DNA of 64,000 nucleotides from Seiridium cupressi (lineage: Eukaryota > Ascomycota > Sordariomycetes > Amphisphaeriales > Sporocadaceae). The stretch spans positions 310,001 through 374,000 of the forward strand of contig JARVKI010000038.1 of the NCBI GenBank assembly GCA_036674765.1, read 5' to 3'. This document shows positions 1-64,000 of the stretch, one piece after another (position 1 is the stretch's first letter; each line of letters opens with the position of its first letter). Position numbers and translations under genes: made by a program. The notes beneath the pieces were generated by a model. It saw only the letters and a program-made list of their open reading frames with translations, did not search any database and was not told the DNA's origin.

Positions 1-2934
1 TATCAGCCATGGTCGGACCGCAGAGCATTGTCATCCTGGCACCGGTGAACAGGCACTTCTACGCATTGGGCACGATAGTGAATGGGCTCCAATGCTGCGG
101 CGAGGTCCAAAGTGTCGAATTCGCTATTGCTAGCCTAACTAAATTCAGGTAATCAACATCCACCCGGATAGATCCGGAAGGCCAATTCGTTCATGGCGAC
201 TCCTTTCCTCATCAATCAGTTACGAACACTCTGTAGTTGATGTCGCATTCAACAAGAAACCAGGATATCTCCAGTGTCAATTACCGTTTCCCCTTCAATA
301 GTATGAGCGAAAATTATGAGACAATATACCAAAACTGGTGAGTACTCGCGACATTCATCGAGCCGTAGCCTAGGAGAGAGCATCCTTCCTAGCAGTTCTT
401 AAATTCGACGACTATTCAAGAACATATCCATTGCCCAATTTTAACACGTGTCTAGATATCACTCAGGATCCATGTATGCCCCAGTATGACTGTAGCTCGC
501 CTTCCTCAAGCCTTGTTATACCCCGATCTACCACTCGAAGACCATGTTCCAGTGGTTTGATATGGTATTCAGCTAACCACCCCCGAGCCTCTCTCAGCTC
601 GATAATAACCTGGTCCAGGATGATCATGGATATAAGTTATTTGACAAGCGTTGCCCAACTTTGTGCTCAAATGCAAGAATCCTAGCGCAGCGCAGTCCCG
701 GCGGCTGCTTCTGGTTATCCATACGGCTATCTTCGAGAGGAGTGTCCCGTGACATATTGAAACCTGAGCCACGCTGCCTCAATCAAGACCGAGCTTTCCG
801 GCGTTCTATTCCGATCTCGACTGAGTTAGACCCAAGACTGGCCTCATTACACCCTGCGGTCACCCTTTCGCTGCCAGGACATCCACATTTGTCGCTTACC
901 AGATACATTGAAATTGGAACACACCTTCCGTGGAATGACCCTTGCGGTTGAAACTTGTGGTAATCTGAACGCTATTGGCGTTTTGACTTTTATAAAGCCC
1001 ACGACTTGGCTGCCCATTGCCGGTATCAGCTCCACATCGACGATCTCGTAGAACTGGGCGCAGAAGCGAGTTGTACTACGCGGCTAAATGAAGTTTTCGA
1101 GAATAAGTGGCTACGGTATACGATTGAGAAGCATACCAGAGCATACCACAATCCAGACCGCGTGTCCTTTCTAGAACATCATTCAGACGAGTCTAAGCAG
1201 ATATCCAGTCGCATGTGATAATTCTGAAGGCCAGAGTCCACAAGTCAATCACTAAACTCTCCGCTTAAGCTGCCCATCACGAGATTGCAGGAGCTTTCTT
1301 GAAGCGCTACATTACCATGTTTCAGCTTTGGATTGAATATTTCGGGAAACACTGAACTTCGCTGGATCAAATCAGATCCCCAGCGTCTTTCCCGCGACAA
1401 GCCCCTCATTGAGACATCGGAGACTTCTTGACAAAGCACAACCTCTAAATCTCAATGGTCGTGCACGCAACTCATCGAAATATGGTGTTCTACATAGTGA
1501 CATGAATTATCAAAATAGGTCCTCAGGTTACGCAGCCGCTTTTGCTAAATACCTTATGGAAGTTGTGACCTCAGACCCTAATGATGATGCAGACGCATGG
1601 AGAAATTCGTTGTTGTAACTGGAGGAATCGAACTCAACAGCGGCGCTAGGCCCAAGGTGTTGAATAGATGTGTTGAACGGATAAAAGAACCGTGAAGGCT
1701 GTACTAGTTCTTCTAGCATTCTGCGCTTAACTTGTAGTGGTAAGAGGACGCACCCTGCACAAGTACGGCTGTCTGCGGGCACCAGCCTTGTATCTGAGGG
1801 TAATATGGCCGGGAGATCAGACCAGGTCCAGCCCTACGGACCGTGTGTTGGTAACTACCATAAACCAAATCAAGAAGCTAAGATAAGAGGGAAAGCTTAT
1901 CTAATCCCGTGATTTGGAGCAGAAATTGGCCAGAATTCAAAGTTGTTCACGGAGATTGAATCTTAACCGTACCAAGATGACCAGTGTACCTGCATCATCT
2001 GCCGGACCAACTAGCAGAACTCAAACGAGAGGCTGAGGTCGCTTCGTTCCGTTATGGATTCCTAGCGAATTAAAGAAGAAGAAAGGAATATGCATGGAAG
2101 GCGAGGCAGAACATGGGAGTATTGACAGCAGAGATGCTTGGAACCGTGGAAAGCACCAGTCGTCTCGGTAGTGTAGTGAGTGAGTGCTACGGTGGCATTG
2201 AACAGAGCCTAGCTGTTGGCCTCTGGCTTCTGGCTTCTGGCCCGTTAGCGGGCTGGCGGCTGGTCGCCTGGGACTACCCCACGAAGAGCTCTAGTGGGGC
2301 CTTATGCCGGCCGATCCCTTGTCAGTCCACACCTTGACCACATATCGCCTAGCGTAGGGTATGACGAACGGGTGCTTGTCCAGTAATGACGTAGCCGGAG
2401 CATTTGGTCCATCCACTGTTCCCTGCCTGCTTTGAAGCTCTGGAGCTCGGTTTGACGAATTGAGCTGTGAAACAAAAGCCACCAGGTCCACGATCGAGAT
2501 TTCCAATGATGAAATTCCTAGGACACCAGGCGTTGCACATGCAACTCGGGGGCTTTGAGTGGTTCCGTTGGCGACTTCACTACTGAACTATGCCCTGCCA
2601 GACCGCAGCTACCGACGTCATCCTGACCCGAGATGTGCAGAGACAGCCAGTGAATGGGCCTGGAGCTGCTATTCACCTTTGGCTAGGCCAGTAGATGCAT
2701 AGACTTGTTCACACAACACGTGTGTTTTAGGTGTATTAGGCAAGGTCGCTCAAAAATTATGCGACGCAGTACCCAGGAAAGCGTGACGGGTCTGTCGCCT
2801 GTTGTCCCGCGTAAACAAAGGGCAAGAGTGACGTGATGCATTTCTTTCGAACCAGCCAAGCCCAAAGACGCCCCAGAAGCTTCCCCAATTTGACTTCATT
2901 CACCGACCCTCCCAAACAAAACCAACCACATTCC
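1..2934. other. Intergenic, no supported gene
   Basis: No open frame here has recognisable protein motifs or a convincing set of splice joins. Open frames are short (under 100 codons), overlap on both strands and lack the codon pattern of the genes to the right. A short CTGGCTT-type repetition lies around 2217-2245. I see no transposon ends. A decayed gene cannot be excluded. Confidence 0.5.
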
Positions 2935-3075
2935 ACATTCCTGACTGGTTCTGTTTGCCAATCTTCCCCTTCTTCAACAATCCGGCTCTGCATCTCGTTG
3001 CAGTAGTACCACCAACCCGAGGAAAAAGAATCCTTCTCCCCATCGCTATCTACTACTTCCCCCATCATCCCCATC
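2935..3075 (+). promoter_or_regulatory. Pyrimidine-rich leader of the Ish1-repeat gene
   Basis: Just before the ATG at 3076 the sequence is rich in C and T, with runs such as CTTCCCCTTCTTC and CTACTACTTCCCCC. CT-rich stretches near the transcription start are typical of well-expressed filamentous-fungal genes. Assignment is by composition and position only. Confidence 0.35.
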
Positions 3076-4859
3076 ATGAGGTTGTCGATTAGCCTCGCAA
3101 CCCTCGCTTTGGCGACTTCGGTCGTCGGCAGCAGCTGGTTCAGCAAAGCTGGTAAGCCACATCAAAACACGCAGTAGCCAACCTTGCACCGTCGTGAAAC
3201 CCAGCATTGGCTGCTACCCCCAATAATTTTGCCTGCATCCCGTGAAACGATACTGACTTTACATGTTCTCCAGCCTACAACAAGTGGCACGAGACAGAGA
3301 TTGAGCGCTGGCTCTCTGACCACGATGTGCCTTACCCCACTCCCGCGGACCGCAAGGACCTCGAGAACTTGATCCAGAAGAACTGGGAGAACAACGCAGT
3401 CTCCCCGTACAAGAATTGGGACACAGATAAGCTCAGCGCTTACCTGAAGCAAAAGGGTATTGAGACCAAGGAAGGTGCCGAGTCCAACAAGGATTCGCTC
3501 CTGACGACGGTCCAGAACTCGTGGTATGAGACTGAGGACAAGGCTCAGAGTGCCTGGACCAGTACGAAGGATTGGATTCTCGACAGCTGGACTGACAGCC
3601 AGCTCAAGGCCTTCGCCGACAAGCATGGCATTCCTGGTATGTGATATGCCTGTCACTCAATTGCTGGAGACCTTACTGACTTGTCTTGTCCAGTTCCCCA
3701 ACCTCGTAAGCGTGACACCCTACTTGAGAAGGTCCGTTCCAACTACGAGACTGTTGCCAAGAAGGCTGGCGAGACCGCTGCCTACCCTGGTAACTGGCTC
3801 TACGAAACCTGGTCAGAATCTGACCTGAAGGAGTGGCTTGACACTCATGGTGTTCCAGCCCCTCAACCCTCGAGCCGTGACAAGCTCATTGCCTCAGTTC
3901 GCCGCAACTCTCGTCTGGCATATTTAAAGACTCAGGACCAGGCTGCCTCTGCTTCCGCCAGTGCCAACGCTGCATACGCTACCCTCACCGACAAGATCAT
4001 CGATGCCTGGGGCGAGTCCCAGCTCAAGGAGTTTGCTGACAAGAACAACATCCCCGTCCCCCAAGGTTCCAAGGTTAACGAGCTCCGCGCTCTTGTCCGC
4101 AAGCACCGTGCTCAGATCCTTGGCGACTCTTACTCCGCTTCCGCTGCCAGTGCCTTCGGTGCTGCTACCAGCAACGCCAACAACCAATATGCCAAGGCTA
4201 CCGACAGCGCTAGCCTCGCTGCTCAAGAGGCGTTTAACTCAGCTACTGGCACCTGGTCCGAGAGCCGCCTGAAGGCCTACCTTGACGCCCGTGGCGTGCC
4301 CGTTCCTCACGGTTCCAAGACCGATGAGCTCCGTGCCCTTGTTCGCAAGAACTCCCACAAGGCTGCTTCCGGTTACAATGCCTGGACTTGGGATGACTTC
4401 TCCACCGACAACTTGAAGGAGTACCTCAAGAGCAGCGGTGACGCTACTGCCGATAAGGCCGATGCTACTCGTGAAGACCTTGTTTCAGCTGCTCAGTCGG
4501 CATACGCTTCGGCTTCGTCCGCTGGCGGTAGCTCTTATGCTTCGGTCACTAGCTATCTTAGCAAGGCTACCGATGCTGCTAAGTCAAGCACCTTCGATAC
4601 CTGGACCGAGAGTGAGCTCAAGGCCTATCTCGACAGCTACGGCATTCCTGTTCCCCAGGGTTCCAAGATCAACGAGCTCCGCGCCTATGCCCGCAAGCAG
4701 TCAACCTACTTCAAGTATGGCACTAGTGGCCCTACCGAAACCGCGTACGCCAAGCTCACCGAGGCTGTTAAGGGCGGCTACCAGTGGGTCCTCGACCAAG
4801 TCATCGGCGGTTCTGAGGCCGCTAAGCAGCAGGCCAAGAAGTCCAAGGATGAGCTGTGA
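3076..4859 (+). CDS. Ish1-repeat stress protein with signal peptide and KDEL tail
   Basis: Exons 3076-3151, 3274-3636 and 3694-4859 join in frame to a 534-aa protein. The first 20 or so residues (MRLSISLATLALATSVVGS) form a signal peptide. About eight repeats of roughly 35-45 residues follow, each with a core like W-(S/T)-E-S-x-L-K-x-(Y/F)-x-D-x-x-G-(I/V)-P-V-P, then a basic L-R-x-x-V-R-K end. This is the Ish1 domain of S. pombe Ish1 and yeast Msc1, proteins tied to stress and the nuclear envelope/ER. Ala/Ser-rich spacers separate the repeats. The last four residues are KDEL, an ER retrieval signal, so an ER-lumen or perinuclear location is inferred. The start was chosen because only this ATG gives the signal peptide and splices in phase. 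Antisense open frames here are shadows. Confidence 0.9.
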
Positions 4860-7172
4860 ACGGTGATTCGATACCCACATTACCTGTATGACGTTGGGAG
4901 GAAGTTCGTTGAATGGAGATCAGTCAAGTAAGACTCGATCGGAGGCTATGAAGCGGAATGAATGTTATGACAAAAAGGCACTGTATTCTAATGGACGGTT
5001 GAGCACGGTTTTGTCGCGCATCATTTAGGCAGGCGGTGGACTTTGATACCATTGCTAGTCTTTCGGATAAGTTCGCGAACCTGATATGAAAATGTTTTAA
5101 GCGAAATCAGATCCCACTTCGTCTTGTTCGTTCCAATTGACGGTATCTGTGTAGTGTAAATGCCACTGGTACTCGAGATGGGATAGTTCCCATCAAGTTT
5201 GGCAAATCGCCTTGCCCTATGCTCATCACCGTCAAAGGAACATTAGCTATATCGATATGTACAAGCATGATGAGTTCGCATCTGTGTTATTGCGATATGT
5301 GCACAGTGCCCCGACATTGCCAGTTGATGATTGATAGGCATAAAAGTCTGCTGATTCTAGATTCCCAATTGCAGTCTGAGAAACACGAGCAGTAGTAATG
5401 AAGTTTTTATACCAGTTTGGATAGGATTTGATTACATGTTCTCGCAGTTATCTGGAAACCTGTATCGCTCATCTACTTGAGGAACACCCCGAGGAACATT
5501 GCATCAGCTGCCACCTTCCACTAGCAAACCTGCAAGCGCATTATGTCAAGTACCTTGTCCAAGCCTTCGTAGTTCCATTTTTACGAGGATTCCAATACAG
5601 CCGTTAAGCTACTCCTGGACCTTAATGAACAGTGGGAAAGTTGTACATCTATATCAAGGAGTTTCTTGATTTAATTGTGACGGTAGGGTTAATGTTCTAG
5701 ATGTAGCATGATGCGCCCAAGTGTGAGGGATTCTTCTTTAGTGAACCTCACTGTTGGTGAACTTCCCAACTTCCTCATTGAGGCATGTCTGTCGCCCTCA
5801 TATCCGTGACATTGACCAGCTACTAGTCAGGCGAATAGGGTTTATCAGCGAACAGCGGGATGAATGGGAGAACCTCGACTACCTCTTTGCTTTCCTATGT
5901 AGGGGGCATCGTCAACATATGCGAGTCTGACTTTCTCGGACAGCTCTCATGAAAATAATATGAACTATACCCAAATATATTATCATGGCAGTTTCATTCG
6001 GTTGGTCTTCCATGTCCTGTTCTCTACTTCCAGGTTCGAGATATCTATCATTCTTCAGAAATGGGCAGACTCGGGAAACAACCGATTCGCTCTACAAGGG
6101 GCGTGTCATGATATTTGAGTGCCTTCGATTATAATCGTGGGTGAGCATACTCGTCTTACACAGGGTCGTAGAAAAATGCCAACCCGTTGTACCGTGAGGT
6201 TATCCAGCTTTCGGCCGACGGACTTTGAACCGATAGATTGCGTAGCAAGCAATATACTTCGCCCGTCCAGCCTTCTACATCGCCTTAGTCCCATTGGGCT
6301 TCTAGAACAGCTTCTAAGACAACTCTAATGGCTTTTCACCCGCGAACAGTTCATGGCTGGACTCGATTTCAATATATGGTAGAAGCCCCTTGGTGAGACC
6401 CGAGCAGTCAAGCCAAGCCAAAGCATTGGTCCGGAGGACAATCATGCAACGTCTTAATATGTGATTGGACTTGCTGGCAACGGAGCTCAACGTTCTATCG
6501 CCATCGGTAGGACCCAAAGCTTGAATCTCGAGGGACAGTCTTTAGGAGCTTGGTGCTGCACGGGTTGTGGTCGACGATGGTGCCTGCCAGACTGACGGCG
6601 GAGGATGGGTCTATTCTATGGCCCGCGATTTGGAAGTTTTGCAACCATGTGGTGATCTAGTAATATGTACAACTTCAAACCGGCTTTTAGTCAGCAAGCC
6701 GCTACATGACTATAGTGCTTTGCGCCTTGCCATATCTGGGACCACGTAGCCATCTCTGCCCTGATGCCGACATGTGATTCACCTACTTATCACGATCTCT
6801 ACGTCAGGCTCTATTTTCTGGTCCTTCAGAATCACTTTGCAAGAAACTGGGTACGCCAAGCTAAGCCCCAAGAAGCTGCCTAGGGTTTAGCTGCGACGTA
6901 GGGTTGGCAGTTGAGCAGGATACATAGGAATGACAAGGTGTGGGAATGTCTGGTAATCGATTGAATCACTATCGCTGATTACTTTCGTCAGGTCTATCCC
7001 ATACCAAAAAGCCATTTCCGAGACGCTCCATATGTAGAGAAAACCAACATTATATATATCACAAAATACCAGCTTTCCTGGTATCTAGTCTTATCATGTC
7101 GCATTAGATGTACATTTTTCCAAAGACCGCTCCAACCGTTACAATGCCGTAATTGAAACAACACCATCAAAA
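4860..7172. other. Intergenic, no supported gene
   Basis: The 2.3 kb between the Ish1-repeat gene and the convergent GT8 gene contains only short open frames (about 70 codons or fewer) without motifs or splice structure. It must hold both 3' ends. I see no repeats with clear ends. Confidence 0.5.
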
Positions 7173-8500
7173 TCACCTCCGGGATGAAGATTTGGTGTTA
7201 CAGACTTTCTGTGAGAGTATTAGCAACCCGGTGCCCATTTGATGCTTCACGGTGTAGATTAGATTACTTACTGCGCGTCTGTCCGTAAAGTCAGTGTAGA
7301 ACCCATTCCAAAGCTCTCTTGCCGAGCAGTCCTCGGCGCCGTTCTTCTGAACGCACTGGGGCTGCTTGTCCTTGCGCATGCTCTCCTGCATAGGGATCCA
7401 AGGCTTCGGAACAGGCCAGTCGGAGAAGTGCAAGAACTTGGCCTCGTTGAAGACTGCGACCGGATCCCACTCCTCTCTGTCGGTTCCCAAGTATTTCTCG
7501 TGGTTGTCACCGCGGAACTCGCCGGTCAACAGATCGTAGGGGCGGTGTGGCAAGATCATGGCCTGGTCAATGTAGAGCTGGTTTACAATCTCCATATCGT
7601 AGTCGTTCTTGCCTGCCTCGGATACTTTCTTCTGGATGCGGTCGAACTCGACTGCGCTAGGCTGAACCAGCATGAGCTGCGACGACAAGATTTTGGAGTC
7701 GGGGAACAGCCAGTATGCTCTCGGCATGGCTACGGGGCATGGCGGCATCAGGAATAACTCGTCCATGGTCTGTAGGATTGTAGCATCGGAATCAACGTTC
7801 AGGACTCGCTCATATTGGGTCTGGTTGAAGGCAAGAAGCTTCGTGAATGATTCGGCCCAGGTCGCTGTAGATTCAATAATTAGCACAATTTTCAGGGGTT
7901 GCTGCTCTGGTCATACGTACAATCGCCACCAGCTCGCCTTTGAACGGCCACGGGATGTAACTTCACCTTGTATACATCTCGTGCTTTGATCAGGAGCTTG
8001 GCTGCTTCCGTCGTCCCCTCAGTCGCCGTGGGGTCCATCATGCTCTCGGGATACATCATAACGCGGTCAGCCTTGCTGCCAAGGCGGTATAGCGTCTCGA
8101 AGATCATGACCGAGTTGCATAGGTAGGCCTGGTTTGTGACATATTGCGTGTATGCGAATCTGGACCAGTTGATATGGCTATCGTCGTACGACGCCGGCAC
8201 CGAGGCTGTCGGGCAATTCGAGTTCGGGTTCGACGGCGCGGCTCCGTAGCCTGACTTGAGGGTGTCCAGCGACGGCAGAGAGTCGTAGTTTCTGAAGGCC
8301 AGCACAAAAAGTGCAATGGCGGCCAGGGCCGTCCCCGTATACCGCACCCGCTTCGACATGAGGATCTGTCCGATGCTTGGCCGTACCTTGAGCGAGTTGA
8401 GGGAATCTGCTGAGGCTGCGCCGTTGGAGGACTCGCTCGTCGCCAGCGGACTGTATTGCTGGTATAAAGAGGACAAAGAGCCCCAAAGCGGAGCCATCAT
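7173..8500 (-). CDS. Glycosyltransferase family 8 (Gnt1/glycogenin-like), type II membrane
   Basis: On the minus strand, exons 8500-7921, 7864-7272 and 7208-7173 join in frame to 402 aa. A membrane segment (YTGTALAAIALFVLAF) follows about 50 cytosolic residues, giving a type II Golgi-enzyme layout. The lumenal part has the GT8 pattern: FNQTQYERVLNVDSDATI, whose DSD is the DXD nucleotide-sugar/metal site, then VAMPRAYW and FLHFSDWPVPKPW. Fungal relatives include the K. lactis Gnt1 N-acetylglucosaminyltransferase; the exact donor and acceptor cannot be read. The last intron is 63 nt (GTAAGT, GCTAATAC branch, CACAG) and a multiple of three, so retaining it would add 21 residues without a stop; the spliced form restores an RR-x-VC-type C-terminus. 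Two ATGs (8500 and 8497) open the frame. The frame stays open upstream to 8926 but has no recognisable domain, so I treat it as leader. Confidence 0.85.
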
Positions 8501-10459
8501 GGAAATGGTGTTGAGTTGTGATACGATATGATGCAGATCGTCGTCTATCGGCTCTCCGGGGGCAAATGGGTCAAATCCTTCCAGCAATGGTGAGTTGGGT
8601 AAGCATGGGAATTGTTGCGCAGTTGTTGCGAGGTGTTGTAAATTATCGACATGGGGGCTGGAAACCGTTGGCTGAAAGGCAGCGATGATGCACGACGCGC
8701 CCGTAGCGCTACGTAGCCGTAGCTCATGCACTGTCTGCTGTCTGACCAGTGGAGCTGAGCCCCGGGTCAATGGTAGGCGGGCGCCGGAACAACCGCCGTC
8801 AATCTGTAGCACCGCCACAGAATTCTTCCGACACGGCAAGGTTCCAGCGCAGATATGCAGTGTAATTGCATTTTGTTCGGCTGGAAGACACGATACACAA
8901 GATTTCAACACCCCCCAGGCAGCCACCCCAAGTTAGGTACGTACCTACATGTAGGTAGGGCACGCACACGGGTTGATGGCTGATGGTCTCAATTCAAACC
9001 TTCTCCACGCCCCCGGTCTTGGGACGCCATTGCCGTCGCCATGCATGCGGCTCTTAGAGTAACATCAGCCAAGGTAACGACGCAGATGACCCTGCACCTC
9101 ATCGACTTGGCCACCACGACATTCATATAATTACATTTCTGGTCAGAAAACCCCACCGCTGTGTTTCGGGAGCACACAAGGCACAGTTGACCGGAGCGCA
9201 TGTTGAAGGATCCGAATGCCTGGAATGTCTAACGGAATATAGACAAGCGCATCTCCATATCAGCAGCATCCCTGTCGTCAGCTACATGGGCTCCACTCTG
9301 TTTCCATCGTCCTATTTGTCAAACATACGCCTATCTTTAGGCTTGAATAGGGAGGGTAGACACCTCAGAAAGCGGACAGCGACAATAATGGCGGTATTCC
9401 AGTTCGTAGATAGATGCCGCGCCTGAGTTTTCCGAAGCGAAACCTTCCACGTTCAAGTCGATTGAACGAGCAAAGCTGATCACCCAACGCGAGTGCTGGA
9501 GCTTCGGATTTGCTGCGCCGCTGGCCGATAATTGATGTGAACGGAGAGTTTTGGGGTTCTATATTTGGCGATTGCGGGGCGGTGCTTGAAATTGCAGGTT
9601 GATCGCTGCTGTTCAAAGATACCCACTGTTTAGCCCTACAAGGTTTAAGTCTGCTGGGCTGAGCGCAACTTTCGGCCGCTTTGCGCTGTCGTGCGAGATC
9701 ATGGTCCCCAAGCTGTCGTCCGTCCGCCCACTAGTTAGGTTTCATTTGACATCAACTATTTCAGACCCGATACTGCATGTAGTAGAGGCGGGTGTTGGCG
9801 TACAGAAGTGGCTACCATCCGAAAGGGATTCTGCCAGGGCGGCTGCAAAGCAAAGCGCAAAAGACAGGATGTTGCTTGCCGGCTGCGGCCATACAATCGG
9901 GGACCAACCTGGAGCCATCAATCTCTCGCAGGAAGGATCAGGCTAGACCCTAGTAATAAGAAAATGCGGTCATCCTTCGACTTCCCCCGTCGGCGGTTAG
10001 CCAGCCGCGATTGCTGCTCGCCGTTATCACACTGTAACAGAATCGCGCCTCACAGCCATGATTTCCAAACCGGCATAGACCCCCCCCTTAGGTCGTTTTC
10101 TGACCGCTGGTGGCCGCTGGCGTAGCGAACCGTCTCTTTAAGCGCTGGCGGTTTACTGTGCCCTAGCCACCTCTGATACCAGATCGCTCCTGGCTCTTCA
10201 TGGATCCGAATGGCCTCCAGATAGACTGTGCAGGGGACTGTCTGCACCATCAGCAGGGCTGTTGACACCAAGGGTCGTGTGGAACCCAGCCCAATCTGCT
10301 GGATCCCCTCTCTCGCGCGATGACTACCTATTTTGAGGATCTACCTTCCTTCTTCCCTTACTCTCCTCTAGTCAGATAACCTCTTTGCTTTCGTTTCCCT
10401 CGTGGTAACCTCGTATCTCGTTGTGACATCTAGAAGTCCGCCTGTAAAGTCACAACAAG
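8501..10459. other. Divergent intergenic region (GT8 and pepsin-like gene promoters)
   Basis: This holds the promoters of the two divergent genes. Apart from the leader-side open frame to 8926 and small open frames there is no supported coding sequence. Two perfect overlapping palindromes lie at 8934-8955. A CT-rich stretch precedes the pepsin-like gene around 10345-10400. Confidence 0.5.
8934..8957. repeat. Overlapping palindromes of the TAGGTA type
   Basis: TAGGTACGTACCTA (8934-8947) and CCTACATGTAGG (8944-8955) are perfect palindromes that share CCTA. They lie about 435 bp upstream of the GT8 start. They could be a regulator site or a simple-sequence palindrome; I recall TAGGTA-rich tracts as common in fungal intergenic DNA. 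Confidence 0.5.
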
Positions 10460-12532
10460 ATGCCTTTCGGCATGGCGCGTTTATCGTCAACTTTACCGGC
10501 GTCGTTACTCTCATATCTGTTGCTGCTTGCTTCAGTACGTGCTGCGACCGATCCAATCGCCGCAACATGGTCAGATCAAACTTTCGGCCCAGACGGTCCC
10601 TGGCCAGCCGTCGAGGTCGTCATAGGGAATGAGCAAAAAATTGCCCTGTATCCTGGGCATGAATACCAGACCTTTTTGTTGACAAGCGACTATTGCACAT
10701 ACAACAGCTCGTTACCATGTTATGCCAGCCAGGCCGGCTTGTACAACAAGGCACAATCTTCACTTGACGAGACTGGATCGGCAAGTGACATTCAATACGC
10801 TCCAGGACCTAACTTTAGTGAGTCTTCCCAACTCGACTGACATCCAAATCTCTTTTGAATTCCATCATGCTGACATTGCTCGATAGTGGCTGGCTTGGAT
10901 GTAGATGGCGATGACGCAACATCGTGGGTCGATTACATCGATCTTCAGGATAGTACAAGTGCTACCATTCCCAACGTTTCTATGGCTTTGCTCGGGGAAT
11001 CCTTCGCGTCATACCCGGATGGTTCTTGGTATCCTTTAACCGTTGGATGTTTGGGACTGGGCGCTCCAGGTACAGTAAACCAAAGTTTCTCGACGACCAG
11101 CGGCCCTGCCATCAACGCTAGTCTGATTCCTGGATATCTCTCGGCGCACAATCAGATCGCATCCAACTCATTCGGCATGCACATTGGCTCCGCCAGCCCG
11201 AAGATGGCTGGATCGCTATACTTTGGAGGATACGACCAGAACCGAATCGTGGGAGAGGTCTTGACCTTGGGAGGAACCGGGGATATCAGCAACCAACTCA
11301 CACTCAACGACATCTCGATTCAGGTCATTGATGGTTCTTCCCCGTTCGATTTCGGTGATTCTCAGACTGGTCTCCTGGCTGAGGGTAACTCGTCTTTATC
11401 AAGCGCTGGGCTCAAGACCCGTATCGATGGTTGCTCTCCTTACTTGTCCCTGCCTTCATCGACGTGTGAGGCTATCACGGCACACCTTCCTGTCACATTG
11501 AACGAGGATCTAGGACTATATCTATGGAATACCGATGACGCCAAGTATTCCCAAATCGTCAACTCGGCGTCGGCCCTCAATTTCACTTTCATTGGCTCCT
11601 CGAATACCGACATAGTCTCGATCGCCGTTCCGTTTCGTCATCTGAACTTGACCCTCGATGCGCCGCTCGTGTCGTCGAAGACACAGTATTTCCCTTGCTA
11701 CACCGGCCATTCCGGACAATATACGCTTGGTCGCGCCTTCCTCCAAGACGCGTTCGTAGCAGCACAATGGGGCACTAAAACCTGGTTTCTCGCGCAAGCT
11801 CCGGGCCCGAACATCCCGTCGCCGGACGTTGTCACCTTCGCGAGTGGCTCTAAGACCGTCTCAGCCAGCACGAACGACTGGAAGGAATCTTGGTCTGGGT
11901 CGTGGAAAGCTTTGACACCCGCCGAGGCCAGCGCATCGGCCACGGTTGCCGCATCAAGCTCAACAGCTATCTCCGTCGCCGACAGCAGTACAACAAGCGG
12001 CCTCCCAACTGGTGCTCAGGCAGGTATTGGTGTCGGGGTTGGTCTGGCTGGTCTCGCTGGCATTGCTGCCCTCGCGTTCTTCCTGCTACGCCGGCGCCGT
12101 GCTGCAAAGGCCTCACCCGCTACTTCGAGCGACGGCAGCACTTATCCCGGCCCGGTCAACAACGTCACACCACAGCACGGTTACTATGAGCCGGTCAAAA
12201 ACCCAACATCGCCCAACATGACGGAGCCAACAATCTACAGCCCGAACCAGCAGCAAGCCTCCATGTACAATCCGTCCGCGAACGGCACATATAACCCAGA
12301 CGGTAGCTACAATCCGCCGCCGCACGGTGGTGGCTATCAGCAGGGCTACGTACAGCAAGGATATCCCCAGCAACAATTTGCTGCCGAACTACCAGGTGCG
12401 ATGAGTGCGGCGCCGCAGGAAATGCCAACGACGTACCAGACGCACCAGAATGAACTACCAGCCCAGGTCGGGACTCCAGGCCAATTACCCGTCGAGGCCC
12501 CCGGTAGCCCTGTCCCATCGCACCACAGGTAG
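10460..12532 (+). CDS. Membrane-anchored pepsin-like protein with degenerate active sites
   Basis: Exons 10460-10817 and 10887-12532 join across a GTGAGT...TAG intron to give 667 aa. A hydrophobic signal peptide (residues about 9-28, ending ASVRA) leads into a pepsin-like (A1) ectodomain: a first lobe with PWPAVEVVIGNEQKIALYPG, a middle SLYFGGYD segment typical of A1 proteases, and a second lobe with RIDGCSPYLSLP. The first DTG aspartate is missing (the site reads LYPGHEYQTF) and the second site is D-G-C-S rather than D-(T/S)-G, so catalysis is doubtful. A Ser/Thr-rich stalk precedes a transmembrane helix (about 497-520, GVGVGLAGLAGIAALAFFLL) and RRRR. The cytosolic tail is rich in P, Q, Y, G and N. 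A cell-surface binding or sensing role is inferred; an unusual active protease is less likely. Confidence 0.85.
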
Positions 12533-15017
12533 TAATTGCGATGATGCGCAGGGATGGGCGTTTTGTTGCATTTCCATGGAAAACAAGCTGGCACAACTTT
12601 TTTTCTTGTTCTATTTACTAGTGTCTACATATGACAAAATCTGTATCGAATAATAACGATAGAATGACGGGAGGCTGGAGAGAGAGCGCAGGAGATTCCC
12701 CCCGAGATACCACATGGATTTGGACGAAGCATAGACATTCGATATGATACTTAAGCAAATGTTTAGCCTCATTACTTTCCGCATTGCTGCTTTCAATGTT
12801 TCTTTGCGACCATTATCATAATTATCCACTGCTTTTCCCGCAGTTCTCTCGTTCTCCATTGATGAATCCTCCTGCACGGGAGCTGGGCAAAGGCTCCCAT
12901 TGAAGAAAACTAATGAAAATCCCCATTTGATTTCGTCGCACTGTGGTGCAGTGGAGTTTGCATTCCCCATGAAAGCCAGTTTTCCTTGGACCGAAGCGAG
13001 CTGATTGGCCTATTACCGCACAGAAAGCACGCAAGTGCTGACATTGGTCCCCACTGTCGACCACTTTCTCATCACAGTGCCGCCCGCTGATCAGTGATCA
13101 CCAATGGAGATTAAAACGTACACTATCCTGTTTGAGTAATTCAGAGGTATCGGAATTAGATCGGGCGGATAGTACTCGGATTGTGGTTTCCGGGTGCCGT
13201 TTAACTACAGCCCGACTGCTCCACGGGTTTGTCGATTGAAATTGACACTTAGTTGGATCTTGCTCTAGTGTTTTGGGGGCGAGAACATGTCGTTCTGCTT
13301 TGTATGCGGTTAAACTTTACGCCATTAAGCTCTGAGTAGTAAGTGAGCCAGTTGGTCATCCACTTGCCTGTACCTACAGCGGGTCTGCCATTTGCCCAAG
13401 GAGATTGAATTGGGGTGTTAATGTGCATTTGCCCACGATTGCAAGCTGCAAAAACATCGACCATGAGAATGCTACTGCACCGACTTTATTGTTGTGTAGA
13501 AGTGCAGCCTTGCACGATAGGATCCTGGGGCTAGCCGAAGGCTGGGAAAATCAAGGACTTTGTTCACATCAGGAGGGTACACACATGGTAATAGCTTTCA
13601 TGTGATATGGTGAATATGGAGTGATGTTCTATCTTCCCTTCTACTTTCTACGGCCGTGTCGGCTTAATAGCGCTTTCTATAGCCTTTGAGCTAATATCTC
13701 TTCCTGAAAAACTGAAGCAGGTATCGTCACAGGAGATTATGACGTCCTACATACATAATCCATTACGTGGATATAGAGGTAATCTGAGAACTCAAAACCA
13801 CCACATCAGGGCGGTCATAACGAGCGTCTTGTTGCACCATGAAGTCGGCATCCATAGGCATATAACGAGGTTGTATGGGGGAACGGGTTGAGTGCCTGGG
13901 ACCCCTAGTCGCGTGCTCACATTAACAATTCACTCAATGGGGCTGATGGGATTATCTCCGTAGAAAGACAAGGGGAGGGAAGCAGAACTACGTAGTATTC
14001 CGGTGCGAAATAATATTAATCACGTCACAAATACTGCTTGATGCAATGGCAAGACGTTGCCCAAGCATTGCCCAAGCGGCATACACAGAAGTTGGCACAC
14101 GTACTGTATTCTGACAAGATGTGCCGGAGGGTGGTAGGATAGCAGGAGATAACAGAGGATATAAGGGAACAAATCGGTACGCATTCAGATGTGAGGAGGC
14201 AGGATTGCGTTAAAATCCTATGCTATTACCGTCAGCTGCCATGTGCCCCCGTAATCAAGCGGTGAAAATTGTAGTACAGATTAGCACAGATAAGCAAATA
14301 AACCACAGGGCGCAGATCAAGAATACTTTGACCCAACCTCCCAACGGGTAGTCGCAGGTTCCGACACCATCGGTACTAAAAATAACTTAGACTCACTCTA
14401 GCGGCCTCTAGCGGCCGTAGCCCCCCGCGTTATTACGATTTGCACCAGGCACCTGCTCAAGCTGGATGTTCTTGTATTATGCTTCGCGGGTTTCGTCAAG
14501 GGCAGGACAAGCAACACTCTGTCATGGACTCATGACAGCAAGATGATACAGGGAGTAACGTTACGAATTGCGTGCAGCAATTCCGCGATCACTCGAGTGC
14601 CACATGTTGATTAGTCCTGCTACGAGGACACGCACCGCTCGTAAGGAAAATCTCTCACCTGTGGAGATTTTGCGACGGCCGCTGGTCCTACCAAGCTTGC
14701 ACTGTACACTATAGCGTGAAACTGCGCCTAGACCATTTTAGCCAATTGCCTATTGAGGTTATCCAAGACGGTAGTTCTGTTGTCTATGTACCATGTAATA
14801 GGTAAGCCGCAACCTCCTGCATGTACCAGGCAACACCTGCTCCCGCTTCTCGCCACGTGCCGAGAATCAAGTGCGGCTGGAATTCGCACCACCTCACCGT
14901 AGAGGACTCAATTCTAACCATCAACTCTGGATAATATACACACCGGAACAGAAATAGTACGAGGCACGGCCAAGTCTCTATGCTTCGCTGGACCGACTTT
15001 CCTTGGGCGTCAACGAC
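12533..15017. other. Intergenic, no supported gene
   Basis: About 2.5 kb with only short open frames. The 12611-12970 antisense frame has no motif. A short direct repeat of CTAGCGGCC lies at 14398-14415. The part nearest 15018 should hold the promoter of the DUF3176 gene. Confidence 0.5.
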
Positions 15018-17256
15018 ATGATGGCTTCAGCTAGGAGGGCGTTTGGCCATGACGGAGGCGAGTTTCCAAGATCGACAGATGTTTCTGGCGGGAACCTACA
15101 CCCCGCCGAGCATGCTTCGTGGGAGAACGAAAGGTTTACACCATCACCCATAGGTCAAGAGAGCCGAAATTCCACCACGCCTTATGATACTTCTTCTTAT
15201 AACGGGCAAGACGATGACTTCCACGGGATCACTCCTACAAGCAAAGAGTACCAACCTGTGGCGACCAGCACTTTTAAGACCAACCAATATGAGACACCGC
15301 CGCCCGGCAGATCCCATGGCTTGGTGTCACGGGTCGTGCTTGGCTGGTGGAAAGAACTCGTATGGTCTGTGATCAGTGTCGCTTGCATACCGGCATTGAT
15401 AGGCATGTTGCGTCGATTCGACAATCAGCCTCTACCCGACTGGCCGCACGGAATCACTCTTAACACTGCAGTCGCTTTCATATCTACGTTATGTCGCACG
15501 GCATTCCTTCTCCCCGTGGTGGAGGCCTTATCGCAGCTCAAGTGGAATTGGTAGAGGAAGCCCAGGTCGCTTCAAGACTTCCGGGTCTTTGATGAAGCAA
15601 GCCGGGGCCCTGGGGGCAGTTTGAAGTTGCTGTTTACACCCAGAGGCCGGTATGCAAGTTCCCTATCCTCGTGGTCGCTGGATGCTAATTGGTCCTTAGT
15701 GGCATGGGTGTTTTAGCGGCACTCATACTCGTTTCCAGCATTGCGACTTCAACCCTGACACAGTCAGTCGCGACTTATCCTACACACATGACCGTGTTCC
15801 CTGGTAACGGTACGACGACGAGTGTTCGGAGCACCGAATACTTCTGGGCTACAGCGAACATGTATGCTCAAAGTGAGTACGATTCCAGATTATACATTAG
15901 ATTAGCGCAGTCTTCCTTTGATATCGTAATCTAATCAATGCTAGGGGATACTATGCTGCCTTTCACCCTTGCTATCCCACATGCCATATATACGAGACCT
16001 GAAAACCCTATATCGTATACTCCACCCACATGCAGGACGAGTGAATGCACATGGGATCACTTTACAACTCTCGCTGTCTGCATGGACATGAAAAGTGAGT
16101 CTCGAACCTGTATTGGGCGGTACAGAGGCGATTGAACTGAACTGGAATAGATTATTACGGATCAAATGGACACCGGAGGTGAGATCGTGAACGACGTTAC
16201 AGGATCTGGTGGAGGGAGTAACATAACGCTGCCCAACGGCGCCATGCTGCATCCAACGTATGGGTTTCGCAACATGAACATTTCGGCTGGCACATCGGTG
16301 TCTTTCAACAACACAGATATGATCAAGGCGCCCATTCTCGATTATACAATCATGTTCTGGCCACCCTCCCAAGCACGCGCCTACGAGGTCCTGTTGCATT
16401 TCTGCGTCAACACATATAGTGTCACCGTGAAGGGTAACATACCGACAGTAGACCTGGTCGCATCGTACGCCAATATTGATGAAGGCGAAGTATTCGTGAA
16501 AAGCTCGAACCAGACGTTTAACGTCACTTACCTGACTACGCCCGACGACCCTGGCGAGAAGTTCGTCGCGGATGGGATGGGTCCCGGATACATTGGAGGT
16601 GCTCTAGCCAGTTCGATCACGGGAGCATATACATATTTCGGTGACTACAACATGAGTGCTGGAGTGGGGGTTTTTGGCGCTGCAATCGAGAGGGCCATTG
16701 TCGGTGTCAACTCGAACGATTCCCAAGCTATCGACGATGCACAATATGCCGGGATCTACAATCTGTCATCAAATATCGCCATGGCACTCACTAATGCGTA
16801 AGTTGAATTTTCGTAACATTGCCACTGTCGAACATCTTACTAACGCGGACTGTCGCCAGTCTCACCGAATGGAGCGCAGAGCCAGCAGTCAACGGGACCG
16901 CTTTGACACAGCAAACTTTCGTGTCGATTCGCTGGGAGTGGGTTACTCTGCTGGTCGTACAAGTCTTCCTGTCACTTGTGGTTCTCATTGTCGCCATTTT
17001 CCGCACAGAAATGATCGGAATTCCCATCATCAAGGGAAACCCGCTGCCCGGCCTCTTCGCCATCAGCGCGCAAGAGAAATACACAATCGAACAGCAGCAG
17101 ATGGGAATCACAACCTCTGTGCCTAATCACGTCCTTGATGGCGACTTAAAGAGAGTGGGGAACAAATGGATGCTTGGGAGCGTCTCGGGTCGCCGGCAAT
17201 GGAATGAACAGGAGCCAACAATCTATGTGGGAGAACATGGGAACTGGGCTTCATAG
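15018..17256 (+). pseudogene. DUF3176 membrane protein gene with an in-frame stop
   Basis: Predicted exons are 15018-15649, 15700-15872, 15945-16094, 16179-16797 and 16860-17256. The family is seen in the N-terminal pair of membrane segments (WSVISVACIPALIGMLRR and TAVAFISTLCRTAFLLPV), the EALSQLKWNW and FDEASRGPGGSL motifs, a third helix (MGVLAALILVSSIA), a Cys-containing glycosylated ectodomain and a C-terminal helix (WVTLLVVQVFLSLVVLIVAIF). TAG at 15552-15554 breaks the most conserved block (KWNW stop RKPRSLQDF) and no plausible intron removes it. The third intron is also weak: the good acceptor at 16150 gives the wrong frame, while the in-frame one at 16178 ends in the poor GGAG. Fungal DUF3176 function is unknown. 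Either the gene is dead or the TAG is a sequence error; without it the frame encodes about 656 aa. The first ATG pair of the frame is at 15018. Confidence 0.75.
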
Positions 17257-19823
17257 GTCTAATGTATCGCATGCTCTATTGAATGCGAATGATCGAATAA
17301 AGGAACGATCAATCGTATTCCCTTCACATATCATCTTCTATATCGGCACAAGCCAGAATTGGCCTGCGACCCTTCATCAGCCACTCCTGGCCCTGTCCCT
17401 CGCCAGTTCCGCCGTCAACTGGCCTTGCCTTAGGTCCGCCACGAGTTTACGATGCTTTCTTGACCTTTGCTAGATTTAAGAGGATGTCATGTCAGTCATA
17501 CTTCCCCAGCTTCGTGTTCCTGTATATTGTAGTGCTGATCCATCCAGTGCTGCTCTAAGATCCTTCCCCAGTTCAAGGCCGCGAGCGGTAGCACATCATC
17601 TTGGAGCTTGAGACATACACGGGATGCACCATGGATGTGTAGAGGTCGATGAAATACGTCAGGCGAGTGACCACCCGAAAAACATCTGTTGGAATTTGTA
17701 GGATCTGCATTTTGCTTTGCGGAAGACAAGACGAAGAACGCAGACCGTGGTGTTGGCATATCCACAAAATATATAGGAGTCTGGGGCTGTGCACTCGCCG
17801 GCAGACCCTGCACCAACGCTTGACCTGCAGGTCGCGCATCAGGCTGTGGTCTCCACCTACGACGGCACCCAACGTAGGCATCGCTGCATTGCGCAGACGA
17901 GAGACCGCGTGACCCACGCACCACGGCTTAAAATTAGTTGTAGGGCTCGAAGTGCCCATCGCCAGGCTTTGAGTGGCCCGTGCTGCACTCGTATCAAAAG
18001 TAAGGCTTCGGTCGTTATGGGAGGCTTCTACTTCAGTCTTAGACTTTTACTTTATTCGACCACAGGTTGTAGCCAAACTTCCTCCAGCCTGAATTGGAGC
18101 CGTGAGATTACCAAGGGCGTGGGCTCAATCAAGGTCGAAAGAAAACGATTGCCGTCCCCTTTGCATTGTCTCTCATGGCTAGAATAGTTACTTTATTGAT
18201 AAAAATGCAATCTATGGAAGGACGACTACTAGAGTAGCTCTATCGCCGACTGGAATAGATATAAAAGAGAGACAATAGAGGCAGAGGCCCCAAAGACATG
18301 GTGCGTAATACAACGCCGAAACAGCATAATAATCCCAAGGAATGATGTAAAATGTATAAAGTCCTCCACAGGCACTTCTGACAAGAAGAAAACCGCAACC
18401 GGGTAACAACACAAGCCACTCCACGAGGATTATCAGAAACTGGAATACTACTGTATATGTATAGTATTCAAGCTACCTAGAAGTCGCCCGCCGCGGCTGA
18501 GTAGGACCCGTAGGTGGTTCCCATGGAGTTATGCATATATATGCCCTGGTGATCTCCGTGAAAACATGACTGACCAGGCTGCAATACGAGTGATTGACCC
18601 CTGGGATCAAAGATGCCTAGGTTGCGATCTGGGAATGGCCTTAGAAGCACAACGGCTGAATCGCCATGAAGATTAAAGAGTGACAACCGCGAACGGTCAG
18701 GAGGCTCCAACGTCCTACCTGGAACCGGGACCATGACGAAAAAAAAATACAAAAGAAAACTCCTCAAATCATCCAATATAAGTACCGCAGCTTGTCCAGA
18801 AATGGTGTCGCTAGCGAACGGCCTGACCGATTTGGGTCAGGAATACCGCTCGCGATCTGCAAGCTAGGCAATAAATACCCAACGCTAGACAGAACTAGTG
18901 CAAGTGTCACAGTCTGCCAACTTATACACAGGTTACGTAACACTCGCCCAGGGTTGAGAGTTAGTAAAATGTCGCGAGCCGTCGTTTTAGCACTCCTCTT
19001 GATGACTGAACAAGGATGCCGCCAATACCTGGCCGAAGACTGGTCAGCCATAGAATTAGGAGTGGTACATTTCTATCCCCACCATACACCTAGATCGATC
19101 ATTTATCCTAGTCTGCGACAATTAAGAGTACCCTATCTTTTGTCACTACAGAATCTTCTTCCCGGGCAAGGTCGTATTATAGTGTGCTTTGATCTCCCGA
19201 GCTTAAGAATCAGTACAACGACTACTAATCGAGGTGAGTTGGCTTAATACCTATTTGGACGGCCCTCTAAAGGACATAATTACCTCTACGTTGGGCTAAA
19301 TCTCTTACGACATTACATGATACAGAATCTCGCCACGCTGATTGAAAAATGAAGGAGCGTATCGTTGGGCGAATATACTGTGGACCTAAAACCAGATGGA
19401 GGCAAAACACAACTTTCCTGGCTAAGAGTCGACAGAGATCATCGTGGCATAGTTGATTAATACTTGGTTGAACTCACAGAAACATGGAACCAGCTTGCTT
19501 TCCGAATAGCTCGTCTCAACGTCCGATGCAACAAGCTACCAAGACGCTTACCTATTATTGTCTTTTTCAAATACGCAGTATGTAGAGCACACAGCCATGT
19601 CACGTTTGTAAGTCTTTTATGGCGATATAAAACCACGCCTTGGGTATTATGGTGCAGACCAGAAAGATGATATCACCTACTTTTCAGCTCTCTATTGCAT
19701 GTGTCTAAGCCGTCATCGGTACTAAATCTGTATGTTGCAACAATATCTGGCTAAAGAACACTATCAATCTCAATGACAGGTAGCCTTGGCACGTCCTACA
19801 AGGCCCCATGCGGTCACCTTCTA
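17257..19823. other. Intergenic, no supported gene
   Basis: Short open frames occur on both strands, the longest 18792-19247 (+) at 151 codons, but none has a motif, and codon use does not match the neighbouring genes. No repeat ends were recognised. Confidence 0.45.
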
Positions 19824-20309
19824 TCATTCAAAGGTTCGGAATTCTGGGTCTGCCCTACTTCTGCTCTCCGCGATGGCTTCCTCCAAGTTCGCCTTGCCCA
19901 GGAAAGCATCATGAAGCAGATTGACAACGATCGTCTTCATTTTCCCATCCACGACGACGTAGTGTGCCCAGACCTGTATCTTAATAATATCACCGGGCTC
20001 TACAGCGTGTCCAAAGACGCCATGCGGCAGCTTTTTCTTATATGTGAAGTAGCTTTCCATTATGTAGAAGATGTTGTGGCCGTCGATCGCTACAACCAGC
20101 GGGATGAGGATCTCATCTGCGACTTCGAAGAGCGGAACATAGTGGGCCTTTATCCCCTCCGAGCCTTTCAACAGTGGTGTTTGGGGATCTGGGAGATCTA
20201 GGGTGACATCATCGTGATAAAACGAGTGCTGCACCTTGAAGTCGTGCGCGTTGAAGGCACGGACATATTTGAGGAACTCCTCCCGCGAGATTGTGGAATC
20301 TGGCATCAT
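19824..20309 (-). CDS. SnoaL-like / NTF2-fold protein
   Basis: A single-exon gene of 161 aa on the minus strand, opening with two adjacent ATGs (20309, 20306). It fits the NTF2-like fold: an N-terminal helix (SREEFLKYVRAFNAHDF), a Y-H-D-D-V-T-L-D-L-P strand, G-x-x-G-I-K-A-H-Y, then strands ending VWAHYVVVDGKMKTIVVN. The nearest named groups are SnoaL-like polyketide cyclases and ketosteroid-isomerase-like proteins, which act on small hydrophobic or polyketide substrates. It is transcribed away from the polyketide synthase starting 2.35 kb to the right, so the two could share a cluster. Enzyme activity is inferred from fold alone; an uncharacterised NTF2-like protein is the safe call. Confidence 0.8.
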   Translation of the reverse strand: MMPDSTISREEFLKYVRAFNAHDFKVQHSFYHDDVTLDLPDPQTPLLKGSEGIKAHYVPLFEVADEILIPLVVAIDGHNIFYIMESYFTYKKKLPHGVFGHAVEPGDIIKIQVWAHYVVVDGKMKTIVVNLLHDAFLGKANLEEAIAESRSRADPEFRTFE

Positions 20310-22661
20310 GTAGTCGGGGTTATGTGGCTGTATGGAATGAGTGAAGATGAGAATTGATTCTAGACCTGATGCCTATAACTAATGAATCTGTGTGCCTTCT
20401 ATTCTTGTTTATCTTGTGTGACGCGTCATTGTGGTTTTGTGTTCATTAGTACCTGACTGCTGCAATCAGCGTGTTGCATTCACCAAACAAAATATGCACA
20501 GTTAATCTACTACCTGCCCAGCTGGGGGGCAGCACCGGTAATCGCGAAGGATACCAATAGAATCCACACCTTCCTAGCGCGGCGAAAAAAGGGATCTACT
20601 ATGGTTGCGAGCCGATCATAACTACCCCTGCAACGTAGCAAATCTGTTGGCACGGACCAAGTACAGTCATTTTCCGGCTGAATGGCGTCACAAGAAAGTT
20701 CCGACTTGGGTATAGTCCTGATACCCCGATGATAGTATAGGAAGAAAAGTGGACCCTCCGCCGTGATCTGTCGAACTGTTGTCTCATGAGAACCAATAGG
20801 TATCTATTACTGAAAGTGCCAAACAACTTGTGCTTATCTCCGTAATTACAGTGGCTTGACACCCTTTCGGAGGTGAAACATCGTCTCGACCGGGGCCGGA
20901 CCTGATCTCACATTTCCACTGTCCGAATTGCCTGACAATTGCCTGTCGGCCCTCCAACTTATATCACGACCGACTCACCTGCCAGAGTCTTTGGTCCAGT
21001 GCGTCTTATGAGAGCGATCGAACAGTTGCAGTCGGCGTGGTCAGATATCGCGATACCAAATCACGGTATCGACTCTCTCCACGGAGCCAAGTTTCGTAGA
21101 CCCTGTTACCAACCAGCAGCGTAACGCCAGCCTGGAGTGCGCCCCTCCCCCCCGCTAAATTTGCAGTCCCATCCGAGACGTACCTTAATCTCCTTGTGAG
21201 CGGTCCATAACTCTTCATCCTTATCATGCCTTCTTACCTAAAACAGCGGGGCTAGTTGCGACTCCTGGCACAGCTCTATAACGATAATAGAGCTCATGTC
21301 CTGCAGCTCAGTCGCCATTGACACACTGTCTAATCGCTCGAGCCATGGGTCCTACTTGTTTCCCCAGTATTCAGTCATTACTGTTATAGTGACAATTTCC
21401 GTGGTACTCCGTTTAGGCTTTGCGAGACAGATGATGTCGTCCTTGTTGGTCAATCGTAGAATGTGGTCACAGACAAGAAGTGAGTAGTGTACGACTGGTG
21501 ACAGTAGAGCGTGGGAGCTTCTTAGTCAAACGGAGCATAAGAGACTATAATTCTCCAGTCTGATCAACAAACAGTGCACTAGAGGCTATCGAACAGTATA
21601 TTGCAACACACTGCAGTTCAATTCCGGCGGCAGATAGGAAGACCAGGGGGTGGGGGAGTTGTGGGGTCTCACATTTGCTTGCCAATAGCCGTGTACAATA
21701 GAAACAGGAATTCTCATTGAAGGGGCTAATAGAAGCCGCGAAGAAAGACATGAGCTCTTGTTAGAAGAAGCATATTCTCATGGATAACTAGCAACTTACA
21801 AAAACCACATTCTGTGAACAAGAGAAAGAAAGAAAAAGTTGATTAATCCTAACTGATTATCTAGGGGCTGCAAGAACAAGAAAACAGACACTTGAATGCT
21901 GAATTAGCTATCAGTCTGGGGATTGTCCCACGGCCCCCTTTTTAAGCTTACATGTAATAATGCATACCCGCTTAGGCGATTCCAGTATGGATGGAACCCC
22001 TTGTATTATAGTTTCCTTTTTCGGACTGCCCGCCACGCGTCCATAGATAATATGTGTTTGATAAGCAGGCAACTTCTTCCAGGATGATTATAGATCTACG
22101 TGTCGCCTTCCTTTGAATCATAACGTATGGTACCTTGCGAATTAGATCATATAGGCCATACCTTATCTGGCAAAAGCTGCCAAGGTAACGTCTCGCTTCC
22201 GCAGATACCGGCCAGAAATAATATCATTACTCAGGTATGGCGTGTTGATTGGTTGAGCGCTCTATTTGTTCCGTGGGGTTTCATTCGTTATTGCTATGGG
22301 AAGGCAGTATCACCGATTGCCGCAGGCTGTAAACGTCGAGCTTTAAGCTCCGACCAGCTTGCCAATATGTATCTAGTACGACTGGCCATCCGATAATTAA
22401 ACTGGTTCTTCGCGTAGAACCATCAGGTATATTATACATTACGCATTATCCATAAATAAAGTCGTTATCGTCGTATATGTACACCTCCCCGCGCCTATTG
22501 CATCGGCGTTGACGTAAACCGTCTATTAGGATAGACTGTAGGCTTGAGACTATCCCAAGTACAAATGAGTATTTCTACCATACATCTCCTCCAACCTGGT
22601 GCTGTGATTAGCACAGCAAACAGCTCCTCCCTGCACCACCTCACATATTCTTGGGAGCGAT
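20310..22661. other. Intergenic between SnoaL-like gene and megasynthase
   Basis: The divergent promoter region of both genes. Short open frames (21006-21227 -, 22127-22396 +) have no motifs. No supported gene. Confidence 0.5.
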
Positions 22662-25600
22662 ATGTCCCAACCCACTTCGGTCCCCAAACTTCTCCTCCAT
22701 CATGCGGTGGAGAGTCGTGATAAGGTGGCCTTCTCAGGCCCAGGGTGGGCAATTGTACGTTTCGTTAAAGCCAAGTTTTACGCTTCTAGCAAGATCTGGG
22801 GTCGCTTGTTCATATGTCTGAGCTGGCTGGCGTTGTCCTCATATTTATGGCAAGTGACTGACTCTCAATGTTTCTGTAGACCTACGGCGACCTCGAAAAG
22901 CGGACAAAGCGCATATCAGCTCATCTAGTTCGTGCCGGCATCGGGAGAGGAGATTTTGTAGCGATCGTGCTCGGCAGATGCTTGGAAGCTGTTGAATCCG
23001 TGCTCGCAATCACGAGATCAGGTGCAGTTGGTGTTCCTCTGGATCCGCGTTCACCATCATCAGACTTGGCCAAGGTGCTGGACCACAGCGGCGCGCGCGC
23101 AATTATCACAGATGACCGACACTTGGCTACAGTGTGCGCAGCTGCCGGAAAAGAATGTACGATCATAATAAGCACCCCGAATCCCTCGGTGGACGTGATA
23201 GAGGGGGGGTTTTCGGCTGTGCGGTATCAGGACTGGGCTGAAGATGAGGAAGTTGTCACCTCGGATGTCACCCTGGACGACCTTGGTGAACATGAAGAAG
23301 CCTTTCTGCACTATACTTCTGGGACAACGAGTTTAGCTAAGGGGGTGTTGTCGAGTCAGAAGAGCATCCTGTGGAACGCCAACAACGTTGCTTCGGTGTT
23401 TGGCCTGTCGTCCAAGGACCGCTTCTTTTGGCCTCTTCCATTATTTCACATCCTTGGCCATTCGCTGTGCATCATGGCGACAGTGATCTTGGGTGCTAGC
23501 GCCCATCTCTCCGACCCAGACCAGACGCTGTTGGATAACCTTTTGGTGAAGGAAGTTGAAGACGCAACAATAATTGTCGGCGCGCCAGCCACTTTCCATG
23601 AGCTCGCCGAAGCGAGGACGGAGGCATTATCTCCTCTAAGCTTGCCCAGACTGCGGGTGTGCATGAGTGCAGGAGCCGCGGCACCTGTACCTCTATGTAA
23701 CCAAGTCCAGGAGCTCTTCGGTGTTCTGCTTCAGAACAACTACGGATGTACGGAGACTTGCGGCGCCATTGGAGTCAGCCGGCCAGGCGATGTATCCCAC
23801 CAACATGGGAGTGTTATGCCACTCCCAGATTGGGAAATAAAGCTGATGGATCAAGATGGAAATCAAGTCAAAGATGGCGAGCAAGGAGAGGTCTGGGTGC
23901 GCGGTCCCGGCCTAATGCTTAGATACTACAAAGAGGCCCAGAGTCCCTTCACCGCAGACGGCTGGTTTCCCACCGGTGATACGGGAATCCTCTCGACCGC
24001 AGCTACTGGGAGGGAGTTGAGTTTAGTTGGCCGGAAAAAGGAATTGATTATCCGAGGCGGTGAGAATATTCAACCTGCCGAGATCGAGCAAGTCTTGCTT
24101 CAATATCCCGGTGTGGCCGACGTTGTTGTCGCCGCCGCTCAGCATAAATTACTCGGCGAGACCCCTGCCGCCTTCATCGTCAAGAACGCACCGGACCTTG
24201 ACCTCGACCTATCCGCCCTCCTCGCCGCGTGTCGGCAAGCCCTGCCAGACTACAAGGTCCCCACAGGTAAGAGACAGTCACAAGACATTCATCGACTCAG
24301 CCGTGTCATTCAGCTAACACTCAGCCAGCGTTTTATGAAATCGATGCTGTGCCTCGAACCCTCTTGGGAAAACCGAGACGATTGGCAGTGGCTTCTCTCA
24401 CGAGTAAACCACTCACAGTTCGCTTCAATTTGAATTCAAAAGACTCTGTTGAAGCATTAGTTCTTGCAGAAACGGCCGGCGCATGTGGTGTGCAAGCTGG
24501 TCCTGGGGAGAGCGAATTAGACCCCGACTGGCTTCGCAGACACTTTGACCAAGCCTTTGTTTTCCTAGGTTTGACTTCGATGGCGGGTGTGGTCCTTCGA
24601 GACCGACTTGCCAGCCTCACTGGCTTGAACAATCTGCCTAACACCCTCGTGTTTGATTACTCGACCCCTGCAGCTGTGAGTGAATACCTCTACAGCCGGC
24701 TTACGGAGCTCGAAACACCGCCATCACCCAAGGCAGCACCCACCGGGACCGAAGCCGAGCCAATCGCCATCATTGCCATGGCTTGTAGATACCCGGGAGG
24801 TATTTCTTCGCCCGACGACTTGTGGCAACTCGTCTCTGACGAGGTAGACGCGACTAGCGACTTCCCAGATGATGTAAGTACACGGATTCTGAAGGTTTTC
24901 ATTGTGGAGGAAACTTCAATGATCACTAACAAAGCACGTAGCGCGGCTGGAATGTCGACTCCTTGTATAGTACTGACCCAACGGAGCCTTTCACCTCTAC
25001 AACGAAGCGCGGGGGTTTCCTCCGGGACTTTGCCGACTTTGACGCCGGGCTCTTTGGTATGGCACCACGGGAAGCCCTCGCCACTGATCCTCAACAGCGA
25101 TTGTTACTGGAGACCACGTGGGAATTAGCCGAGCGAGGAGGTATTGCCCCGTTGTCGCTGAAAGGCACCCAAACCAGTTGCTTTATTGGCACTCTGTACG
25201 ACGATTATGAAGCGAACGGATTTGGAAATGCCGGTAACGTATCCCGCTCCTGCATTCCAGTATAACAAATCATGAATATACACTCACAGATACCTGTGAT
25301 GGTTGGTAGAATTGGAAGCTCATCTTGGACTTGGCTCGTCTGGCAGCGTGGTCTCCGGGCGCATTTCTTATTGCTTTGTGAGTGCTCTTCAACTTTTCTC
25401 TTGACCGGCAGATGCTTTATAGACTGTCATTATTGTAGAAAAACACATTTTGAAACAGTGGGGGATAATACTAACCAATCGCTTTTACAGGGTCTGCATG
25501 GTCCTTCGCTCACCATCTCAACGGGATGCTCGTCCTCGTTATGCGCCATCCATGCAGGAGCGCAATCTCTACGAAACGGAGAGTGCACCCTCTCGATTGC

Positions 25601-28600
25601 GGGAGGAGTAACAACCATGGCGTCTCCGCGGCCATTCACCATGTTCAGCAAGCGACGAGGCCTTTCGGCAGATGGCCGATGCCGAACGTACTCGAGTGAT
25701 GCGGCTGGTACTGGTTGGTCTGAGGGTGTAGGTCTGATCATGCTCGAGAAGCTATCGGACGCCAAGCGCAACGGGCGTCGTATACTTGGTGTGATCCGTG
25801 GCTCTGCAGTCAACTCAGATGGTACGTCGAATGGCTTGACGGCTCCAAGCGGACCCGCGCAGCAGATGTGTATCCAGAGTGCACTGGCCCAGGCAGCGCT
25901 ATCACCGGCAGACGTGGACGTCCTTGAAGGCCACGGAACTGCGACACCCCTGGGCGATCCTATCGAGGTACAGGCCGTGATCAATGCCTATGGAAATGGT
26001 GTCAACGGTGCTCACCGCGCGAACCCATTGCTGCTGGGCTCGATCAAATCCAACATTGGCCACACGCAAGCCGCGGCAGCTGTCGCAGGAATCATCAAGA
26101 TGGTGCAGTCTATTCGCCATGGTGTTGCTCCGACATCATTACACATCCGCGAGCCTTCCAAACACATCAACTGGGAAGGGTGTGGTGTTGAACTGCTTGA
26201 TAAGGCCAGACAGTGGCCACTGGTGGACAGGCCACGACGTGCTGCAGTGTCCTCGTTGTAAGTAACACCTCTTTTCATTCCATCGTGATACCTCGGGACT
26301 TGAATGAACACGACTAACGCTTCCACCAGTGGTATCGGAGGTACAAACGCGGTATGAATAAACCCAACCCTCTCCCTTCCCCTATGATTTGATGATATTC
26401 AGAGTTCAACAGCAATCTCATATCTAAAGATTTTCGAGTCACCTACTCGCCATTTTTAGAAACTTGCTAATTCCGAGGTGCAGCATATCATTCTAGAACA
26501 GCCCGAGACTGCCGAACAAGACGATCTCTTGGCATCCAGGGACCGCAACATCGCCTATCCATGGATTCTTTCGGGTGCAGACCAAAATGCTTTACACGCG
26601 CAAGCTGAGGCATTGCTGGCCGCGTGGCGTGGAGACCTTGGCAAGGAGGGTCCTGCAGACATTGCATTTTCGCTTGCAACCGCAAGATCTGCTCTCAAAT
26701 ACAGAGCTGTGGTGACATACGCCCTTGGGCCCAACTTGAACGATCAAATTGAATCAGCACTTACGGCTCTTGCCCAAGACGAACCCCACCCCGACACTGT
26801 GACGGGAAACATCAATACCACCGGCAATAAACCACGTCTGGCATGCTTGTTCTCGGGCCAAGGCAGCCGGATGCCCGATATGGCCGCTCTGGAGGAGCTT
26901 CGTGCCGCTTTCCCTGTCTTCTCCCAGGCGTTCCAGGCAGCCTGCTATGAAGTAAACCAGCACCTCGAGCATCCGGTAGAACACGCTATTGGCGATAGTA
27001 GCCTTCTGGAGCGTACCGACTTCTCCCAAGCCACGCTGTTCGTTTTTGAGGTGGCCATGTACCGCCTTCTCGAATCATGCAATGTCCGACCCGACGTGGT
27101 TTCTGGCCATTCCCTTGGAGAGATCGCAGCAGCACATATCTCTGGAGCTCTGTCTCTTCGTGATGCCGCTATTATCGTCACCGCACGATCTAAGCTAATG
27201 GCCGCCCTAGATCCAAACGGTGGAATGGCGGCCATCTCGGCTACTGAGGAGGAAGTTGCCGAGGAATTGTTGCGATCGGGCAGCACAGCTACTATCGCAG
27301 CGGTGAACTCCCAGAAATCGGTCGTGGTATCCGGCACTCAAGAGGCTATCAAGGCCGTCGCAGACAAGTTCGCAGACCTGGGACGCAGAACTACTGTCTT
27401 GCGGAACGTCAGACATGGCTTCCATTCTCCAATGATGAATTCAATTCTTCCCGACCTCGAGGACACCCTGGCATCGTCTCTGGAAGGAGGAAAAGCGTCA
27501 AAGATACCGCTCGTCTCCACCGTCACAGGCAAGCGAGCCGATGCAGCTCAGCTCAGCTCTCCAAAACACTGGGCGAGCCATGTCAGCGAGCCTGTCCGCT
27601 TCGCAGATTCCGTTAATGAGCTCTTGTCAGCCGAACGTGTCTCAGTATTTGTAGAAGTCGGCCCATCTGCAGTACTCTCTCCACATGTCCCGGGTACCAT
27701 CGCCACACACGGCACAGTCGGCAAGCTATTGAACACATTGGGCCAGCTTTGGTCCCGAGGTGTACCAGTAGACTGGCAGGCCGTTTACGGAAGCACCGGC
27801 GCGCGTCTCGTTGATCTGCCTGTCTATGCCTTCCAGAGGCGTAAGTTCTGGCTGCCATATAGGACGCTGTTGCCAGCGGAGTCTATTGGGCCAGTTGCCG
27901 CGCAGCCTCAAGCGCAGGGCGTGGGTGCATCTACATTGGACCATGGAGTGCTGCTTAACGCCACATCAATTCCAGGAATAAACAACATCGTCTGTTCTGG
28001 CCTCCTGTCGACGACCAGACAGCCCTGGTTGAGCGACCACGTCATTAGTGGACAATCCCTCGTCCCTGCCACGGTATTCGCCGAACTGGCATTACGAGCT
28101 GGCCATGAATGTGCAGAATCCTCTGATTCCGAGCAGATGATACTTGACGAGTTGGTTCTTATGGCGCCTTTGGCTCTATCCTCAGCGGAGGAAGATGATG
28201 AGCAAGAAGTCCAGATCCAAGTGGTTATAGGAGAGCCACAGGACGAAGGGGGTCAGACAGGACGAAGTATTGACGTTTATTCACGCCCCAGCGGTGTTGC
28301 AACACAGCATGAATGGACACAGCATGCCACTGGCACCCTACAGCTGGCCCCACGGCCAGGCTCCGAGAATGAATCATTGACAAACGGCACATATACCACA
28401 GAGGTGGACTCGGATGTAGATGTTGCCACAGCATACGCCGCTCTGGACGATGTAGGAATCAGCTACGGTCTGATTTTCCAGGGAGTACGTGCCATCTGGC
28501 GTAAAGTGGACAACGAGCTACTGGTACAGATCGAGCCTCCTCAAAACCAGGGCCAAAAGTCGGGTTTTATCCTGCACCCGGCCCTGCTCGATGCTGCATT

Positions 28601-31466
28601 GCACGCTCCGATTCTTGCAGCGCCAGAGAAGGTTTCCAGTGGACAGATCCGATTGCCATTCTCGCTGCAAGGAATACAGGTCTTCGCGGCCGCCACTAGC
28701 GCTTCTGGACCGCTCCTAGCACGTATCCGTGATCTGGGCGAGGAGCGTCTCTCGGTGACCATTACCGACAAATCAACAGGTGCACTAGTTGCCGAGGTTT
28801 CCGAAGTCAAACTACGTGTCTTCCAGCCTGCGGTTGCTGAAGGTGACCTATACCGCCTAAAATGGACCGAGTTGAAGTCTGCTCCCGCAAAGAGATCGAG
28901 TGTGTCTGATGAGATTGTTGTTGTTCCAGGGTCTCATAACATTGATGCAGCAGAGGTTCCCAAGGCCGTCCACAATGCCGTCACAGAGACGCTCCGTGCG
29001 GTGCAAGAGTGGAGGGCTAAGAAGGCACAGTCTTCTGTCAGCAGCCGCCTCGTCTTCGTCACTGAAGAGGCGTCGTCAATTCCCGATGCCGATGTGGTTA
29101 CTGGTGCAGTATGGGGCTTCGTCCGATCTGCGCAGGCAGAGTTTGGTGCGGAGAACATCATTCTCATCAACTTGGATGGGTCAGCTGAGTCGCAAGAGGC
29201 TCTTTCGGCCGCTCTCGCCGCTGGAGAGGAAGTTGTTTCCGTGCAAGGCGGCAAAGTCATGGTCCCTACGCTGAGCAAAGACTCTCTAGTTCCGAGTACC
29301 TCCACTTCGACGACACTCGATGTCAGTGGTACGGTCCTGATCACGGGAGGTACGGGAGGACTCGGTGTCATACTTAGTCGATACCTTGTGCGCAACCACG
29401 GAGCAGAGAATCTCCTCATCGTCAGCAGATCAGGCATTGAGGCTCCAGGAGCGCAAGATCTACTCGACGAACTAAGCGGTCAAAATGAAGCAGTGGTTCG
29501 TATCGAGGCATGCGACATCAGTGAAAGCGACCAGCTGGCCGCACTGCTGGAACGCAATAATGGGCATCCACCTATCACCGCCATCGTCCACTGCGCAGGC
29601 GTGGTTGATGATGGAGTCCTGAGTTCGCAGACCGCAGAGCGAGTCTCTCGTGTCCTGCGGCCCAAGGTCGAAGCCGCCTGGAATTTGCACCAACTAGCCC
29701 CTGACACGGTCCGTTCTTTCGTCCTCTACTCATCGTTTGTTGGTGTCATCGGAAATGAAGGCCAGGCCGCCTACGCCGCAGGCAACGCCTTCCTCAATGC
29801 GCTGGCCCGCCTGCGTGTTTCTCAAGGGTTGCCCGCTGTGTCGCTGGCTTGGGGGCCTTGGGCAAATGATGTTGGCATGGCCGCCGGGAACAAGCTAGCA
29901 GTCCCCAACCTTCGTGTCGCGAATGCTCAGCCGTTCGTGGACCAGCAGGGACTGCAGCTATTCGACAGGGCGCTACAAGCATCAGAGCCTGTCCTCGTCC
30001 CGCTGCTGCTACGCGGGCCGTTCCCAATGGTCCCGGCGACCGGTACGAAGTCCAAGGCTGGCAAGGCATCCGCCAAAGGTGGAGCGAAGACGGGTGCTGT
30101 ATGGCGTAGAAAGCTTGCTGCGGTCTCGCCGGAGGATCGCGATGATACGTTGCTGGGCCTGGTGCGAGACGAGATTGCTGCGGTGCTTGGATACCAAGGC
30201 GACGATATGCTTCCAGATAAGCCATTAACCGACCTCGGCTTTGACTCATTTACTTCTGTCACGGTCAGTAATAGAATGAGGGTTCTGACTGGGTTCCGTG
30301 ACCTCCCCGTCACACTGGCGCTTGATTATGATTCACCCCAAGCGCTGGTGAAGTATCTGTCAGATCGGTTCAAGGCTGAGCCCGACCCAGAAGTCGATTT
30401 GGACTCATATATCCCCGACGAGGAGACTGCTTCCGGTGTGAATGGCAGTGAACAAGGTCCGACAGCACAAAATGGCCATTCCAATGGCTTATCCAACGGC
30501 TCCTCCGGCACTGTGGACGGCCCTGACAATATCAACCCCGAAGAGTTTCGAGGGCTGGCCAAGCTTCACAGACGACTTTGTCGGCTCGAACAGTACACCG
30601 CAGCCGCAGATTTGCTGGCCTCCGCCGCGCTGGCAATGCCGACATTCCCCAAGGACGGGCTCAGTCTGTCGAGTTACATTGCGGATCCCCAGCGCCTGGC
30701 TACCGGTCCTTCAGGGTCTGATGCGCCTTTGCCCCTGGTATTCATTGCCCCATTCTTTCCACGCATCAAGATCGGAGGTGTCGGGCTCAGCGTATACAGT
30801 GCAGTCGCGTCTGCTTTGAACGGGCAGAGGGACGTGTTTGAGCTTCCACACCCGGATGGACAGGTAATCCCCGAGGACCTCGACACGCTTGCCGAGTTGC
30901 ATGCAACCACGATCCGAGAACAGTTCGCGGATAGGTCGGGAATCATACTTGCAGGTTATTCTGCCGGTGGCACTATCGCGTACGCTGTGGCATCCAAGCT
31001 GGCTCAGGGTGGAGCTGGCCCCCGACTCGCGGGTTTCGTTCTGGTCGACACATACCTGACCATGACAGGACGGGGTGACCCAGACTGGCTGAACGCCCTA
31101 CCGGCCGAGGCACTGGTGTCGCGTCTGGGAGGCCCCAGTGTTGGCGGGCCTGAAGCCATGGGGGGTGAGAGTCTCGTTGGAGATCTGGACCTGGCATTGA
31201 CCAAGGTGGGCGGTTACTTCAGGACGCTGCGGGACTGGGATCAAAACCTGTATCCTCTGCCTGATGCACTCTCGACCTTGTTCGTGCGCGCTCTGGATCC
31301 GTCGGACAAGATGCCCAAGGACGCGGATATATGGCGCCCCAAATGGCAGCGGGCGAATTTCACGGTTGAAGTCCCTGGAAGTCATCTGGCGCTGCTCGAC
31401 AAGCGGTACGCTCCTGCTATCGCTGTGGAGATCCAACAATGGGCGAAGGAGCACTTGGCGGATTAG
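22662..31466 (+). CDS. CoA ligase-ACP-KS-AT-DH-KR-ACP-TE polyketide megasynthase
   Basis: Eight exons (22662-22754, 22880-24266, 24329-24873, 24942-25233, 25310-25377, 25491-26257, 26330-26351, 26484-31466) join in frame to 2718 aa. Order and key residues: acyl-activating domain (YTSGTT near 176, [14 protein letters not shown] near 415, GK Lys 508); ACP1 (LGLTS, Ser 577); KS (Cys 808 in STGCSSS, His 943 in EGHGTAT, His 986 in SNIGH); AT (GHSLGE, Ser 1268; HGFHS suggests malonyl); DH ([10 protein letters not shown], His 1577); KR (GGTGGLG near 2013, VDD, Tyr 2155); ACP2 (GFDS, Ser 2313); TE (GYSAGG, Ser 2551, His 2692). There is no enoyl reductase or methyltransferase. It should load a carboxylic acid, extend it with malonyl units, reduce and dehydrate, then release by thioesterase. 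[41 protein letters not shown] and SLAWGPW resemble bacterial modular PKSs. It is not an NRPS A domain, since A8 is ligase-type. The substrate is unknown. Confidence 0.95.
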
Positions 31467-32805
31467 AATCCCATTTGATAGAGAAGAAGACAAGTAGACA
31501 GAGAGGTATCCGACAACATATAGATTTCATTACAGGTAGAGTAGCCGCAATTATTGAACTGGGCACTGGGAACGTTCACGTCCTATATAGTGATTAGCAT
31601 GTTCGCGCGTGTAATGCCTCAATGTATTGCGCGAGCTGGTGCGGCCAGCCACTAAATTCGCACGTGTTGGCGCACTTTCTGGCGAGCCCAGTGGCGTGGA
31701 ACTCCCTGAGAGCTCCGCATTCGGCATCGTTCATATAAGATATATTTCAGCCGCTCTCAAGGCTGGAGGCAATTGTTCACCAATTGGAACTTTGAATTTC
31801 TTGTTTATTTCGATAGATTGATGCTTGCTGTTCCTAGCCACCACAGGTGATGCATCAACGAAGGCCCACGCGTGCTATTGCCCACCCAATCGGATTGGGC
31901 TCCTGAGGGCCTCTCTGAACCAACCTTTAATTCTCGGTTACTGGTTCTAAGCCACGAAACACCAAAAAAAAAAAAAAAAAAAACAGACACAGTAGTTCCC
32001 ATATTTCTCAGAGTCGTTGGCAAAAAGGACTCATTTAGGAACTCCCATCTAAAAGGAAAGACGTCGATTCTCTAGATTTAATCATGATTTCGTTATAGCG
32101 TTTCTAGTATGAGCCGTGCTCCATTCTTCGGCGTAAATATTGAGTTGAGCTGCGCCTTTACTTTTTTCTTAAAGGTATTATCTTTGGTACTATCGCGGCG
32201 TCAGGAAGGATTGCTAAGTTTGGAACATAACCTTTCTGATCAGTACCCGTGAGGCGACTCGAATGATGATAGTATCGAATGGTGGTTTGTCTTACGATGA
32301 CCACCCCTCCCAAGCTCCTGGCCACTTGTCTCTGTATAACATGCGGCATGGAAAAGAAATACAGATCCTGGGAATTGGAAGAAACAACCGCACATCCACG
32401 TGTTTTTCAGGAAAACACGAATTGCCACGCGAGCCGCCTGTTATCTAACAAAATCCGGCATCGGGGATCCTGTGTCCGGGCGAGCATTTTCTATGAATAT
32501 GGTCAGATAGGGGCTCTAAAGCCAGAGATGCATTATAATCTGTCGATCACACGTTGTTTCCTTGATTGTTCTGCTGGTTTATGAATCACCAGAACATTGT
32601 ACAATTCACTGTTTCACAGCACACACCCACCTCCTGCCTGACTGAGTATCATTACATTCACTCACATTTGTTCCTATCACTACATAAAATACAGCGCGTT
32701 CATCAGTTGTCCACATACTAACGCGGAGCTTTGCTTTACCTTACCGGCGTGCTTTGTGCGTCTTTTGAAGACAATTGAAGACTCAAGCTCGTGTCCCGGG
32801 CCATC
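31467..32805. other. Intergenic between megasynthase and IDO gene
   Basis: No supported gene. It contains an uninterrupted A tract at 31964-31983 (20 A). Short open frames such as 32279-32584 have no motif. The IDO promoter should lie at its right end. Confidence 0.5.
31964..31983. repeat. A20 homopolymer tract
   Basis: Twenty consecutive A residues in an intergenic stretch. I see no retroposed gene to the left of it, so it is probably a simple microsatellite rather than a poly(A) tail. Confidence 0.9.
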
Positions 32806-34192
32806 ATGTCTCTACATACGGTTTGTACATCTGTTACAGAAACGGAGCAAGACATTCATCAGTTTCTCTGGAAGGTTTACGATGTGACGTCCACTGGCTT
32901 CCTGACGGAGGTAGCACCATTGCCGACCTTTTCTGATAGTTACTATCAGCCCTGGGACGACATCATCAGCAAACTACCGCAATTACTGAATGATGGCACG
33001 TTGAGGGAGGAGACGCTCGCTTTGCCACTACTCTCGACATATAGGATTCATTCGGAAGCTGAATGGAGGAGAGCATACTCGGTGCTGGCATTCTTGACCC
33101 ATGGATACATTTGGGGTGGGAAACAAGCCGCTGAGGTCCGCTTAAGTATAAAAAAGGAAGGACATTGACTAATCCTACTAGATCCTACCTATTGTGATAT
33201 CAAAGCCCTTCACCGAAGTCGCGCGGCGGCTTGACCTTCCCCCAGTTCTTTCCTACGCCGCTTGCAATCTGTGGAACTTCACTAGCAATGGAGGAGATTT
33301 CACCGACCTTGAGAATCTCTAACCTTTGCATAGCTTCACTGGCACGGTCGACGAAGCTTGGTTCTTAATGCTTTCCGTAGCTATGGAAGCTCAGACAGCA
33401 TCCATCAATCCTGTCATGAAGCGCGCTCTTGACGCAGTAGGAACTCGAGAATACGACGTCATTAGCGACGCTCTCGAGAAACTGATTATCTGCATTGGCA
33501 AGGTGGGCGCATTGCTCGAGCGAATGTACGAGAAATGCAACGAGGATGTTTTCTACCACCAGATCCGCCCTTACCTAGCGGGTAGCAAAAATATGGAAGC
33601 GGCAGGACTGCCTCGAGGCGTCTTCTACACTACTGGAGACCTCGGAGAAGGCAATTGGATGCAGCTCCGCGGCGGTAGCAACGGGCAAAGCTCCATCATC
33701 CAGATCTTTGACATCGTGCTTGGAATCCAGTATAGGCACGAAGTTCCTAGCAATCCGCTGTCCTCGGAAGCCTGCGCAACACGAACTTTCCACGAGGAAG
33801 TTAGGGATTGCATGCCGGAGGGCCATCGCCGCTTTTTCCTTGAAGTATCGCGAATGGGAAGCATCCGCCAACTGGCTAACCTCCCTGCATCCACTCCTGA
33901 GCAGCAGCGCTTCTGTGCGACGTACATTCGGGCTACGGAGATGCTTGGTGTCTTTAGGAGCAAGCATATTACTCTCGTTATCCGGTATATAGTGCTGCCC
34001 TCAAGGAGGGCAGTCACCGATCAATTAGGCAAACAAAACTTCGCGAGCGCATCAGCGGAAGTCCAGACAATTGGCGGAAGAGGCGGTCGGGAAGCGGATG
34101 CCGAGTTGAAGGGCACCGGAGGAACGACGTTAATACCGTTCCTCAAGCAGGTCAGGGATGAGACTATCGAGGCTGGAGTACTCAGAGCATGA
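32806..34192 (+). pseudogene. Indoleamine 2,3-dioxygenase with one in-frame stop
   Basis: Exons 32806-33135 and 33182-34192 join in frame (446 codons plus stop, normal for fungal IDO). IDO is a heme enzyme that opens the tryptophan ring to N-formylkynurenine. Recognisable blocks are FLTHGYIWGG, LPPVLSYAACNLWNF, LRGGSNGQSSIIQIFD, CMPEGHRRFFLEVS and SKHITLVIRYIVLP, the last carrying the expected proximal heme histidine. TAA at 33320-33322 cuts the frame at about residue 157, between TDLENL and PLHSFTGT, and the same frame then runs on intact for 290 codons. TAA could arise from CAA by one C-to-T change. The intron donor (GTCCGC) is also weak, though its GACTAAT branch and TAG acceptor are good. 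If the stop is real the product lacks the heme pocket. It lies 1.3 kb after the megasynthase in the same direction, so it may be a lost cluster enzyme. Confidence 0.85.
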
Positions 34193-35214
34193 CTAGTACG
34201 CCTAGATTAATCGATACATTTCGGTCACAGTCTGATTCCTGGTGAGTGACGCCGTCGCAGCCTCGTGATTCGCCTCGATATGTTTGGCACTAAGTCGTGA
34301 TACGTATCGTCCCTAGAATGCCGGTGCGATAAGTGAGTTCCCGGCGTCGGCCTTCTAGCTGTGAGTTCGGGGATATTGGTGTATTTAGTGGAGAGAATGG
34401 CGACATGTTTGGCAACTCGATTTGACTAGGAGCCTTAGCTAGAGCAATCCAGCCATCGGAGTGGCCTTGTATGCTTTGTCGCTGCATTGGTGTTCTTTCA
34501 ATCCGGCCTGGGTCGAGTTTACTAATAATAAATTGTTTCGTTTTCGGTGCTTTGCCTCGCAAATGGTGGTGTCACAGTTGTTTCAACTTGTAGGCGACGA
34601 ATCTGCTCAAGAGAGCCACCTACACTAACTAACACTGGCTGGCCAAAATCTCACGTACAAAAAGTCAACGCGCCAGGAAAGCCATATAACTAGGTAGGTT
34701 AGTGAATTAGCCGAAGCCTATGGTTATTCCAGAGTCGGGCGGGGAAACGGCAAATCCTAGATAGATAAACGATTAAGTATTATCGACTGTCATGAGTACT
34801 GCTAGTGTTTTGAGAGATGGCTGTATCGAAGTTGCGTCAAATCATCATTACTTGTCTAGGTACAATGTAGGCTCCGACAACTATCCGTTGGTGGAACTCC
34901 CAAACTCAGCGCCTATCATCGTTGGAGCTTTAGCGCCCACTTGCCTACATTGCACACTAAAGATCTGAAGAATGAGCGACTAAATCGCATCCTGCTTGTG
35001 AACACTATAGGATTTGCTTATATACCCAGCGCACTTTGCCTCCCTTTAAGAATCGCAGTATTTGAAGATTAAGGTCCAGCCACGGACAGCCAAACACGAT
35101 ATTCATAACATGGGCGGACACGTGTGAGTAGCGAACATCGAGTCCTACCCAACCTGCTAACTTGAGAATGGGAACATGATGGACGATGTCCTCATCTCGA
35201 ACTGTAGGACTTGA
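34193..35214. other. Intergenic or decayed upstream part of the next locus
   Basis: No supported gene. The stretch at about 35005-35214 could be an earlier, decayed part of the helical ORF that follows, because short + strand peptides broken by several stops occur there, but I cannot join them. Confidence 0.4.
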
Positions 35215-35910
35215 GGCCAATCTGTCACTAGGAGGAAGCTGATCGAATTCTCCGATGAAGTACCGCCGGAGCTTTTGAGATCGGCGCTGAGAGTGCTCAT
35301 ATCGTAGGGCTCCTTAACTCAGAAGCCATTTGTACACCACATCCGGGAGCGCTTCACGGATGCCCCGCCGCAGCTGATTGCTCCTGAGGTCTTGTTCCCG
35401 ACTCTCAACCAGGCTTCGGCTGAATGCACCCGCTACATGGCTCTGACGAGATGCGTCTTCTCTTGCAAGCTCGCTGAAGAGTCCCTCGCATAGTAAGTCG
35501 ATATGGTGAATTTGTCGCTCCCCACAACTAACGTAGATATACATTGTAGCTTGACACACTTTGTGGACGCTGTGCGGCTAGCTGGCGCGCAGTGGCAGAG
35601 GGATTCAGAACTCGAGGCAGTCCTCGAGAAGTTCGGCGGCGATATCGTCCAAGCCGTACAAGCTCTGAAAGAGTCAAGACCACAGCCAACGCAAGAACTC
35701 GAGGAACAGCTACTGAAACTATGGACATCACTGAAAGAATGCCGGCGTTATTGCGACAGCACAGAACCCGAGCCCCTCGTGTACCCATTTGCACGATCGG
35801 CTAGACAAGTCAAGGATGTGCTTGGTTTATTGTTTCCGAGCAGAGCACACTTGAAACCGCTTAATGATATATCAGTCAGCCAACTTTCGGTAGACATATC
35901 GAAGCACAGC
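35215..35910 (+). pseudogene. Remnant of an unrecognised helical protein gene
   Basis: Reading from 35215 with an intron at 35493-35549 (GTAAGT...CTAACG...TTGTAG) gives a helix-rich sequence with clear coding character: IEFSDEVPPELLRSALRVLI, TAG at 35305-35307, then FVHHIRERF, LFPTLNQASAECTRYMAL, LTHFVDAVRLAGAQW and VKDVLGLLFPSRAHL. Frame and splice join are consistent across the TAG. No ATG opens the frame and a stop lies at 35212-35214, so the 5' end is lost. I do not recognise the family. The frame continues without a stop into the aldo/keto reductase downstream. An ATG at 35503, inside the predicted intron, would also open this frame (MVNLSLPTTNVD) if the intron were retained or were really leader. 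Confidence 0.5.
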
Positions 35911-37232
35911 AATGTTGAGAAGTTCATCTTAGGTCATCATCAAATACCACGACTATTCAATGGCTTGTGGCAACTCTCTTCTCCTGCTTGGGGCTCGAGC
36001 ACCGCCGAAAAGCAAGATGCAGCTCTGGCGCACTTGATCGTGTGCGGCCTTACGGCGACTGACATGGCTGACCATTATGCAAGTGTCCTCTGTTCTCTAA
36101 GACGATCGTTATAGTGGCTAATTCGTATCATAGGGAGATGCAGAGCTGATATACGGCGAGTTCCGCAATCGACTTGCACCCGAGGTTCGTGAGCAGGTGT
36201 ACGCTGCGACGAAGTGGTGCGTCTTTAGTCCGACCAACCAGCCTGTAACCAACGCCTTCGTACTTTCTGCCGTGAAAGAGCGATGCAGGAGATTGGGTGG
36301 TAGAGTGGAATTACTGCAGTTCCATTGGTACGACGTATGTTCAAAGTTGAGAATCTGAACCAGCGCACGAATTGACACCAGCTCCAAGTACGAAGCCAAA
36401 GAATACCTTGAGATTCTAGGCGAACTGGTAAGCATTACCAAGACGCACCCGGACTTAGTGTCAACAATCGGATTGTGCAACTTTGATTCGGCACACACCG
36501 AGAAAGTTTGCGAATACCTCCTGTCCAAGCAAGGTTCTATAGGCATTGTGTCAAACCAGGTTCAGGTAACACTCTTCTAAGCTAAACATTCGGAAACGAT
36601 CTACTAATCGCTCCAGTTCTCAATGTTTGATTCTCGACCGTTGCAGCAAATGACCGCTGTTTGTACGAAATATGGCCTCAAATTACTGACATACGGGTCG
36701 TTAGTAAGTTGACTTCAATCAACCAACTACTCTACATATCGTCTAAACAGTTTCAGTGCGGCGGCCTTTTGTCCGAAAAATGGCTGGGACAACCTGTACC
36801 TGAGATCTACGCAGAGAATAATCAGCTCACGCCATCTCAAAGAAAGGTATGTCTATGATCGTTAAGCTCTGCAGACCACTGCTGAATTTGCATCAATAGT
36901 ACTTTGACATGATCCAAACCTGGGGTACTTGGGCCGATTTTCAGAAATTGCTCCATGTCTTATCATCGACTGCCGACAAGCATGGCGTATCTTTGACGAA
37001 CGTGGCGACGAGATGGGTCCTTCAGCAACCAGCCGTGGGGGCCGTCATAGTGGGCACACGCCTCGGTGTGTCTGCTCATGGTGATGAAAATCTCAAGGTC
37101 TTCGATTTCAAATTAGACGACGGCGACATAAAGTCCATCAATGATGTCGCACTAGGCGAGAATGGAGAGAGGTCTCTAGCGGTACTCCAGCTGCTGGGAG
37201 ATTGTGGACATGAGTACCGCGCAATGCACTAA
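35911..37232 (+). pseudogene. Aldo/keto reductase domain lacking its own start codon
   Basis: Exon pieces ...-36078, 36134-36334, 36389-36565, 36617-36703, 36757-36846 and 36900-37232 join in frame into a full AKR domain. Markers: VPRLF-type start (HHQIPRLFNGLWQLSSPAWG), the catalytic tetrad as Asp and Tyr in TDMADHYGDAE, Lys in AATKWCVF and His in LLQFHWYD, then IGLCNFDS, GIVSNQVQ, YGSLCGG, VTNVA-type SLTNVATRWVLQQ, GAVIVGTRLG and a C-terminal GDCGHEYRAMH. AKRs reduce carbonyls with NADPH; the substrate is unknown. Two splice sites are odd: the first intron starts GCAAGT (GC-AG) and the second ends AAG. No ATG lies between the upstream helical segment and this domain, so it is either a fusion protein starting at 35503 or a broken gene. 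Neither is proven; the tetrad being intact favours recent loss. Confidence 0.65.
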
Positions 37233-38884
37233 AGCGCCACCTCTACGGTCCCACGGCCCAATTATTGCTTTTTCCACAATTGTTTCGGTAATGGATTCAG
37301 TAGTGTAGACTATCATCGACACCAAAGCTGAATATAGGGGAAGCGATTCTGAGGAAGACAATACCCCAAAGCATAGCATGATCGAGGCAACAAACTCATA
37401 CTTGGTCTCCATGCTGTCGTGACTCATGCTACGTCTTTTCTGTTATAGAGTTAAATCGTTCCCGAGCTATTCTAAGTAGATCGTTTGGTTCAGACTTCGC
37501 CATCCAAAGCTAGTTATCACTCTCTGAAATATTTACTTCATCTATCGCATTTTCTTGTGTGTCCAGATAAGCGTAGGAATGTCTAGACGGCCTCGATGCA
37601 CAACAATGATCAACCAAACCCGTTCATCATGCTCAGTTACTGGCTTTACCATAAGAATAACGTTACACTCGTTGATTCTCCAATCGCTAAAGGGACAAGA
37701 AATGATAAGTCCGAGAACTCCATCCCAGATTGACGTGTGGCCATCAAGATGTTGAATCACAGCTACAGCGACATTGTTCAACAATTCAAACACCCCAAAA
37801 TTTCCACCCGTGCGAGGTTTTTGGACAGTTGAGTGAAAGCGGCGTTTTTCTCTGCGTTAGAATAATCTGTTGGAATTAACAGTGGTAGTCGAATTGTGAT
37901 TCGGTGTTGAATTGAAAGACTGAAATGAAAGCGGGACATATTGGTGGGAGGATATTGGACCTTATAACTGTCTAAACAATAATATCATTACCACCTATCA
38001 AGACCACGCATTGGCGTAATGGCAACGACATCTCAACTAACATTGGCCAGTAATATACAGTCAGTCACCTTTGTGCCCGCTCGTTAGGTAGGAGTCGATG
38101 CGCACGATAAGCATCGTACAATTCTGTGAGTTCGACTTGCTAATAACTGCGTAGACTGACGGAGATATTGAAGCGGGGCTGCTGGCGGGGACAAAAACAC
38201 TAAAGTGAACGAGGGGTCTAGGTTTTTTTCGAGAAGAATGAAAATGTCTGAGTTGCGAGTGCTTGTCTATCTCCGTCTCGGATCTGCCTAGTTTATACTG
38301 TGGATCTGAGCAACTGGTAGCCGAAGCCTGCCAGCTGGACGTGGTCGTCTGCCACTCCACTAGAGAACTCCCTGCTCACCTGTCGCCCCTAATCCACTGC
38401 TCACTGCCGCAATATGCACGCCTGTAAACATATAGATCTATGAAGTCCACGCCACCTACCACCCAGCCCAAGACCCGCTGGAGAATCCATTGCGCCGTAT
38501 TGCAGGAACTCGATGAAACCATTCAAGTAAGAGGCCAGGGCTCAAATGCATCGTATGGTGCATGAATGGGATGCCATATATATGATAGGTCTGATCCTTT
38601 GGGGTGGCGAGATCATATAACATGGCAGGATGGCCTTCAGGATATCGGAACTAAATGTGAGCTCCCCGTGTGTAAGGTCTTTGATTTGGTGCCGCAGAGA
38701 TACTAGTTTGTCATGCGGTCCGCCGATTTCAAGCTTCCAGCTAGCACGGGGAATTAAAACTCCAGTCGCTGCCTACCAACGATTCCCTTCTTTTGAAACG
38801 GCCTTATTATCACTATTTCATCTATTGATATTACATGAATCAAATCATAAACGTCTTTACTTCGTCGATACGTACCTGTAGGTA
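37233..38884. other. Convergent intergenic region, no supported gene
   Basis: This lies between the 3' ends of the aldo/keto reductase and the Clr5-ankyrin gene. Open frames are short and motif-free. The antisense frame at 37542-37793 has mild protein character but no ATG or recognisable family. Confidence 0.45.
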
Positions 38885-41800
38885 TCAATCGTCCGAATCC
38901 GAGTCTTCCATGATCTCACCGCTCGATCTCTCTATGTGGGTGTTACAGCCAGCGTCTTCGTCGGACTCTATATCGGACCCTATATCGGAATCTGAAGATG
39001 ACTCTAGATCAGACTCGTAGCCTAACCTTTCGCGTTGTTCTGGAATCAGGCTTGGAAACAGGAAATGCGGCGACGGCGGCCTCCGCTGTTCTCTTGTATG
39101 ATCCGATAGTTCAAGGATCTCTGCCGCTGGTACCAGGTATCTGATATACTGCTCACAACCCTTGTGCCCATTCATTCGAGAAAGGTTAATGGCGTTGCTC
39201 ACCTCCTCTTTGCCAATCCCCTCCGGAAATGTTGCATCCCAGATGACCTTAAGCATATCGAGGCGGCCATGTTCTGCCGCTCCCTCGAACGGAGTTCGTC
39301 CTTGCACTTTCGCCGGTCGTGCACGAATATCGGCGCCATTTTGGAGAAGCAATTTGGCTATCTTGATACTCCCGCCAATCGCCGCCAATTGCAAGGCAGT
39401 TGCGCCTGCTTCGTCAGCTGCTTCGCCATTCACATTTACTTGCCAGCTCAGAAGCAACTCCACCATTGGGTAGCTGCCGATCTCACAAGCCATTTGCAGA
39501 GGCGCACGCTTCCTTCCGTACCGTGCAGCAAGGTTGACATCAGCTCCCCGTGTAAGAAGCAGCTCAACTAATTCTAGGTTCCCAGTCTCGATGGCGAGGA
39601 GCAAGGGTGTTTGCCAGCCCGATATGTCGGGCCAACCCCTTCTAGCCATGCAATTGGGGTTGCTACCGGCGTCGAGGAGCATCTGGACATCGTCAAAATT
39701 CTTTCCTTTCTTGCGACAAATTGCGAGTCCTAGTGGAGTGTAAGATGTCGAGTCGTAAGAGCCTTTGCTACCCAGAATGTGGAGATGGCCAAAACTGTTT
39801 ACGTCCACTTTTGCCGCGAGTAGCTCTTTGAGCAGTGAAGAGTCACCTTTACGGATTGCATTCTTTAACAATACGCCGCCCCACCTCTTCAATCCTTGGG
39901 GATATCTAGCTTTAAAAGCTTCCATAAGAATGCAATACGACGGTTTATCGAACCGCATAGCACTACAACATCTAGAGTCAGTATTTGGTCCTTCCAATAT
40001 GCTTGATGAGTTGTCGGGAGTCAAAACCATGTTTCAAGACCAGAAACGCAGGATTAGGAACCAATAAACTCCCAAACCAGGCTATACAAGGCATGAAATA
40101 ACTCCGGAAGTTGCTTACTGCAAGAATACCCCCTCCCTTACTAGATTTGCGCCCTCGGAGAGCCATTGCCGGAGTATACTTTGGTTGCTCGACTTGACTA
40201 CCTCCTCCAATACTTCGCCATCTCTTGTTGCATACGCCAGAAGACGATTTAGAATGGCGGTGTCTTTTCTCCTAACTGCGGCCCTAAGTGCTTGTCCGCC
40301 GACTTTTGCTCCGTGTTCTAGGAAACTTGTCAGTAAGCTGTCGTTCTTCAAGCAGAATGCTGATATTACTAGCTCTAATAGCTCATCGTCGCCGTAGTAC
40401 TCGTCGTATTCTGTGCGGAATCCTTCATTACAACGCTGGTATCGACCGTCATACCTCCAGAAGTGGTCCAAAAGCATGTGCAGTATATTTTCGTCCCCTG
40501 CTCTCAGCGCAGTCTTGAGTGCTCTCGTGCTAACTAAGGCCTGCGAAGATAGTAACTTTTTGACAATGTCAACATCGCCCCATAAAGCTGCCGCCCTGAT
40601 ATAGTGGTCTTCATGTAGCCTTACATCATGCTGGAGCATAGCCTCAACAAGTTTCTTTCGGCGGGCTTTCATTGCAACGATTAATGGGAAATCCTTGGAG
40701 TATGTTGGGGGAAATTTCTGGGGTCCGTTCACTTCAGCACCAGCCTCCAATAGCATGAAGGCGAGGTCATCCCGATTTTGGTCAATAGCTAGACATAGCG
40801 CCCTCCGCAGATGATCCCCTTTTGTTCTTGGCGCTCTGTATAGAATCACCTGGAAATATTCCAGATCGCCGACTTCTGCGGCAGCTTCCAACGCCTGCCG
40901 CAGACTCGTGCTGTCTGCTCGTGCCAATGTGTATTCCAACTTCTGTGCTAACTGTCGATTTCCAGAACGAATGGCCTCCGCCAGTGGGGTAGATAACTCT
41001 GGGCTGAGCAGGTTCGGTTGGAAATTTTGGTACGGACAATGGCACTTCGTAGTTGAACGGTGAGCTTCGTACTCGGGGAGGTCGCTCACATTTGCACCCG
41101 ATTCCAGTAACATTTCTATTAACGGCTGCTGGCGAGTACGCACTGCAGCCGCTAAAGCTGTCGCAGATATTCGAGATACAAATGGCAATAGAAATTTAGT
41201 AAGCTCTATGTTCCCTTTGACGCAAGTGTGAATTAGAGTGTAATCCATGGTATGCACAAATGTCCTGGTGAACATCTTCTCGATTTCTTCTCTTGGCCAT
41301 TCGCATAATACGCGTTTGATGACCCGTGTTGCGGCACTGTTTCTAAGGTACAAGGCAGTGTTGGCGAGGATTCCCACGTCGTTTATATGCGGACATCCGT
41401 GGTCCTCGAAAAACATGTGGTACGATGTACGTGGGATGCCAGAAAGGAGCAACTCCGCAACCGCTCCACCTGCAAGTTGCCATGACGGTTGGATACTCAT
41501 GGCATTTGGCTTTGCACCTTTATCCAGGAGCTGTCGTATAAACTTCAAGCTTGAAGGTTTGGGGCTGACCATGTGTTCCATAAAGACAAAGTGTTTCATA
41601 AAGATCTCAAGGGCTCGAGTTGGATCTGCCCCTGCTCTGAGTAGGACCTCGGCAGTCTCGAGATCCGGCCGTACAGTATCCAAAGCCACTTCAATGGGCA
41701 TGGATGGAGCGCGATTCTCGGCAGTTATGACTTTATTGACGTCGATAGCGTGTGGAGTGCCCACTGTCATTTTCAGGAGGGCATCAACTGCTTGTGTACT

Positions 41801-43728
41801 GCGACTCATAACAGAAGCCCTAAAGATATTGTCTACCAGCGATCTCATAGCTATAGATGGATAGGATCTTGTGTATCCGGAAATGCTGGAATAAATTTGC
41901 AAGAGATGCGGTGCAGGAAGACCTGGACATCCCGCCAAGCCATTAATAGTGGAGTATAGGACAGCTCTGTGAAATGGTGACTCAAGCATTCTACTCGTTC
42001 CAACACCGGAAGCATCGGGAACAATTGTGTTTCGCGATAGTGTGTACATATTTTCTGGTAGAAGCGATCCCAGGCAGTCTGCAAACTTGTTGAATCGGTG
42101 GTCTTGGGTCAATTGCTTTTGTCCCAAACATGCGGCAATAATCCGCGCGGTGTCGGCAATGTCTGCAATTTCCCGGAGAAGGAACATGTTGTTACTTCCG
42201 TATTACTTTTCTGTAGGCTCGGTGGGCAATGAGGCGTTGTCGTTGTCGTGGGATAGCTCGAACATCGAAGAGTCTTCCTCGGCTCGGCCTGCTGACCCGA
42301 TACTCATGTTCCGCATTTGTGCCTCGAGTAGAAAAAAGGGCGATTCTTCGAGCCACTTAGAAAGAGACATATCTACAGTGCCGTCTCTGAGGAATGGGGA
42401 CAATTGCTGCCCTGGACTTGATGGTGGCCTCTCGACCAAGTCTATGGCTGGTGAGGAAAACTCTTGCCAGACGGGTGAGAATGTAAGACCTATATCTGTC
42501 ATCAGTCCATTGGAAAAATTATTGGAGCGGTTGTCCGGCGAGTAAGGCGAACCGTTCCTCCTATATAGAGTCGCTGTTGTGTCTTGATCTAGGTCCAGGC
42601 CAGTTGCCAGATTCTCATGATCGCAGGCGATTCCAACGGCACCTGTATTGTCTCTAAGGTAAGGATGTGGCACAGGATGATTCCATAGCGTTACGGAAAC
42701 AGGTCTTTGAATCTCAACGTCGTCGATAGCAAGATCCATCGGATGCCGGGAAGTCGTGTTCACCGAAGCGATTGATCCAACGTTCATTGCCCCAGGCTCT
42801 GTGTCTGTAACAGATGAAGACGGTGCCATTGGTATGATGGAAGCGTTACTTGGCAAAAGGCCATCACGGTCTCCGGCCACTCCCCATATGTCGATGACTT
42901 CCTCGCTAGCCTGAACATAAGTCGTGCCTTGTTCGACACGCGTTCGTAAGACTGAGGTACCGAGATTGCCATGGCCATGCATTGATGATGTTGATTGTGA
43001 GGTCGCAATTGAGGCTTCGATACCATGGCCTGCGCGATCTATAGCAAAGCTATTTCCAATGTGCAGCTCATGACGCAGGCTGTTTGGTTCCAGGGCTGCA
43101 AAGTCGAATTTGAGCGGGGCCGGCCAGAGTGAGGTGCGACCGGGCGTCTCCCCTTCACGATATGAGGACCACTCGCCATTTGTGGCAAGTATTTCTAAAG
43201 TGAAACGAGGCGAGTCCCACATAACTTGGTCTGGCCACCTCTTAGTTTATATGAGTATACCAGAGCGTCAACATGATGGTGGCGTACCAGGTCTCGATCC
43301 GGCGGCATTTGATGGTACCGGCCCCTCTTTCAAGTAACGGCGCCGATTTTGCTTAATTTTATCGGCACTGACAAGGCTGCCAGCCAGCTTCAATCGGGTT
43401 TCTACGCCTCGAGATTTGAGAGCATCCATTTTGGCGATAATCTGCGTCCACTCGTGGCGCTTGAGGTTCTTCGGGATGTCCCATCGCTTGATCTGGGCTT
43501 GGTACTGTGAAACACTGCCCCAGGGGTTAACTGTGTCACCACCGCGTTACAATTTGGAATATAGTCTGACCTTGCTGTGAAATTGTGCTCCTCTCTCATG
43601 ATATGAGTGACACTGGGTCCGCCATGTTTGTCTTGCAAGGGCAGCTTTCTCCGATGGTAGAGGTCTATGAAGTTGTCTTTCTGGCGATCCCAATCGAATT
43701 GGGATATCGGCGTGGGTAGTTCCGACAT
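38885..43728 (-). pseudogene. Clr5-domain ankyrin-repeat protein gene with one in-frame stop
   Basis: Minus-strand exons 43728-43571, 43514-43288, 43230-40119 and 39962-38885 join in frame to 1525 codons. The N-terminus is a Clr5 domain (FDWDRQKDNFIDLYHRRKLP, HIMREEHNFTA, then VSQYQAQIKRWDIPKNLKRH), a likely DNA- or chromatin-binding module. About 330 disordered residues follow, then a long helical and ankyrin-repeat region with many units such as NLELVELLLTRGADVNLAAR and KIAKLLLQNGADI, ending in an acidic D/E/S-rich tail. TAA at 42205-42203 splits the frame; only five codons later ATG 42187 reopens the same frame (MFLLREIADIADTARII), so a separate 40119-42187 start is possible. One C-to-T change from CAA would explain the stop. 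Clr5-ankyrin proteins are abundant in Pezizomycotina and their function is unknown. The gene is either nonsense-mutated or now encodes two proteins. Confidence 0.75.
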
Positions 43729-45570
43729 GCTCCGGATCACTTCCACACTTCAGGAAGTGTTTTCTATCGCTTGCTATAGTGTTGGGCATTCCTCTTGCGG
43801 TCAATCTCCGGGGCAGACTCAGCCAATAGATTCCCAAGAATGCGGCGTGTTCCGATTCGCTGAGCGCCTCTTTCTACAGGTTGCACGAACACACCGCCTG
43901 CCGCTAAGATCTTAAGTACCGGCCTTGTTGTAAAATCAACCGCACGAAAGATAGAAGATACGCATAAAGGTCGATTGAATTCTATCAACTATAAGATATA
44001 CCCAAGTGGCTTCATAAGGATATTCTTTAGACTAACTCCGCGTACGGGATTGCATTTTGGCGTCTACCGACAAAGCCGGGCGGAGATAGACACAACCTGG
44101 CACAACCTGGGTAACAAATCCTGCCCAACAAGAGCTGGGTAGAGATATGGGGCAACAGAACCTGTGGCAGAGGAAGACTCTGTATACCACGTCAGGGGAG
44201 CGCGCTGGCAAAACGTGGCATGGCAAAGATATAAGTGCAAACTGGTGGATCGGATTACTTGGTGAACTGTTCAGAATCATCAACATCTCAAGAATTTGCT
44301 ACCACATGATACCAATACCTCACATTTCTTTGTCATCATTAAGAGAATCAATATAACCAGCAAACTCATTTTAGTAATTACCCATGGTTTTGTTTAGACA
44401 ATTACTGCCCCAGTATTGCACAAGGGATCCCAACGTGCTATGACCACGAGCAACCGAAGCAAGAACCCCAAAGACGTTGAATATTATACTTCGTCCTACT
44501 ATACTTTCTAATTATACGTACATATAAGCAACTAGTACAAGGAAGATAGGGAAGCACGGGTGCATGATGTTGACAAGGGGGTATCTCAGCCAGGAGCGAT
44601 AGGTCGATAGTGGGAAGTAACATCCTCACAATGTGCTTCAAAACGAGGCAGGAAGATGATCTGGTCTGAATGGGAGTGTTGATTGGAGTTGGAGTTCTAG
44701 AATAAACTGAAGTGGGCCAAGGGCCCTAAGTCTACCCCTCTCATCGGCTGGTTCCTTCCACTTCCTTCCACGCGTAATCTGAGGCACGTGTAACAAGGAA
44801 TGAATTGGCGGCGCCACGGTCCCACCTTCAGCTCTCTCGCAGAATCCAGCTGTCCAATGGTACTACCTTGTAGCTAAATCTTACCACCTAAAGGCGTTGG
44901 TTTCAAGTCTAGTTCGAAGCTCTCGCAATGGTTCATCACAGGGATATTCATGTTGAAAAGCACTCCATCATAATCCAATTCATGTTGCCATTTCGACGGT
45001 CTGTTTGAATGCTTTGTTATTATCTTATTGTCGTAAGGCTGTCGAAGGAGATGGTGTGGAATAGTACAGCCGAAGCGCTAATTCGTCCTAGCCTTCAATA
45101 GTGTACTACATGTATCCCCATTCCGTTTACGATCAGCCAGTTACTCGTGGAGATCGCAGCCTCGTGCTCGAAACAGAACTAAAATTGCACCTTTACCGTG
45201 CCAAAGTACCTGGTAATTAGTAAGCTCCACCTGATGACGCCGCCAAGATAAGGACAGGCGGAACAGAGCAACACAGCCTGACCTGAGAAGAGCAATGAGG
45301 GAAACAATTGCCACAGCTCGGTGGCTCCTGTCCAACGTCAAACGGAGTGTCCTCGTCACACTTTCCTCTACTTGCGACGGCATCATGGGTCGGGCTTAGA
45401 TCTTCTCTCCGGTCTCGCATCTATCATACCAATTTATATCTAGTCGCCTCCGATCAAGAGAATGCTACGTTGAGAAAGAGTTGCAGATCATAGGCTCCAG
45501 CCTGGAGGGGAGGCGAGGCTACGGGCAAGATACCATCAGGGATAGCCCAACAACATACGCGACCCGCGAA
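43729..45570. other. Divergent intergenic region, no supported gene
   Basis: Promoter space between the divergent Clr5-ankyrin and DUF6536 genes. A short tandem repeat of GGCACAACCTG occurs around 44098-44111. Open frames are short and motif-free. The DUF6536 frame stays open upstream of 45571 but without an ATG I can choose. Confidence 0.45.
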
Positions 45571-46371
45571 ATGGTCACTAATAAAAACGAGAGGAATATG
45601 ACACCGGAACGTCCACCATCAGAAGGAATTGAATCATCGAGATCCATGACGGAAAACTTGATCGAAGGGCAAGGATCTCGCCAGACAATCAAAGCCGCAC
45701 CACTGGCTGAGAGGGAAACCCTGGCATGGTGGTTCCCACAGATCAACAACGACGAAAAGAAGAGCTTCCGCATTTGGCTATCCAGACAAAGCCGTGCCCT
45801 TATGCTACAAATCTCCATAGCATCCGCTGTGTTCGTCGTCAACCTCGCTCTTACTGCTTTTGTTGTCTCGAAATACCAAAGCCAAAACGGCATGGGGGTG
45901 ATCTACGATGGCGACTGCAACACTGTAAAACAACTCGACCAATGGCTCCACTTGTTGATCAACCTCCTGAGTACTGGACTGCTATCTGCGTCCAATTATT
46001 GCATGCAGTTGCAAGCGGCGCCAACGCGGGATGATATCGACCGGGCCCATGAGGCTAATACATGGCTGGACGTTGGCATCCCGAGCTGGCGAAACCTTGG
46101 CTATATAAGTGGCTGGAGGCGATTCACATGGATTCTTTTGGCATTTAGTTTAGTTCCCCTTCATCTTCTGTAAGTGGTGCGGAGACTGCTGGAAGGAGTT
46201 CTTTTGCTAATATCAGCATAATAGATACAATTCGGCCGTGTTTCAATCTTTGGCATCGAACGACTATACTATCGCTGTAGTGAAAGATTCCTTCTTCCTT
46301 CTTGAATGGCAGCACCTTTAATCTGACGACAGCGGAACAGAACCGGGAGAGTGACTTTGCCTGGGATGATA

Positions 46372-46376
46372 GCAGG
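46372..46376. repeat. Target-site duplication GCAGG, left copy
   Basis: GCAGG directly before the 5' LTR matches GCAGG at 54144-54148 directly after the 3' LTR. Five base pairs is the usual duplication for Ty3/gypsy integration. Confidence 0.85.
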
Positions 46377-46807
46377 TGTTACGAACGCAGGCCAGGGACA
46401 AGGCCTTGTGTGGAAAACAGGAGCTTGGACAGCCAATCACTGCCGCAACAATCTTATTGGGTAGAAGGAACCCAGGCACTCAGGTCACGTGATTAAAAGC
46501 GACAGGAACGCAGCGCTCCTATAACTCCAGGAGCGGTAGGAGCTAAGCGTTCCCAGCGCTCCCGCAAGCATTAGTAAGGGAATAAATGGATATATATACG
46601 ATAAATATTTTTTATATAAATAATTATTATTTTAATAATTAATTTAAATATTTATTTATTTATAAATAAGGCTTATTAAGCTTTAACGATTATATTTTTA
46701 TTTTTTAAAACTTAATATTTTTATTTTATATTACGTATTTTATTAATATAAACCTAATATTAATATATTATTTTAAAGTTTATTTTAACGATAATATATT
46801 TATTATA
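46377..46807 (+). repeat. 5' LTR of the Ty3/gypsy element
   Basis: A 431-bp LTR, starting TGTTACGAACGC and ending TTATTATA (decayed from a CA end seen intact in the other copy). It is the same length as the 3' LTR. The outer ~190 bp has normal base composition, while the inner half is strongly AT-biased and differs from the 3' LTR by C-to-T and G-to-A changes. Confidence 0.9.
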
Positions 46808-49255
46808 TTTTAATTATTTTTATTTAGGTATATATTCCGGTTTAGGAATTATTAAATAATATTTTATAAACGATAATAGCATTTTAAATTTTTAGCGAAA
46901 GTAATATTAAAAACCTAATTAGCGGATTTAACGCTTTACGCATAATATATTAGATATAATAATAATAATAAAAGCTGGCGGTATAATTAAATAACTTTTA
47001 ATAGGTTTATAATGGCGTTCGCAGCGATAACTAGTAGCTTATCGAGTAAATTACGGCTATCCTTATTATAATACTTATTATTTATAAAACTAATTATAAG
47101 ATATTAATACCGCAGTTTTATAATAGTAAAAACGGTAGCGTTTAAGGATTTTTTACCTAGGCAAAAGTATACTTACACTTTTATAAAAATAATATTAATA
47201 ATAATTCTAATAAAATATTATACGTTACTAGATTTTTAAAGGATAACGCTTTCGAATAGTTTAAATTAATTATAAAAAATTACTTTAATAATAATAAAAA
47301 TAATAAAAACAAAAAGATTAAAAGAGTTTTTACTAATTATAATAAGTTTAAACGACGCTTTAAAGTTACTTTTAATAATTTAAACGAAGTTTATATAATA
47401 AAAAAAAAGCTTATATAATTTAAATAAAAGAGTTTTACGATTAAATATATATTAAAATTTAAATAAATCGCTTTTAAAACCGAATAAAGTAATAATAATG
47501 CTTTTATAACGCTTTTTTATATAAAACTTAAAAAAAGCATTAAAAATAAAGTTATTAAAAGAGATTAATTAAAAGACTTTAATATTTATATCGAAAGGAT
47601 TATTAAAATTAATAACCGTTTATATAAAAGATAATTTAAAAAGCGAAAATAATTAAAAGGATTATAAATTAATGCGTAGATACGGCTTTAAATTAATACC
47701 AGCCGGTTACGATAAAATAATTAATATTACTTAAGAAACGAATAGCGCGGAAAAACATCTTATAAAGGATATAATAAATTTATAAACTTCGATATTATAA
47801 AGCAAAAAACGGCAGGTACGATAAGAAATTAATAACGTATTATAATTATAAAAAAATAAAATATTTCGCTAACGAATACCGTTCGCTTAAAAAAAAGCGA
47901 CCCTTTAAATTAGTTTTAAAAGGACGGTAATTTAACTTTATTATAAAAAAATTAATTAAATATAATAACCTATTTTAAATAGTATATTATAACGATTAAT
48001 ATAAAATATATAAGTCGGATAAGGACGGAGTAAGATGGTATTTTATAATACCGGCTATTAAAACTATTATAATAATAGGAAAAAGCCCTGCGGAACGACG
48101 AATTAACGCTTACGGATATTTTGCGTATTTTAACGATAACGGAGACGAATTTAATTAGAATTAAGTTATTATCCGCCGCGTAAAATAATAATAAAAGGAA
48201 GAAAGTTTAAATTAAACCGACGTATTAAAGTTACGATTAATTAAGAAAAGAATTAATAAAATTCTTATTATAATATAATAATCCGCTAAATATTAAAACG
48301 ACTTTAAAACGGTAATTATCTTTAAAAGGTTATTTTATAACGTTTTAAAATTTAAAAATATTTTAGTAAAAGCTATTATAAAGGATAAGTTTAAAGACGT
48401 TTATATCCTTTATATAATATTTAAAAATAACGCTTAATTAGGGATAAAATATTTAAATTATATAAATATATCTTAAATTAATTATATTAACCGGTTATAT
48501 AACCGATATTTTAAAAAGAAATTAAAATATAAATTCTTTTTTAAAAAACTAGAATTAAACCTTATTAAAATATTATAAAATAAAAGATAAATAAAAAACG
48601 TTATTATTATTTATAAAAACCTTTAAAGATACGCGGTAATTATTAATAATTTATAAAAGATATATAAATATATTTTAAAATTACGAACGTAAAATTAATA
48701 TAAAATTAACGAATACTTAATTTACACTAATAAAAAGAGCTTAACCTAAAAGCAAATTAAAGAATATAATAAAATAAAACGACTTTTAATTAAGTTAAAA
48801 TCCCTTTTATTTAATATTATTATAAATTAATAAAAAAAAGAAAACGACTTTAAAGAATTAATCGAAGAAACGTTTAAAAAATAACGGAACGAAAAAGTCG
48901 AATTATAAATTTATAAAATTATAAATCGTATTTAAATATAATAATAAAATAAAGGATTAACACCTTTTACGTAAATAATATTACGAGTTTTTATAAAATT
49001 AAAAATAAAATAAAAAGCCGACGAATAAAAATATAATAAACCCTTAATATATTAAAACTAAAAAGATTTATACGTAAATTACGCTTTTATTTATTAGGAA
49101 GCAAAAAATAAAAAAGAATAATAACGATATTATTAACGCGATAAACGTTTAAAAAACGATTAAAACCGTATATAACGGGATAATAACGGTTAAATATTAA
49201 GTTTTTATACGTTACGAAAATAAGCGTATATAATTATTTTATAATTAAAATGCGG

Positions 49256-49260
49256 ATTAT
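49256..49260. repeat. Target-site duplication ATTAT of the nested solo LTR, left copy
   Basis: ATTAT before the nested LTR matches ATTAT at 49733-49737 after it. The site is AT-rich so chance is possible, but it coincides exactly with both LTR termini. Confidence 0.7.
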
Positions 49261-49732
49261 TATAACGAATATATTATCGTTAAGATAAACCTTAAGATAA
49301 TATATTAATATTAAATTTATATTAATAAAGTACGTAATATAAAATAAGAATATTAAATCTTAAATAAGAATATAATCGTTAAAGCTTAATAAGCCTTATT
49401 TATAAGTAAATAAATACTTAAATTAATTATTAAAATAATAACTATTTATATAAGAAATATTTATCGTATATGTATTTATTTATTCCCTTATTAATCCTGT
49501 TTGCTTATGACTGCTTAGTAAGCGGAACTGATTATAATCAGTGTTGATTAGTGAGTCCTACTAATCACTCCTAATCGTTGGCTCTCATTAGTTCCTATCG
49601 TTTGCCTTATCTCCACCGCACTGGTATTTAGAATGTTTGCTTCCTACGCGTTCGTTTTTCCCTTGTCTTGGTCCGTGCTCGCGGAGTAGGGTTTGTTCCG
49701 TTCCGGTTCTCCTTTAATCTATATTCGTAACA
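49261..49732 (-). mobile_element. Nested solo LTR, reverse orientation
   Basis: Read on the minus strand this 472-bp unit starts TGTTACGAATATAG and ends in the same TATATTCGTTA(C/T)A-type terminus as the host element's LTR. Its inner-side half (R-U5, + 49261 to about 49490) is clearly homologous to the LTRs of the surrounding element, but its U3 half (about 49490-49732) is unrelated and of normal base composition. It is flanked by ATTAT repeats and has no internal region, so it is a solo LTR left by LTR-LTR recombination of a related subfamily. Confidence 0.8.
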
Positions 49733-52700
49733 ATTATAAGTTAAAATATCGAGGCCTTAGTTAATATAAGAGTTTAAAGAAATTTTATCTCGTTATAAAT
49801 CGTTAATAAGTTTTAAATATTATAAAAATAAAAGAAAACGCCTTATTAATTTAAAATTATAAATAAAAAATTAATAATATATAATAATAAAATCGTTAAT
49901 ATAAAGATTACGTATATTTAAATTTATATTTAAAATTATAATAAAAGATTTACGTACGATATTATAAAAATTATAAATTACGATTTAGTTTTAAGGATAT
50001 TTTAATTATAAATGAATAATTTTTAAATAAATTAAAATATAAGCCAGTTTTAATAAAATATATTAAAAAGAGATTTAGCTTTTAAATAGCGTTCGACGAA
50101 AGGACTTTTAAATAAAATTAAAATATTTAAATTTTACGTTATAATTAAAAATGTTAAATTAAAATTTATATACGAAATACCCGAAAAATATAAAGAATTT
50201 AACGATTTATTTAATAAAAAACTAAATATAAAATTATTAATATATATAAGGTTTAATTATAAAATATTTTTAAAAAAAAGTACGGAGTTATATTTTATAC
50301 TTATTTACCCGGTATAATTATAATACGAAAAAGTATTTAAAAAATACTTTAATAAGATATTATTAAAAGGATAAATTAAGGAATTTATTTTACCCGTAAA
50401 ATACCCGATACTTTTTATATTAAAGAAAAATAAAGATAAAAAGCTTAAATAAAGGTTTTATATCGATTATTAAAAACTTAATAAAATTATAATTAAAAAT
50501 AAATACCTTTTATTATTAATTAAAAACCTGCGAAATAAATTATACGGTATTAAATGGTTTACGGTTTTAAATTTACTTAATATATATAAATTAATTAAAA
50601 TTAAAAAAGGCGACGAATAGAAAATAATATTCCGTAATAAATACGGATATTTCGAATATTTAATTATACTTTTTAAATTTATAAATATACCCGTAAATTT
50701 TTAAAATATAATTAATATAATATTATAAAACTTTTTAAATAAATTCGTAATAGTTTATTTTAATAATATATTTATATTTTCGAATATAATTAAGGAATAT
50801 AAATAATATATTATAATAATATTTAAAAAAATTATAAAAAGTAAACCTTTTAATAAATTTAAAAAAAAGTAAATTTTATTAGCGAAAAGTTATTTTTATA
50901 AAATATATAATGTTTTTAGGAGAAATTTAAATAAAAGATTTTAAAATAATAATAATTAAAAAATGGTTAACGCTTTAAAACGTTATAAATATATAATCCT
51001 TTTTAAAGTTAATAAATTATTATAAAATATTTATCTTTAGCTTTATAAAAATAAAAAGCCTTTTAACGAATTTAATTAAAAAGGACTTATTATTTTAATA
51101 GATTTATACCGAATAATAAGCGTTTAAAGAATTTAAAAAGAAAATAACGGAAGAACTTATTATAATTATAGCCGACCTTAATAAAGAGTTCGAGGTCGAA
51201 ACCGACGTATCGAATTACGCGATCGGCGGCTAACTCAGCTAACGAAAGGATAACGGGAAGTTACACCTAATCGCTTATTACTTTAAAAAGCTTAACGGAC
51301 TAAAGTTTAATTATTAAATCTACGATAAAGAATTAATAACAATTATTAAGGTATTTAAAAAATAAAAATATTATTTTAATAAAATAATATATTAAATTAA
51401 AGTTTATACCGATTATAAAAACTTAATATTATTTATTAATAATAAAAAATTTAATAAGCGATAAATATAATAGTTAAAGTTTTTAATAGACTTTAATTTT
51501 ATTATTATTTACCGAAAAGGATTAAAAAACGGAAGAGCTGACGCGTTAAATCGCAAATCGGATTATTTTTAAAAAGCGCTTAAAGAAATATATATTATCC
51601 TTACGATTAATAAAAAAGGAAACTTTATACCGATTATAAATTTATACGTTATTAACCAGGTAATTATATAAGAGATATAAGTTAAGAAAATTAATAAAAA
51701 GTATTAAAAAGCGGAAGTTTTAATATATTAAAGGAAAATATACCTTTTTAAAAAATTTTAAAAAAAACTTATTAAAAAATATTATAAATTATTATTTAAC
51801 GGGTATATAAGAATTTTTAAGATTATTAAAAGGATTTAATAATAATTTAATTGCGAAAACTTAAAATAATATATTTTTAAAGTTATTAAAAATTATAACC
51901 TTTATAATAAAGTTAAGGTATCTTAATATAAGCCGTATAAAAAGTTATAATTAATAATATTACCCGATAAAACTTAAAAATCGGTCGTTATAAACTTTAT
52001 TATTAAGTTATTATTATTAAAAAAACTAATAACAAACGTAAAATATAATAATATCCTTATTATTATAAAACAATTTACGAAATACGGATATTTTATCTTA
52101 TATAAAAAAATAAATAACGTTATAAAACTCGCTTATATTATCTTTAAAATTATAATTAATTAATATAAGCTATTAAATAAATTTATTTCTAATAAAAATA
52201 AGCTTTTTACGTTAAAATTTTAATAATCCTTTATATTATAACTAAAAATTAAATATAAATTATTTATAACATTTTACCCGTAAATAAACGGATAAATAAA
52301 ACGAGTAAATTAAATATTTAAATAATATTTACGGTATTACGTTAATTATAAATAAAATAATTAAATATAACTATTATTAATTGCGTAATTCGCTTATAAT
52401 AACGCGATTAACGAGTTTATTAAAATATTACCGTTTTACGCTAATTTCGGATATAACTTTAATATTATTAAAGAACTACTTTACGGCGAATAAGCACTTA
52501 AAACTATCGAATACGTTAATAAGCTTTAATTATTATAATAATCCTTATAATAAAAACTTTTATTTTTTTAATAATAAATAAAATAATATTATAATAAAAA
52601 AAGATTAAAAGATTAACCTTTACGAAAGGAAATAAAATTTATTTATTACGTAAAAATATTAAAATAAAGCGATTTAATAATAAATTCGATTTTAAAAAAT

Positions 52701-53696
52701 TTAAACTATTTAAAATCGATAAGGTTATTTTAAAAGTTAATTTTCGATTATCGCTATTAAAAATAATATATATATTTCTAACGGTTTATATTTCGCTATT
52801 AAAATTAACCTTAATTAGTATAAAGCTTAAAATAAACTTAAAAGTAAAGCAATTAAATTAATAAGAATACAAAGTCGAAAAAATTATATAATATTAGAAA
52901 ATCGGTAAAAAATACCGGTATAAAGTTAGGTAAAAGGGTTACTTATATTTAGAAAATACTTAAAAACTTATAAAGCATTTTAAACGGCACCTTAAAGTTT
53001 TAAAGGAGTATTAACGCCGCCCGAGGGCAGCAAAGGGCCGAGCCCTGCGAACTCTTTTTTAAAACTAAAAAAGGTCCAGTTTAGTTTATTAAGAACGCTT
53101 AACGAACGGATATTATTTATAATATAATATTCGTAATTAGCTAAGGTAAAAAGGGCGTTATCCTCCTTATTTAATTTTAATATACCCCGCTCCGCCAATT
53201 TTAGACTTTTTTTTTTTATATAACCTTAAATCTTACGGATCCGCGATAAGCGATTAAAGGCAGTTAAAAACTACGCTTAAATCTCGGTTATTTTTTAATA
53301 TAATTATATTAAATTTTTATTTGCTTTATTTTCCTCGACGTTTAACTTATCGTAATAAATAAGGAGTTTTTTTAAAGAATTCGATATTAAAACCCCGTTA
53401 TATTACTTCCGCGATTTAACGTAATTTTAATAACGGGAAGATTTCGCGATTATTTTATATTCGAGCTTTTATTTAAAATAGTAAATATAAAGCATAATAA
53501 CGGGAATACCGAATTTATTAATAATTCGAATTAAAAAAGCGTATTCGCGAGTTTTTTATATAATAACGTTTTTAGTCGAATTTAATATAATAAATATATA
53601 TTATTAAAATATAAATAAAAAAGGAAATTTATTAAATTAGCGATATAAGTAATAAAGCTTATTTATATAATTAAATTTTAAAAGGCTAAAACGATT

Positions 53697-53706
53697 AAAA
53701 AAAGGG
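53697..53706 (+). other. Candidate polypurine tract
   Basis: The purine-only run AAAAAAAGGG lies 6 bp before the 3' LTR, where plus-strand priming of a retroelement starts. RIP may have changed some G to A. Confidence 0.45.
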
Positions 53707-53712
53707 ATTTAA

Positions 53713-54143
53713 TATTATAAACGCAGGCTAAAGATAAGGCCTTATATAAAAAATAAAAGCTTAAATAGCTAATTATTACCGTAATAATCTTATTAGGTAA
53801 AAAGAACTTAGATATTTAAGTTACGTAATTAAAAGCGATAGGAACGTAGCGCTTTTATAACTCTAAAAGCGGTGGGAGCTAAGCGTTCCTAACGCTTCCG
53901 TAAACATTAATAAAGGAATAAATAAATATATATATAATAAATATTTCTTATATAAATAATTATTACCTTAATAATTAATTTAAGCATTTATCTATTTATA
54001 AATAAGGCTTACTAAGCCTTAACGATTATATTCTTATTTTTTAAGACTTAATATTCCTATTCTATATTACGTACCCTATTAGTATAAACCTAATACCAGT
54101 GTATTATCCTAAGGTTTATCCTGACGATAGTATATTCGTTACA
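53713..54143 (+). repeat. 3' LTR of the Ty3/gypsy element
   Basis: 431 bp, starting TATTATAAACGC (decayed from TGTTACGAACGC) and ending TTCGTTACA. The mutation pattern mirrors the 5' LTR: its inner (left) half carries many C-to-T and G-to-A changes, while the last ~200 bp are less changed than the matching part of the 5' LTR. Confidence 0.9.
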
Positions 54144-54148
54144 GCAGG
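54144..54148. repeat. Target-site duplication GCAGG, right copy
   Basis: It follows the CA end of the 3' LTR and matches 46372-46376. The DUF6536 reading frame resumes at 54149. Confidence 0.85.
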
Positions 54149-55824
54149 GTTAATCCGCCTCAAAACTACACGAAGATCATTTATGATATGCAGCAAGCGG
54201 CCATGTCAAACACATACGAACAAAGAAACTTATCCGTCTGTTTCGATCTTTATGACGATTATTGGGCACCTCAAGGCAATGGGGTATCTTTCGTGAAGAA
54301 CGAAAGTGTGCAAACGACAGCAGACAATTCTCTGTTGATGTATGTTTCCATCTTCCCGAGATATGATGACTGGGCCAAGAATATGTGGGCCATTAGCAAT
54401 GGAACCGGTAGTTTCGTGGCAAACTCACCTACCTCTCCTGTGACAACCTGGTATCTCGGGCTGCCACACTACGAGGTATCACACTGCCTCGTTCTGCGTA
54501 TGGAAAGCTCAGCGAATCGATGTCGATTTGAATTCTCACCTCCAATCATGTTTACTGCCTGCTCGCTGAATTTCCTGAAAGGAGGCGTCATGATATGTGT
54601 TTGGGTCATGAGGAAGTGGCAAAATAGAGACAGGCAGGGTTTATTTGAGCAGGAGAAATCCCAAGCTATGAGAGACCAGATCTTGTACACTCTTGGTGAC
54701 GCGATCGCATCTTTTATGCGAAAGCCCGATCTGTCCACGAAAGACATGTGTCTGGCATCCAAGGAGGACTTCTTATGGAAACGGCCTTTAAGCAAGCAAT
54801 TAAGAAAACAGGCACCAGAACCATCACGGGACGCCCGAGCCTGGATACTTGAAGCCAGACTTTGGATGTCGTCTGCAAGCCTGAAAAGATGGTGCATCCT
54901 TCTGTTCATGTAAGCAGATGTTGGAAAAGGAGACAATCTGTATGAGACCCGAACTGACCAAGGTAGATGCTGTGTCATCCTCGCCATAACAGGAGCACTT
55001 CTAGGCCTTGCGCCACACTCCCTGCAACACCGCAAAATCCTCACAACTATGTCCGGCCTGTGGAGCCTTGGCTTTGGAGCTTTGACGCCTTTCACATACC
55101 TAGTGCTCGGTTTGCCACGCCAGGACCCCGCTGGTTTGATCTCCAACGTCCTTATCGCCAATCTACCACAGCTGATCATATCCATCATATACATTTTCTA
55201 CAACACTATGCTGAGCACCTTCCTCGTGCATCGCGAGTTCAGCTTGATGTACAAGAGTGATCGCCGCAAACCGCTGCGGGTTTCCGAGCCCACTGGCATC
55301 CAGCGCTCCAGCTACTTCATCAGTCTGCCGTTGCGGTATGGCGTGCCCCTCTACGCGACTTCTGCCATTATGCACTGGTTGATCTCGCAGAGTCTTTTTC
55401 TGGCTCGCATAACCGCAATTTTTCCAGACGGCGAGGACGATATCACGAATTCCTTTTCAACGTGTGGGTATAGTCCAATTGCTGTTATCATCAGTAAGTT
55501 GAACATGTCCTCTTCTTCCATGGAGCTATCGAAGGAAATGCTGACGCTCAACGATTTTCAGCGATGTTGGTGGGAGTCGTTTTGGTGCTAACCATAATAT
55601 TAATTGGCCTGGGGAAGTATGACGGCACGATGAGGATGGTATCAACAAACAGTCGTGCCATAAGCGCCGCTTGTCACGCATTGAAAGGAGATCGAGACGA
55701 TGGCTATCTTCTTCCTATGCAGTGGGGAGTTGTGGAGATTAATGAGCATGTTGGTCATTGTGCATTCACGACAGCGCCTGATCATGAGCTTCAGAAGCTA
55801 GACACGACCATGAAATACAAGTGA

Positions 55825-56110
55825 CTGGGCACGAATAGTTACTAACTTTACTTTTGGCCTTTCTAGAAGTATTTGAAGCTTTATCCAGCGCTGTAACGGT
55901 CTTTATTTTGTCGGAACTGTGACTGCGACTTTAATGATGTATAATTTGAGTTTCGCGCAATCATGGACTGACGAATGTTGGGTCTGTGCACCTCCGAAAT
56001 ATGCTCACAGGCGAGCAGTTGAATTTTCCTATAGATGACCGCTGTGAACCGGCTCAAATTCTCCAACCCCGTTCAAACCAAGCACAGCAAACTATACCAA
56101 ACACTTCGAC
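55825..56110. other. Short intergenic region
   Basis: 286 bp between two + strand genes. No gene; it should contain the 3' end of the DUF6536 locus and the promoter of the F-box gene. Confidence 0.5.
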
Positions 56111-57683
56111 ATGGTGGATTGCCGAGCGGAAACACAATCTACCCTATATTGGGATTCCCTACCCATAGACCTCCGCCTCCCTATCCTCACGATACTCGTA
56201 GATGAACATCGTGGATTGGGCTCTTACGCCTCAGTCTGCAAGGATTGGCAGCTTTTCGTCGAGAAAAGAAACTTCCGTCGATTGAAGCTACGAACATCAT
56301 GCCTTGAGGATTTCGAATACATGGTCACGCGACAAAGGACCCTTGTAGAACATGTTTGGTTGCATATAGATTTTCCACGATATATTTGTCAAGCTTGTCA
56401 ATGGGCAGCATTGGATCCATGGCTCATCCAAGAGAACCTTGTTGTAAAACAAGCGCTCTTGAAGCTGTTTTCCATATTGAGCAAGCGGGATCCAGTCTGT
56501 ACTGATCTTACTTTAGAGCTAAGCGTCCAAGCCCGTAGCAACCCTGACCACTGGTTCACGAATTACTTGTTCGGAGCGAATCATGGGGCTGGAAACCAAT
56601 GACGAGAAGCAGACTGCATGTGTCATGAACCAAGGCACCTTTCGGTCGATGGTCAGCAGGTTCAATCTCCGGGTGTACTTGCTTTTCAGCGAATCTTCGA
56701 GAGTGTTGACTCAGATGTACGGGAAACAGTACCTGAAGTTCGCGCAGTCACTAGTTTCGTCCTACGTCGACAAGTCCGTGTTCGGTTCACTGACAGAACT
56801 CTGCAAGGTCTCTTTGAGAAGCTCCCTCGGCTAAACCATCTGGTCTGGGAACCATGGCGCGAAGGGGTCACATCGGCCAAGGAAAGACTAAACGATAAGA
56901 GTAAGTATACAGAATCAAATATGCATGTCACATCACTCTACCATACCGCTATCTCCCCATTTAACTAGTTCTCAATCTTCTAGAAATTAGAGCTTCTAAC
57001 ACTCATACACAGAATATGCATCCATGATCGAGAAATGCCTACCGAAAACGTTCAAGAGCATAACAATGTTCGAAGACTTTAATGAGGACCATATACCACC
57101 GCTCCGCCAGTGGACAAGGGATCCGTTAGACGTTATTCGACACGGAGATCCCGCAGTTGGGGCAGCTTTCGCGTCCAGAAGTCTTGGCCTTGAACAAGTT
57201 TCGGCCTCATACGTCGTCGATGCTCGGCATTTCTTTCAGCCACGTCAGCCACTGTGGACTTGGCACAAGCTACAGTCCCTAGCACTCACATCGCAGGTGC
57301 TGACTGACACAGTAAGATATCCTGAAATCGCTAGTCTATTACACAGTGCGGGAGTCGCTGCACTTCGTATGCCAAGCCTGAATACCATGGTGTTATGGAA
57401 CGAAAGAAAGGGAGCAGCTTGTGCGTTCGTCTATAGGGGAGGCACCTGTCCTTCTATTACCTGGCGTAGCACATGGAATTTGAAGCTAGGACCGAGCATC
57501 GTCGAGCCATGGGAAAGAGTCGCCACCAAGTTCAGCCACTCTAGGCTCTGGGTTCAGGAGCATCCATTACGTCGCAAAGTCATTGGCTCACATGCCGATG
57601 CTATCTACCACTTGGACCTGCCTTGTAAAGTTGTTGATCCTGTGTCCTTGTGGCAGATGCGGGAGGAAACAGGCCGCCGCTAA
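56111..57683 (+). pseudogene. F-box / DUF6546 protein gene with one in-frame stop
   Basis: Exons 56111-56900 and 57013-57683 join in frame across a GTAAGT...ACACAG intron (487 codons). The N-terminus is F-box-like (YWDSLPIDLRLPILTILVDE, then SYASVCKDWQLFVEKRNF), followed by blocks typical of the fungal DUF6546 group: FEYMVTRQRTLVEHVWLHI, LEKLPRLNHL-type FEKLPRLNHLVWEPWR, and a C-terminal region with AALRMPSLNTMVLWN. F-box proteins recruit substrates to SCF ubiquitin ligases; these fungal ones have no known target. TGA at 56600-56602 interrupts the frame between HGAGNQ and READCMCHEP, and the same frame continues cleanly. Possible origins are CGA or TGG. If real, only the F-box half is made. 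Start: the first ATG of the frame, directly before the F-box. Confidence 0.75.
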
Positions 57684-58693
57684 AGTAAGGCGATGTGCTG
57701 TGAGGTAGGGTCCCCGGCGCGCACATTGATCGTGGAATCAAAGGTGCAACGGGTGATTTCAATATCGATGGTACTGGGCTGAGGCCTTCGAGGGCTTGGC
57801 CTAAGTTCCTTCGTGGATTGCGGAATGATTTAATTATGGGAGAACTTTTGGGGGCAATGATGGCATGGTTCTTACATTAATTGTTTTACTTCTGTTTACA
57901 AGATACCGAGGTCTATGGGTCGCCGACGACTGGCTGGACTTTCTGGTACTTGGGACCGGAATTACATGATGCGGTGTCTTTTATAATGGTATAATTTGGT
58001 GGTTGGGATGGTATGGTGCTACGCGGCTGTAGTTGTCCCGTCAATTCCAAAGAGCTCCTACGACTCGCTGCAGTATCTTGAAAGATGTTCCTTCGCAAAG
58101 AACATTCATTCGAAGGAAAAAGGTCTTTTGCTTGCAATAATAAGGTTAATCATTGCAGTTGACGCGGGGCTGCCCACTGAAGCCAGTCCAAGTTAGCCGC
58201 TCCAGAACCGCGCCAAATTGCCCGGCGGTTAGTCGGCATCCTGCTCACCGGCGTTTTCCGGCCAGCGGCGCTCAAGGTAGAACGGCATTCAGTTGAGGGA
58301 AGAAATAACCCACAGGTATCTGCAAATGCCCTTAATTCTCGGCCAAGGCGCGGATCCATAGCCCGCTGGCCGGTACCAGCCATTACCGCGATTGATTGCG
58401 AAGGTCGTTCTGCGTCTCCACTGTGCATCGGGAGTCGAGTCTAAAGCTACATGTACCTTATCTTCGCACATTCGAGATCCGTCTCGCGGATATTACCCGC
58501 CTATAGCTCATTGACTGCTTGAACTTGGCACACAAATAGCATCGACCTACTGGGTGTAGTCATAGGCAAGGGTGCGACATCAAATGAACGGTAGGGCAAG
58601 ACAAGTCGGAAAGCAAAATCCTAGTTAGCGGCCACAGGAAGCCAAAGAGCATCACCACGTCACTGTCGCAACCTCTCGCCTGACATCACGAAT
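57684..58693. other. Intergenic, no supported gene
   Basis: About 1 kb with only short, motif-free open frames. It should hold the promoter of the small TIGR04076-type gene at its right end. Confidence 0.5.
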
Positions 58694-59110
58694 ATGCCCG
58701 ACGACAGCTTCGAACTTTACGACCTACGCGTTGAGGTGGTCTGTCCCGACGGGCACCCTGAAAACGAGAGATTGATTTGCGGCGCCAAGAAAGGTGACTA
58801 CTTTACGCTTGAAGGCGAGATGATGTATCTACCACCCGGGCAAGGTATCAGTATCTACAGTCTCGGTGAGTTTCGTGGTTCATTCTCTCAACTTCGCAGA
58901 ACATAAACCACTGACTTTCAACAAGCTTCTGTTCTACCACTACTCGCTGCTAAGCAGCGCATGACACATGCCCATGACTGGATGAGCACGGATGCGCTAA
59001 TCGCATGCCCGGACCCGAATTGCAAGTCCCAGCTTAAGATCATACGGACAGGCATCCGGAAGTTCAGCCATGCGGAGACTACGGTGGTAGGGCTTGAAGG
59101 TAATTTGTAG
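58694..59110 (+). CDS. TIGR04076-type small protein
   Basis: Exons 58694-58865 and 58926-59110 join in frame (GTGAGT donor, AACAAG acceptor) to 118 aa. The pattern matches the TIGR04076 family: YDLRVEVVCPDGHPENERLICGA is preceded by a short leader, then GDYFTLEGEMMYLPPGQGISIYSL, SVLPLLAAKQRM, HDWMSTD and IACPDPNCKSQLKI. The two Cys in C-P-D-P-N-C, and one each in CPDG and ICGA, suggest possible metal or redox roles, but no function is established for the family. It is oriented toward the convergent kinase gene, with only 145 bp between their stop codons. Confidence 0.75.
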
Positions 59111-59255
59111 CGGAGATCGTGGAACACGGTGTGTAGCTCATTTCACTAGGGCTGGAAATACAGGACAGTACGCGTTATTAAACTCTACGAAACTAGTCCT
59201 GATTTCACGTATGCGACTTCCTACTTGTAATCCACAACCTCTAGATATACAGTAT

Positions 59256-61742
59256 TCATGAGGCAGGGGGGGAGTTGAGCGACACGTGAACATTCCAAGT
59301 CTGAGGCTGCCTCTGCTTCTCGGTGAAGATAAGGGCGATAATAATCGGCAGCCATAATGAAGTAGCAACAAGAATTCCCAGAATAATTGTGCAAACCGTT
59401 CCTGCGGGACCGTGGATGCTTTCCTTACACGGTTTGTTTCTTGCTACCACGGTCGGTCCCCCGGTTTGTGACATCTGGACTGAGCCGCGAGCCTGCGTTG
59501 GATCTTTGGAGAATATTGACTCAAGTTCTCCTCCGTCATCCCTCTTCTTTTGGGCCGGTTGCGCCTGGCCAGCGGACGATGCCAACGCAGCAGGTTTGGT
59601 TGGACGAGTCGACCCCTCGGCTTGTGATATTGGGACCAAGCCATAAGACTGTGTTGGGCTTGATGAAGGTACGACTTCGACTTTCGCTTTGCCCTTGCCT
59701 TTCTCTGTCCCTTCCGCTGCCGGTAAATCGTCGTCAGAAGCGCCGGCCTCATGGTCTCCGAACCACTCATGCGTCAAGAACCCAGCGATATCTATGCGGT
59801 CCGCGGGGTCATATTGGAAGACCTTATCAAGCAGATCACCCAATATCGCCACCTCCTTGCTAGATAGCTTCTTTTCCTCTACCAAGTCACGATAGCCCCC
59901 GAATAGATCATCGTCATTGTCACGAGTTTCTTCATCGGGGCGAGACAGTGGAATGCGATAGTGCATCTCTCTTGATTGGCTGAGTGTTGCACGCACAACA
60001 GTCGGTTGATCGTGCTCCTCGCAGAACCCTCTGCGGACGTTTTCCAGTTCTGCAGTAGGCCCAGATATGGCTTCTGGGTAGTCTATTCTTTCTTGAGACA
60101 CGTGAGGATCGTCGCTTGAGTTGTCATTTGAGACTTCGTTGCTAGCATTAGGTTTACCGAGCTCCTGACTGTTCACTTCGCTCCCCGATGTTTTGCGCTC
60201 CTTCAGTTTTTGCCACTTCTCTTCATAATAGGCTGTCCTGTACGGCTCAGGCAGAGGCCCTAAAACGAACTCGAGGTCATTGACCACCCCGTCGCTATCA
60301 CGACTCCCGTGGAATATGTACGCATCAGCATATACCTGCGCGATCGTAGCAGCGAGCGACCATACATCAGCAGACAGCCCAAAGTCGACGTTGAAATATG
60401 CCTCCGGTGCAGCCCACGTTGGGGGAATGCCAGGATGACCAGTGGGGTTAGACACCTCGAAAGCGATTCCAAAGTCGATGATAGCCGCTTTCTGGGTGTA
60501 TGGTACGCCCAGCAGGTTGAGGTCCGCCGTTTTGAGAATATGCGTGGGGAGCTTGGGGTGATGCTCCTTCCATAGCTCGGTCGGAACTTCTATTGCTTGT
60601 GCCTCCCCCAGACGCTGGATCATGTCTTTTTTACTAATCTTGTGGAGCTCATCTTGGTTCAGGTATAGCAAGAGGTTTTCAGTCCGCAGGTCACCATGAC
60701 ATATGTTGTTTTGGTGGAGGAACTCGAGGCCTTCAGCCAACTGGTAGAATATCTGCCGCATGGCACTTGGTTTCCAAGACCGCATTGAGAGAACATTGGG
60801 ACCCATGAGAGGGAAGACGAGACAGAGGTTCTTATCGCCCCCGGGTGAATCAATCTCAAATGGTTCTTCGCAAGGGATGAGAATATGACGCACATCCAAG
60901 TTCTGGGCCATCATGCCTTTCTCTCGCATCAAATTGAGGATCTTTAGGTCCTGGCAATCCTGGTGAGACTGCATCGCACCGATGATTTTCAGCGCGCGCC
61001 ATTTCTTCAACTCTCCGTCGTACACAAGCCAGACAGTGCCGTAGCCGCCTCTGCCCAGCTTGTGAAAGATCTCGAACCTGCCGATGATGACGTCCCCCAG
61101 TTTGATAGGGTAGAAGCCAGCATCGATATAATCTTCGTACGTTTCTTCTTCGCTAAACGTGAATTCATCTTTATAATGGTTAAAGGCGAACCTATCTTCG
61201 TCATCGCCAAATGCGGAGTTACCTTCAGCCTCGTGAGCGGCCAACTTGAATTTATGCGAAAATGGTAGTTCTTCTCCCGATTTTGGTAGTTCTTCTCTTG
61301 ACTTTTCTTTCGCCACAGGTTCGTCCAGGCTCGAAGTCACTATACCATGCTGAGTGAGGTCTGGGCCAGAAGGTACAATGCCAAGCCCACTGAGTTCCGC
61401 GTCAAGAGGTACGAGACCACGCCCAAAGTAGTCCAGGCCAGAAGGTACGAAACCATGCCCAATGTCCAGGTCAGACGGTACGAGACCATGCCCGGTGTGA
61501 CCCAAAGGATCTTGAACGGGCGCTATGCCATCGTCAACGGGATCGTCTACGAAGGGTTCGGAGCTTGAGCTGCTCGCTGGGCTACTGAGCTCTTTACTTG
61601 ATTCACTTTTATCCTCAGAGGGGCTGGTAGAATCCTCGTCGGCTTGATCAGTACCGACGGGAGGATTTGTGGTGGAAATCTGCGCGATGCCTTCACCGTC
61701 CAGGCCTGATGAGACTCCTTCCGGTTGTGTCATCTCTGCCAT
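59256..61742 (-). CDS. SRPK-like serine/threonine kinase with C-terminal membrane helix
   Basis: A single-exon gene of 828 aa. An acidic, Ser-rich N-terminus contains about five short repeats at residues 84-140 (GHGLVPSDLD, GHGFVPSGLD, GRGLVPLD, GLGIVPSGPD, QHGIVTSSLD). The kinase domain begins YPIKLGDVIIGRFEIFHKLG, typical of SRPKs. Key sites: glycine loop GRGGYG (230-235), ATP lysine in RALKI (252), catalytic loop HGDLRTEN (349-356; Arg where most kinases have Lys), DFG (423-425) and APE (445-447), with a long insert before DFG as in SRPKs. The C-terminal lobe is split by a low-complexity insert (about 510-640). A hydrophobic helix at about 781-806 followed by 22 residues suggests tail anchoring, unusual for SRPKs. 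Fungal SRPK-like families are expanded; substrates are unknown. Confidence 0.85.
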   Translation of the reverse strand: MAEMTQPEGVSSGLDGEGIAQISTTNPPVGTDQADEDSTSPSEDKSESSKELSSPASSSSSEPFVDDPVDDGIAPVQDPLGHTGHGLVPSDLDIGHGFVPSGLDYFGRGLVPLDAELSGLGIVPSGPDLTQHGIVTSSLDEPVAKEKSREELPKSGEELPFSHKFKLAAHEAEGNSAFGDDEDRFAFNHYKDEFTFSEEETYEDYIDAGFYPIKLGDVIIGRFEIFHKLGRGGYGTVWLVYDGELKKWRALKIIGAMQSHQDCQDLKILNLMREKGMMAQNLDVRHILIPCEEPFEIDSPGGDKNLCLVFPLMGPNVLSMRSWKPSAMRQIFYQLAEGLEFLHQNNICHGDLRTENLLLYLNQDELHKISKKDMIQRLGEAQAIEVPTELWKEHHPKLPTHILKTADLNLLGVPYTQKAAIIDFGIAFEVSNPTGHPGIPPTWAAPEAYFNVDFGLSADVWSLAATIAQVYADAYIFHGSRDSDGVVNDLEFVLGPLPEPYRTAYYEEKWQKLKERKTSGSEVNSQELGKPNASNEVSNDNSSDDPHVSQERIDYPEAISGPTAELENVRRGFCEEHDQPTVVRATLSQSREMHYRIPLSRPDEETRDNDDDLFGGYRDLVEEKKLSSKEVAILGDLLDKVFQYDPADRIDIAGFLTHEWFGDHEAGASDDDLPAAEGTEKGKGKAKVEVVPSSSPTQSYGLVPISQAEGSTRPTKPAALASSAGQAQPAQKKRDDGGELESIFSKDPTQARGSVQMSQTGGPTVVARNKPCKESIHGPAGTVCTIILGILVATSLWLPIIIALIFTEKQRQPQTWNVHVSLNSPPAS

Positions 61743-64000
61743 GTCGTCTACGCCCTTGCTTCAATCGGGCGGGCAACATCAATCGCGCAATTTTGAGGTT
61801 TCAATGAATTGCAAGGGAAAGCTACTCTATTCCCTACTATATTACCCTTGATCGTTGACCATGACGCTCCCAATCGCGCGTTTCAGGACAAAGAAGAATG
61901 AATGACCTGCTAGATAAGATGCGGCCCGCAAACAGCGATAAGTACCACAAAGCAGTCTTCACTACATTGTGTTAGTAGCAATTGGGAATAAGGGACGAAT
62001 CCCGTTGACATAGATCTTGGCCTGGACTGGGCTGACCTTCACGGGCCGCATCTCGCGCTACAATCACCTCATACCTAAACCTCTCATCCGTGCGATGAGG
62101 AGGGCAGCGTAAGTCAAAGACCGAACGAAACCGCACGGTCGCGTCAGGCTTTCTGAGCTACCATGAAGTAGTGCGCAAGAGTTGCGGCCGAACTCCATTG
62201 GTTCCATTGGCGCTCATGCACCTACTTGACACCTACCGTTTCGCTTCAAGGCGTAAATACGAAGCTCTGTGCCTTGGTAACTTGATATGGCCGGAATATA
62301 TCCGCAGCCAACTTCCCAATTCGATCCTTCATCACGCTTCGTCACCATTTTACGGTTCACCATGGACAGTGGTCCACGCTCTGGTTGCCACGTATTGCCG
62401 TTAAGCTCTTTGATCGGGTAGCGCCATGAAAATTCCAACGTATCTCTTATTGAACTAGCCAGGAGGCCTTATCCTAAGCTGCATGCCCTCTCAAAATGGT
62501 GAAGCATCGCCTAGAGGGTTCGCCACATTGCGAAGATTCCAACGCGGTGCTGGTCGATGGACACCGGCTAAGTCGGCTCGTGAGCTATGTGACTATCACG
62601 TCAAGGTTCTGATTGAGAAGTGTTATTCGCTAGTCGTCCTACCACGAGGCCTCCAATCCGGAAGAGGGGATTAGTGGTTATATTGTAGGATTTCTGAAGA
62701 TAAGCGGCTGATGTTAACATTGCGACCATGCGCATATCGTTACCTTTCCTAGGAGTTGAAGACGGTGATGGTTATCATGAAGAGGCCTCCGTGAAACACC
62801 ATGAAGTCGTGTAATGACCATTCTCAAAGGCACAGTTGTGAATAGAACCCACAATGATGTTGGTTTTCGCCTCTTGATGATATAATATGGAGGAGACGAC
62901 ACGCCAGGACCCTTGGTGCATAACAAGGCGCACGCACGCATGCACGTAGGGCCTCGTAGAGTCCAAATAGGCATGCACTCAGCCACCGTCCGGTAGTTGG
63001 GATGCGTTCAATTTCGAATCAGATTTGACAGATGCGCGGAAAGTGACAAGAAGGGGTTGCCATGTTTCCCACGTCCTGGTACCTGAATGTCGTCATGGGC
63101 GTTAAAGGGCCTAGCCTCGTCCCATGAAAGGGTGTACCGAGATGACGGGGGTTGTGGTTGGCTGGGGTCGTTGCAGACGATCGCTACCGCAACAGGAACC
63201 GCTGCCGTTCAATGTTGCATCGATGCCAAGCCTTCTGTAAAGCCATGGAGAAATGGGCGTCATCATCCTGAAGGCAAATATCGTGGTTTCGTGAAAATAT
63301 TGAGCTGGCCTCGCTTGCCGGATTGCGACGTTGTAGAAAGCATAACTTATTCCACGCGTCATACGTGGGCAGTAGATATTGTATTAGAACAGTACCGAGA
63401 GGTTCCCATGCAGTTAGCGAGTGAACATTAGTCCCGCCAAGAATCTCTCGAGTACATAGTTGAGTTCTAGCGCATTTCAATGCAGTTCACAAATGCAGTG
63501 ACGTCGATCTTCCTTGCAGTCGTATGCAGGACCGGTGAATAAGCATGTATGTTTAGCCTGAGCGCGCCGGGGACCGACTACCGGTTTCTATTCCGGTTCT
63601 AATGAGGTCTGGAGTCACACGGATCCCAGAGCAATGGGTCCTGGTATGACGCAGTCGCATTCTGCAAGGAACATTACCAATGGCGACTCCAAAAATGAAG
63701 GGATCGCATTGATGACTCGGGGGTTTCTTTTTGCCCAGCTTCTTCGCGTAGTTAGGCAGCATGGTTCAGAATTCTCCTTTGGGGAACCTGCGAGCCCCCC
63801 TGCGAGTGATATAGGGCAGCCCACAGATGGCCAGTCGGCCGAGAGGCTGCTGTAGTACTTCGGTCTGCTCCCTTGCTTCGCGACCGATTTCCGTGCAGCT
63901 CGCTTCAATCTCTTGACATTTTAGCATTGACACTCCCGCGTGCGGAATATCGACGAGGAGAATGGGCCTTCGCCTACATAGAATTGCGGCAATCAATGAT
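61743..64000. other. Intergenic to the window end, no supported gene
   Basis: Short open frames on both strands lack motifs and splice structure. The left edge should contain the kinase promoter. Nothing else is recognised. Confidence 0.5.

What the first reader, a model, noticed from the sequence alone, without database searches (positions are those of the whole stretch)
22662..31466. Bacterial-style polyketide megasynthase with its own acid-activating domain
The sequence shows a complete CoA-ligase-ACP-KS-AT-DH-KR-ACP-TE line with all catalytic residues, spread over eight exons that splice in phase. Most fungal PKSs are iterative, lack an N-terminal ligase, and have fungal-type KS and DH motifs. 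Here RGWNVDSLY, the KS region, [11 protein letters not shown] and the type-B-like KR look like actinobacterial modular PKS. Known fungal enzymes with a similar start are, as I recall, hispidin synthase (acyl-activating domain) and SwnK (A-T-KS). The exact combination with DH and TE looks undescribed; horizontal transfer followed by intron gain is inferred.
Basis: partly seen in the sequence, partly recalled or inferred. Interest (0 to 1): 0.88.

Follow-up and report, generated by a model that had tools for sequence, protein, structure and literature searches.

The report
Fungal flavonoid synthase of bacterial origin
This fungal gene encodes one giant enzyme that activates an aromatic acid and extends it, most likely into a flavonoid precursor; such enzymes are already known in fungi, and this one looks like a bacterial gene that a fungus took up whole.

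Summary
Window 22662-31466 is one eight-exon gene, in phase, encoding 2718 aa with A(CoA-ligase type)-T-KS-AT-DH-KR-ACP-TE and every catalytic motif I looked for. The novelty claim does not hold: exactly this architecture is published as FnsA of Pestalotiopsis fici, a naringenin synthase fed by p-coumaric or p-hydroxybenzoic acid (PMC9606254). FnsA's starter-carrying peptide ends [12 protein letters not shown]; the same 12 residues stand in the window protein and in 0 of 21 bacterial relatives scanned. Best reading: a FnsA-type, aryl-acid-primed iterative PKS making a chalcone/flavanone. FnsA's full sequence could not be compared. The bacterial style is real: the KS is 55-62% identical to actinobacterial KSs, against at most 45% to 10 PKSs of this fungus, and joins 21 actinobacterial one-protein enzymes of the same domain order (100/99; 98/99 with 15 more modular KSs). 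Whole-gene transfer is the simplest account, though a KS-only AU test does not exclude a place outside the sampled bacteria (p 0.255). A flavin-halogenase-family gene lies beside the bacterial gene in 8 of 10 loci examined, an open lead. Verdict: new member of a known kind.

The parts
22662..22754 (+). exon 1 (start codon; N-terminus of the A domain)
22880..24266 (+). exon 2 (most of the A / CoA-ligase-type domain)
   Evidence: PF00501 2.4e-76, PF13193 1.8e-9
24329..24873 (+). exon 3 (end of A, T domain, start of KS)
   Evidence: acceptor CCAG|CG
24481..24723 (+). T domain (approximate limits); pantetheine serine Ser577 at 24577-24579 in [12 protein letters not shown], as in the FnsA peptide
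24942..25233 (+). exon 4 (KS, with RGWNVDSLY)
25310..25377 (+). exon 5 (KS)
25491..26257 (+). exon 6 (KS active site TGCSSS, EGHGTAT, KSNIGH)
26330..26351 (+). exon 7 (22 nt, KS end GIGGTNA)
26484..31466 (+). exon 8 (KS end, AT, DH, KR, ACP, TE, stop)
26802..27749 (+). AT domain (approximate limits; GHSLGE; HGFHS, malonyl-type motif)
27927..28829 (+). DH domain (approximate limits; [20 protein letters not shown])
29337..29909 (+). KR domain (approximate limits; [12 protein letters not shown]-type-like)
30132..30374 (+). ACP domain (approximate limits; LGFDSF)
30627..31463 (+). TE domain (approximate limits; GYSAGG)
19824..20372 (-). neighbour: open frame with a SnoaL-like domain, the only match to itself found in this genome, divergent from the synthase; possible cyclase/isomerase partner (inference)

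Best explanation
The gene encodes a FnsA-type fungal NRPS-PKS hybrid. The N-terminal ligase-type A domain adenylates a free aromatic acid (p-coumaric or p-hydroxybenzoic acid in FnsA) and loads it on Ser577 of the T domain. KS and AT then add malonyl units iteratively with the one module. With p-hydroxybenzoate, KR and DH would act on the first extension only, giving a p-coumaroyl-type thioester, and be skipped in the next three; with p-coumarate they would be skipped throughout. Claisen cyclisation and release, spontaneous or by the TE, would give naringenin chalcone and naringenin or a close relative. The gene descends from an actinobacterial one-protein enzyme of the same layout, taken up whole, with introns gained later. 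Shown here: gene structure, domains, motifs, kinship, bacterial affinity. Inferred from FnsA: starter acid, iteration, product; the part of KR and DH is my inference from the two starters. Inferred from trees: transfer and its direction.
For: Same domain order as FnsA. FnsA's modified peptide [20 protein letters not shown] matches the window's [20 protein letters not shown] at 14 of 20 positions, the last 12 without change; [12 protein letters not shown] is in 0 of 21 bacterial enzymes scanned. The best solved relatives of the A domain are mostly acyl/aryl-CoA ligases (2-succinylbenzoate, feruloyl, oxalyl, further down 4-coumarate and 4-chlorobenzoate ligases). The genome holds one match to the aromatic ammonia-lyase family, E 3.7e-147. 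As reported for P. fici, no clear tailoring cluster was seen around the synthase. Bacterial descent: KS median identity 61% (58-62) to 21 bacterial one-protein relatives and 55-61% to 15 Micromonospora modular KSs, against 44.7% to the nearest and 39% or less to the nine others of 10 own-genome PKSs; KS trees 100/99 and 98/99 for window plus the 21; A tree 100/100 with the 29 PKS-fused actinobacterial ligases, A domain with five own fungal ligases rejected, p 1.3e-4; long-alignment tree (quick method) SH-aLRT 100.
Against: The FnsA, CfoA and A. campestris sequences could not be fetched, so kinship to FnsA rests on architecture and a 20-residue peptide. NRPS A domains (linear gramicidin synthase) are also among the 12 best solved relatives of the A domain. 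The window row is a long branch in every tree. The KS AU test does not reject window plus own fungal PKSs on one side (p 0.255), and the A test does not reject the window outside the other 29 PKS-fused A domains (p 0.329), so 'nested inside bacteria' is not proven by either domain alone. By identity alone the KS is as close to some Micromonospora modular KSs (61%) as to the one-protein enzymes. The bacteria were chosen for A-T score and frame length. The ammonia-lyase family also holds histidine ammonia-lyases. No expression or product data.
Confidence: 0.68

Rival explanations
1. Same family and same priming logic, but another product: fewer or more extensions, lactonisation to a pyrone or styrylpyrone, or an aryl-polyenoic acid, because starter pocket and TE differ from FnsA.
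For: Other fungal NRPS-PKS hybrids give pyrophen, hispidin or an aryl-pyrone (listed in PMC9606254). DH and KR are intact by motif. ACP and TE are the least conserved domains against the bacterial relatives (medians 36 and 35%).
Against: The identical 12-residue T-domain core and identical domain order point to FnsA; I did not check the other hybrids' sequences or domain lists one by one.
Confidence: 0.25
2. A SwnK or NPS7/PKS24-type hybrid (A-T-KS-AT-KR-ACP-reductase).
For: Both start A-T-KS-AT, and the literature derives the NPS7/PKS24 type too from bacteria (PMC3226686, passages).
Against: The window enzyme has DH and TE and no NAD_binding_4 reductase domain; this genome has a separate enzyme of that layout, C51, an open frame of 2511 aa; grouping the window KS with it costs 22.3 log units, p 0.047. 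That SwnK has this layout is recalled.
Confidence: 0.02
3. An ordinary fungal type I reducing PKS that captured a CoA-ligase domain.
For: KS AU test with own fungal PKSs is not rejected (p 0.255).
Against: KS 55-62% to actinobacteria against 39% or less to nine own fungal PKSs; colinear bacterial relatives from A to TE; A domain with own fungal ligases rejected.
Confidence: 0.03
4. Bacterial contamination or an assembly artefact.
For: Bacterial-looking protein.
Against: Seven introns; it lies in a 398,669-base contig beside genes such as an Ish1-like, a DUF3176 and an indoleamine-dioxygenase-like one.
Confidence: 0.01

Closest known systems
FnsA (PFICI_04360), naringenin synthase of Pestalotiopsis fici (PMC9606254)
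   Same: A-T-KS-AT-DH-KR-ACP-TE in one fungal protein; T-domain core [12 protein letters not shown]; no clear cluster around it
   Different: Pantetheine serine at 577, not 607; full sequence not compared; product here untested
P168DRAFT_323099 of Aspergillus campestris and CfoA of A. candidus (chlorflavonin, chalcone synthase)
   Same: Hybrids tied to flavonoids; 323099 is 64.3% identical to FnsA; CfoA named as chalcone synthase in PMC12010586 (passages)
   Different: Sequences not available here; no halogenase was seen among the 49 neighbouring frames scanned in the window
   Same: Colinear; 14 of 21 align unbroken from A to TE at 38-42% identity; GLTS carrier motif in 14 of 21
   Different: One open frame; a flavin-halogenase-family gene beside 8 of 10 loci examined; product unknown to me
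SwnK / NPS7-PKS24 hybrids
   Same: A-T-KS-AT start, bacterial affinity
   Different: Reductase release, no DH, no TE (for the C51 enzyme of this genome; for SwnK recalled)
Hispidin synthase HispS
   Same: Listed with FnsA among characterised fungal NRPS-PKS hybrids
   Different: Domain set recalled as lacking DH, KR and TE; not tested here

Membership tests
FnsA-type fungal NRPS-PKS (naringenin synthase) | Domain order A-T-KS-AT-DH-KR-ACP-TE in one protein | tested here: met
   T by motif and alignment only
FnsA-type fungal NRPS-PKS (naringenin synthase) | T-domain peptide with pantetheinylated serine | tested here: met
   14 of 20 residues alike, last 12 identical; modification itself not testable
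FnsA-type fungal NRPS-PKS (naringenin synthase) | High full-length sequence identity to FnsA and to P168DRAFT_323099 | not testable with these tools
   protein search switched off; no tool at hand gave these sequences
FnsA-type fungal NRPS-PKS (naringenin synthase) | Adenylates p-coumaric and p-hydroxybenzoic acid and yields naringenin | not testable with these tools
   needs expression
Actinobacterial one-protein A-T-KS-AT-DH-KR-ACP-TE enzymes | KS groups with them apart from multimodular and own fungal KSs | tested here: met
   22-row branch 100/99 and 98/99 with 15 more modular KSs; caveat AU p 0.255
Actinobacterial one-protein A-T-KS-AT-DH-KR-ACP-TE enzymes | A domain groups with them | tested here: inconclusive
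   100/100 with all 29 PKS-fused ligases, 86/96 with the one-protein ones; p 0.329
SwnK / NPS7-PKS24 hybrids | Terminal reductase domain (NAD_binding_4) | tested here: not met
   absent; present in the C51 enzyme
Ordinary fungal highly reducing PKS | KS groups with the fungus's own PKSs | tested here: not met
   AU test not decisive

The most novel reading that the evidence does not exclude
The fungal flavonoid synthases of the FnsA type descend from a little-noticed, widespread class of actinobacterial one-protein enzymes (A-T-KS-AT-DH-KR-ACP-TE), and those bacterial enzymes, many with a flavin halogenase next door, are themselves type I synthases of chalcone-like, often chlorinated aromatics: a route to flavonoid skeletons without a type III chalcone synthase, shared by two kingdoms.
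Probability: 0.2. Interest if true: 0.75.

Novelty: new member of a known kind. Interest (0 to 1): 0.45.

Why it matters
It adds a fungal genome to the carriers of a non-plant route to flavonoids and gives a concrete whole-gene bacterial ancestor type for it. The bacterial relatives, with their neighbouring halogenase, can be expressed directly to ask whether flavonoid-type chemistry by type I enzymes began in bacteria.

Tried and rejected
The genome-contig scan with the full protein gave 4 loci: two Micromonospora modular PKSs and two partial matches (Methylobacterium, 28% over the A domain; Bacteroidales, 28% over part of the KS). The window's SnoaL-like protein against 194 predicted frames in the flanks of 10 bacterial loci gave no match; in the PDB it gave only weak hits, the best to a MonBI,MonBII entry (E 0.0029) and a probable monensin isomerase (E 0.16). 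Chalcone_3 (PF16036) gave nothing in the genome, but nothing rang in the 14 controls either, so this shows nothing. A paper search for halogenase plus single-module PKS listed two papers, neither to the point by title. Because the first KS tree lacked the Micromonospora KSs that are as much as 61% identical, I rebuilt it with 15 of them; the window stayed with the one-protein enzymes. Papers: PMC9606254 abstract, both parts of Results, Discussion and passages; PMC3226686, PMC6854747, PMC12010586 and PMC12634532 passages only; the chlorflavonin pathway work described in PMC12634532 was not seen. I did not make an AT tree, nor use more fungal KSs than 10 taken from this genome.
Full report
What is there. 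The window lies in contig C38 of a 45.4 Mb genome of 228 contigs. I take it for a filamentous ascomycete from the many PKS loci (83 ketoacyl-synthase matches, some of them exons of one gene), the short introns and the gene content; no tool named it. Window 22662-31466 gives one reading frame of eight exons and 2718 aa with GT..AG introns throughout. All seven introns lie in the first 3.8 kb; the last 5 kb are uninterrupted. Pfam finds AMP-binding, KS, AT, DH, KR, one carrier domain and a thioesterase; the first carrier domain is seen by motif and alignment. Every catalytic motif looked for is present.

What it is. The same domain order, A-T-KS-AT-DH-KR-ACP-TE, is published for FnsA of Pestalotiopsis fici (PMC9606254). 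FnsA makes naringenin and its chalcone from p-coumaric acid plus three malonyl units or from p-hydroxybenzoic acid plus four. The peptide that carries the starter in Fns[21 protein letters not shown], has 14 of 20 residues in common with the window protein, the last 12 unbroken. [12 protein letters not shown] is in 0 of 21 bacterial relatives; the shorter GLTS is in 14 of 21. The serine is residue 577 here and 607 in FnsA. I could not fetch FnsA itself, so this is strong but not complete evidence of membership. The A domain is of the CoA-ligase kind: its best solved relatives are succinylbenzoate, feruloyl and oxalyl ligases, with linear gramicidin synthase (an NRPS) also among the first 12 and 4-coumarate and 4-chlorobenzoate ligases after it.

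How it most likely works. By analogy with FnsA: adenylation of a free aromatic acid, transfer to the T domain, iterative extension by KS and AT with malonyl units (the AT motif is HGFHS; 21 of 21 bacterial relatives have HAFHS), KR and DH used once or not at all depending on the starter, ring closure and release. None of this was tested here. The genome has one match to the aromatic ammonia-lyase family (E 3.7e-147), a family that also holds histidine ammonia-lyases, so a cinnamate-type starter may or may not be made.

Where it comes from. Against 10 of this fungus's own PKSs the KS is at most 44.7% identical, and that to another hybrid (C51), then 39% or less for the nine others. Against Micromonospora modular PKSs the KS-AT stretch is up to 53% identical over its whole length and single KSs up to 61%. 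A search with the A-T part in 296 Actinomycetota genomes led to a 2704-aa bacterial protein aligned from window residue 6 to 2711 at 38%. In 391 genomes of that order, 98 had an A-T match at E 1e-80 or better, part of them in open frames of about 2700 aa. I fetched 20 of these, chosen for high A-T score and suitable frame length, plus the first one. In 21 of 21 the A, T, KS, AT, DH and KR domains align over more than half their length; ACP and TE in 20 of 21 (an antisense frame of L101 was dropped before counting). In 14 of 21 one unbroken BLAST alignment runs from A to TE at 38-42%. Median identities by domain are A 44, T 49, KS 61, AT 45, DH 40, KR 51, ACP 36, TE 35%. Pfam confirms A to TE in the two bacterial proteins I scanned.

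Trees. KS tree, 52 rows (1 window, 21 one-protein, 8 first-module, 12 later-module, 10 own fungal): window plus the 21 one-protein enzymes form one branch, 100/99. With 15 Micromonospora modular KSs added (67 rows) the same branch stands at 98/99. A tree, 50 rows: window with the 29 PKS-fused actinobacterial ligases 100/100, with the one-protein ones 86/96. Long-alignment tree, 26 rows, quick method: window plus 21 one-protein enzymes SH-aLRT 100 against four multimodular ones. Tests against this reading: holding window and own fungal KSs together is not rejected (p 0.255), holding window and the C51 KS together is marginal (p 0.047); holding the window A domain with five own fungal ligases is rejected (p 1.3e-4), but holding it outside the other PKS-fused A domains is not (p 0.329). 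The window row is long in each tree. The safe statement is that the whole protein is homologous, end to end, to actinobacterial one-protein enzymes and is not built from the PKS stock of this fungus that I sampled. Transfer from bacteria with later intron gain is the simplest account. Earlier papers already argue for bacterial origin of fungal NRPS-PKS hybrids, with the A. campestris one among those analysed (PMC6854747, passages), and of the NPS7/PKS24 type, which is intronless in the fungi named there (PMC3226686, passages). In the parts of PMC9606254 that I read a bacterial enzyme with the full FnsA layout is not mentioned, and none showed in the listings of three searches (one search listed 20 of 94 papers); supplements were not available.

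A lead in the bacteria. In 8 of 10 bacterial loci whose flanks I fetched the gene directly beside the synthase belongs to one family. Five of the eight were scanned: Pfam's best match is Trp_halogenase. Three of them were scanned in NCBIfam, where the chloramphenicol halogenase model is nearest but far below its cut-off. The other two loci (G452, G341) showed no member within about 14 kb. This suggests a halogenated product in bacteria; whether it is flavonoid-like is open.

Neighbourhood in the window. I scanned 49 frames outside the synthase's own reading frame, one of them antisense within the gene (29); genes cut by introns into shorter exons may have been missed. No P450, methyltransferase or halogenase showed. 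A SnoaL-like frame lies 2.3 kb upstream on the other strand, an indoleamine-dioxygenase-like gene 1.3 kb downstream, and an aldo/keto-reductase-like exon 5.4 kb downstream (36900-37229). FnsA too was described as standing without related neighbours.

Judgement. New member of a known kind; the interest lies mainly in its origin and in the bacterial relatives.

Noticed in passing
L061, L096-L115 (unnamed actinobacterial genomes): One-protein A-T-KS-AT-DH-KR-ACP-TE enzymes of about 2.7 thousand residues seem common in this bacterial order: 98 of 391 genomes have an A-T match at E 1e-80 or better, part of them in such frames.
   Followed up: partly
L122, L126, L132, L133, L140 and three more flanks: A gene of one family, flavin halogenase by Pfam in the five scanned, directly beside the bacterial synthase in 8 of 10 loci examined.
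   Followed up: partly
L039 (own genome C51:208000-217900), 1616-9148, - strand: A second NRPS-PKS hybrid in this fungus, 2511 aa in one open frame, A-T-KS-AT-KR-ACP-reductase, the layout recalled for SwnK and NPS7/PKS24.
   Followed up: partly
window 19824-20372, - strand: SnoaL-like frame, no second copy found in the genome, divergent from the synthase; weak similarity to monensin MonB proteins.
   Followed up: partly
window 32779-34192, + strand: Indoleamine 2,3-dioxygenase-like gene just downstream of the synthase.
   Followed up: no
window 36900-37229, + strand: Exon-sized frame matching the C-terminal part of the aldo/keto reductase family (E 1.3e-12), 5.4 kb downstream of the synthase.
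   Followed up: no
window 46001-54000: Block with G+C of 17-27% in a stretch of about 50%, perhaps repeats decayed by repeat-induced mutation (cause inferred).
   Followed up: no
G000:C8:684998-686527: The only aromatic ammonia-lyase-family match found in the genome (E 3.7e-147), a possible source of cinnamate-type starter acids.
   Followed up: no
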